From Methylobacter sp. (lineage in GTDB: Bacteria; Pseudomonadota; Gammaproteobacteria; Methylococcales; Methylomonadaceae): a stretch of DNA of 34,643 nt. Shown here one piece after another: positions 1 through 34,643 of the stretch. The notes under the pieces are model-generated. The model was not told where the DNA came from and searched no databases. It saw nothing but the letters and a program-made list of their open reading frames with translations. The stretch spans positions 1 through 34,643 of the forward strand of contig JAUXTH010000201.1 in NCBI GenBank assembly GCA_030679035.1. Reading direction: 5' to 3'. The first letter of the stretch is position 1, and each line of letters begins with the position of its first letter. Both the position numbers and the translations under genes were made by a program.

Positions 1-29
1 GTTTTATGTTAAATAGAGCATTAGTTAGA

Positions 30-360
30 TATTAACTGATGTAACGCACGGACGGTACTTCTCCCGTTTGACGCGCCGAGCACCGGAGCTATTGTCGAGA
101 ATAGCCCGCAAGGGGGGCGGCAAGGATGCCGCTCGTCAGCAGAGGGGCTGGAGCCCCTTCTGCTGACCCTCGATAAAAGCGAGGAGCGCAGGAAGCACGC
201 GGCAACCGGGGCGCCTTTTCTTTGGTTACTTTCTTTTGGCGAAGCAAAAGAAAGTAACTCGCCTTCGGGTGCGAGAACCCGCTTCAATCAACTGTCGCGC
301 TAGCGACTCCTTAATGTTAAAGCGGTCGAAATTCGACTAACTGCGTAACATCAGTTAATA
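30..360. repeat. Repeat element with terminal inverted repeats and internal hairpins
   Basis: The ends 30-48 and 342-360 are inverted copies of each other (18 of 19 bases match). Inside lie two strong hairpins: 136-166 (stem around AGAGGGGC) and 225-258 (14-bp perfect stem starting GTTACTTTCTTTTG with a 6-base loop). The sequence around 225-258 resembles a very common dispersed repeat of proteobacterial genomes. The structure suggests a small non-autonomous mobile or REP-like element. A minus-strand open frame at 21-287 is contained in it and is probably not a gene. Confidence 0.6.
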
Positions 361-370
361 AGCAAGCTCC

Positions 371-754
371 GTGCTGGCCGAGCAAGGTTTGCTTAAAGAT
401 GTGGAAAAACAGGCGGCTAAAGATACCGCTAAAGTCGTGGCGCCGGGTGCTGTTGAAAAGGCGGAGTCAGCAAACCAAACGCTGGAAAATGCCAAAAAAT
501 TCAAAGAAGGCGTAGAAAACGCCCCTGATGCAGTTAAAAATCAACTGAAAGAAACGGCGAAGGAGTCGGTCAAGCAAAGGATTGAGCAAGCAACGCCGGA
601 AGAGACCAAAAAGGCCGTAGAAACCTTAAAAGCCAACAAAGAAGCCGCTAAAAACCTGAAAGGAAAGGTTGAAAGTGCGCCTAAATCGACTAAGGCCATC
701 AAAAGTAAAGCTAAAGAAAAAGCAGCTGAAAAAACGCTGGATTTGCTGCGTTAA
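371..754 (+). CDS. Hypothetical charged helical protein, possibly 5'-truncated
   Basis: I do not recognise a family. The 127-residue product is very rich in Lys, Glu and Ala with almost no aromatic residues. Runs such as KETAKESVKQRIEQA and the repeated 'VENAP/VESAP' segments suggest long amphipathic helices or a coiled coil. No signal peptide or membrane segment is visible in this frame. The start is a GTG with no clear ribosome binding site, and an in-frame stop lies at 359-361, exactly at the outer end of the inverted-repeat element. The frame therefore opens just where the repeat stops, as expected if the element removed the original 5' end. It reads away from the biosynthetic operon and is probably unrelated to it. 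It could be a remnant of a lipoprotein or stress-type helical protein. Confidence 0.5.
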   Translation: MLAEQGLLKDVEKQAAKDTAKVVAPGAVEKAESANQTLENAKKFKEGVENAPDAVKNQLKETAKESVKQRIEQATPEETKKAVETLKANKEAAKNLKGKVESAPKSTKAIKSKAKEKAAEKTLDLLR

Positions 755-777
755 TCTATAGCTTGGGTAGAAAGATT

Positions 778-939
778 GTAACTATTCAGTAAAAAAGAAT
801 AGAACGCGGATGGCGCAGGTTGCTTATGATTTAATAAGATTTTTTAGTTACTTAGACTGATAAACACCGCTTTTAAAAATCCGCGTAAATCTGCCCAATC
901 TGCGCCATCCGCGTTCTATTAAGCACGCTGAATAGTTAC
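778..939. repeat. Palindromic repeat, GTTCTATT family copy 1
   Basis: Outer arms 778-789 and 928-939 and inner arms 798-818 and 900-920 are inverted copies; the inner arms, ending in GCGTTCTATT, match perfectly over 21 bases. The right arm overlaps the last bases of the halogenase-like gene that ends at 936. Related copies occur at 7638-7733, 22346-22441 and, more distantly, 17653-17880. Confidence 0.8.
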
Positions 940-2156
940 GAAAGATTCAGCTTTTCATTCGGTCGGCGACCGGCTAGCAGGTTTTGTTGCAAAGCATTGT
1001 TTTCGGCCCACAAGTCGCCGGACAACAGTCTCGCTATCTGGTCTTTCAAATCAGGCTGCCGGTCGGCCTCAAAAAACAGGTTATGTACGATGTTGGATTG
1101 GTAGAACCGCTCCACGAACAAACGCATAGTGTTGAAACCCAGTTGGTAAGCCTCGTCATCTTCAGCGTGAAGAAGAGGATCGGCTTCGCGCCCTTCATGT
1201 AGCCCCTCGTGGATCCGGTCGGCTATGCGGGCTGCGCTGGTGAAGGCGAGGAAAACGCCTGAGGAAAATACCGGATCAAGGAAACCTGCCGCATCGCCGC
1301 AGCAGGCATAGCGTAGGCCGTAGCGGCTTTGGTTGCTGTAACTGAAATCCGCCTCGACGCGGATTGGCGCATATTGTTCAGCACCTTCCAGCAAACGCTG
1401 CAATATCGGCGAGGCCGCCAGATAGCGGCGCAGCAATTCTTCTACCTCGCAGTCCTTGGGTCTTTCCTTCTGTACCACCAAGCCCACGCTCAGTCGTCGC
1501 CCGGATATGGGGATGATCCAGAGCCAGCCGATGTCCACGACCGGCACATAAATACTGCCGGAACGGAACAGTTCGTCCGCTTCTTCTCCGGGTTGGATTT
1601 TCTCGAAGTGGGTATACACCGCAAACTTGCCGAGGTTTTCGATGCGATCTATGGTCTTGCCTTTCTTACCCATCAGGGCGCTACGGCCCGTGGCATCTAC
1701 CAGATATCGGCAGCGGTACTGGGCCTTGTCGGAAATGATCTCCACTCCTTCCGGCTGGCAGTCTACCTCAAGCACCTTCTCTTCCTCATGGGTTTCCACG
1801 CCATGGGCGGCGGCGTTTTTAAACAACACTTGGTCGAAAGGGCCGCGTTCTAACTGGTAGGTTTTGCGGTAGACACTCAAGGGGAAATACATGCGCTGAT
1901 CGGTAGCTTCGTCGATGAACACCGCCCCGCTTTTGAATTGGTTGCCCTCGCTCCAATCAATTCCCAAACGTTGCAGTACCGGTTCGCTAAAGGGCAGCAT
2001 GGATTCTCCGATGTGGAAGCGTGGATGCTTACCGCTCTCCAAGAGCAAAACCGAATGGCCGTGCTGAGCCAGCAAAGTCGCCGCCGTGGAGCCGGCCGGG
2101 CCTCCGCCGACGACGACGACGTCATAATCAAAAGCATTTTGTTTGTTGTCGGGCAT
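936..2156 (-). CDS. Flavin-dependent halogenase-like protein 1
   Basis: A 406-residue FAD enzyme of the flavin-dependent halogenase/monooxygenase superfamily. Visible motifs in order: the dinucleotide-binding GGGPAG at residues 17-22, GESMLP at 50-55, a Lys at 75 in the FKSG context (the position of the catalytic Lys of PltA/PrnA-type halogenases), WLWIIP at 211-216 (the WxWxIP motif that separates halogenases from hydroxylases) and FLDPVFSSG at about 290. These fit a true halogenase using FADH2, halide and O2; the substrate is unknown, either a carrier-bound pyrrole or the aryl head of the polyene. It is the last gene of the left operon, 14 bases after the lipoprotein gene, and its stop codon lies in a palindromic repeat. 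The alternative is a non-halogenating FAD monooxygenase as found in other APE and flexirubin clusters. Confidence 0.82.
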   Translation of the reverse strand: MPDNKQNAFDYDVVVVGGGPAGSTAATLLAQHGHSVLLLESGKHPRFHIGESMLPFSEPVLQRLGIDWSEGNQFKSGAVFIDEATDQRMYFPLSVYRKTYQLERGPFDQVLFKNAAAHGVETHEEEKVLEVDCQPEGVEIISDKAQYRCRYLVDATGRSALMGKKGKTIDRIENLGKFAVYTHFEKIQPGEEADELFRSGSIYVPVVDIGWLWIIPISGRRLSVGLVVQKERPKDCEVEELLRRYLAASPILQRLLEGAEQYAPIRVEADFSYSNQSRYGLRYACCGDAAGFLDPVFSSGVFLAFTSAARIADRIHEGLHEGREADPLLHAEDDEAYQLGFNTMRLFVERFYQSNIVHNLFFEADRQPDLKDQIARLLSGDLWAENNALQQNLLAGRRPNEKLNLS

Positions 2157-2170
2157 GATCTTTATGTCTC

Positions 2171-2566
2171 TTAATTTTTTGAATCCTGAAAACCGTCTTC
2201 GCTCGGGTCATATGTGGCTTTAAAAACTGTCAAGTTGACACCGCCAATCCCCATTCCCGTATAAGTGATTTTTCCTATGCCTTTGTATAGCTCCTCTGTA
2301 CGATGCGTATCGCTGCCGAAATAGAAGGGGATCCACATTTTGCCGGTTTGGTACACTTTGCTATCAGTTGGCTGGCCGAGAATGCTATGTACTTGACCTT
2401 GGCTCATGCCAATCTTGATTTTAGCGAAGGGAGCATTAGTGGGGGCATTTCCCTCAATACGGGATTCCGGTAGGGCATTCGAAGCGTCCGGGTTTTTATG
2501 GGTTGATGCACAGCCGGCGAGGAACATGAGGGGCACGATGATTGCCAAGATTTTATAATTTTTCAT
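2171..2566 (-). CDS. Small outer-membrane-type lipoprotein, BamE/SmpA-like fold
   Basis: The 131-residue product begins with a lipoprotein signal peptide: basic start, hydrophobic stretch and lipobox LAGC with Cys at about residue 19. The mature part contains KIGMSQGQVHSILGQPT, the pattern of the BamE/SmpA/OmlA domain, in which 'G.s...V...lG.P' opens the first helix. The start is supported by AAGGA shortly upstream of the ATG. Lipid anchoring is inferred from the lipobox, and the +2 residue is Ala, which favours transport to the outer membrane. It sits between the CLF-like gene and halogenase 1, a position where APE clusters often carry a small lipoprotein of another family (DUF3261). A role in export or anchoring of the pigment is therefore possible but unproven. 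Confidence 0.75.
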   Translation of the reverse strand: MKNYKILAIIVPLMFLAGCASTHKNPDASNALPESRIEGNAPTNAPFAKIKIGMSQGQVHSILGQPTDSKVYQTGKMWIPFYFGSDTHRTEELYKGIGKITYTGMGIGGVNLTVFKATYDPSEDGFQDSKN

Positions 2567-2715
2567 AGAAGTCCTTGATGGTTGATTTGGAGCTTTTCAA
2601 TAGTGATTCGGCTGGAGTGGATGGTAGGTTCCATTTCAAAAGATAAACGCCAGACAAGTCGAAAGCCTAACAAGTTTTGACTATTCTGTAAATCTTATCC
2701 AAACAAAAGGGTTGT

Positions 2716-3483
2716 TCATGATGAGCCTAGCATAGTGCTGGATGGGCTTATCTTAGCCTGCCAACCTGTTGCAAGCGGTGAGACCGGTATGATTTGCGTT
2801 TCACCGCCCGTCGCAGCTAAGCTGAGAAGAGGAATGGCTGCCAAAACAGGCATGCTGGCGACCAGAGATTCCCAGGCGTGAGGGAAAATATCCGTTCCGA
2901 GATGAGGCCGTCCGATGTGTAAAATGCTGTCTTCTACTGCGCCGGCGGCCAACACCAGAGCGCAGGCGAAAGCCGGCTGACCCTGACCGGGGGCTAGGTA
3001 TTTTGGCCAGTTTTCATCGTAGCAGACCAGCAGCAATTCACCCCCAAGACAAGTCAGTTGACACCAGGCCTCCAGCAAAGCCATGGCAAAGGTGTCACAA
3101 CCAGCCGCCAAGGCGCTGGTAGGCTGTTGGCATTGTTGGGTGATACTCCAATAACCGGCTGCTGTATTCTGGACGGAATTGTGGAAAACGCTGGGGGAAA
3201 TGATCCCTGCGGGTTTGACCAGTTCGGTGCAAAGAAGGTCGGTGGTTTGGATTTCACCGGCTACGCTGGCGAACACCGATGGAAGTGCTTCGGGTGAGCG
3301 TTGTGCTTGTCTATAAGCCACTGTCGCAGCGCTAAACGCCATTTGCGTCGCCTGGCTGGTGCGGCGGCGCAACAGGGGCGGGATCGTATCGCGGTCGATG
3401 TCGAAGGCAGGGAAGGGGAGGCTGATCCGAAATTCGGGATCTGGGGCGCAGGCGCCAAAGCCCAGCAGACTCATGCATTCCAT
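2716..3483 (-). CDS. Chain-length-factor-like truncated beta-ketoacyl synthase (ApeC-like), copy 1
   Basis: About 255 residues, matching the N-terminal-half ketoacyl-synthase proteins (ketoacyl-synt_2 type) that pair with the KS in aryl polyene clusters. The protein lacks the C-terminal thiolase half with the two catalytic His residues. At the nucleophile position the aligned segment reads LAAGCDTF, so the residue matching the KS Cys is Gly and the Cys is shifted by one; it is probably not a condensing enzyme itself. It would form a heterodimer with the KS encoded directly upstream and set chain length. The start is an ATG whose A is shared with the KS stop (TGATG), giving translational coupling. 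A second copy at 23733-24446 is clearly related in layout but diverged. Confidence 0.72.
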   Translation of the reverse strand: MECMSLLGFGACAPDPEFRISLPFPAFDIDRDTIPPLLRRRTSQATQMAFSAATVAYRQAQRSPEALPSVFASVAGEIQTTDLLCTELVKPAGIISPSVFHNSVQNTAAGYWSITQQCQQPTSALAAGCDTFAMALLEAWCQLTCLGGELLLVCYDENWPKYLAPGQGQPAFACALVLAAGAVEDSILHIGRPHLGTDIFPHAWESLVASMPVLAAIPLLSLAATGGETQIIPVSPLATGWQAKISPSSTMLGSS

Positions 3484-4685
3484 CAAGCCACCTCCAGTAA
3501 TACGCTGGCGTTGTTGCCGCCAAAGCCGAAGGAATTGCTTAATACAAGTTTAGGCGCGCACTCCAAACGCGGCGTGGCGATGACCGGACAGGGGCAGTTC
3601 GGATCGGCTTGTTCCAAACCACAGGTGCCCGGAAGGAAACCCCGTTCCAGAGCCAGCAGACTGACTACAGCCTCCACCGCTCCGGCTGCGCCTAAGGTGT
3701 GGCCGAGCAGGCCTTTCACCCCGCTGCACGGAGGTGGGTTTGGGAATAGATTGTTTATGGCCTTGGCATCGGCCTGGTCGTTCAGTATGCTGGCGGTGGC
3801 GTGCAGGTTGATGTAATCGACATCGCCCACCTCTCGATCCGCCAGACGCAAAGCTTGGGTCATAGCCAAGACCGCTCCCGTGCCTTCCGGGTGCGGGGCG
3901 CTCATGTGATGTGCGTCGGAGGATTCTCCTACTGCCAGAAGCCGTGGACGGGCGGTGTTGTCCGCGCTTTGGCGTTCCAGTAACAACAGGGCTGCTCCCT
4001 CACCGATATTGATACCCCGGCGGTTGATATCCATGGGGCGGCAAGCTTCGGGTGAGATCAATTGCAAACTGTGGAAGCCGCGCAAGGTCAATCGGCACAA
4101 GCTGTCCACGCCGGCGACCAAAACCGCATCGCAAAAGTCGGACATGATCAATCTTTGTGCCGCTCCCAAGGCTTTGGCGCTGGAAGAGCAGGCGGTTGAA
4201 ATTCCGTAGCAAGGGCCTTGCAATTCCAGTTCGCGTTGGAGAAATTCGGCGGTGGCCTGGGCCGTTTGGATTTGCATAAAATGAAAATCGCTCGGCATGA
4301 TCCCGTCACTCAGGAAATGGGCATAAGCATTCTCGGAATCATAGATTCCCGAGGTGCTGGTGCCTAACACCAGACCTACTCGCAAGGCTCCATAATTCGC
4401 TATTGCCCGTTCCACATCGGAGCGGAACTCGCCTTGGTTAAGCGCCTTAAGAGCCAGTCTTGCGTTGCGACAGTCATATGCCTTAAGGCTCTGGCGGATA
4501 TTCGGCAAAGGTGATGTGACCTCACCCACCACGGTTTTGAACGGAATATCGAATAAGCGTAAAGGTTGCAGGCAGCTTCGGTTTGCGATCAGGCTGTTAT
4601 ACAAAGCTTCCACATCCTCCCCGGCGGCGCTGACGCACTGGTAGGCTGTGACGGCGACAGGCGGTATTTGCGGATGCTTGGTCAT
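3483..4685 (-). CDS. 3-oxoacyl-ACP synthase (ApeO-like KS), copy 1
   Basis: A complete condensing enzyme of about 400 residues in the FabF/KAS-II fold, with the nucleophile Cys at about residue 166 in STACSSSAKA, the first His in NLHATAS and the second in KGLLGHTLGAAGA. It would condense malonyl-ACP with a growing acyl chain. The frame can be extended to 4718, but the start at 4685 overlaps the stop of the exporter gene as ATGA, typical of coupled translation, so I prefer it. The adjacent CLF-like gene is the obvious partner. It is a paralogue of the KS at 27056-28255: both carry a 'Y-[DN]-C-R-N' motif near residue 70 and the same ACSSSA/TCSSSA active-site block. Confidence 0.88.
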   Translation of the reverse strand: MTKHPQIPPVAVTAYQCVSAAGEDVEALYNSLIANRSCLQPLRLFDIPFKTVVGEVTSPLPNIRQSLKAYDCRNARLALKALNQGEFRSDVERAIANYGALRVGLVLGTSTSGIYDSENAYAHFLSDGIMPSDFHFMQIQTAQATAEFLQRELELQGPCYGISTACSSSAKALGAAQRLIMSDFCDAVLVAGVDSLCRLTLRGFHSLQLISPEACRPMDINRRGINIGEGAALLLLERQSADNTARPRLLAVGESSDAHHMSAPHPEGTGAVLAMTQALRLADREVGDVDYINLHATASILNDQADAKAINNLFPNPPPCSGVKGLLGHTLGAAGAVEAVVSLLALERGFLPGTCGLEQADPNCPCPVIATPRLECAPKLVLSNSFGFGGNNASVLLEVA

Positions 4686-7006
4686 TTCAGGCTTGGCTTT
4701 TGGATCAGCAGCGGGCATAGCAGGAATCCCAAGGTAACTCCCAGGCTCACGGACAGCGCCAGGATTGGTAAAGTCGGTGTTTTGCCCAGCCCCAAAGCGC
4801 CAAACGAAGCCAAGGTGGTCAGGGTGGACGAGGCGAGGGCGTGGTAGGTGATGTCAGAATCCCGGCCGCGATTATCCATGAAGAATATACCGTAATCAAC
4901 GCACAGGGAAACCGATAGCAGTAGGCCGATGATATGGAGGAAACTCACTTCTTCCTTCATCAGCGCCCAGATAGCGAAAATGAATAGCACGGAGGCGACC
5001 GAGGGCAGTAAGGTCAACAGCACCTTGCGGATGTCGCGTTGCTGCAGCCAAATGAACAGTCCCATGACCGCGATGCCGATAGCCAACATAAGCAAAGACC
5101 TGTCCCGGTATAACGAGGCTAAGCGATCCAGCTGGTCTTTTTGGCTGAAGTAACGTGTTCCTTCCAAGCCAGCCAAACCTTCGGTCAATTTTTGGGGATC
5201 GTGATCGCCCAGCCAGAGTGTTAAAGCCACGCCTTTTTGGCCCTCGATCATCTGTCCGCTCAGGATATGGCGCACCGGTGAGGCCAGAACGGCTTCAGGC
5301 TTCAGCGACAGTGCGGCAGGTGGTAACAGCTTGCCGAGCTTATCCACCGAAAGCTCGGCTTTGCCCAAGGCTGCCCGCCAAGCATCCTGAAATTGCGGGG
5401 TCAGTGCCTGTGCGTAAACTTTGGCGTTTTCGTTCTGCAAGTCTTGTGAAGCCAGCCAGGGAAACAGTCCGTGATATTCGCTTAAGATCCCGGCCTGCTT
5501 CAATTGCTTCAAACGGCGCTCAGCCGCTTCGGTGCGCCTAAGCGCGGTTTCCAAATCATCAGCCTGAACCAACACAAAACGCGCCGGTTCGATACTGGCA
5601 AAATGGCTGCGGACGGTTTCGTCCTGCTGCTTTAACTGATCCATGTTCATCGCCAGTTTTTGCATGTCGTCCATCCAGCGGATCTGCGGCAAAGCCAGTC
5701 CGGCCAGCATGATGCAGATAGCAAACAAACCCAGCAACAGCTTGCGGCGACGGGCGCAGAAATCGACCCAGGCGGCGATACCGGGCAAATGGGCGACATG
5801 CAGGGAGGAGTGGGCAAGCAAGGCGGGCAGCACCCAGCGGGTCAGTCCTAATGAGGCTGCGATACTGGCCAAGGCGAATATGGCGATTTGCTCGAAGCCT
5901 GGAAATCCGGTGAGACCCAAGGCCGCATAGCCGATGACGGTGGTCAGGCCGCCCATGAGCAGGCTGGGCCATAGCAGCCGGGCGGCATCCAATGGAGAGT
6001 TGCGGTGCTTTGCGCAATGCACCATCACATGGATAGGATAATCGGTGCAGATGCCGATCAAGCTGCCCCCTAGGGCCAGGGTCAAACTATGGACAGTGCC
6101 GAACGCTAAAGCCGTCACCAAAGCGCCAACGACAAAGGAAGCGATCTGAACCATCATCACCCAATGCAGTGCGGAAAAAGATTGGAACAGCAGCAAAAAT
6201 ACAACCGCCACAGCCACGCTGGACACCACCGAAACCAAGGTGACGTCCTGGCTGATCTCGCCGTGGGCCGCCACGCTGAAAACCGGCACCCCGGCCATGG
6301 ACAGTCGGAATGCGTTCCCTGTCGCTTGGTTCAGGGTATCAAAGCTTGCGCGGATGGCGGCTTGCAGGCGCGAATGCAGATCCGAATCCAAGGCGGCGTA
6401 TCGGCTTTGCAAAATCAACGCGCCGCCGCTATCCAATTCGGCTTGGTGTTCGAACTGGCCTTTCAAGTCCTTGAAGCCGTTCAGGGATAACAGCAAAGGA
6501 TCTTGTTTGGCGATGGCTTTGATGAACCCGCCTTGGGGCGAGAGCAAAGCCTGTTTGAGACCCTCGGCCCGGCTGGTCAAGCTGGCGGGGTTGAACAGTC
6601 CGCGCCCTTCCTCCTCGGGATTCAGGCTGAACAGGCGGGCATGATAGGGGGCGTAAGAACGGACGGCATCGATCCACTCGCGGGGAGGCTCGTTGGCGGG
6701 CCATACTTGTTCCACGCCTTCGATCTGCGCCAGCTGCGAGACCAGCTTGGCGCTGAATGCGTCTAGGGAAACCGGGTTTTGCGCTGGATTGGCCTCGTTT
6801 GGATTAGTTGTTTTTTCTACCACCAGCATATAGCGCCGCGACAGTTCGCCCGATTGCAACAGCCCGGACAGCAGCTTTGAATCTTCGTTGTCGCTGGCGG
6901 TAAAAAAGGCGTTCAGGTCGGATTCGATGCGGATTTGCCAAACGGTTACCGCCAACAGCAAGGGGAACAAAACTAAAAACCAGCGCTTTCTCCAGATGAA
7001 AGACAC
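4682..7006 (-). CDS. MMPL/RND-family exporter of the APE cluster
   Basis: A 774-residue inner-membrane protein. A short N-terminal cytoplasmic stub and first transmembrane segment (residues 8-24) are followed by a large periplasmic domain, a block of five closely spaced helices (about 255-400), a second periplasmic domain and a second block of helices to the C-terminus. This two-fold layout is that of MMPL/RND lipid exporters (COG4258 type in APE clusters). The likely cargo is the lipid-linked polyene, passed to the LolA-like protein encoded just upstream. The start is a GTG 4 bases after the lolA-like stop, with GGAG in front of it, and the end overlaps the KS gene by ATGA. No break in the reading frame is seen. 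Confidence 0.88.
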   Translation of the reverse strand: MSFIWRKRWFLVLFPLLLAVTVWQIRIESDLNAFFTASDNEDSKLLSGLLQSGELSRRYMLVVEKTTNPNEANPAQNPVSLDAFSAKLVSQLAQIEGVEQVWPANEPPREWIDAVRSYAPYHARLFSLNPEEEGRGLFNPASLTSRAEGLKQALLSPQGGFIKAIAKQDPLLLSLNGFKDLKGQFEHQAELDSGGALILQSRYAALDSDLHSRLQAAIRASFDTLNQATGNAFRLSMAGVPVFSVAAHGEISQDVTLVSVVSSVAVAVVFLLLFQSFSALHWVMMVQIASFVVGALVTALAFGTVHSLTLALGGSLIGICTDYPIHVMVHCAKHRNSPLDAARLLWPSLLMGGLTTVIGYAALGLTGFPGFEQIAIFALASIAASLGLTRWVLPALLAHSSLHVAHLPGIAAWVDFCARRRKLLLGLFAICIMLAGLALPQIRWMDDMQKLAMNMDQLKQQDETVRSHFASIEPARFVLVQADDLETALRRTEAAERRLKQLKQAGILSEYHGLFPWLASQDLQNENAKVYAQALTPQFQDAWRAALGKAELSVDKLGKLLPPAALSLKPEAVLASPVRHILSGQMIEGQKGVALTLWLGDHDPQKLTEGLAGLEGTRYFSQKDQLDRLASLYRDRSLLMLAIGIAVMGLFIWLQQRDIRKVLLTLLPSVASVLFIFAIWALMKEEVSFLHIIGLLLSVSLCVDYGIFFMDNRGRDSDITYHALASSTLTTLASFGALGLGKTPTLPILALSVSLGVTLGFLLCPLLIQKPSLK

Positions 7007-7010
7007 CTAA

Positions 7011-7721
7011 TTAATCTCCCATGGCTTCGAGCAGCAAGCGTTGGATGACATTATCCAATTGCTGACCTTCGGCAGTTTTCACCATGCGGTATTCGGTGGA
7101 TTCGCCATCCGGTTGACGGATTAAAACCTGTTGTTTACGTCCATCTTCGTCCCCCGAAATTTCGACAGTCGCCGCGTCCTCATTGCTGAGTTCAGGCTTA
7201 GGCGTCAAGCGCAAGGTCCAGCGTTTGCCGTGCTGTTCCGGGACAAAATCATAGCTCGATTTCAATTCATCGGCATGTCCCTGCAAAATGGCGATGAATA
7301 CCGTGATCAGATCCGATGCTTGCCCCGATTGGCCTAGGGGGGCGGTGTGGCGCTGCTGTTGTTCGGGATCCCAGTAATACATTCGGCCTTCGGCGATAGC
7401 CATGATAACCCGCGTAGGTTGCAGTTGCTGCTTGACCAAGCTGCCGTCCGCGCCGGACAGCATGTTACCCTGGCCTTGCCAAGGGGAAGAGGCTAATTCC
7501 AGTTTGCGGATTTCCTCGTAATGGAACTCGGCTGATCCGCTTTGCCGGATGCGTCCGAGCAAAGCTTGCAATTCGGATTCATCGCAAAATCCCGGCATAG
7601 GCAATAACGCTAACAATAAGCAGAAGCCGGGCATCACAATAGAACGCAGATGACGCTGATAGTTATGATTAAGTAAGATTTTTTTTGAACACTCTGCGTT
7701 CATCATATTTATCAGCGTCAT
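7011..7721 (-). CDS. LolA-like outer-membrane lipoprotein carrier of the APE cluster
   Basis: The core protein (from about residue 30) has a hydrophobic signal segment LLLALLPMPGFC followed by about 190 residues with the LolA-type pattern 'FHYEEIRKLELASSPWQGQGNM...MYYWDPEQQQRHTAPL', known for periplasmic carriers of lipids in APE clusters. It probably accepts the polyene lipid from the MMPL exporter encoded next to it. The start is uncertain. The 5' end of the open frame, roughly 7638-7721, is palindromic repeat DNA. Starting there gives a signal peptide with basic residues (KK, R, R), while starting at the downstream ATG at 7634 gives one with none. No convincing ribosome binding site is visible for any of the starts. 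Confidence 0.75.
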   Translation of the reverse strand: MTLINMMNAECSKKILLNHNYQRHLRSIVMPGFCLLLALLPMPGFCDESELQALLGRIRQSGSAEFHYEEIRKLELASSPWQGQGNMLSGADGSLVKQQLQPTRVIMAIAEGRMYYWDPEQQQRHTAPLGQSGQASDLITVFIAILQGHADELKSSYDFVPEQHGKRWTLRLTPKPELSNEDAATVEISGDEDGRKQQVLIRQPDGESTEYRMVKTAEGQQLDNVIQRLLLEAMGD

Positions 7722-7733
7722 CTGCGTTCTATT
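7638..7733. repeat. Palindromic repeat, GTTCTATT family copy 2
   Basis: Arms 7638-7660 and 7711-7733 are perfect inverted copies of 23 bases (core CAGATGACGCTGAT). The element sits in the only real gap between the COG4648-like gene and the lolA-like gene and forms the 5' part of the lolA-like open frame. Confidence 0.85.
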
Positions 7734-7753
7734 TGGGTAATCATTTATGGCCG

Positions 7754-8365
7754 CTATCCCTTAAACACTTTGTGGCCGTGCCTTGCCATGAAAGTGAAGG
7801 TCTCCAGCATAGGGGGGATTTCCAGATCAGGGAAACGTCGATGGCGGTAGAACCATTCCCCAACGCCAAGCAAGCCCATCAGCACATAAACAAGCACGCC
7901 GGTATAAACCGCCCATACCTTTTGTCCTGCAAGGGCCGGCAGCAAGGCGCAGACCGGCACATTGATGGCGAAGAATAGCGTCCAGGCCCACGTCACTTCC
8001 CGCAGGTATTCTGCAATGCCGGGAATGAACTCCGGATATTGCAAGCGCACTAGACGTTCGCATAGGGAAGAGGGGGTCCATAGCGTATGCCCGAACAGAA
8101 CCGTCAGCCACAAATACGCGAGTGAGGGAACCAGCCAGATAAAATAGGCGTTGGTGAAATAGGCACCCGTTAGCAATAAGGCGGCGAACAGAAAACTGCC
8201 GAAGCGTAAGGCCATCGTCTTCGAGTTAAGGCCTCGCCATAGGGTCAGCGCGGCAAACACCAGTAACTCCAAGTTGGCAAAGCCAAGTCCTGCTAAATAA
8301 GAGCTGAGGAATGGATAGGCGATCAGAATAAAGGCGATGCTGACTGCCTTAATTATGGTGCCCAT
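7754..8365 (-). CDS. COG4648-type membrane protein (ApeG-like), copy 1
   Basis: A 203-residue polytopic membrane protein with about six hydrophobic segments, and the conserved stretch TPSSLCERLVRLQYPEFIPG followed by an aromatic helix with TWAWTLFFAIN. This family is found almost only in APE and related clusters; its function is unknown. The start lies 2 bases after the ACP stop, so the pair is co-translated. A paralogue sits at 21757-22305 (shared YPFL, ERL.RL..P and VLMGLLG/A-E features). Two copies are unusual, since typical APE clusters carry one. Confidence 0.75.
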   Translation of the reverse strand: MGTIIKAVSIAFILIAYPFLSSYLAGLGFANLELLVFAALTLWRGLNSKTMALRFGSFLFAALLLTGAYFTNAYFIWLVPSLAYLWLTVLFGHTLWTPSSLCERLVRLQYPEFIPGIAEYLREVTWAWTLFFAINVPVCALLPALAGQKVWAVYTGVLVYVLMGLLGVGEWFYRHRRFPDLEIPPMLETFTFMARHGHKVFKG

Positions 8366-8367
8366 GT

Positions 8368-8631
8368 CTAGCAGGTACGATGGGTAGCGACAAAGTCCGC
8401 CAGCGACCGTAGGGATACAAAAATTTCGTTGTTACGTTCGTCGCCGGAAGTGATTTTGATGCCGTATTGGCGGTCCAACATAACGCCAATTTCCAGTGCG
8501 TCGATGGAATCCAAACCTAAGCCGCCATTGAACAGGGGCGCATCTGGGGAAAGGTCGTCGGGCATGATGTCTTCGAGGCGTAAACCTTCAATGAGCATGG
8601 TTTTCAATTGGCTGATCAAGTCATCTGACAT
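8368..8631 (-). CDS. Acyl carrier protein (ApeE-like), copy 1
   Basis: An 87-residue ACP with the phosphopantetheine-attachment Ser at about residue 42 in GGLGLDSIDALEIG. It is the first gene of the left operon and follows a near-consensus promoter. The motif and flanking residues are nearly the same as in the ACP at 22711-22980 (GGLGLDSIDALELG), so the two are paralogues. It probably holds the growing polyene for the KS/CLF pair in the same operon. A weak purine-rich ribosome binding site (AAAGGGG) lies about 14 bases before the ATG. Confidence 0.9.
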   Translation of the reverse strand: MSDDLISQLKTMLIEGLRLEDIMPDDLSPDAPLFNGGLGLDSIDALEIGVMLDRQYGIKITSGDERNNEIFVSLRSLADFVATHRTC

Positions 8632-8661
8632 GTGTAAATAAACCCCTTTAATAAAGGCTAG

Positions 8662-8690
8662 ATTCTACACAAGATTACTGCAATATTCAA
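8662..8690 (-). promoter_or_regulatory. Sigma-70-type promoter for the left (minus-strand) operon
   Basis: On the minus strand, TTGAAT (complement of 8685-8690) and TAGAAT (complement of 8662-8667) are separated by exactly 17 bases, close to the TTGACA/TATAAT consensus. The ACP start codon is about 30 bases downstream. Confidence 0.6.
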
Positions 8691-8774
8691 AAAACACTTG
8701 AATTGGGATGCCGGGAATGTCAGAATCGTTTTGAATTCAAGTCATTTACTATTTCAATCCCAACAGGCCGATAC

Positions 8775-9287
8775 GTGCGTTTTATTCTGGCTTTCAAGGT
8801 CATACTTTTTAGCGTGCTCGTCCCCGGTGCAGTGACCCTGTACTTTCCCTATTCGCTGCTTTCCCGCGCTGACGATAACTTGCAAGTGGCGAGTTTAGTC
8901 CTATCCATTCCCGCCTGCGCCTGCCTCCTGGTCGGGACGGCCATTTACCTTCGTTGTGCCTGGGACTTTGCGATTGATGGATTGGGGACGCCCGCCCCCA
9001 TAGATCCTCCGAAAAAGTTGGTCGTGACCGGACTCTATCGCTGGATCCGCAATCCTATGTACCAAGGCGTACTGCTTATTCTTCTGGGTGAGTGCTTGTT
9101 GTTCCCAGACCGTGGCCTTTTAGTTTATACAGCCTCGTTCGCTCTCGTTTTTCATGTCTTCGTCGTCTTTTACGAGGAACCGATTCTCCGTAGCCGGTTT
9201 GGCGTGTCTTACAGTGATTATTGCCGCAAAGTTCCACGCTGGAATTTTGCTTTTCGATCTTTCACCATGGATTCTGCCAAATTCTAG
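8775..9287 (+). CDS. Isoprenylcysteine carboxyl methyltransferase/PEMT-like membrane methyltransferase
   Basis: About 170 residues with several transmembrane helices and the signature of the ICMT/phospholipid methyltransferase superfamily: GLYRWIRNPMYQG, then an EEP...L...FG..Y..Y...VPRW tail (the Glu and the Arg-containing C-terminus bind S-adenosylmethionine in this family). It would methylate a membrane-embedded substrate, possibly a carboxylate or amine of the polyene lipid; the substrate is not shown. The open frame extends upstream to a TTG at 8703, but the GTG at 8775 gives a cleaner membrane-protein start, and neither has a strong ribosome binding site. The gene is divergent from the ACP operon and heads the plus-strand pyrrole group, with a gap of about 110 bases before the carrier protein. 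Confidence 0.7.
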   Translation: MRFILAFKVILFSVLVPGAVTLYFPYSLLSRADDNLQVASLVLSIPACACLLVGTAIYLRCAWDFAIDGLGTPAPIDPPKKLVVTGLYRWIRNPMYQGVLLILLGECLLFPDRGLLVYTASFALVFHVFVVFYEEPILRSRFGVSYSDYCRKVPRWNFAFRSFTMDSAKF

Positions 9288-9396
9288 GAAGTAATTAAGT
9301 AACCTTGTGTAGAGTCCTGTTAAAAGTAATAAGGGCTTCTGCACTGTGTATAATTTGGCTGTCCCTTTAAAATTCCGTTGAACTCTTTTGACTTCC

Positions 9397-9639
9397 ATGA
9401 AAGAAAAACTAAAAACATTCATTTTCTCCGAACTTATTTACCATGAAGACCCTGCGTCTTTTGGCGATGACGCCGACCTTTTGGAGGCGGGACTGGACAG
9501 CCTGGGCATCATGCGCCTTATCATGTTTGCCGAGAAGGAATTCGGCGTGACCTTGCCGGATACGGAGATCGAACCGGACAATGTCAACAGCTTGAACGCG
9601 CTCGAAAAATGGATAAAGCAAGCAGGGGCGGGGCAGTGA
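9397..9639 (+). CDS. Free-standing peptidyl/acyl carrier protein of the pyrrole module
   Basis: An 80-residue carrier protein with the phosphopantetheine Ser at about residue 35 in LLEAGLDSLGIMRL. The DSLG motif and 'FGVTLPDTEI' third-helix region resemble NRPS-associated carrier proteins more than the DSID-type ACPs elsewhere in the cluster. In the PltL/RedO/Bmp1 logic it would be loaded with L-proline by the adenylation enzyme at 11146 and oxidised to pyrrolyl-S-carrier by the dehydrogenase at 12576. The preferred ATG start is at 9397. A TATAAT hexamer at 9349-9354 may be part of its promoter, but no good -35 is visible. The condensation-like gene begins at its stop codon. Confidence 0.85.
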   Translation: MKEKLKTFIFSELIYHEDPASFGDDADLLEAGLDSLGIMRLIMFAEKEFGVTLPDTEIEPDNVNSLNALEKWIKQAGAGQ

Positions 9640-10910
9640 AAAAAGCCTCCCCTCTGCTGTTCAATCCTGCCGACTATTTCACTTTCGTACTCGATCAGGA
9701 AATTCGTAATATCGGCCATCCGGGCGGCTATTGCGGCTTTGCGCTGGAACTGGCCGAACAGCCTGACCTGGAGCACCTGCAACAGCGACTGGATCTTTTG
9801 GTGGAAAATTTCCCTATCGCTTCGGCTCAGATCGAGCGTCAGGGTAAACGCTACGCCTGGGTGCCGACCGGTCAGAGAATCATGCTGGAACGCCATCAAT
9901 GCCGGCAGGGCGAACAGGCCCAGCATATACAGTTGGCAATTCTTAATCGCCAGGAATCCTTGCCGCTAACCTTGCATTGGATTGCCTCCGGAGCCGGGGG
10001 GACTTTGCTGCTGAATTGGAACCATCCGCTGCTGGATGCCCGTGGTGTAAAGATAGTGTTGGATTTTCTCGCCTCAGACCGGCCCGAAAGCTTTAAGGAA
10101 TCGCCCTCTTTAGTTGAGGCCAAGCTGGCGCAATGGAGTTTCTGGAAAAAATGTCGTCTGTTCGTCAAGGCTAAACTGCATAACAGAGAAGTCAACAGCC
10201 TGGATAGCTGCTTGCCCACGCAAGAGGAGCAGGGGTCGCAAACCTTGCAACTCAAAGTGCGGAACTTTAGCGAGGAAGAGTCCCGGCAGATCGCCCGACT
10301 GGCCCAGCAGCATACCGGGGTGGCCGGGCGAACTCTGTATTATCTCGGTTGCTTCATGCGAGCCATGGAACAGGTGGGGCCTCCCGTCGCAAAGGCCGGT
10401 TATTGCATACCTTATGCCTTCAACTTGCGTCGCCAGAACGCCCCCACACCGGTGTTCGGCAACCATGTGGGCTGTTTGTTCGCCCGCGCCGCCCGCGATC
10501 AAGTGCAGGACCGGCAAGGTTTGTTCGAGCATTTGCTGTCGCAGTATAAGCAGGTCGTGCGGGATGAGTTGGATCTGGCCTACTTGCCGCTGATGTGGCT
10601 GGGTCAGTGGTTATCTCCGGCCCGTTACGCCAAAATTTTGCGCAAACAACACAGCGGCGGCGAATTGAGTTCACTGTGGTTTTCCGACATCGGCGACCTG
10701 TCTTGGGGAAAGAAAGGCTTTCTCGGCAGCCCCGTTACCGGCATGTCCCTGCTGTGCTGGATGACCTTGCCTCCGGGTTTAGCCCTGTTGGCCGGGCAGT
10801 TGGACGGTCGGCTAACGCTGTCTTACAACTACCTATCACCGGCAGTGGACGAGGCTTGGCTGGATGCGGTCATGGCGCAAATGGACGTTGAATTGCTGGC
10901 CGAGGTTTAG
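9636..10910 (+). CDS. Stand-alone condensation-domain-like acyltransferase
   Basis: About 424 residues with the two-lobed fold pattern of the NRPS condensation/PapA/WES acyltransferase superfamily. The core motif is LNWNHPLLDARG at residues 126-137: compared with the classical HHxxxDG the first His is Asn and the final Gly is Ala, but the catalytic second His (130) and the structural Asp (134) are kept. A GTG at 9636 overlaps the carrier-protein stop (GTGA) and is preferred; an ATG at 9609 is also open. Being coupled to the carrier protein, it probably uses pyrrolyl-S-carrier as donor and passes the acyl group to an ACP, an amine or a hydroxyl of the polyene, as the acyltransferase CloN2 does for the pyrrole of clorobiocin (by analogy only). 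Confidence 0.75.
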   Translation: MKKASPLLFNPADYFTFVLDQEIRNIGHPGGYCGFALELAEQPDLEHLQQRLDLLVENFPIASAQIERQGKRYAWVPTGQRIMLERHQCRQGEQAQHIQLAILNRQESLPLTLHWIASGAGGTLLLNWNHPLLDARGVKIVLDFLASDRPESFKESPSLVEAKLAQWSFWKKCRLFVKAKLHNREVNSLDSCLPTQEEQGSQTLQLKVRNFSEEESRQIARLAQQHTGVAGRTLYYLGCFMRAMEQVGPPVAKAGYCIPYAFNLRRQNAPTPVFGNHVGCLFARAARDQVQDRQGLFEHLLSQYKQVVRDELDLAYLPLMWLGQWLSPARYAKILRKQHSGGELSSLWFSDIGDLSWGKKGFLGSPVTGMSLLCWMTLPPGLALLAGQLDGRLTLSYNYLSPAVDEAWLDAVMAQMDVELLAEV

Positions 10911-10948
10911 GATATGGTCGGCAATAACTTCCCGAAACTTGGTCTCAT

Positions 10949-11118
10949 TGTTCCCATGCTCAGTGTCACGGCCATTAAGTTGAGCGCTGTAGGAGCGGGC
11001 CATGCTCGCGATGAAGGGGCTAGAATTCTGCATTCACTGAACAAATATCGCGGGCGCGGCCCGCTCCTACAGCGTCATTGTGCGTAACTTAATGGCAGTG
11101 ATGCTCAGCGTGGGAACC
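10949..11118. repeat. Palindromic repeat, TAGGAGCGGGCC family copy 1
   Basis: Arms 10986-11001 and 11058-11073 are perfect 16-base inverted copies (GCTGTAGGAGCGGGCC). Pairing continues outward with gaps (CATTAAGTT near 10975 and its complement near 11090; GTTCCCA at 10949 and TGGGAAC near 11112). The second copy of the family is at 24537-24620. It separates the condensation-like gene from the prolyl ligase. Confidence 0.8.
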
Positions 11119-11145
11119 ATAAAGTTGCTGACCGAGGCCTAATCG

Positions 11146-12579
11146 ATGTTGCTTAAACCTTTTCTACACCAATGTCGGCAACAGCCCGAGGCAGTCGCCT
11201 TGGTGGAAAGTGATCGTTACCTGTCCTACGGCGATTTGCTGGCGCGTGCGCAATCCGTTGCGGCCGGTTTGCAAGCACTGGGCGTTCAGCCCGGTCAGCC
11301 TGTCGCCGTTCATCTTGATCGCGGCATTGATGTAGTCATCGCGATATTCGGCGCGCTGCTGGCTGGTGCTTGTTATGTTCCCCTCGACTTGAAAAACCCA
11401 AAGCCGAGGCTGGCCTTTATTGTCAGAGATGCAAAGGTTCATGCGGTGCTGGGTTTGGGTGATGCGCCCGCTGGGTTGGATGCAAGCTTGTGGCTAGACA
11501 TCAATGCTTGTTCCGAGGCGACTCCAAAGCCGGTCGAACTTCCAGCCGATTCTATGGCCGCCATTCTTTACACCTCAGGCTCCACTGGTCAACCTCGCGG
11601 TGTGGCCTTAAGCCATGGCGCGGTGGCGTCTTTCGCGTTATGGGCCGCAGACTTGGTCGCATTGCAAGACAACGACCGCATCGCCAGCAGCACGCCGTTT
11701 TTTTTCGACCTGTCCACTTTCGATCTCTATGCCGTGTTGGGGCGCGGAGCCAGTTTGTATTTCGTCCCATCCGCATTGATCTTATCCCCGTCCCGCCTCA
11801 GCGCATGGCTAAAGGAACAGGCCATCAGCGGCTGGTACACTGTTCCTTCGCTGTTGGCTTTCCTGGCGTATAAGGGCAATTTGGCGCAAACTCCTTTGGA
11901 GTCCTTGCGGTTTTTGCTCTTCGCCGGAGAAGTGTTTCCCACTCCCGCCTTGATCGATTTAGCCGCCAAGCTGCCCCGGACTGCGTTGTACAATTTTTTC
12001 GGCCCCACTGAAACCAATGTGTGTTGTTATTGGCCGGTGGAGCGCGAGCGCTTGGTAGCTGATGAAAACATCCCCATCGGTCTGCCTGCTGTGGGTTGCG
12101 AATTTCACATTGATGCCGTAACCGGCGAGCTCTGGGTGCGAGGCTCCAGTCTTGCCAGCGGCTATTGGAATCAAGGCCGATTGCTGCCGTTTTTGAACGA
12201 GGAAGGCTGGTATCCCACCGGCGACCGCGTGAGTCTGGTCGATGGCGAATGCCGCTTCCATGGCAGACTCGGGCGCATGCTCAAATGCTCCGGTTACCGG
12301 GTCGAGCCGGCGGAGATCGAAGCCGCCGTCAATGCCATGGCTGGGGTAAGAGATTGTGCCGTGGTCGGTATCGACGACCCTGCCGCCGGGCAGCGTCCGG
12401 CTTTGGCATTAGTCTTGGAATCCCCTGCAACCCCTGCCGAAATCCGCACTGCTCTGTTCCGGCAATTGCCGTCCTACATGCAGCCTAGCCGCTGTGTCGC
12501 GCTGGAGGAACTGCCCCGCCTGCCCAACGGCAAGCTGGATTACAACCAAGTGCGTACCTTGCTGGAGGCGCAACAATGA
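11146..12579 (+). CDS. NRPS adenylation enzyme, predicted L-proline:carrier-protein ligase (PltF/RedM-like)
   Basis: A 477-residue stand-alone adenylation enzyme. Motif A3 is LYTSGSTGQPRG (141-152), A4 FFFDLSTFD (185-193), A5 FFGPTET (284-290), and the A10 Lys is in NGKLDY (463). Placing residues at the ten specificity positions of GrsA gives D188, L189, F192, Y231, L258, A260, F284, V292, C293, K463, i.e. DLFYLAFVCK. From memory the prolyl ligases of pyoluteorin, prodiginine and aminocoumarin pathways read DLLYLALVCK, so eight of ten match. It should form prolyl-AMP and load the carrier protein at 9397. Its stop overlaps the dehydrogenase start (ATGA), the pairing expected for pyrrole-2-carboxylate formation. 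No methyltransferase or carrier domain is fused. Confidence 0.88.
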   Translation: MLLKPFLHQCRQQPEAVALVESDRYLSYGDLLARAQSVAAGLQALGVQPGQPVAVHLDRGIDVVIAIFGALLAGACYVPLDLKNPKPRLAFIVRDAKVHAVLGLGDAPAGLDASLWLDINACSEATPKPVELPADSMAAILYTSGSTGQPRGVALSHGAVASFALWAADLVALQDNDRIASSTPFFFDLSTFDLYAVLGRGASLYFVPSALILSPSRLSAWLKEQAISGWYTVPSLLAFLAYKGNLAQTPLESLRFLLFAGEVFPTPALIDLAAKLPRTALYNFFGPTETNVCCYWPVERERLVADENIPIGLPAVGCEFHIDAVTGELWVRGSSLASGYWNQGRLLPFLNEEGWYPTGDRVSLVDGECRFHGRLGRMLKCSGYRVEPAEIEAAVNAMAGVRDCAVVGIDDPAAGQRPALALVLESPATPAEIRTALFRQLPSYMQPSRCVALEELPRLPNGKLDYNQVRTLLEAQQ

Positions 12580-13691
12580 ATTTGGAATTTGCCGATTTCC
12601 CTCCTTACGCCAAGCCTAACAGCGAGGCCATAATCCAATCCCGTTTCCGCGCTGTCGCAGATAAAGGTGTTTTGCGCCATGCGCTACCCGAGCGCTTTGG
12701 GGGTTATGGCGATGACTTTGCCAGCCTGTACCAAAGCCACCGCCGCTTGGGTGAGGCCAGCCGCGATCCCGGCCTGATGTTGATGATAAATGCCCATTTG
12801 TGGGGGGCAGTATTCCCTATCTTGCTGTACGGAGACGAGCAGCAACGGCAACAGTTTTTGCCGCCGCTGCTGGCAGGACGTTGGTTGGGCGGACATGCCA
12901 TCACCGAGCCGTCTTGCGGTTCCGATGTGCAGGCTATGGCCAGCTGCGCCGAGCGGAGTGGCGAAGGGTTCATCTTGAACGGCGAAAAACGCTATATCAC
13001 CAATGTCCCTCTGGCAGATTGGCTGGTGGTTTATGCCAAGCTGGAGGGGCGAATTACCGCTTTCCTGGTCTCCCGCAATGACCTTGGTTGCGAATTCAGC
13101 CGTGAGAAGGCTTTGGATGCTTGCTTGGGAAGCGTCACCGGAAGCATTACTTTGGAGGATTGCCGACTCGATACCACTCGTCTGTTGGGCAAGGCCGGGG
13201 CAGGGGCGCAGATGATACAGAAAGCCTTGGAGTATGAACGCGCCTTCGTGTTTGCTGGCATTGCCGGGATCATGGAATGGCAGTTGGCGGAAGTCGTCCG
13301 TCATAGCCGGGAAAGGCGTTCCGGCGGCGTTCACCTAGGCCACCATCAGGCCATCGGTCATCGCATCGCGGACATGAAGATGCGGCTGGATACCATCGAC
13401 TTGTGGCTTAGGGAGTGCGCCAGGCTTTGCGATGCCGGTCAAAGGCTGACTCTAGCCTCCGCGCAAACCAAGCTCTATGCCGCCGAGGCATTTTTGCAGT
13501 CGAGCCTGGATGCAGTCCAGATCATCGGCGCGGCCGCATTGGAGCAGGGCAGTGCGATGGCCGACTTGGTGCAAGACGCTCTGGCCGGACGGCTGTTTTC
13601 CGGCAGTTCGGAAGTGCAGAAGAACCTTATCGCCGCTCTGCTGGGTACCGGCGAAGCTTATCGGGGTAGCGCCCCGTCCGGTAAGCAATGA
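12576..13691 (+). CDS. Acyl-CoA-dehydrogenase-like prolyl-carrier oxidase (PltE/RedW/Bmp3-like)
   Basis: A 371-residue flavoprotein of the acyl-CoA dehydrogenase family, with the signature ITEPSCGSDV at about 109-118 and the FAD-binding C-terminal block ending in FSGSSEVQKNL. The usual catalytic Glu of the C-terminal YEGT site is missing (Ser instead), but a Glu at residue 221 in YERAF matches the place of the base in isovaleryl-CoA dehydrogenase. From the family and the coupled prolyl ligase I infer four-electron oxidation of prolyl-S-carrier to pyrrolyl-2-carboxyl-S-carrier. The ATG overlaps the ligase stop by ATGA. The alternative, an ordinary fatty acyl-CoA dehydrogenase, is less likely in this context. 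Confidence 0.85.
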   Translation: MNLEFADFPPYAKPNSEAIIQSRFRAVADKGVLRHALPERFGGYGDDFASLYQSHRRLGEASRDPGLMLMINAHLWGAVFPILLYGDEQQRQQFLPPLLAGRWLGGHAITEPSCGSDVQAMASCAERSGEGFILNGEKRYITNVPLADWLVVYAKLEGRITAFLVSRNDLGCEFSREKALDACLGSVTGSITLEDCRLDTTRLLGKAGAGAQMIQKALEYERAFVFAGIAGIMEWQLAEVVRHSRERRSGGVHLGHHQAIGHRIADMKMRLDTIDLWLRECARLCDAGQRLTLASAQTKLYAAEAFLQSSLDAVQIIGAAALEQGSAMADLVQDALAGRLFSGSSEVQKNLIAALLGTGEAYRGSAPSGKQ

Positions 13692-13722
13692 ACCTAAAAA
13701 TCGTAGTTGAGCATTTCAAAAT

Positions 13723-13874
13723 TCCGTTCGTCCTGAGCCTAGTCGAAGGGGGAGCGGGATTTTGTGCTAATTCCCAAGCTCCAGCTTGGGAATTCAGTGC
13801 GAGAAGCTCCAGCTTCCCGTCTCACGAAGCTGGAGCTTCGTTGTCTGGGTTCCCAAGCTGGAGCTTGGGAACCA
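13723..13874. repeat. Composite repeat: CAAGCTCCAGCTTG palindromes plus TCGTCCTGAGC...GTCGAAGGG element
   Basis: Four versions of the AGCTCCAGCTT/AAGCTGGAGCTT unit lie at 13771-13792, about 13804-13817, 13825-13840 and 13849-13872; the first and last are near-perfect palindromes. Just upstream, 13723-13752 resembles the widespread dispersed sequence CCGTTCGTCCTGAGC...GTCGAAGGG. It fills the gap between the dehydrogenase and deacetylase genes and adds about 42 meaningless codons to the deacetylase open frame. Confidence 0.8.
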
Positions 13875-13889
13875 GCGTATGATTTTAAG

Positions 13890-14723
13890 ATGAAGTCTGC
13901 CTATTTCAATCGCCCTTGGCGACCAACCCTTATGATCAAGGGTTCTTTTCTGCTCATCGTAGCGTCGGTAGTCGCGGTAGTTGTCCGTCCCGATATTTGG
14001 CCCTGGGCAGCGATTGTTGTTGTCATCGATCATGCACTGTTGACCATTGCCGGACTTTGGCCCCGCTGTACGCTATTGGGATCAAACTGGAACGCCCTGC
14101 CCGAAGCTTCCGCCTCAAGAGGCGAAATTGCCATCACTATCGACGACGGCCCCGACCCCGAAGTTACTCCAACAGTTCTCGACTTACTCGACCGCCACGA
14201 CGTGAAAGCCACTTTCTTCTGCATTGGCGAGAAAGCGAGACGCCACCCGGACTTGTGCCGTGAGATCGCAGACCGGGGCCATGCGGTGGAAAACCACAGC
14301 ATGCACCATAGACACCATTTTTCCTTTCTGTTACTTGGAGGGTATTTTTCCGAACTGGCAGCCGCCCAGGAGACCTTGGCCTCCATTACCGGCATCCGCC
14401 CGAGCTTTTTCCGTGCTCCGGCGGGTTTGCGCAACCCTTTATTAGATCCGGTGCTTAGTCGACTAGGCCTGCAACTGGCTAGTTGGACTCGCAGGGGCTT
14501 CGACACCGCAGAGAAAGATCCCCAGATAGTGTTGGCAAAACTGTTGGATGGCCTGAAAGCCGGCGACATACTGCTGCTACATGACGGTAATGCCGCAAGG
14601 ACTGCCACGGGCGTACCCGTCATCCTCGAAGTGCTGCCGTCCTTGCTGGATGCGGTCGCCGCCGCGAAGTTGCGCCCGGTTACTTTGCGTGAGGCGCTTC
14701 CGGTATCGGTCCGTGAATCGTGA
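13890..14723 (+). CDS. Membrane-anchored polysaccharide deacetylase-family (NodB) enzyme
   Basis: 277 residues from the chosen ATG. Two N-terminal hydrophobic segments (about 17-33 and 38-56) are followed by a NodB homology domain: ITIDDGPDP with the metal/catalytic Asp pair at 85-86, the metal His pair in HSMHH (136 and 140), RAPAG (175-179) and the late ILLLHD motif. All expected catalytic residues are present, so hydrolysis of an N-acetyl group is likely. The substrate could be an acetylated sugar head group of the polyene lipid, made by the glycosyltransferase at 20656; this is inference. The open frame starts further upstream (13764), but that part is repeat DNA, so 13890 is preferred. 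Confidence 0.85.
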   Translation: MKSAYFNRPWRPTLMIKGSFLLIVASVVAVVVRPDIWPWAAIVVVIDHALLTIAGLWPRCTLLGSNWNALPEASASRGEIAITIDDGPDPEVTPTVLDLLDRHDVKATFFCIGEKARRHPDLCREIADRGHAVENHSMHHRHHFSFLLLGGYFSELAAAQETLASITGIRPSFFRAPAGLRNPLLDPVLSRLGLQLASWTRRGFDTAEKDPQIVLAKLLDGLKAGDILLLHDGNAARTATGVPVILEVLPSLLDAVAAAKLRPVTLREALPVSVRES

Positions 14724-15052
14724 AACGAACAGATTGAATCCGAACGTTCCTCCTTATGGATGAGAGTTAAATAACTTGGGCAAACGATAACTGTAAGGAC
14801 GACCAGTTGTGTAGCGCGGCATTAGTGAATGCCCGCTTACGACCCTAAGCCGACTTTTACAGTAATTTTTTGATTGTCAGGCTAACATCGAATGTGAGAC
14901 CGTCAATGAAATAACAAGAAACCGTAATTAAGCCGAAAGATAGACTGTTAGCCTTCGCAAGAACATACTGAGTCTATTGATTAGGTTTCGATAATCAGGG
15001 ATGATATAAAAATTATCTAATTATTTTCTGGCATTCTAAATGTAAATCATGC
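14724..15052. other. Gene-free stretch with a 9-bp inverted pair
   Basis: No open frame with coding character is seen. AGGCTAACA at 14879-14887 and TGTTAGCCT at 14946-14954 are inverted copies 58 bases apart. A segment near 14806-14857 (GACCAGTT..., CTTACGACCC...) resembles a sequence found again, in altered form, after the next gene at about 16173-16196. The region becomes AT-rich toward 15050, matching the gene that follows. Confidence 0.4.
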
Positions 15053-16084
15053 ATGAGTAGCAAATTTCCAACCTATTTAAAATCCAATAACACTGGCGAC
15101 ATCGGTGTAAATGCTGTATCTACGATAGTCAATGATGAATTGAAGTTTATATTTAAAAGAAACAACGCAGAGTATGACTTCGGAATTGATGGGTATATTG
15201 AAATAGTTACAGATCAAGGCGCTGTAACTGGCCAGGTAATTGCTACTCAAATTAAATGTGGCGAATCGTTCTTTAAAACAAAAACCCAAACAGGCTTTAC
15301 TTTTTATGGTGAAATAAAACACCTGAATTATTATTGCAATGCAATATTCCCTGTCATAATTATCATTTGCCACCCTGAATCTAGAGAGTGTTATTGGGAG
15401 TTCTTTACAGTTGAAAAAACTGAAAAGACAAAAGATAACTGGAAACTAAACATACCTAAACGAAACAAACTAACTGTTAACAGTAAAGCTGCCCTTATAG
15501 ATTTAGTAGGTGAGCCTGTTGACTTCTCGGAGGAGGCTGATCAACAGTGGAAAATGACTAAGGCATTTAAAGCCGCCGACTTTGTTCACTATGCAATTCC
15601 TAGAGAAGATATTGAGTCAGGTAATATTAAGCCACTTTCAGAGTTTTTTAACCGCATTCTTTTGAATGATGAACTTGCAATAAGCCTACAGGGTAAAATA
15701 GAAGTCGCTGTAGCCGGATATCATTTTGATAAACGTGAATTATGGGAGATCAGAGATGTGAGGCGTTGGGCAAAGAAAGCCGAGCCGAAAATTAAATATT
15801 GGTTCTTTTTTTGCGCAAATCCAAAGAATAACTCGACTCTAATATGGCTACTCACCTGTTTAACAAAAATCATTTCAGTCGAACATGATTCTTCAAATAC
15901 GAATAAGCTTAAAATTGAGTATGACCCTAGGCCGCTAGTAGATGTTATAGAACGTAACTTTCATTATCTCAATGAGCTGACTGAACGCTTTGAGATACCA
16001 ATAGAAGAAAATAAAAGAATAAGTAATGATTCGATGCTTGCATTGGGTTTTAGTCTGGAAGATGCAAACAGTGCCAACAAGTAA
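15053..16084 (+). CDS. DUF4365 domain protein, nuclease-like
   Basis: A 343-residue protein whose first 150 residues match the DUF4365 pattern: NTGDIGVNAVS, FGIDGYIEI (Asp 46, Glu 50) and ATQIKCG (Gln 66, Lys 68). The spacing of Asp/Glu and Q-x-K resembles a PD-(D/E)XK nuclease core, which is how the family is usually interpreted. The second half has no motif I recognise. The gene is clearly AT-rich compared with all its neighbours and uses many AAA/ATT codons, so it was probably acquired separately. DUF4365 genes often travel in variable or defence-related regions. It interrupts the biosynthetic locus between the deacetylase and halogenase 2 and shows no functional link to them. Confidence 0.72.
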   Translation: MSSKFPTYLKSNNTGDIGVNAVSTIVNDELKFIFKRNNAEYDFGIDGYIEIVTDQGAVTGQVIATQIKCGESFFKTKTQTGFTFYGEIKHLNYYCNAIFPVIIIICHPESRECYWEFFTVEKTEKTKDNWKLNIPKRNKLTVNSKAALIDLVGEPVDFSEEADQQWKMTKAFKAADFVHYAIPREDIESGNIKPLSEFFNRILLNDELAISLQGKIEVAVAGYHFDKRELWEIRDVRRWAKKAEPKIKYWFFFCANPKNNSTLIWLLTCLTKIISVEHDSSNTNKLKIEYDPRPLVDVIERNFHYLNELTERFEIPIEENKRISNDSMLALGFSLEDANSANK

Positions 16085-16212
16085 ATGCAGCCAGCCGCTA
16101 AAAGCATAGGCTAATTTTGGCGTTGAACGGCAGTTTACTAGCTTTTATCCGCCATTAATACGGAATTATTGATCGACCAGTTTTGGCCGATAGCGGATGT
16201 TTTATCGTTAGC

Positions 16213-17529
16213 TTAAAATAGCAACTCATCCATAAGATGCGCCCCAGCTCTAGCGGGGTTGAGATCGAGTTTTGCATCACGCACCAAGCGATGGAAGTTC
16301 TCCGAGCGTTCGGACATCGACGAGGCAGCCAGCATCAGCTCCAACTCCACTGGAGGCACTTGGCGCATGAAGCGTTGCACCAGTTTTGCATCGACGCCGT
16401 CGCCACCGAATTCTCCTAATGCCAGCGAGCGCGAAAAGCCGTAAAATTGCCGAATGCGGTTCTCGCAAAGTTGGGCATAGCGGGCGCGGTAGGCGGGGTT
16501 TTTAAGGGATTCTGACACCGCCAACGCGGTCATCGATGCGTTGTAAAAAGCATTCAGTACCCCGTGGGAATAAATAGGATCGACGAAGGATGCGGCATCG
16601 CCTATGCAATAAAAATTTTCCCCGCACAGCTTAGTGGAGTAGTAGGAATAATCCGGCCTTTCGCAGAAGGAACCGTCCACATACTCGGCATTTTTCAGTA
16701 AGCGGTCGAGGTAGGGCGCGGACTTCAAGGTGTTCAGGAAGAACCGTTCGCGGCCCTCCTTGTCCATGGCGCGGGCGCGGTCGGTGTTGATGACTAGGCC
16801 GACGCTGGTCAGCTTGCGCATCGCGATATGCCAGATCCAGCCGTCTTCGAAGGAAGTGACAAACGTGACGGGGCGGACTTTTCCGATGTCTTCTGCCGGA
16901 TAGCTGCGGCCATCGGCGGCGACAAAACGGGAATTTTTAAAGTATCCCCAGAGCGATAGAAACCTCATGCGGGAGTCTATCAGCTGCTTGGATTTGAACT
17001 GTCCGGCAAGGACTGCCGACGGCCCGCTGGCGTCAACCACGTAGCGGCAAGCAATGCTGCCCACATGCGTATCACCCCCGCGCCGATCCAAATAACTTAC
17101 TTTGGGGAAGTCCGAGCCTAATTCGGCTTCTTGGACGGCGACTTGCTGAAAAACCTGCACACTCAGGCTTTCGGCGTGTTTCAGCAGCAGTTGGTCGAAA
17201 ACATCTCTTTCCACATGCAAGGCGGGGCGGGTAAAGCCGAATTCGGAGAAGGCGATACGGCTGATTGTGTCGTTCCAAACCGTGATGCCTCCGGCTTTGG
17301 CGACGAAGCCTTCTTGTTCGAGCAGCGGCGACACCCCTGTTTGGTCGGCGTATTTCCAAAAATGCGGGATTAGGCTTTCACCGACCTGGGGGCGTGGATG
17401 GGAGGCTTTTTCCAGTAAGACTACGTCCACGCCCTTTTTCGCCAGCAAAGCCGCAACGCTGGAACCGGCAGGGCCGCCGCCGATGACCAGGACATCGCAG
17501 TGCTTGGGGATCTCGGTATTAATCGACAT
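16213..17529 (-). CDS. Flavin-dependent halogenase-like protein 2 (degenerate WxWxIP)
   Basis: 438 residues from the preferred ATG, which has AAGG about 8 bases upstream; the open frame extends to 17601. Motifs: GGGPAG at 17-22, GESLIP at 50-55, a Lys at 78 in FVAKAGG at the place of the halogenase Lys, then WIWHIA where halogenases have WxWxIP, and FVDPIYSHG. The final Pro-to-Ala change and the altered FxDP..S.G block make halogenase activity less certain than for copies 1 and 3; a hydroxylase or oxidase is a real alternative. It is the last gene of the long minus-strand operon, separated from the TauE-like gene by a nested palindromic repeat, and may have its own promoter. Confidence 0.78.
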   Translation of the reverse strand: MSINTEIPKHCDVLVIGGGPAGSSVAALLAKKGVDVVLLEKASHPRPQVGESLIPHFWKYADQTGVSPLLEQEGFVAKAGGITVWNDTISRIAFSEFGFTRPALHVERDVFDQLLLKHAESLSVQVFQQVAVQEAELGSDFPKVSYLDRRGGDTHVGSIACRYVVDASGPSAVLAGQFKSKQLIDSRMRFLSLWGYFKNSRFVAADGRSYPAEDIGKVRPVTFVTSFEDGWIWHIAMRKLTSVGLVINTDRARAMDKEGRERFFLNTLKSAPYLDRLLKNAEYVDGSFCERPDYSYYSTKLCGENFYCIGDAASFVDPIYSHGVLNAFYNASMTALAVSESLKNPAYRARYAQLCENRIRQFYGFSRSLALGEFGGDGVDAKLVQRFMRQVPPVELELMLAASSMSERSENFHRLVRDAKLDLNPARAGAHLMDELLF

Positions 17530-17652
17530 TGTTTTGACCTTGTAGAAAGAAATGGAACTCGGCAATTGCTCCTGCATTGCTCTACCTTCTGCATAACCCA
17601 CAGGGATGTGGGGAATGCAGATATTGCAGGAGCAAATATCTGTCCATGTCGA

Positions 17653-17880
17653 CGGATGCCACGGATTAGACGGATAGACGCTGATTTAAAGCGCGTAACA
17701 AACTTGGCCTCGTAACTGTTCAAAGCTAGCTTTGAACTCCTGCATCCACATTCTCTGGAGTCCAAAGCTAGCTTTGGTCGCTTCAAAGTTGGATGGATGT
17801 AGTTAAGGGCGTGAGCAGTTACGCCTAGGCTTTTAAAAATCCGTTTAAATCCGTCTAATCCGTGGCATCCGTGTTCTATT
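17653..17880. repeat. Nested palindromic repeat between the TauE-like and halogenase 2 genes
   Basis: Outer arms 17653-17675 and 17849-17871 are perfect inverted copies of 23 bases (core GATGCCACGGATTAGACGGA). Inside are GTAACTGTTC near 17714 with its inverted partner near 17810, and two CAAAGCTAGCTTTG palindromes around 17721-17735 and 17762-17776. The outer end GTTCTATT links it to the family at 798-920, 7638-7733 and 22346-22441. Confidence 0.8.
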
Positions 17881-17901
17881 AATCATATCAGTAGCCCGCG
17901 C

Positions 17902-18858
17902 TCACACATACCGCCGTGAACGGTACATCAGATAATACACGCATGAAAACCCCAGGAACACCGCCGCCGAAGCGACAGCAATTTCCCGGCTCAACGGAAT
18001 CAGCAAAAGTGAGGAGACCAACTCCGCCAGGATCAGCACGATCAAGGTTCTGACCACCAGCATTCTCGACATATGCGAACAAACATACACGCCCAAAGGC
18101 CCGCCCACCACCACGATGGGAATGGCGGCAAGCCAGTATTCGCTAACCGGCGGGACAAACTGCCCGGCACCAACGATCATCGCAAAACCCGACCAGGAGG
18201 TCAGCACCATCATCACGATGACGGTCGGTGTCGCGGCCTTTTCGCAGATCCGGAACAACAGCACCAACACCGAAAAGACGATGATTTCAAGTCCGCTGCC
18301 CAACAGACCGCTAACCAGTCCGCCTATCATGCCGAAGACCAGCAAGATGCCTTTTTCCAAAGCCTCAATGCGGGGCAGATGTTCGTTGCGGTTGCGATCC
18401 GGGTCTCGGTTGTGCCACCAAAGGGCCAGCGCGAAGCTGCACTGAACTACGGTGAACAATATCCGCACCGCGCTGGAAGGCAGCCAAGTGGAAAGGAAAA
18501 AACCCACCGGCAGCATAGGCACGGAGCCGAGCACGACCCAGAATACGGCACGCCATTCGACGCGGATGCGCAACAGCAGTATGGTCAAAAAACCTGAGCC
18601 CATGCCTATGCTCTGGGTGGCGATGGAAAACAGCTTGGCGTGTGCAGGCGGGATGCCCAGCAGCTTGGTAAATACAGGGAAGGCTACGGCGCCGCCCGCC
18701 TCGCTGGTTGCGCCGCCGATGAAAGAGCCGAAGGCCATGGTCAGGGTGATGCGCCAATGCCGGGTGATCGCTTCCAGCGGCGGCGAGTCCGGCAGAAAAT
18801 ACCAGATCAGCCAAACCAGAGGCGGGAGCAGAAAGACAGCGAGGTGTCTAATAGACAT
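17902..18858 (-). CDS. TauE/SafE-family membrane transporter
   Basis: About 318 residues forming 8-9 hydrophobic segments, with the family features 'GGATSEAGGAVAFPVFTKLLG' in the first half and 'GGLVSGLLGSGLEIIVF' in the second, the paired Gly-rich repeats of the TauE/SafE sulfite/organosulfonate exporter fold. The preferred start at 18858 overlaps the thioesterase stop by 11 bases, so it is translated with the thioesterase gene; the open frame continues to 18873. The substrate cannot be read from sequence. In this context it could move a small anion, such as a sulfonate or carboxylate, linked to the pathway, but it may also be a passenger. Confidence 0.8.
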   Translation of the reverse strand: MSIRHLAVFLLPPLVWLIWYFLPDSPPLEAITRHWRITLTMAFGSFIGGATSEAGGAVAFPVFTKLLGIPPAHAKLFSIATQSIGMGSGFLTILLLRIRVEWRAVFWVVLGSVPMLPVGFFLSTWLPSSAVRILFTVVQCSFALALWWHNRDPDRNRNEHLPRIEALEKGILLVFGMIGGLVSGLLGSGLEIIVFSVLVLLFRICEKAATPTVIVMMVLTSWSGFAMIVGAGQFVPPVSEYWLAAIPIVVVGGPLGVYVCSHMSRMLVVRTLIVLILAELVSSLLLIPLSREIAVASAAVFLGFSCVYYLMYRSRRYV

Positions 18859-19264
18859 CGGTTTTGGTTCCAAGACGTTGCAGGAAAACAGCAGGGGAGG
18901 CGTAGCTCATTTCCCCCGTGACGGCATCCACGGCTGCTTGGATGCTATGCCCCTTGGTCAGCGGTTCACCGGTTTCGAGATCGGCTATCAGGTATTTTAT
19001 TTTCATGCGGTATTCCCATTCCACCAATTCTGCCGCGACCCGAATGCATTGTCCGAACTTCGCGGGGCGGACAAAGCGCAATTGTAAATCGACGATGGGC
19101 CAGACGTAGCCGGTGGCCTTCATCACCATGTAGTTGTAATCGATCTTATCCAGCATCGCGCAGCGGGCGATTTCGAGATATTTGCAATAATGCCCATGCC
19201 AAGCGATGCCAAGCATATCGACATCATGGAAAGGTACGGTTAATTCCACTTCGGCGCGGATCAT
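18848..19264 (-). CDS. 4HBT/YbgC-type acyl thioesterase (ApeK-like)
   Basis: A 138-residue hotdog-fold thioesterase with the hallmark FHDVDMLGIAWHGHYCKYLEIAR near the N-terminus, where the conserved Asp (residue 14 or 16) is the catalytic acid of 4-hydroxybenzoyl-CoA-type thioesterases. It probably releases the finished polyene, or edits acyl-ACPs, as the thioesterase of APE clusters does. A good ribosome binding site (GAGAGG) precedes the ATG. The gene is separated from the upstream acyltransferase by about 450 bases of nested repeats but overlaps the following transporter gene. Confidence 0.85.
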   Translation of the reverse strand: MIRAEVELTVPFHDVDMLGIAWHGHYCKYLEIARCAMLDKIDYNYMVMKATGYVWPIVDLQLRFVRPAKFGQCIRVAAELVEWEYRMKIKYLIADLETGEPLTKGHSIQAAVDAVTGEMSYASPAVFLQRLGTKTDVY

Positions 19265-19304
19265 TGACGGCTTGCCTCTCTTCGGTTGAATTTAAAAAAT
19301 CAGT

Positions 19305-19702
19305 TAGCCACAGATTTACACAGATAAACACTGATTATACATTCTGTTACATTAGATTAACGCTTTAACCCTAAGGGTGCCAGGGCAATCGCGCTTAAAT
19401 AAGCTTGAATTTTATAATCACTGACTGATCAATACGTATAAATGTAGTTATTTTAAATTTCAGGTTATTGGAGTCGCGACTTCAGTCGCGCACGAGTCAC
19501 ATAACGCCAATAACCGCTGGCGCGACTGAAGTCGCGGCTCCGACTAAGGTTTCAAAGCAAAAACTTAAAATCACTAAGCAGAAATTTGTACCCTATCGTT
19601 TTTAAATGGCTAAAATTTAAGCGCGATTGCCCTGCTAAGGGCGCGGCAAAGAATTGATGTAATCCATTGTTCATCTGTATAAATCCGTGTCCATCCGTGG
19701 CT
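19305..19702. repeat. Three inverted repeats nested inside one another
   Basis: Outer layer: GCCACAGATTTACACAGAT at 19305-19323 pairs imperfectly with 19674-19702 (ending CCATCCGTGGC). Middle layer: a perfect 20-base pair, 19381-19400 with 19615-19634 (CAGGGCAATCGCGCTTAAAT). Inner layer: 19473-19491 with 19520-19538 (GTCGCGACTTCAGTCGCGC, one mismatch), plus GGTTATTGG at 19463-19471 with CCAATAACC at 19507-19515. The inner type has another copy at 29546-29626. This accounts for the whole gap of about 450 bases; no gene is seen in it. Confidence 0.85.
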
Positions 19703-19714
19703 CAACTGCTCTTT

Positions 19715-20656
19715 TCAGGTTGAAAGGTTCCAATACGGGTAAAAATTGAACCACTGGAACGGCGTGGCGCGGCAATGAGCTTCAAGCCGTTCGGCATAGC
19801 GTCGCGCCAAAGTTTCAAGCATTTGTAGGCGTTGCGGCTCGGTACGCGGGATGCGGATAGATTCGGCGAAAAGCTCCAGATCGATATGGAAGCGCCCGTC
19901 CTCGTTGAAGCAAAACAGGGTATAGATCGGGCAACGCAGCAAGGACGCAAGCAGATAGGGGCCCTGAGGAAATTCGGCCTTGTTGCCGAGAAAGTCCGCC
20001 TGCACTATGCGGCCGCCACTAACCGGTATCCTGTCGCCAACCAGCACCAGAAACTCCCCTTGGTCGATTTTTTGCTGCAACTCTATGGCGACGGTTGGAT
20101 TCAACTCGGTGACCTGGATGAGTTGGATGGTGGCACTGCCCTTGCTGCCACCAAGCAGGCGGTTGAACTTTTCGGCATGTTTGGTGTGTACCAGAATGTT
20201 GAGGTGGATGTGGCCGCGCATATCGGCTATCGCCTGACAAAGTTCCAGATTACCGATATGCCCACTGAGCAGTATGGCACCGCGCTTTTGTTCCAGTAAG
20301 TCCAGCAGCAGTTTCCGGTTAGGGAAATCGACCTGATCCGGATTTATGCTTCCTGTCCAGGCGATGATCTTATCCAGCAGCGTTTCGCCGAAGCTGAGGA
20401 AATGGCGGTAACTTTCCCACCATCCGCCCGACAATCCCAATTCAGGGTAACTCTGACCCAAGCGGCGCAAATACTCCCGTGAGGCATTACGGGCGATTCG
20501 TCCGCTGAGAAAGTAATAAGTCACGACCGGGCGCAAGAACAGCCGGAACACCCAGCGGCCGCAAAGCCGGTAAACCCAGACCAAGATGCGTATGCCTAAG
20601 ATGGCGCTGGTTTCCTGCAAGGATGCCCAATGGCGGCCTGTGTTTGCGGATTTCAT
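19715..20656 (-). CDS. LpxL/HtrB-like lipid acyltransferase (C-terminal half of ApeJ)
   Basis: A 313-residue protein of the lysophospholipid/lipid A acyltransferase superfamily. It has an N-terminal hydrophobic anchor (about 20-50), the catalytic HxxxxE motif in LLSGHIGNLEL, and the GDRIPVSGGRI block typical of the LpxL branch. It likely acylates the glycosylated or lipid-linked product in the inner membrane. The start codon shares one base with the stop of the glycosyltransferase gene (TAATG). In many APE clusters a single protein (ApeJ) carries the glycosyltransferase and acyltransferase together; here they are two genes in the same order. An imperfect ribosome binding site is consistent with coupling. 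Confidence 0.85.
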   Translation of the reverse strand: MKSANTGRHWASLQETSAILGIRILVWVYRLCGRWVFRLFLRPVVTYYFLSGRIARNASREYLRRLGQSYPELGLSGGWWESYRHFLSFGETLLDKIIAWTGSINPDQVDFPNRKLLLDLLEQKRGAILLSGHIGNLELCQAIADMRGHIHLNILVHTKHAEKFNRLLGGSKGSATIQLIQVTELNPTVAIELQQKIDQGEFLVLVGDRIPVSGGRIVQADFLGNKAEFPQGPYLLASLLRCPIYTLFCFNEDGRFHIDLELFAESIRIPRTEPQRLQMLETLARRYAERLEAHCRATPFQWFNFYPYWNLST

Positions 20657-21396
20657 TAAAAATGCCTGGCCAGCAGCTTGGGAAAACGCAGCAACATGCC
20701 GAAAAACAAGCGGGCATGGGTCAGGCTGAGGCGCAGGTTATCTTCCCAGCCCTTAAAATGCGACAGGCCGTCTTGCGGATACGTGACGTGAGTCGGAATC
20801 GACACGATAGGGACGCCCTGCCAGTCAAGGCGAACCAGGATTTCCGTATCGAAGGCCATGCGGTTTTCCAAGACGGTGGTTTGGATCAGCTGGGTGCTGG
20901 TTGCGACAGGATAAATCCGGTAGCCGCACATGGAGTCAGGAATGCGGAAGGATAGGGTGTTGATATGCACCCAGATATGCGTCAGGTAGCGGGCATAATA
21001 GCGGAGCTTGGGAATCGAGTCGTCGAATATCGCCAGCCCGATGACGACGGCCTCTGGAGTTAGACGGGAGGCGGCGAGGAACTTTTCCAGATCGTGTAGA
21101 TCGTGCTGGCCGTCGGCATCGATTTGCAAGGCATGGGAGAAACCTTGTTGTTGGGCCAGTAGCAAGCCTGTCTTTTCTGCCGCACCTTTGCCGGAGTTGG
21201 TCGCTAAACGAATGGTCTGCACCCAAGGGTATTGAACCGATAAATTGCGGATCATTTCGGCACAGGATTCCCGGCTACCGTCGTCCACCAGAATACAAGG
21301 CAGCTTGTAAGGACTCAACTGTTCCACAATTTTCGGCAGCGGCCCCTCGTGGTTGTAAACCGGGATGAGTATGCAGGGATTAAATGGGGTCGTCAT
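20656..21396 (-). CDS. Family 2 glycosyltransferase (N-terminal half of ApeJ)
   Basis: A 246-residue GT-A fold glycosyltransferase. CILIPVYNHEGPLPK at the start, VDDGSRESC at about 36-44 and the metal-binding DADGQHD at about 93-99 are the family 2 hallmarks, and a hydrophobic/amphipathic C-terminus with aromatic residues suggests membrane contact. The predicted role is transfer of a sugar (or sugar-like head) from a nucleotide or polyprenyl donor onto the polyene or its lipid carrier; donor and acceptor are not known. The start overlaps the dehydratase gene by 17 bases, and the end runs into the acyltransferase gene with which it is fused in other APE clusters. Confidence 0.85.
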   Translation of the reverse strand: MTTPFNPCILIPVYNHEGPLPKIVEQLSPYKLPCILVDDGSRESCAEMIRNLSVQYPWVQTIRLATNSGKGAAEKTGLLLAQQQGFSHALQIDADGQHDLHDLEKFLAASRLTPEAVVIGLAIFDDSIPKLRYYARYLTHIWVHINTLSFRIPDSMCGYRIYPVATSTQLIQTTVLENRMAFDTEILVRLDWQGVPIVSIPTHVTYPQDGLSHFKGWEDNLRLSLTHARLFFGMLLRFPKLLARHF

Positions 21397-21760
21397 GGAA
21401 ATAGATTCTACCTGAGCTAAATTCGGTGGCTTCCGATCGGTAACTAAAACTTAATTTACAGCCCGCTTCCTGATAACACAAGCTCAGATTCAGTCGCTGC
21501 CCAGGCAATAACAATTCCTTGAATTTGACAACCTCCATGTGGCTGAAGATGCCCTTAAGTCCAAGGTATTGCCGTGCGTAATGTACCGCCCATTGGATTT
21601 GCGCTACACCCGGTACAACAGAGACTTCATCGAAATGTCCTGCAAAATAAGCCAAGTCTTCGGGTATACGCAAAGTCAGGATAATACCCTCTGCCCCTAG
21701 CTTTTCTCCGAGTATTTCAGGAAACAAAATCGGCGGATTGCCAGTCTGTGTGAGGATCAA
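21380..21760 (-). CDS. Hotdog-fold 3-hydroxyacyl-ACP dehydratase subunit (ApeI-like)
   Basis: 126 residues with the FabZ/FabA-type block YFAGHFDEVSVVPGVAQIQW. The catalytic His of the GHF motif is present, but the residue matching the FabZ Glu (in PGVxxxE) is Gln. Alone it may therefore be incomplete; the second hotdog protein of the cluster (26593-27084) has the complementary residue, consistent with the ApeI/ApeP heterodimer described for aryl polyenes. The start is a TTG overlapping the stop of the membrane-protein gene (TTGA), since no ATG is available before the conserved part; this TTG gives a normal family length. Confidence 0.78.
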   Translation of the reverse strand: MILTQTGNPPILFPEILGEKLGAEGIILTLRIPEDLAYFAGHFDEVSVVPGVAQIQWAVHYARQYLGLKGIFSHMEVVKFKELLLPGQRLNLSLCYQEAGCKLSFSYRSEATEFSSGRIYFHDDPI

Positions 21761-22305
21761 TAGCTTGCCTTGACTTTGCGCCGGACAGTCATCTCAGCGG
21801 CCATCAACAGTCCCATCAATACATAAAATATTCCGCCATTGTATAAGCTCCACAGCCAGGGGTCTCCATGCCAGATCGTGAAAAGGGAGATGGAGGCATT
21901 GGCCAGGAAAAACACGCACCACACTTGGGTGACTTTGCGGGTATAGATTACGCCCTTGGGCGGCAGACCAGGGTCTTCGAGCCTCGCCAAGCGTTCCACG
22001 ACCGTTGGAGGATAGGCGAGGCTAGAGGCAAAAACGGTGAAAAACACGAGGCTGACGAATACCGGATAAGCCAGCAGCCACTGGGTCTCGTTGACCAGTG
22101 CGATAACCAGTAGAAACAGGGGGCAAGCCATTAACGCCAGTGACCATGCTCCACCCCTCGGCAGGCTTGGGTGGCGATAAAGGAAGCGAAGCAGGAAAAG
22201 TCCCGCCAGCGCCAAGGCCAAATAACGGGGCTGAATATAATCCAGGGAAAACCAAACCAGGAAAGGGTAACTGATGGTCACCACCCAGATAATGCCGTTA
22301 AGCAT
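21757..22305 (-). CDS. COG4648-type membrane protein (ApeG-like), copy 2
   Basis: About 182 residues with five or six hydrophobic segments. It shares with copy 1 (7754-8365) the YPFLVW start region, the YPPTVVERLARLEDPGLP loop and the C-terminal VLMGLLMAAE. The function of the family is unknown, but it accompanies APE genes. The start at 22305 is chosen because it matches the length of copy 1. The open frame extends to 22410, but those extra codons come from the palindromic repeat at 22346-22441, which adds an extra hydrophobic stretch if translated. No clear ribosome binding site is visible at either start. Confidence 0.72.
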   Translation of the reverse strand: MLNGIIWVVTISYPFLVWFSLDYIQPRYLALALAGLFLLRFLYRHPSLPRGGAWSLALMACPLFLLVIALVNETQWLLAYPVFVSLVFFTVFASSLAYPPTVVERLARLEDPGLPPKGVIYTRKVTQVWCVFFLANASISLFTIWHGDPWLWSLYNGGIFYVLMGLLMAAEMTVRRKVKASY

Positions 22306-22345
22306 AAAAGGATAAGGTAACGGGCAAAAAATAAGCCCAAAATGC

Positions 22346-22441
22346 AATGGAACGCAGATAACGCAGATGATTATGATAAGCACGGATAACCCATGAAATA
22401 TCTGCGGCAATCATAACTATCAGCGTCATCTGCGTTCTATT
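22346..22441. repeat. Palindromic repeat, GTTCTATT family copy 3
   Basis: The segment 22346-22376 (AATGGAACGCAGAT...) is an imperfect inverted copy of 22411-22441 (...CATCTGCGTTCTATT). It lies between the ACP gene and the membrane-protein gene in an otherwise overlapping operon and supplies the first codons of the long form of the membrane-protein frame. Confidence 0.75.
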
Positions 22442-22465
22442 TGTAGTTGATTTATTGCGAGTCGC

Positions 22466-22714
22466 CTAAGCTTCGTTGATTCGATAAATGACGTCCACCA
22501 CATCTTGTATGGTGCGTGCGTTTTTGAAATCTTCCGGGTTGATGCGTTTACCGACAATGTTCCGCAACCTGACCATTAGATCTACAGCATCTATGCTGTC
22601 AATATCCAAGTCTTTGTTCAAGTTGGCATTCAAATTTATGTCCTCGGGCGCTAGTTCGAACATTTCCGACATTAGCTGCCTTAGAGTGGCGTGTATTTCT
22701 TCTGGGGTTTTCAT
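22466..22714 (-). CDS. Acyl carrier protein (ApeF-like)
   Basis: An 82-residue ACP with the phosphopantetheine Ser at about residue 40 in DLDIDSIDAVDL. Its helix II and III differ from the two ApeE-like ACPs (no GGLGL motif), so it is a distinct carrier, as APE clusters normally keep two kinds. In aryl polyene assembly one ACP is thought to hold the starter or primer and the other the elongating chain; which does which here is unknown. The ATG overlaps the preceding ACP stop by ATGA. Confidence 0.9.
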   Translation of the reverse strand: MKTPEEIHATLRQLMSEMFELAPEDINLNANLNKDLDIDSIDAVDLMVRLRNIVGKRINPEDFKNARTIQDVVDVIYRINEA

Positions 22715-22980
22715 AAGATTTTTTGTTGTTGTGATACGACAAAACGGGTTAGGTTTTTAATCGAGGCGAAATAATTAAAAAGTTCAGTGGAGTCAGTATC
22801 GATGTGGATGTCATATTTTTTCTTCAAGGCCAGTCCGAGTTCTAGCGCATCAATGGAATCGAGGCCTAAGCCACCGTCAAACAATGGGGCTTCCGAGGCG
22901 ATGTCTAGTGGGCTTATTCCCTGCAACTCTAAGGTATCAATAATCAACTGCTTTAATTCGATTTCAAGGTCTTTCATAGC
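22711..22980 (-). CDS. Acyl carrier protein (ApeE-like), copy 2
   Basis: An 89-residue ACP with the attachment Ser at about 41 in GGLGLDSIDALELGL. It is the close relative of the ACP at 8368-8631. The ATG at 22980 lies inside the end of the acyltransferase gene (17-base overlap); the frame is open to 22995. It is coupled at its 3' end to the next ACP. The pair ACP-ACP followed by the COG4648 gene reproduces the E-F-G order of known APE clusters. Confidence 0.9.
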   Translation of the reverse strand, partial: AMKDLEIELKQLIIDTLELQGISPLDIASEAPLFDGGLGLDSIDALELGLALKKKYDIHIDTDSTELFNYFASIKNLTRFVVSQQQKIL

Positions 22981-23740
22981 GTGCCTGCCTTTCAATGAAA
23001 TACTTCTCCAATTGCCGGGTTATATTTCTGGTGGCGAGGGGGCGGCTAGCATTTTCATCAATTGCATCTAGCTCGAAATCTTCCTCCACATGCAGGCTCA
23101 GAGTAAATTTCTTGTGAGGTATTTGATACCATTTTTCGCGCTTAGTCAATGTGGTCGGGGTGCAGCCTATGATGACCGGTAAAATCTTGGCCTTGGACTG
23201 CAAGGCAATGGTGGCGGCACCGCGCATGAATTTGAGAGGTTTGCCGGGCGTGGTTCGTGTGCCTTCGGGAAAGACGATCAGCGAGCAGCCCTCGTGCAAT
23301 TCTTCAGCACATTGTTTCACCACGGTTTCAGGATCATCCGCGTAAATATAGCCCATGGCACGGATAGGAATGCGCATAAATGGGTTGGCAGCCAAGGCGG
23401 GCTTGACGATGCAGGTAGCGTTACGGATTTGTGAGATAAGGAACACCACATCCAGTAAGGAAGGGTGGTTGGCGATGACCAGTCGGCCTGGAGTATTAAG
23501 CCGCTCGCCGCCATGCACTTCATAGGTCAGGATGCCGATGGCGCGCATGAACTCCATGTAAATATGGAAAATTCTGTTCATTATGGCTCTGGAGCGTAGT
23601 TTTTTTTGGAGGCCGTCACCGATGAATTTTTCGATCAGCGGAAACAGCATCCCCCAAAACAACACGCCCACTGCACCGAACAGGAAGAAGCTGGTGCCTG
23701 TGCCGAACAGCCTCCAGAAATAATTAATCCGGTCAAACAT
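22964..23740 (-). CDS. PlsC-type 1-acylglycerol-phosphate acyltransferase-like protein (ApeD-like)
   Basis: A 258-residue membrane-associated acyltransferase with the HxxxxD motif in ANHPSLLD (about residue 92), FPEGTRTTPGKP (about 155) and a hydrophobic N-terminal segment of about 20 residues. The motifs are complete. In APE clusters the matching gene lies between the CLF-like gene and the two ACPs, as here. It may move the polyene from ACP to a glycerol- or sugar-based lipid. Its ATG overlaps the CLF-like stop by 8 bases. Confidence 0.87.
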   Translation of the reverse strand: MFDRINYFWRLFGTGTSFFLFGAVGVLFWGMLFPLIEKFIGDGLQKKLRSRAIMNRIFHIYMEFMRAIGILTYEVHGGERLNTPGRLVIANHPSLLDVVFLISQIRNATCIVKPALAANPFMRIPIRAMGYIYADDPETVVKQCAEELHEGCSLIVFPEGTRTTPGKPLKFMRGAATIALQSKAKILPVIIGCTPTTLTKREKWYQIPHKKFTLSLHVEEDFELDAIDENASRPLATRNITRQLEKYFIERQARYERP

Positions 23741-24446
23741 AGTCCAGACTCCATTGCCAAATCGACCGATCCAGCTGGCACAGTGAACTTCGGCGATTTT
23801 CCAGAATTGCCTGAATCAAGCTTTTCGCGGTGTCTTCTGCTGTGGATAGATCCTTGTCCGGCCTACGCACCAGCCGCAACTGCTGGTCTGAGTTTCCGGC
23901 CCTGGTCAAAACCATAGCCAGGGCCCAGGTGGTTTCAGACGTGGCAAGGTGGGCACGGTACGCATCGGGTAAAGGTTGCTCATACCAGACCACTAATACC
24001 TTGGGTACTTCCAAAAGCATGCCGGCAGCTTCCAGAAAAGCAGCAAATAGCCCCTCCGTTCCGCCGGACAAAGACACATAGGGTTGGAAGCTTGTACTGT
24101 GGAAGCTGGACAGGCCCGCAATGGCGTTATGCACACACAGGCTGAAGCGGCTGGGAGAGACATCCTCGTGCGCCACAATTCCATCCAGCATCTCGAAATA
24201 ATATTGGCTTTCGCCATGGCTGGAGAAAAATACCGAAGGCATGTCCCCGTTTTTTTGCCGACAATGATTAGCCACCGCACAGGCGGCTCTGGCTAAGGGC
24301 GACAATCTGCGGCTTTGCATCATGGGCAAGAATCCCACATCGGGGCTACCCCCGTTATAGGGCAAAACCTCGCCGCCGGGCCAGTGATCCACTAGGGGAG
24401 GTTCTTCGGATTGCCACAGGCACCAGTGCTGGAGTGTAAAACACAT
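23733..24446 (-). CDS. Chain-length-factor-like truncated beta-ketoacyl synthase (ApeC-like), copy 2
   Basis: About 237 residues from the chosen ATG, which has AAGGA 7-8 bases upstream; the open frame continues to 24563 but enters the palindromic repeat at 24537-24620. It is an N-terminal-half ketosynthase relative: the nucleophile region reads SLSGGTEGLF, with Gly where a KS has Cys, and the C-terminal His-bearing half is absent. The role expected from APE work is a partner of the elongating KS that limits chain length. It aligns end to end with copy 1 (2716-3483), but identity looks low, so the duplication is old or the two were recruited separately. Confidence 0.74.
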   Translation of the reverse strand: MCFTLQHWCLWQSEEPPLVDHWPGGEVLPYNGGSPDVGFLPMMQSRRLSPLARAACAVANHCRQKNGDMPSVFFSSHGESQYYFEMLDGIVAHEDVSPSRFSLCVHNAIAGLSSFHSTSFQPYVSLSGGTEGLFAAFLEAAGMLLEVPKVLVVWYEQPLPDAYRAHLATSETTWALAMVLTRAGNSDQQLRLVRRPDKDLSTAEDTAKSLIQAILENRRSSLCQLDRSIWQWSLDYV

Positions 24447-24536
24447 CCGGGTTTCCTTGATGGCGGATTCGGCAGAGGCTGTGCGGATTGGCTTCATCCT
24501 GGAAAAATCATTTCGTCCACGAAAACACAATGACGC

Positions 24537-24620
24537 CGTAGGAGCGGGCCGTGCCCGCGACATTTGTTCAGCGGATGCAAAGTTTCAGCACCTTCATCGC
24601 GGGCATGGCCCGCTCCTACG
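24537..24620. repeat. Palindromic repeat, TAGGAGCGGGCC family copy 2
   Basis: Arms 24537-24560 and 24597-24620 are inverted copies with one or two mismatches (CGTAGGAGCGGGCC...). The loop contains TTTGTTCAG, which reappears reversed in the copy at 10986-11073. It separates the KS gene at 24639 from the CLF-like gene. Confidence 0.85.
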
Positions 24621-24638
24621 ACACTTACTAAAACCATT

Positions 24639-25871
24639 TCAGTCTTTCCAGCGACTAAAAACCAGCGAGGTGTTGATGCCACCGAACGCAAAGTTATTGC
24701 TCATGACGTATTGAGCATCAATGTTGCGCCCTTCACCCATGATGTAATCGAGATCGGCACAGCGGGGGTCGGGATGCTCAAGGTTAAGCGTCGGGTGGAA
24801 CCAACCCTCCCGCATCATGCGGATTGAGGCCATGGCTTCCAAAGCCCCGCAAGCCCCCAGTGTGTGTCCTGTGTAGCTTTTAAGACTGCTGATCGGGGTT
24901 TTGGAACCGAATACTGACTGTGTAGCGTGACTTTCGGCGATGTCGCCCAGCTCGGTAGCAGTACCGTGAGCGCTGATGTAAGCTATTTGACTGGGTTCGA
25001 GTGCCGCATCCATTAAAGCCTGACGCATGACCACCTGCATCGTTTCTGCGTGGGGCTGGGTGATGTGGGAGCCGTCGACATTGGTGGAAAAGCCCGCCAC
25101 CTCGGCATAGATATGCGCGCCCCGATCCAGAGCGCGGCCCAACTCTTCCAACACCAACGTGCAAGCTCCCTCACCGAGTACCAGTCCGTCGCGGTCGCGG
25201 TCGAAGGGCCGGGGGGTGAGCTGGGGTTCGTCATTGCGGGTGCTGGTGGCGTACAAGGCGTCGAAGGTCGCAGCTTCGGTCGGGCAAAGCTCTTCCGCGC
25301 CACCCGCCAACATGACATCCTGTAGGCCGAACTTGATGGCCTCGTAGGCGAAGCCTATGCCCTGGCTGCCGGAGGTGCAGGCGCTGACGGAGGGAATGAC
25401 ACGGCCGCGCACCTGGAAAAACAGGGCCACATTCACCGCACTGGTGTGCCCCATCATTTTAAGATAGGTTGTCGCGTTGAGATTGCCGACGTCATGATTT
25501 ATAAGCATTCTGCCGAAATCGGCGATGGCCGGAGTCGAGCCTACCGAAGACCCGTATGCCACGCCGACACGCCCGCCGCTGACGATGGGGTCACCGAGCA
25601 GCCCTGCGTCGCTAAGAGCCAGTTCTGTAGCACGGGTGGCCAGTAAAGAGACCCGTCCCATACTGCGGGTTTTTTTACGAGTGTAATGGGCTGGCAGGAT
25701 GAAATTTTCCACCGTGGCACCCAAGCGGGTCAGTAGGCCGTTGTACTTCTCCCATTCCGGTAAATAGCGTATGCCCGAACTGTAGGTCTGGAGCTTGGCA
25801 CGCATCTCGTCCCAATCGTTGCCGATTGGAGACAAGCCGGCCATACCGGTAACTACTACGCGTCGACTCAA
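24639..25871 (-). CDS. 3-oxoacyl-ACP synthase (ApeR-like KS)
   Basis: A 410-residue FabB/FabF-type condensing enzyme with the nucleophile Cys in SVSACTSGSQ (about 166), the first His in SAHGTAT and the second in SYTGHTLGA. It is complete and differs in its active-site block (CTSGS) from the two ApeO-like KS (CSSSA), so it is the second KS class of APE clusters, proposed to act at initiation or early elongation. The start is a TTG overlapping the ketoreductase stop (TTGA), giving MSRRVVVTG with the normal KS N-terminus. The stop is followed by a palindromic repeat before the CLF-like gene. Confidence 0.9.
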   Translation of the reverse strand: MSRRVVVTGMAGLSPIGNDWDEMRAKLQTYSSGIRYLPEWEKYNGLLTRLGATVENFILPAHYTRKKTRSMGRVSLLATRATELALSDAGLLGDPIVSGGRVGVAYGSSVGSTPAIADFGRMLINHDVGNLNATTYLKMMGHTSAVNVALFFQVRGRVIPSVSACTSGSQGIGFAYEAIKFGLQDVMLAGGAEELCPTEAATFDALYATSTRNDEPQLTPRPFDRDRDGLVLGEGACTLVLEELGRALDRGAHIYAEVAGFSTNVDGSHITQPHAETMQVVMRQALMDAALEPSQIAYISAHGTATELGDIAESHATQSVFGSKTPISSLKSYTGHTLGACGALEAMASIRMMREGWFHPTLNLEHPDPRCADLDYIMGEGRNIDAQYVMSNNFAFGGINTSLVFSRWKD

Positions 25872-26596
25872 AACATGCCTCCATTGATTGAAATGACTTG
25901 GCGGGTGATATAGCCTGCGTCTTCCGACATCAGGAAAGCCACTAGCGCGGCGACTTCTTCCGTGGTTCCCAAACGTCTTGCGGGAATGGCCGAGACCACC
26001 TCATCCAAGGGCATATCCTTCAGCATGTCAGTTTCAATCAGACCGGGAGCCACGCAATTTACTGTGATTTTGCGTTTCGCCAATTCCACCGCCAGCGCCT
26101 TGGTGGCGCCGATGATGCCTGCTTTGGCGGCGCTGTAATTAACTTGGCCTCGGTTACCGATAAGTCCCGAGACAGACGACAGGGTAACGATGCGGCCCGG
26201 TTTGCGCCGCTGGATCATGGGCATGACCAAAGGGCTGAGCACGTTATAAAAGCCGTCCAGATTGCTGCGCAATACCAGATCCCAATCTTCCCCGCTCATC
26301 GCAGGAAAGGCGTTGTCCCGTGTAAGTCCTGCATTGCACACCACGCCGTAATAAGCGCCATGAGCTAATATATCGGCTTCAAGGCTATTTTGCGCGGCGC
26401 TGCGGTCGGCCAGATCAAAGCGGAGGACACGGGACTGTCTGCCCATTTGTATGATGCTGTCCTGTACTTCTGAGGCTTCGACCAGGCGACTGTGGCAATG
26501 TACAACGATGTCGTAACCTTCGCGGGCCAGACGTAAGGCGATGGCCTTACCGATGCCACGGCTTGATCCCGTGACTAAAATGGTTTTTTGGCTCAT
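25868..26596 (-). CDS. 3-oxoacyl-ACP reductase (FabG/ApeQ-like ketoreductase)
   Basis: A 242-residue short-chain dehydrogenase with the NADPH-binding TGSSRGIG at residues 9-16, NAG in the middle, the catalytic Ser in LSSVSG and the Tyr-Lys pair in YSAAKAG. It reduces the 3-oxo group after each condensation and appears to be the only ketoreductase in the window, so both KS/CLF sets would share it. It overlaps its neighbours on both sides (ATGA with the dehydratase upstream, TTGA with the KS downstream). Confidence 0.92.
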   Translation of the reverse strand: MSQKTILVTGSSRGIGKAIALRLAREGYDIVVHCHSRLVEASEVQDSIIQMGRQSRVLRFDLADRSAAQNSLEADILAHGAYYGVVCNAGLTRDNAFPAMSGEDWDLVLRSNLDGFYNVLSPLVMPMIQRRKPGRIVTLSSVSGLIGNRGQVNYSAAKAGIIGATKALAVELAKRKITVNCVAPGLIETDMLKDMPLDEVVSAIPARRLGTTEEVAALVAFLMSEDAGYITRQVISINGGMF

Positions 26597-27084
26597 ATTC
26601 CTTTTCCGGCGAGAAATTTTTTTGAATTCTGGGGCAACAGGACATTAAGCTGCGAGGTCGCGTTGATAGCGTCACCTTCGATGACGCAGGCGAACACCGA
26701 CATTTCATTGGCTGCTTCAATGATCTTTTCTGCTCGTACCCTTAGATGAGTGCCGCAGGGAAAGCTGCCGACCGAGCATTGGTAGTGCCGGGTGCCTAAT
26801 AAAAATCCTAATACAATCTCCTCGCCGCGACATTTTCTATGGTACCCGGAATACGCGGCTATGGCTTGTGCCATGTATTCCAGGCCGACCCAGGCGGGCA
26901 CGGTATGGTCAGGGCTTGAAAACAAGCCGTCGTCCCGCACCTTGAGTTCGACGACGATATAGTCTTCGCCTATCTCCACTACCCTGTCCAGCAGGACCAT
27001 GCCTAGTGACTGGGGAAGCAGCGATTCAATAGGATAAGGGAAAACTGTTGGACTGTCAGGAATTGCCAATGAGCAAAGACACAT
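26593..27084 (-). CDS. Hotdog-fold 3-hydroxyacyl-ACP dehydratase subunit (ApeP-like, COG4706 type)
   Basis: About 163 residues from the ATG at 27084, which lies inside the end of the KS gene; the open frame extends to 27165, but that extra part only shadows the KS. The core reads PIESLLPQS near the start and DHTVPAWVGLEYMAQAIAAYSG, where the Glu of the FabZ-type E..AQ helix is present but the GHF His is not in its normal place. It would complement the ApeI-like protein (21380-21760) in a composite dehydratase that makes each trans double bond. The start choice is moderate in confidence; a TTG at 27069 is also possible. Confidence 0.8.
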   Translation of the reverse strand: MCLCSLAIPDSPTVFPYPIESLLPQSLGMVLLDRVVEIGEDYIVVELKVRDDGLFSSPDHTVPAWVGLEYMAQAIAAYSGYHRKCRGEEIVLGFLLGTRHYQCSVGSFPCGTHLRVRAEKIIEAANEMSVFACVIEGDAINATSQLNVLLPQNSKKFLAGKGI

Positions 27085-28255
27085 TGTTGCCGCCGAAAGC
27101 GAAAGAGTTACTAAGGCAGTATTGTAGTGGATTAAGCCCATGGTTTTCAAGCGTGACAAACCCAAGCTGCATCATTTCAGGGTCTACTTCCCCATCCCAA
27201 AGATGCGGCGGCAAACGATTTTCTTTATTCAAGCTGGACAGGAGCAGCCAGCACAAACCGGCTTCGATGGCTCCGGCTGCGCCTAAGCAATGGCCGGTGG
27301 TAGGCTTGCTTGAGCCGCAAGGCGTCTGGTTGCCGAACAACTGCCCAACTACCTTGCTTTCCATCGCGTCGTTTTGCCTAGTCGCCGTGCCGTGGAGGTT
27401 AATGTAATCCACTTGCTCGGGAGCAATGCCTGCATCGTGGAGGGCGGCTTGCATCGCCGTATAGGCACCGGCGCCGTCGGGGCGTGGCGCAGAAATATGA
27501 TAGGCATCAGAACTGGCGCCAACACCCAGCAGGGCGATGGGCGCAGGCTCACGACTCATTAGGAATAAGGCTGCTCCTTCGCCGATGACAGTGCCGTCGC
27601 GGTTTTTGCTGAACGGATTACAGCGGGTATTGCTGAGCGCTCCCAAGGCGGCGAAACCCTTTAAGGTAGTGCGACACAGCGCATCTCCACCGCCGACCAG
27701 CACTGCATCGCAGACATCCAAGCGTAACAGGCGGCGGGCCGAGGCCATGGCGTTGGCGCTGGATGAGCAGGTAGTCGAAACCGTGTAGGCCGGGCCGTGG
27801 GTGTCCAAATAGCGGGCCAGAAATTCAGCCGCCCCGCCCAATTCCTGCTGCTTATAATGATAGGAGGATGGCAACTGTCCTGTGGTTCGCAACACGCCAA
27901 TGGCCTGCTCACCCTCGGCGATACCGGAGGTGCTGGTGCCCAGAACTAAGCCGATGCGATCTGCGCCGTAACGTTCGATCATGTCCCTGACGGAAGTTTC
28001 GATTTGTCCCAAGGCCGCCAGCAGGATGCGGTTATTGCGGCAGTTATAGCGCTTGAGGTTTTGGGGGAGGGGAGGAGGCTCGGTTAGCAAACTAAATGCC
28101 GGAATGTCCACATCAAGCCATGGGACGGGGGCCGCCTTGGGGCACTGGCCTGAAAGCCATGCGGTCAATATTTCAGCCTTGCCGCTACCCAGTGCGCAGA
28201 CTATCCCTAAATCATTCAAATACAAGGGTGACTCCGAATCGGAAACGGCGTTCAC
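27056..28255 (-). CDS. 3-oxoacyl-ACP synthase (ApeO-like KS), copy 2
   Basis: A 399-residue elongating KS with the nucleophile in STTCSSSANA (about residue 161), the first His in NLHGTAT and the second in TTGHCLGAAGA. It is a paralogue of the KS at 3483-4685, with the same LVLGTSTSGI segment and the Y-N-C-R-N motif. The partner should be one of the two CLF-like proteins, more likely the copy at 23733 in this operon. The start is a GTG overlapping the stop of halogenase 3 (GTGA). Confidence 0.9.
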   Translation of the reverse strand: MNAVSDSESPLYLNDLGIVCALGSGKAEILTAWLSGQCPKAAPVPWLDVDIPAFSLLTEPPPLPQNLKRYNCRNNRILLAALGQIETSVRDMIERYGADRIGLVLGTSTSGIAEGEQAIGVLRTTGQLPSSYHYKQQELGGAAEFLARYLDTHGPAYTVSTTCSSSANAMASARRLLRLDVCDAVLVGGGDALCRTTLKGFAALGALSNTRCNPFSKNRDGTVIGEGAALFLMSREPAPIALLGVGASSDAYHISAPRPDGAGAYTAMQAALHDAGIAPEQVDYINLHGTATRQNDAMESKVVGQLFGNQTPCGSSKPTTGHCLGAAGAIEAGLCWLLLSSLNKENRLPPHLWDGEVDPEMMQLGFVTLENHGLNPLQYCLSNSFAFGGNNVSLLIGNS

Positions 28256-29478
28256 AAAGGCGGGCAGCTATCAGCGATGGCATCGATCTTCTTGCTGCAA
28301 CGTTGGGTCATGGGGTTGGTCTCGTCCCAGGCGTACCCGGCGAGAATCGAACAGATCATCGATTTAATGTTAGCCAATGATCGCTGTTCAAAAATAATCC
28401 GCTGGAAGCGCCCGTCGTACCAAGCATCCACATAAGCACGGAACACATTGATGCCATTGCGCAAAACTTGCTCATAATCGGCCTGCCAGTCCACTGGAAG
28501 GCCGCGCAAATGTCTGTCTACGAGGGGAACCGCTAACGATGCGGACTTTAAGGCAATGGTGACGCCAGAGGAAAACACGGGATCAAGGAATTCACCGGCA
28601 TTGCCCAACAAAACAAAGCCATCGCCATACAAGTTTTTGACATCGGCGGAATAGCCGCCAATCCGGTTGACCGGGGTGTCAAAACGGCTTACCTTTAATA
28701 ACTCAGCCAGCCTGGGTTCTTCCATCGCCAATTCCTGCAAGATTTCCAGCGGGCTGCCGGTTCGAGTCTCCAGAAAATCCATAGGCATCACCACGCCAAA
28801 GGAGCTTCTGCTGTTGCTGAAAGGGATCAGCCAATACCATATTTCATGAAATTTAGGGTGAATGGCGATCAGGATCTTGTCGCGGTCATAATCCGGTGTG
28901 GTGATTAGATCTTCAATGTGGGTGAACAAGGCCAGTCGAGGTGGCAGCGAAGAAGGCGTCTCAAGTCCGAGCAGTCGGGGCAATACCCGTCCAAAGCCGC
29001 TGGCATCCATGACCCAGGAGGCCGTCCAGTCCCGCTGCAAACCGTTGGCATCAATGCTGGTCAGTCGTGCCTGTCCGGGGGTGTTGAAATCCGCCGCCAC
29101 GATGCTGTGCTGGTAATGGATGGTTACGCCGCAGTCTTCGGCGGCCTCGGCTAACGTTTGGTCGAACCGACCGCGTGGAACCTGATAAGTGGTGCCCCAG
29201 CCGGGAGTGAATTTTTCTGAAAAATCAAACTCCGTCAGCTTGCCCGCATGGGAAAAAGCCGCGCCATTTTTAAACTGGAAATTTTCCGCAGCCACCCGCT
29301 CCAACATACCGGCATCCTCCAAGAATTCCATGCATTGGGGGAGCAGGCTTTCGCCTATCGAAAAGCGCGGGAACAGTTCTTTTTCCAATATCACTACGCG
29401 GTAGCCCAGCTTGTTCAGCATCCGCGCAGTGACGCTTCCAGAGGGGCCAGCCCCGATAATCAACACATCTGCGTCCAT
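28252..29478 (-). CDS. Flavin-dependent halogenase-like protein 3
   Basis: A 408-residue FAD enzyme with all halogenase hallmarks: GAGPSG at 9-14, GESLLP at 42-47, Lys 70 in FQFKNG at the catalytic Lys position, WYWLIP matching WxWxIP, and FLDPVFSSG. It opens the main operon and is translationally coupled to the ApeO-like KS, which ties it closely to polyene assembly. Copies 1 and 3 resemble each other more than either resembles copy 2 (both keep FLDPVFSSGV). The substrate is unknown. A modest ribosome binding site (GAGAA) is seen before the ATG. Confidence 0.83.
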   Translation of the reverse strand: MDADVLIIGAGPSGSVTARMLNKLGYRVVILEKELFPRFSIGESLLPQCMEFLEDAGMLERVAAENFQFKNGAAFSHAGKLTEFDFSEKFTPGWGTTYQVPRGRFDQTLAEAAEDCGVTIHYQHSIVAADFNTPGQARLTSIDANGLQRDWTASWVMDASGFGRVLPRLLGLETPSSLPPRLALFTHIEDLITTPDYDRDKILIAIHPKFHEIWYWLIPFSNSRSSFGVVMPMDFLETRTGSPLEILQELAMEEPRLAELLKVSRFDTPVNRIGGYSADVKNLYGDGFVLLGNAGEFLDPVFSSGVTIALKSASLAVPLVDRHLRGLPVDWQADYEQVLRNGINVFRAYVDAWYDGRFQRIIFEQRSLANIKSMICSILAGYAWDETNPMTQRCSKKIDAIADSCPPL

Positions 29479-29545
29479 TTTTGGTTCTCTATGTAAAATC
29501 CGATGTTATGTATTATCCATGAAAAACACGAAAAGCAGGGCGATT

Positions 29546-29626
29546 GGAGCCGCGACTTCAGTCGCGGTGATGGCTCTTCTTACAGCTTATGCATGTACGC
29601 TCATGCGCGACTAAAGTCGCGGCTCC
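29546..29626. repeat. Palindromic repeat, GGAGCCGCGACTTCAGTCGCG family
   Basis: Arms 29546-29566 and 29606-29626 are inverted copies (20 of 21 bases). The same type forms the innermost layer at 19473-19538. It lies in the 248-base gap upstream of the main operon, which otherwise shows no gene; the operon promoter must lie between this repeat and 29478, or within it. Confidence 0.8.
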
Positions 29627-29726
29627 GTTTATGGTTTTTCCTGTTTCTTCAAGTAGGTGATTTGCTACGCGAAACCGCCCACAGTGTTAAATTCATGTTA
29701 TGTCGAATAGTTGAAGCATAAGCTGC

Positions 29727-30203
29727 TCAATGCGACGAATGTGACTGTGGCGATTCTGTTACATCAGATCTACGCAAAATATAGCGATCTGCAAGTTTGC
29801 CGGAGATACGATTGCCATTGTTGTCGAGCTGAATGAGCATGTTTTCGCCGACAAAATATTGCCGTGTAGTTGAGCCGTCGCGTGACGTTAAAACAAGCGT
29901 ATTGCTTTTATCGCCCGAAGTAAATTTCCCTTTTTCTACAATGTCTCTTTTTGACTGGCCAACGTTTTGGGTAATCAGGAGATAACTGTTATTTTTGTTC
30001 AAAGCGAGCGTCGATTTAATCCCCTTGCAATCATCACAGGGCAAGAAACCGTAATAAACACCGGGCCAATCAATGCTATTTTGTGCATGATGTATATTCG
30101 CTGTCTCAGCCGTTTCAGCAAAAGCAAGGTTATAACTCGAAAAAGTTGCGATGAAAAGAAAGAAAGCCAGGATTTGTTTAAAGTGTTGTCTAAATGTGCG
30201 CAT
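29727..30203 (-). CDS. NlpE N-terminal-domain-like periplasmic protein
   Basis: 158 residues with a Sec signal peptide (basic MRTFRQHFKQ, a hydrophobic core, cleavage probably after LAFA). The mature part matches the NlpE N-terminal domain: WPGVYYGFLPCDDCKGIKSTLALNKNNSYLL, with a CxxC motif. NlpE proteins are usually outer-membrane lipoproteins that sense copper or surface contact through the Cpx system, but here no lipobox Cys is present, so the protein is probably soluble in the periplasm. It has no evident tie to polyene synthesis. Confidence 0.8.
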   Translation of the reverse strand: MRTFRQHFKQILAFFLFIATFSSYNLAFAETAETANIHHAQNSIDWPGVYYGFLPCDDCKGIKSTLALNKNNSYLLITQNVGQSKRDIVEKGKFTSGDKSNTLVLTSRDGSTTRQYFVGENMLIQLDNNGNRISGKLADRYILRRSDVTESPQSHSSH

Positions 30204-30516
30204 ATTAGTCCCTAAGAAAAATGACGAGCCTTGTAGGGTACGCTGTGCGTACCTAAGACTGAACGTATCATATCACGATCTCGAAGTCCGGTTTGCCATG
30301 CTAAAATCTATCTTGTCCACTAAACGGTACGCGCAGCGTACCCTACATGACTTTGTATCGCCCGGTGCGCCCAGGGCGGGATGGGTTGGGATAAGGTTGA
30401 CCATGTAGGGGCGAATTTATTCGCCATGTGGCACACGGGCTCCCACGGGCTGCGTGGAAACCCTGACGGTTCGGGCTATGGGTTGATACGCGGCGCGTGG
30501 GAAAGAGAAACCCTTG
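30204..30516. repeat. Repeat-rich gap: TAGGGTACGC inverted pair and GGGGCGAATTTATTCGCC element
   Basis: TGTAGGGTACGCTGTGCGTACC at 30232-30253 pairs, imperfectly, with 30326-30347 (ending CGTACCCTACA). A second palindromic piece, TAGGGGCGAATTTATTCGCC, follows at about 30407-30426. The segment TAAGACTGAACGTATC at 30254-30269 is repeated exactly at 32522-32537. No gene is seen here; small open frames are repeat-derived. Confidence 0.75.
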
Positions 30517-32286
30517 CTAACAGCTTAAACTCCTTTGTGGCTCCAAAGGCTCAGTCACACATTTAACCCCTTTATACCCTTGTTCAGCCGCTTTTCGATA
30601 CCACACCGCAGCTTGGGTTTGATCTTTGGCTACGCCTTTACCGTTTTCATACATAAATCCTAGATTATTTTGTGCCCGTGCATGTCCTTGTTCGGCGGCT
30701 TTGCGAGACCATGTCGCCGCTTGAACCTCATCTTTGGCGATACCTGTACCTAGAAAATACATATCCCCTAAACTAGCTTGTGCCTCAGCATCACCTTGTT
30801 CGGCGGCTTTGCGATACCATGATACGGCTAGCGTTTCATCTTTGGCGATGCCCATGCCTTGAAAATACATAGCCCCTAATCTGGTTTGTGCATATACATT
30901 CCCCTGTTCAGCAGCTTTGCGATACCACGCTACCGCTAGTGCTTCATCTTTGGCTATGCCTTTACCGTTCTCATACATAAATCCCAAATTAGTTTGCGCC
31001 TCTGCATCTCCTTGTTCTGCGGCTCTGCGAAACCACGCCACCGCTTGGGTTTCATCTTTGGCGATACCGATACCATCTCTATACATAACGCCTAAATAAA
31101 CTTGTGCCTTTGCATCCCTTTGTTCTGCGGCTTTGCGATACCACGCTACTGCTAGTGCTTTATCTTTGGCTACGCCTTTGCCCTCTGCATACATAAACCC
31201 TAAATTAGTTTGCGCCTCTGCAAATCCTTGTTCAGCGGCTTTGCGAAACCACGCCGCCGCTTGGACTTCATCCTTGGCTATACTTTTACCCTGTAAATAC
31301 ATAGCCGCTAAACTGGCTTGTGCCCGTGCATTTCCTTGTTCTGCGGCTTTGCGATACCACGCTACCGCTAGTGCTTCATCTTTGGCTACGCCTTTGCCCG
31401 CTGCATACATAAAGCCTAAATTAGCTTGTGCCTCTGCATCCCCTTGTTCTGCGGCTTTGCGATACCATGATATGGCTAGTGCTTCATTTTTGGCTATGCC
31501 TTTGTCCGCTGCATACATAAAGCCTAAATAAACTTGTGCCTTTGCATCCCCTTGTTCTGCGGCTTTGCGAAACCAAGTTACCGCTTGAGATTCATCTTTG
31601 GCTATGCCTTTGCCCGCTGCATACATAAAACCTAAATAAACTTGTGCCTGTGCATTTCCTTGATCAGCGGCTTTGCGATACCATGCCAACGCTTGAATTT
31701 CATCTTTGGTTATGCCTTTACCTTCTTTATAGCCATTGCCTAAACCAATTTGTGCATATGCATTTCCTTGTTCTGCGGCTTTGCGATACCATGATACGGC
31801 TAGTGCTTCATTTTTGGCGATGCCTTTGCCATTTTCATACATAAAGCCTAAATAAACTTGTGCGGTTGCATTCCCTTGTTCAGCGGCTTTGCGATACCAA
31901 ACCACCGCTAGTGCTTCGTCTTTGGCTACGCCTTTGCCCTCTGCATACATAGCTCCTAAATTAGCTTGTGCATTTGCATTTCCTTGTTCAGCGGCTTTGC
32001 GTAACCACACCCCCGCTTGGGTTTCATCTTTGGCTACACCCTTACCTAAGAAATAGCACTTAGCCAAAAATGTTTGGGCGATTGCTTCCTCCTGTTGTGC
32101 GGCTTGTTGCCAAAAAGTAAGCTGTTTAGGGCAGTTTTCAGTGTAATAGGGTTCGCTTGTGCCTTTATGTATGAAAACATCGTCCCTTTCCGCTTCCATG
32201 GCTTTTAAACGGGTTTGTGTATCATCGGCAATCGCTATGCCGGTAATTGCAATAAGACATAGCATCATCAAAAATTGTTTTTTCAT
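30517..32286 (-). CDS. Secreted Sel1-repeat (TPR-like) protein
   Basis: 589 residues: a signal peptide (MKKQFLMMLCLIAITGIAIA) and then about 14 Sel1-like repeats of 36 residues each, with the consensus AVAWYRKAAEQGNAxAQxxLGxMYxxGKGIAKDEAQ. The repeats run to the C-terminus, where the last is incomplete. Sel1 repeats form alpha-solenoid scaffolds for protein-protein contacts; the export signal places this one in the periplasm or outside. The underlying DNA is a 108-base tandem array with high similarity between units, so repeat number may vary between strains. No enzymatic domain is present, and no partner can be named. Confidence 0.92.
   Translation of the reverse strand: MKKQFLMMLCLIAITGIAIADDTQTRLKAMEAERDDVFIHKGTSEPYYTENCPKQLTFWQQAAQQEEAIAQTFLAKCYFLGKGVAKDETQAGVWLRKAAEQGNANAQANLGAMYAEGKGVAKDEALAVVWYRKAAEQGNATAQVYLGFMYENGKGIAKNEALAVSWYRKAAEQGNAYAQIGLGNGYKEGKGITKDEIQALAWYRKAADQGNAQAQVYLGFMYAAGKGIAKDESQAVTWFRKAAEQGDAKAQVYLGFMYAADKGIAKNEALAISWYRKAAEQGDAEAQANLGFMYAAGKGVAKDEALAVAWYRKAAEQGNARAQASLAAMYLQGKSIAKDEVQAAAWFRKAAEQGFAEAQTNLGFMYAEGKGVAKDKALAVAWYRKAAEQRDAKAQVYLGVMYRDGIGIAKDETQAVAWFRRAAEQGDAEAQTNLGFMYENGKGIAKDEALAVAWYRKAAEQGNVYAQTRLGAMYFQGMGIAKDETLAVSWYRKAAEQGDAEAQASLGDMYFLGTGIAKDEVQAATWSRKAAEQGHARAQNNLGFMYENGKGVAKDQTQAAVWYRKAAEQGYKGVKCVTEPLEPQRSLSC
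30590..32090 (-). repeat. 108-base tandem repeat coding for Sel1 units
   Basis: About 14 in-frame units of 108 bases. Units share blocks such as TTGCGATACCA and ATACATAA at constant spacing, with the differences mostly in the residues around GN/GD-A and A-E-G/E-N-G/A-A-G. This similarity favours slippage or unequal recombination. Confidence 0.85.
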
Positions 32287-32642
32287 GGTTTACTCAATAA
32301 ATATTTGTGCTAGCAAGTAGGTTAAGCCTCGTAGGATACGCTTGAGTGCCTGTGAAGGCATATAATTTTGGACTTAAAAAATTATTACTACAAGAGCAAA
32401 CAGATAAATGGAATGTGATAGAAAATAATTTAAAGCTGTAAGGTGAATTCGCCTTTAGGCAACCCACCACACTGCGCAAGCTGTAATCGATGTTGCGCGT
32501 GTGTGACGGTTTCGCGATCTTTAAGACTGAACGTATCCTGCAAGCCTTTGGGATAAATGGGCAAGTTAATACCGATTGCTTTATTCTGTAAAAATCACTA
32601 GCATCGCTATCACGTATTGTATTATTTTTGGAGGTATTAACG
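32287..32642. other. Gap upstream of the toxin-antitoxin pair, with repeat fragments
   Basis: It contains the fragments GTAGGATACGC (about 32331) and TAAGACTGAACGTATC (32522-32537), which resemble halves of the repeat at 30232-30347, and a GGTGAATTCGCC palindrome near 32443. The promoter and operator of the toxin-antitoxin genes should lie near 32590-32630, which is AT-rich, but I cannot define boxes. A minus-strand open frame here (32294-32716) lacks coding character. Confidence 0.4.
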
Positions 32643-32864
32643 ATGATCGAGATACCCACACATTTGGAAGAATCCTTTTTGCATGTTGCAGAAATCGAAC
32701 ACAAACCCGTGAACAAACTTATTGAGACGGCTTTAACAGAATTCTTGGAAGACTATCACGATGCGCGTATTGCGGAAGCGGCAATTGAACGGATACGACG
32801 CGGCGAATCTGAGCTTGTATCGCTTGAAGATGCTGAAAGGATGCTAAATGAAATGGACGATTAG
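32643..32864 (+). CDS. RelB/CopG-type antitoxin
   Basis: A 73-residue protein starting at an ATG with GGAGG 8 bases upstream. The N-terminus MIEIPTHLEESFLHVAEIEHKPVNKLIETAL fits a ribbon-helix-helix DNA-binding domain, and the acidic C-terminal tail (ELVSLEDAERMLNEMDD) fits the toxin-neutralising segment of RelB/ParD-like antitoxins. It overlaps the toxin gene by 17 bases, as usual for such modules. It probably represses its own promoter together with the toxin. Confidence 0.85.
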   Translation: MIEIPTHLEESFLHVAEIEHKPVNKLIETALTEFLEDYHDARIAEAAIERIRRGESELVSLEDAERMLNEMDD

Positions 32865-33114
32865 CTTTGATAAATATGCACTCAAAGCACTATCGAAGAT
32901 CGACAAACAAAATAGAAATAGGATTCTGCAATTTTTAAAAGTCGACTTGTTGAATCTTGATAATCCACGTCAGATTGGGAAGACCTTAAAGGGAAAATTC
33001 AAAGGAATGTGGCGGTATCGCGTCGGTGATTACAGGATTATCTGTGAGATTGTCGATAATGAACTGGTGATTGTGGCGGTTGAGATCAAACATCGGTCAA
33101 ACGTTTATAAATAA
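32848..33114 (+). CDS. RelE/ParE-family toxin
   Basis: An 88-residue basic protein with the family pattern: ISFDKYALKALSKIDKQ at the N-terminus, then LKGKFKGMWRYRVGDYRIICEI and the C-terminal VEIKHRSNVYK. The GxxRxRxGDYR segment and the HR..VY ending are typical of RelE-type ribosome-dependent mRNA interferases; ParE-type gyrase inhibitors share the fold, so the target is not certain. It is coupled to the antitoxin gene. It could stabilise the genomic region around the biosynthetic genes. Confidence 0.87.
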   Translation: MKWTISFDKYALKALSKIDKQNRNRILQFLKVDLLNLDNPRQIGKTLKGKFKGMWRYRVGDYRIICEIVDNELVIVAVEIKHRSNVYK

Positions 33115-33197
33115 TTTCCTGGTGAATAAGCAATGATTCGTCAAGAAAAAGCCCTATAGTCTTATCCATACAGAAAACCTAGAATACTCCTCACCAA

Positions 33198-34490
33198 ATG
33201 CCCCTAGCCAACGAAGCCCCCTTTGCCCTCCATCAGGGCAAAATGATAACACGCGGAAACTTATGGTCTGACGTAAGGGAAATGGCGAGACGCTTGCCTG
33301 ACCGACCCTATGTGTTCAATTTGTGCGAAAGCCGCTACTTGTTTTGTTTGGTTTTATTGGCGGCTGCCAGTCGGGGGCAGATTTGCCTGCTGCCCCCTTC
33401 CAGTCAGGTGGCGGTGATTAGGGGAATCTTCCACGATTATCCCGGATCTTACGTAGCCAGCGAACGCACCCCGAACCTGCCCGGCTTGGAATGGTTTACG
33501 GTAGAAGCGCCAAGCTCTGAGGGCACTGCCTTGGAATCCCGTTTTGATTGGAATAGCACCGCGGTGATCGCCTTCACCTCGGGAAGTACCGGCAAGCCCA
33601 AGCCCTGCGCCCACAACCTGGCGACGTTCAGGATTTCGGCCAACATGGCCGTAAGCAGTCTGGGGTTCGGGCAGCAACAAATGCTGATGGTCTCCACGAC
33701 TCCACCGCAACACATGTATGGCTTGGAAACCTCGGTGTTTTGGCCCTTGTTTTCCAGTCTGATCTTGTATGACGGTCATCCTTTTTTTCCTGAAGACGTT
33801 CGCCGCGTGGTCGAGACCGCTCCTAGCCCCGTCGTACTGACAACTACGCCCACCCATTTGCGCTCCCTGACTAAAACCAGCGGATCATGGGCCAATCTTG
33901 CCGGTGTGTTATCCGCAACCGAGGCATTATCCGAGCAGCTTGCCCGCGAAACGGATGCTGTTTTAGGGCAGTCCCCTAGGGAAATTTATGGCAGTACCGA
34001 AACGCTTTCGTTTGCCAGCAGGGAGCTTTTGCGTGAAAGCCTGTGGCAACCTTATGCGAGCAGCCGATTGATTCAGCAGGATTCGGGGCTTACCTACCTG
34101 GAATCCCCCCATTTGCAGACATCAGTCCTGCTTCAAGACGCTTTCAAAGTCGAAGCGGACGGACGCTTTGCTGTATTGGGTCGGGACATCGATATGGTTA
34201 AGATCGGCGGCAAGCGCGCTTCCTTGTCCGAGTTGAACCAACGGCTAAAGGATATAGCAGGAGTGGCAGATGGGTTTTGCTTCATTCAGGAGGGTGGGGG
34301 AAATGAAGGTCGTCTGGTTGCTGTGGTTGTCAGTCGGCTTGACAAACAAGGCATTTTGGAGGGGTTGCAGCCTTATGTGGACAGTGTTTTCCTGCCGCGT
34401 AAAATTTATTTTGTGGGCAGTATTCCCCGCGACGAGACAGGTAAGTTGACCAAGGCCGAAATGGAAAAACTTTTAGCGGGTTTGGTCTAG
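33198..34490 (+). CDS. Aryl/acyl-AMP ligase of the APE cluster (ApeH/XanA2-like)
   Basis: A 430-residue member of the adenylate-forming superfamily that is shorter than typical CoA ligases. The P-loop reads AFTSGSTGKPKPCAH (about 127-141), the core motif EIYGSTETL (about 262-270), the hinge GRDIDMVKIGGKRAS (about 330-345), and the C-terminal Lys is in ETGKLTK. This fits the ligases that activate an aromatic starter acid (such as hydroxybenzoate or hydroxycinnamate) and load it on an ACP in aryl polyene and xanthomonadin pathways. In most APE operons this gene lies near the COG4648 and ApeI genes; here it stands alone on the other strand, after the toxin-antitoxin pair. No ammonia lyase or chorismatase to make the aryl acid is seen in the window. 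Confidence 0.82.
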   Translation: MPLANEAPFALHQGKMITRGNLWSDVREMARRLPDRPYVFNLCESRYLFCLVLLAAASRGQICLLPPSSQVAVIRGIFHDYPGSYVASERTPNLPGLEWFTVEAPSSEGTALESRFDWNSTAVIAFTSGSTGKPKPCAHNLATFRISANMAVSSLGFGQQQMLMVSTTPPQHMYGLETSVFWPLFSSLILYDGHPFFPEDVRRVVETAPSPVVLTTTPTHLRSLTKTSGSWANLAGVLSATEALSEQLARETDAVLGQSPREIYGSTETLSFASRELLRESLWQPYASSRLIQQDSGLTYLESPHLQTSVLLQDAFKVEADGRFAVLGRDIDMVKIGGKRASLSELNQRLKDIAGVADGFCFIQEGGGNEGRLVAVVVSRLDKQGILEGLQPYVDSVFLPRKIYFVGSIPRDETGKLTKAEMEKLLAGLV

Positions 34491-34551
34491 CTGACAGAGT
34501 TCCCGCTGTAGATACTCTGTTCAAAGTCAAACCTATTTCATTGATTTTTAG

Positions 34552-34643
34552 CTATCCGACAGATGCCGGAATTGCATAAAAACGGGTGTTATCGAAAAGC
34601 ACATCATGCTTCAACATCCCGTGGATAGCATGGAGTAATTTGC
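34552..34643 (-). CDS. IS110-family-like transposase, C-terminal fragment (runs off the window)
   Basis: On the minus strand the last 92 bases encode the last 30 residues of a protein ending with a TAG at 34552-34554. The segment reads KLLHAIHGMLKHDV then LFDNTRFYAIPASVG, which matches the way IS110/IS1111-type transposases end ('KLLH..YG.LK......FD'). The frame stays open to the window edge, so the rest of the gene should lie outside. It marks an insertion sequence next to the ligase gene. Confidence 0.6.
   Translation of the reverse strand, partial: KLLHAIHGMLKHDVLFDNTRFYAIPASVG

What the first reader, a model, noticed from the sequence alone, without database searches (positions are those of the whole stretch)
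9397..13691. A prolyl-to-pyrrole carrier-protein module embedded in an aryl polyene cluster
Carrier protein, predicted prolyl-AMP ligase (specificity residues DLFYLAFVCK, eight of ten as recalled for PltF/RedM-type enzymes) and an acyl-CoA-dehydrogenase-like enzyme together reproduce the known route to pyrrolyl-2-carboxyl-S-carrier. I know of this module in pyoluteorin, prodiginines, aminocoumarins and bromopyrroles, but not as part of an APE-type cluster. With APE genes on both sides, the likely product is a polyene lipid carrying a pyrrole, possibly a new chemotype.
Basis: partly seen in the sequence, partly recalled or inferred. Interest (0 to 1): 0.88.

Follow-up and report, generated by a model that had tools for sequence, protein, structure and literature searches.

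The report
Proline-to-pyrrole module in methanotroph polyene cluster
Many methane-eating bacteria carry a conserved set of genes that very probably turns the amino acid proline into a pyrrole ring and passes it to a neighbouring pigment-lipid (aryl polyene) pathway, a pairing for which I found no published description and whose product is unknown.

Summary
The extra protein has a predicted NRPS-condensation fold. The flanks are aryl-polyene (APE) genes, including ApeI- and ApeP-type dehydratases, with three flavin-halogenase-like genes. Among 237 family genomes, condensation-like protein, ligase and dehydrogenase occur in 72, 70 and 73 and pairwise share 67-69. A pattern scan of 84,980 species gave 59 loci, 52 titled as methanotrophs. 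The common APE ketosynthase does not track the module; a second ketosynthase and one halogenase-like gene do. Best reading: proline is loaded, oxidised to pyrrolyl-carrier and passed by the condensation-type enzyme into an APE-type lipid pathway. Pyrrole rather than pyrroline, the transfer and any halogenation are inferred. The dehydrogenase is a deep clade that the tree could not place. Nine searches of an open-access library found no description (listed under Tried and rejected).

The parts
9397..9639 (+). free-standing carrier protein (PCP), LDSLG motif
   Evidence: PF00550 41.1 bits; directly before the condensation-like gene in 58 of 59 named loci
11146..12579 (+). stand-alone L-proline adenylating enzyme (ProA)
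   Evidence: code DLFYLAFVCK, clade sister to PigI 95/87; PF00501 241.9 bits
12576..13691 (+). prolyl-carrier dehydrogenase-type flavoenzyme (DH); catalytic Glu = E221
   Evidence: AnaB 208.5 bits, Bmp3 182.7 bits; NCBIfam PigA 261, RedW 255, next family 151; E221 in 12 of 12 rows of its clade
8703..9287 (+). PEMT-type methyltransferase-like membrane protein in front of the module
   Evidence: PF04191 47.3 bits
8368..8631 (-). acyl carrier protein of the divergent APE sub-cluster (ACP1)
   Evidence: read from the sequence, no family search run; conserved beside the module
7754..8365 (-). membrane protein, perhaps ApeG-like
   Evidence: position and conservation only; no Pfam hit; the likeness to ApeG is recalled
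7011..7721 (-). LolA-like protein, perhaps ApeL-like
   Evidence: read from the sequence and its conservation; no family search run
4682..7006 (-). MMPL/RND-type exporter, perhaps ApeM-like
   Evidence: no Pfam hit itself; its 41%-identical homologue in G145 matches PF03176
3483..4718 (-). ketosynthase KSa
   Evidence: NF006618 473 bits over cut-off 407; 46 of 52 genomes with it have the C-like gene
2716..3486 (-). CLF-type ketosynthase partner CLFa
   Evidence: PF13723 107.9 bits
936..2156 (-). flavin-dependent halogenase-like protein FADhal1
   Evidence: best PDB hit 5buk 162.6 bits, then ChlB4 and PltA; 45 of 50 genomes with it have the C-like gene
13764..14723 (+). polysaccharide-deacetylase-like protein after DH
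   Evidence: PF01522 100.4 bits; a homologue follows DH in 11 of 59 named loci
16213..17601 (-). flavin-dependent halogenase-like protein FADhal2
   Evidence: ChlB4 157 bits, searched as 16213-17523; PF04820
18848..19264 (-). hot-dog thioesterase
   Evidence: PF13279 40.1 bits
19715..21396 (-). LpxL-like acyltransferase (19715-20656) and GT2 glycosyltransferase (20656-21396), probable lipid-anchor genes
   Evidence: PF03279, PF00535
21380..21760 (-). ApeI-like dehydratase
   Evidence: PF22818 67.7 bits over cut-off 28.5
22466..22995 (-). two acyl carrier proteins
   Evidence: read from the sequence, no family search run; conserved
22964..23740 (-). PlsC-type acyltransferase
   Evidence: PF01553 77.8 bits
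23733..24563 (-). CLFb
   Evidence: PF13723 201.3 bits
24639..25871 (-). APE ketosynthase KSb
   Evidence: NF006587 693 bits over cut-off 470
25868..26596 (-). ketoreductase
   Evidence: read from the sequence, no family search run on it; conserved in synteny
26593..27096 (-). ApeP-like dehydratase
   Evidence: PF22817 69.5 bits over cut-off 27
27056..28255 (-). ketosynthase KSc
   Evidence: read from the sequence, no family search run; conserved next to FADhal3
28252..29478 (-). flavin-dependent halogenase-like protein FADhal3
   Evidence: 3nix 365 bits; PF04820
33198..34490 (+). AMP-ligase Lig2 (place of ApeH in APE clusters)
   Evidence: PF00501 68 bits; homologue beside the cluster in G115, G145, G141 and G011 and G295; in G114 and G102 it lies near KSb, far from the module

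Best explanation
ProA activates L-proline and loads it on the free-standing carrier (inferred from the specificity code). DH oxidises the carrier-bound prolyl group, most likely by four electrons to pyrrole-2-carboxyl-carrier. FADhal1 or FADhal2 may halogenate that ring. The stand-alone condensation-fold enzyme takes the pyrrolyl group from the carrier and transfers it, as an ester or amide or to another carrier, into the APE-type type II polyketide pathway encoded on both sides. The product would be an exported, membrane-anchored polyene lipid that bears a pyrrole. Shown by computation: gene identities, code, catalytic Glu, predicted condensation fold, genomic coupling. Inferred: every reaction, the acceptor and the product.
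Against: DH scores below both NCBIfam equivalog cut-offs (261 of 500; 255 of 650). It is 30-37% identical to the prolyl-type references but also 31% and 34% to two ordinary dehydrogenases. Its clade could not be placed: grouping it with ordinary acyl-CoA dehydrogenases was not rejected (p 0.136). The Glu is also present in the isovaleryl-CoA dehydrogenase control. Four-electron against two-electron oxidation cannot be read from sequence. KSb occurs without C-like in 60 of 105 genomes. DH occurs without C-like in 5 genomes and C-like without DH in 4. In 15 of 59 named loci no ligase was found in the fetched stretch, some of these cut by contig ends, others with other genes following (L089, L116). 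C-like lacks the first His of HHxxxD. The Fisher values ignore phylogeny.
Confidence: 0.58

Rival explanations
1. The pyrrolyl group is the starter unit of the polyene: KSa/CLFa (or KSb) extends pyrrolyl-carrier directly, and the condensation-like protein only shuttles it to an ACP or acts later.
For: KSa tracks the module (46 of 52 genomes with KSa have C-like), and pyoluteorin uses a pyrrolyl starter (established knowledge, recalled). KSa/CLFa lies beside the module in G145, G139 and G295.
Against: A Lig2-type ligase, in the place of the APE starter ligase, is still present near the module in G145, G141, G011 and G295, which suggests that an aryl starter remains; a condensation enzyme is not needed for KS priming.
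Confidence: 0.25
2. The dehydrogenase stops after two electrons, as AnaB does (recalled), and the carrier holds a pyrroline, not a pyrrole.
For: AnaB is the best PDB match (208.5 bits). In the wider tree the clade lies on the AnaB side of a split supported only 87/89.
Against: PigA and RedW are the best NCBIfam models and the ligase groups with PigI; the best PDB matches of the nearby FADhal1 include PltA.
Confidence: 0.15
3. Two pathways merely lie side by side: the module makes a pyrrole product of its own and the APE genes make an ordinary APE.
For: KSb occurs without C-like in 60 of 105 genomes. In G114 and G102 KSb, with Lig2 near it, lies far from the module.
Against: Adjacency to KS and export genes recurs in several genera and in one genome of another family. 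In G145, which has no ketosynthase over the KSb family cut-off, the module lies in one stretch with KSa/CLFa, exporter, GT2, PlsC, LpxL-like, ketoreductase and Lig2-type genes.
Confidence: 0.14
4. The dehydrogenase acts on another acyl carrier and the ligase loads a different imino acid.
For: The DH clade could not be separated from ordinary acyl-CoA dehydrogenases by the tree test.
Against: In 20 of 20 methanotroph ligases the positions numbered 235, 236, 239, 278, 301, 330, 331 and 517 read D, L, F, Y, A, V, C, K (numbering recalled); profile preference of DH.
Confidence: 0.06

Closest known systems
Thiotemplated prolyl-to-pyrrolyl modules (PltF/PltE/PltL, PigI/PigA/PigG, RedM/RedW/RedO, Bmp4/Bmp3/Bmp1; names partly recalled)
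   Same: free-standing carrier, stand-alone proline-type ligase, acyl-CoA-dehydrogenase-fold enzyme with the catalytic Glu (logic described in passages of PMC11177257)
   Different: oxidase in its own deep clade and below the equivalog cut-offs; a condensation-fold gene sits inside the module; the setting is an APE-type cluster
Aryl polyene clusters (E. coli ape; Table 1 in passages of PMC8253772)
   Same: KS and CLF, ketoreductase, ApeI- and ApeP-like dehydratases, ACPs, PlsC, GT2, thioesterase, exporter
   Different: extra KS/CLF pair, proline module, three halogenase-like genes; Lig2 only distantly ligase-like (68 bits)
Free-standing condensation enzymes and C domains (AzeD, SgcC5, NRPS C domains)
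   Different: 9-14% identity in the structural alignments, no Pfam match, first His of HHxxxD replaced
Pyrrolyl-carrier halogenases (PltA 5dbj; 5buk, recalled as Mpy16)
   Same: among the best PDB matches of FADhal1, with the FxxPxxSxG stretch aligned (motif name recalled)
   Different: the ten best matches, mostly entries named halogenase, lie within 38 bits of each other, so the substrate cannot be assigned

Membership tests
Thiotemplated prolyl-to-pyrrolyl module | stand-alone ligase with proline-type specificity code | tested here: met
   DLFYLAFVCK; 8 of 10 as PigI 7thn; clade sister to PigI 95/87
Thiotemplated prolyl-to-pyrrolyl module | free-standing carrier protein | tested here: met
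   PF00550 over cut-off
Thiotemplated prolyl-to-pyrrolyl module | acyl-CoA-dehydrogenase-fold oxidase with the catalytic Glu | tested here: met
   E221 aligned with the Glu of AnaB, Bmp3 and PigA; this Glu is named as the mark in passages of PMC11177257. Not specific: an isovaleryl-CoA dehydrogenase has it too
NCBIfam equivalogs PigA (NF053553) and RedW (NF045652) | score over the curated cut-off | tested here: not met
   261 of 500 and 255 of 650 bits: not filed as PigA or RedW
Known PltE/PigA/RedW clade | phylogenetic nesting of the oxidase | tested here: inconclusive
   own clade 100/100; p 0.136, 0.118 and 0.267 for the three groupings tried; PltE and RedW themselves were not in the tree
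Thiotemplated prolyl-to-pyrrolyl module | four-electron oxidation on the carrier | not testable with these tools
   needs protein mass spectrometry
Aryl polyene cluster | ApeI/ApeP-type dehydratases with KS and CLF | tested here: met
   PF22818 and PF22817 over cut-off, PF13723; NF006587 over cut-off
Aryl polyene cluster | ApeH-type aryl-acid ligase | tested here: inconclusive
   Lig2 has an AMP-binding match of 68 bits; not compared with ApeH
Condensation-domain superfamily | fold and HHxxxD motif | tested here: inconclusive
Flavin-dependent halogenase | halogenation activity | not testable with these tools
   PF04820 over cut-off in all three; motifs read by eye, names recalled

The most novel reading that the evidence does not exclude
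A methanotroph-wide family of halogenated pyrrolyl-polyene lipids, in which a free-standing condensation enzyme of an undescribed family caps an aryl-polyene glycolipid with a proline-derived halopyrrole. It would be a chemotype and an enzymatic step not yet known. The module genes are present in strains such as Methylotuvimicrobium buryatense 5G and Methylomonas sp. LW13, and at least in part in mussel-gill symbionts.
Probability: 0.3. Interest if true: 0.78.

Novelty: new variant of a known kind. Interest (0 to 1): 0.64.

Why it matters
Aryl polyenes are among the most widespread bacterial pigments, and genome surveys already report their clusters as frequent in gammaproteobacterial methanotrophs (PMC11964084, PMC12810054; passages seen), without the words pyrrole or proline in the searched main text. 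If these clusters make pyrrole-bearing polyene lipids, the plain annotation hides a distinct compound class in organisms that limit methane release. The condensation-fold family, whose window member matched no Pfam or NCBIfam model, is a specific and testable handle. Cultured strains carry the locus, so one deletion and one mass spectrum would settle much of it.

Tried and rejected
PF02797 (chalcone/stilbene-synthase type) in the own genome: no match. Profile search of the PDB with the condensation-like alignment: only chance matches, so a fold was predicted instead. Tree placement of DH: three groupings tried, none rejected, p 0.136, 0.118 and 0.267; not used as evidence either way. The ligase tree has long outgroup branches and the tool warns of them. 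One ligase that stands with a dehydrogenase and a carrier, in Pseudohalocynthiibacter, has another code, DIFFIGSMCK. The idea that the module belongs to the common APE ketosynthase was dropped: KSb is in 45 of 72 genomes with C-like and in 60 without it, and six of ten searched genomes with module genes have no match over the KSb family cut-off. Telling the halogenase's substrate from PDB scores was dropped. Replacement of DH: G118 and G011 have C-like and ligase but not the orthologous DH; both have another DH that scores best with the PigA and RedW models. In G118 that DH lies in a separate cluster with its own carrier and ligase; in G011 no such partners lie beside it, so this is only suggestive. 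Literature: nine searches of the open-access library; no title or abstract beginning in the listings describes a proline or pyrrole module in an APE cluster. Most subscription papers are not held. Five papers were seen in passages only: PMC11964084, PMC12810054, PMC11177257, PMC8253772 and PMC10880069.

Rows dropped: two DH matches of 32-34% identity (G118, G011) before the co-occurrence count. Two of 16 condensation-like rows (L038, which has a stop, and L031). Of 59 named condensation-like loci, three were not put into and five of the other 56 had a stop in the matched stretch; 44 of the remaining 51 went into the structure alignment with the window.
Full report
What is there. The window lies in a 4.79-Mb genome of 216 contigs. 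The nearest named locus by the condensation-like protein is Candidatus Methylobacter oryzae, 95% identity. Between 9397 and 13691 four genes run on the + strand: a carrier protein (PF00550); a 433-aa protein whose gene overlaps the carrier's end by 31 bases; a 477-aa adenylating enzyme; and a 371-aa acyl-CoA-dehydrogenase-fold enzyme whose gene overlaps the ligase's by four bases.

Ligase. The anchoring to gramicidin-synthetase numbering is recalled. Of 20 methanotroph ligases aligned, 13 read DLFYLALVCK; the other seven have F at the position numbered 322, and four of these also I or F at 299. PigI (PDB 7thn; the entry is titled proline ligase, the name PigI is recalled) reads DLFYIAWVCK. Ligases of four other clusters with an acyl-CoA-dehydrogenase-type gene read DLFYLALVCK or DLLYLALVCK; one further reference, from Pseudohalocynthiibacter, reads DIFFIGSMCK. 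In the tree the methanotroph ligases form one clade (100/100), sister to PigI and the Methylocystis ligase (95/87); several outgroup branches are long and the tool warns of them.

Dehydrogenase. Best solved relatives are AnaB (4irn, 208.5 bits), Bmp3 (6cxt, 182.7) and PigA (5zw0, 164.3), then ordinary enzymes from 159.8 down (the names AnaB, Bmp3 and PigA for these entries are recalled or from PMC11177257). The PigA model gives 261 bits and RedW 255, the next family 151; both are under the equivalog cut-offs of 500 and 650. A control, an isovaleryl-CoA dehydrogenase, shows no preference (acryloyl-CoA reductase 364, RedW 297, PigA 270). By plain identity there is no preference: 30-37% to eight prolyl-type references against 31% and 34% to two ordinary dehydrogenases. 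The catalytic Glu that a published comparison names as the mark of pyrrole-forming enzymes (PMC11177257, passages) is E221; it is present in 12 of 12 rows of the clade and in the eight references, but also in the isovaleryl-CoA dehydrogenase, so it is necessary rather than sufficient. The clade is deep (100/100), and the tests rejected neither a position with ordinary dehydrogenases (p 0.136) nor two other groupings (p 0.118, 0.267). PltE and RedW sequences were not in the tree.

Surroundings. On the left, on the - strand, lie an ACP, a membrane protein, a LolA-like protein, an MMPL-type exporter, KSa, CLFa, a small lipoprotein-like protein and FADhal1. On the right lie FADhal2, a thioesterase, an LpxL-like acyltransferase, GT2, an ApeI-like dehydratase, two ACPs, PlsC, CLFb, KSb, a ketoreductase, an ApeP-like dehydratase, KSc and FADhal3, and farther off Lig2 (some named from sequence only, as marked under parts). 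ApeI and ApeP Pfam models are over cut-off and KSb is over its NCBIfam cut-off. FADhal1 is nearest to 5buk (named only as a FADH2-dependent halogenase in the listing), ChlB4 and PltA (162.6, 152.2, 146.9 bits), but its ten best matches lie within 38 bits of each other. FADhal3 is nearest to 3nix (365 bits).

Distribution. In 237 genomes of the family, at the thresholds, the counts are DH 73 (two weaker matches left out), condensation-like 72, ligase 70, FADhal1 50, KSa 52, KSb 105. Condensation-like and ligase share 69 genomes, condensation-like and DH 68, DH and ligase 67 (Fisher p between 7e-48 and 6e-55, phylogeny not corrected). In the window's genus 3 of 23 genomes have DH, and the same 3 have the ligase and the condensation-like gene, which limits the effect of shared ancestry. 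FADhal1 and KSa follow the module (45 of 50 and 46 of 52 have the condensation-like gene), KSb does not (45 of 105). Exceptions: DH without condensation-like in 5 genomes, the reverse in 4, condensation-like without ligase in 3, ligase without it in 1. Condensation-like and ligase lie on one contig in 59 of the 69 shared genomes, always within 25 kb; ligase and DH on one contig in 53 of 67, within 25 kb in 51.

A scan of 84,980 species with two peptide patterns of the condensation-like protein gave 59 loci; 52 titles name methanotrophs (Methylobacter, Methylomonas, Methylotuvimicrobium, Methyloprofundus, Bathymodiolus and Gigantopelta symbionts and others) and 7 are unspecific or name another group. 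In these 59 the carrier is beside it in 58, a ligase in the fetched stretch in 44 and DH in 33; many stretches are cut by contig ends, but in L116 and L089 other genes follow instead. Of 369 genomes drawn across the class it was found in 3: the window's own, one of the same family and one of another family (G295, 1.4 Mb, 82% complete). G295 carries LpxL-like, Lig2, condensation-like, ligase, DH, PEMT, FADhal2, CLFa, KSa, exporter, LolA, GT2 and PlsC genes within 20 kb; carrier, ketoreductase, dehydratases and FADhal1 were not recognised in that stretch. It may be transfer or a mis-binned contig.

Arrangements. In one (window, Methylomonas and others) the module faces the ACP1...KSa-CLFa-FADhal1 operon. 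In another (among them Methylotuvimicrobium buryatense 5G, L122) it faces FADhal3-KSc-ApeP-like-KR-KSb. Six of ten genomes searched that carry module genes have no ketosynthase over the KSb family cut-off. In one of these, G145 (two contigs), a single stretch holds a 45%-identical ketoreductase, LpxL-like, Lig2-type, PlsC, GT2, exporter, KSa/CLFa, FADhal1, FADhal2 and the module. In another, G011, ketoreductase, LpxL-like, Lig2-type, PlsC and GT2 genes lie with the module while KSa/CLFa and exporter lie on a second contig. G141 has a similar cluster and also a KSb on another contig. So the module belongs to APE-type clusters in a broad sense, and its steadiest partners are KSa and FADhal1, not the common APE ketosynthase. 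In G114 and G102 Lig2 goes with KSb and not with the module.

Literature. [quoted passage not shown]); the words pyrrole and proline do not occur in the searched main text of either. No title or abstract beginning listed describes the combination. This covers open-access papers only.

Verdict. The enzymatic reading is well supported for ligase and carrier and probable for the oxidase. The APE link is supported, with the change that KSa/CLFa and FADhal1 are the steadier partners. The product remains unknown.

Noticed in passing
window 15053-16084: DUF4365 gene of 36% GC in a cluster of about 55% GC, seen only in the window's genome among the syntenic loci compared; looks like a recent insertion.
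   Followed up: partly
window 10947-11120: Spacer between the condensation-like gene and the ligase holds two nested inverted repeats with CTGTAGGAGCGGGC arms (REP-like). In G102 the ligase-DH spacer holds an ORF that looks like a REP-associated transposase (L048 10722-11252; recalled resemblance).
   Followed up: partly
L145 10724-15013 (G145): A second carrier / condensation / ligase cassette in the same cluster, with intact HHxxxD and a ligase without the amino-acid code.
   Followed up: partly
L158 (G295:C8): Compact version of the cluster in a 1.4-Mb genome of another gammaproteobacterial family: transfer, symbiont or mis-binning.
   Followed up: partly
L127 (Methylocystis iwaonis plasmid NZ_CP143315.1): A prodiginine-like cluster in an alphaproteobacterial methanotroph; its PigA-like enzyme scores 659.5 bits, over the PigA cut-off of 500.
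   Followed up: no
L065 (G118:C1:3699000-3718900): A second proline module (code DLLYLALVCK) with Rieske and radical-SAM genes beside it.
   Followed up: partly
window 17902-18873: TauE-like membrane protein with homologues in the clusters of G145 and G141 (44% and 43% identity); a possible member of the cluster.
   Followed up: no
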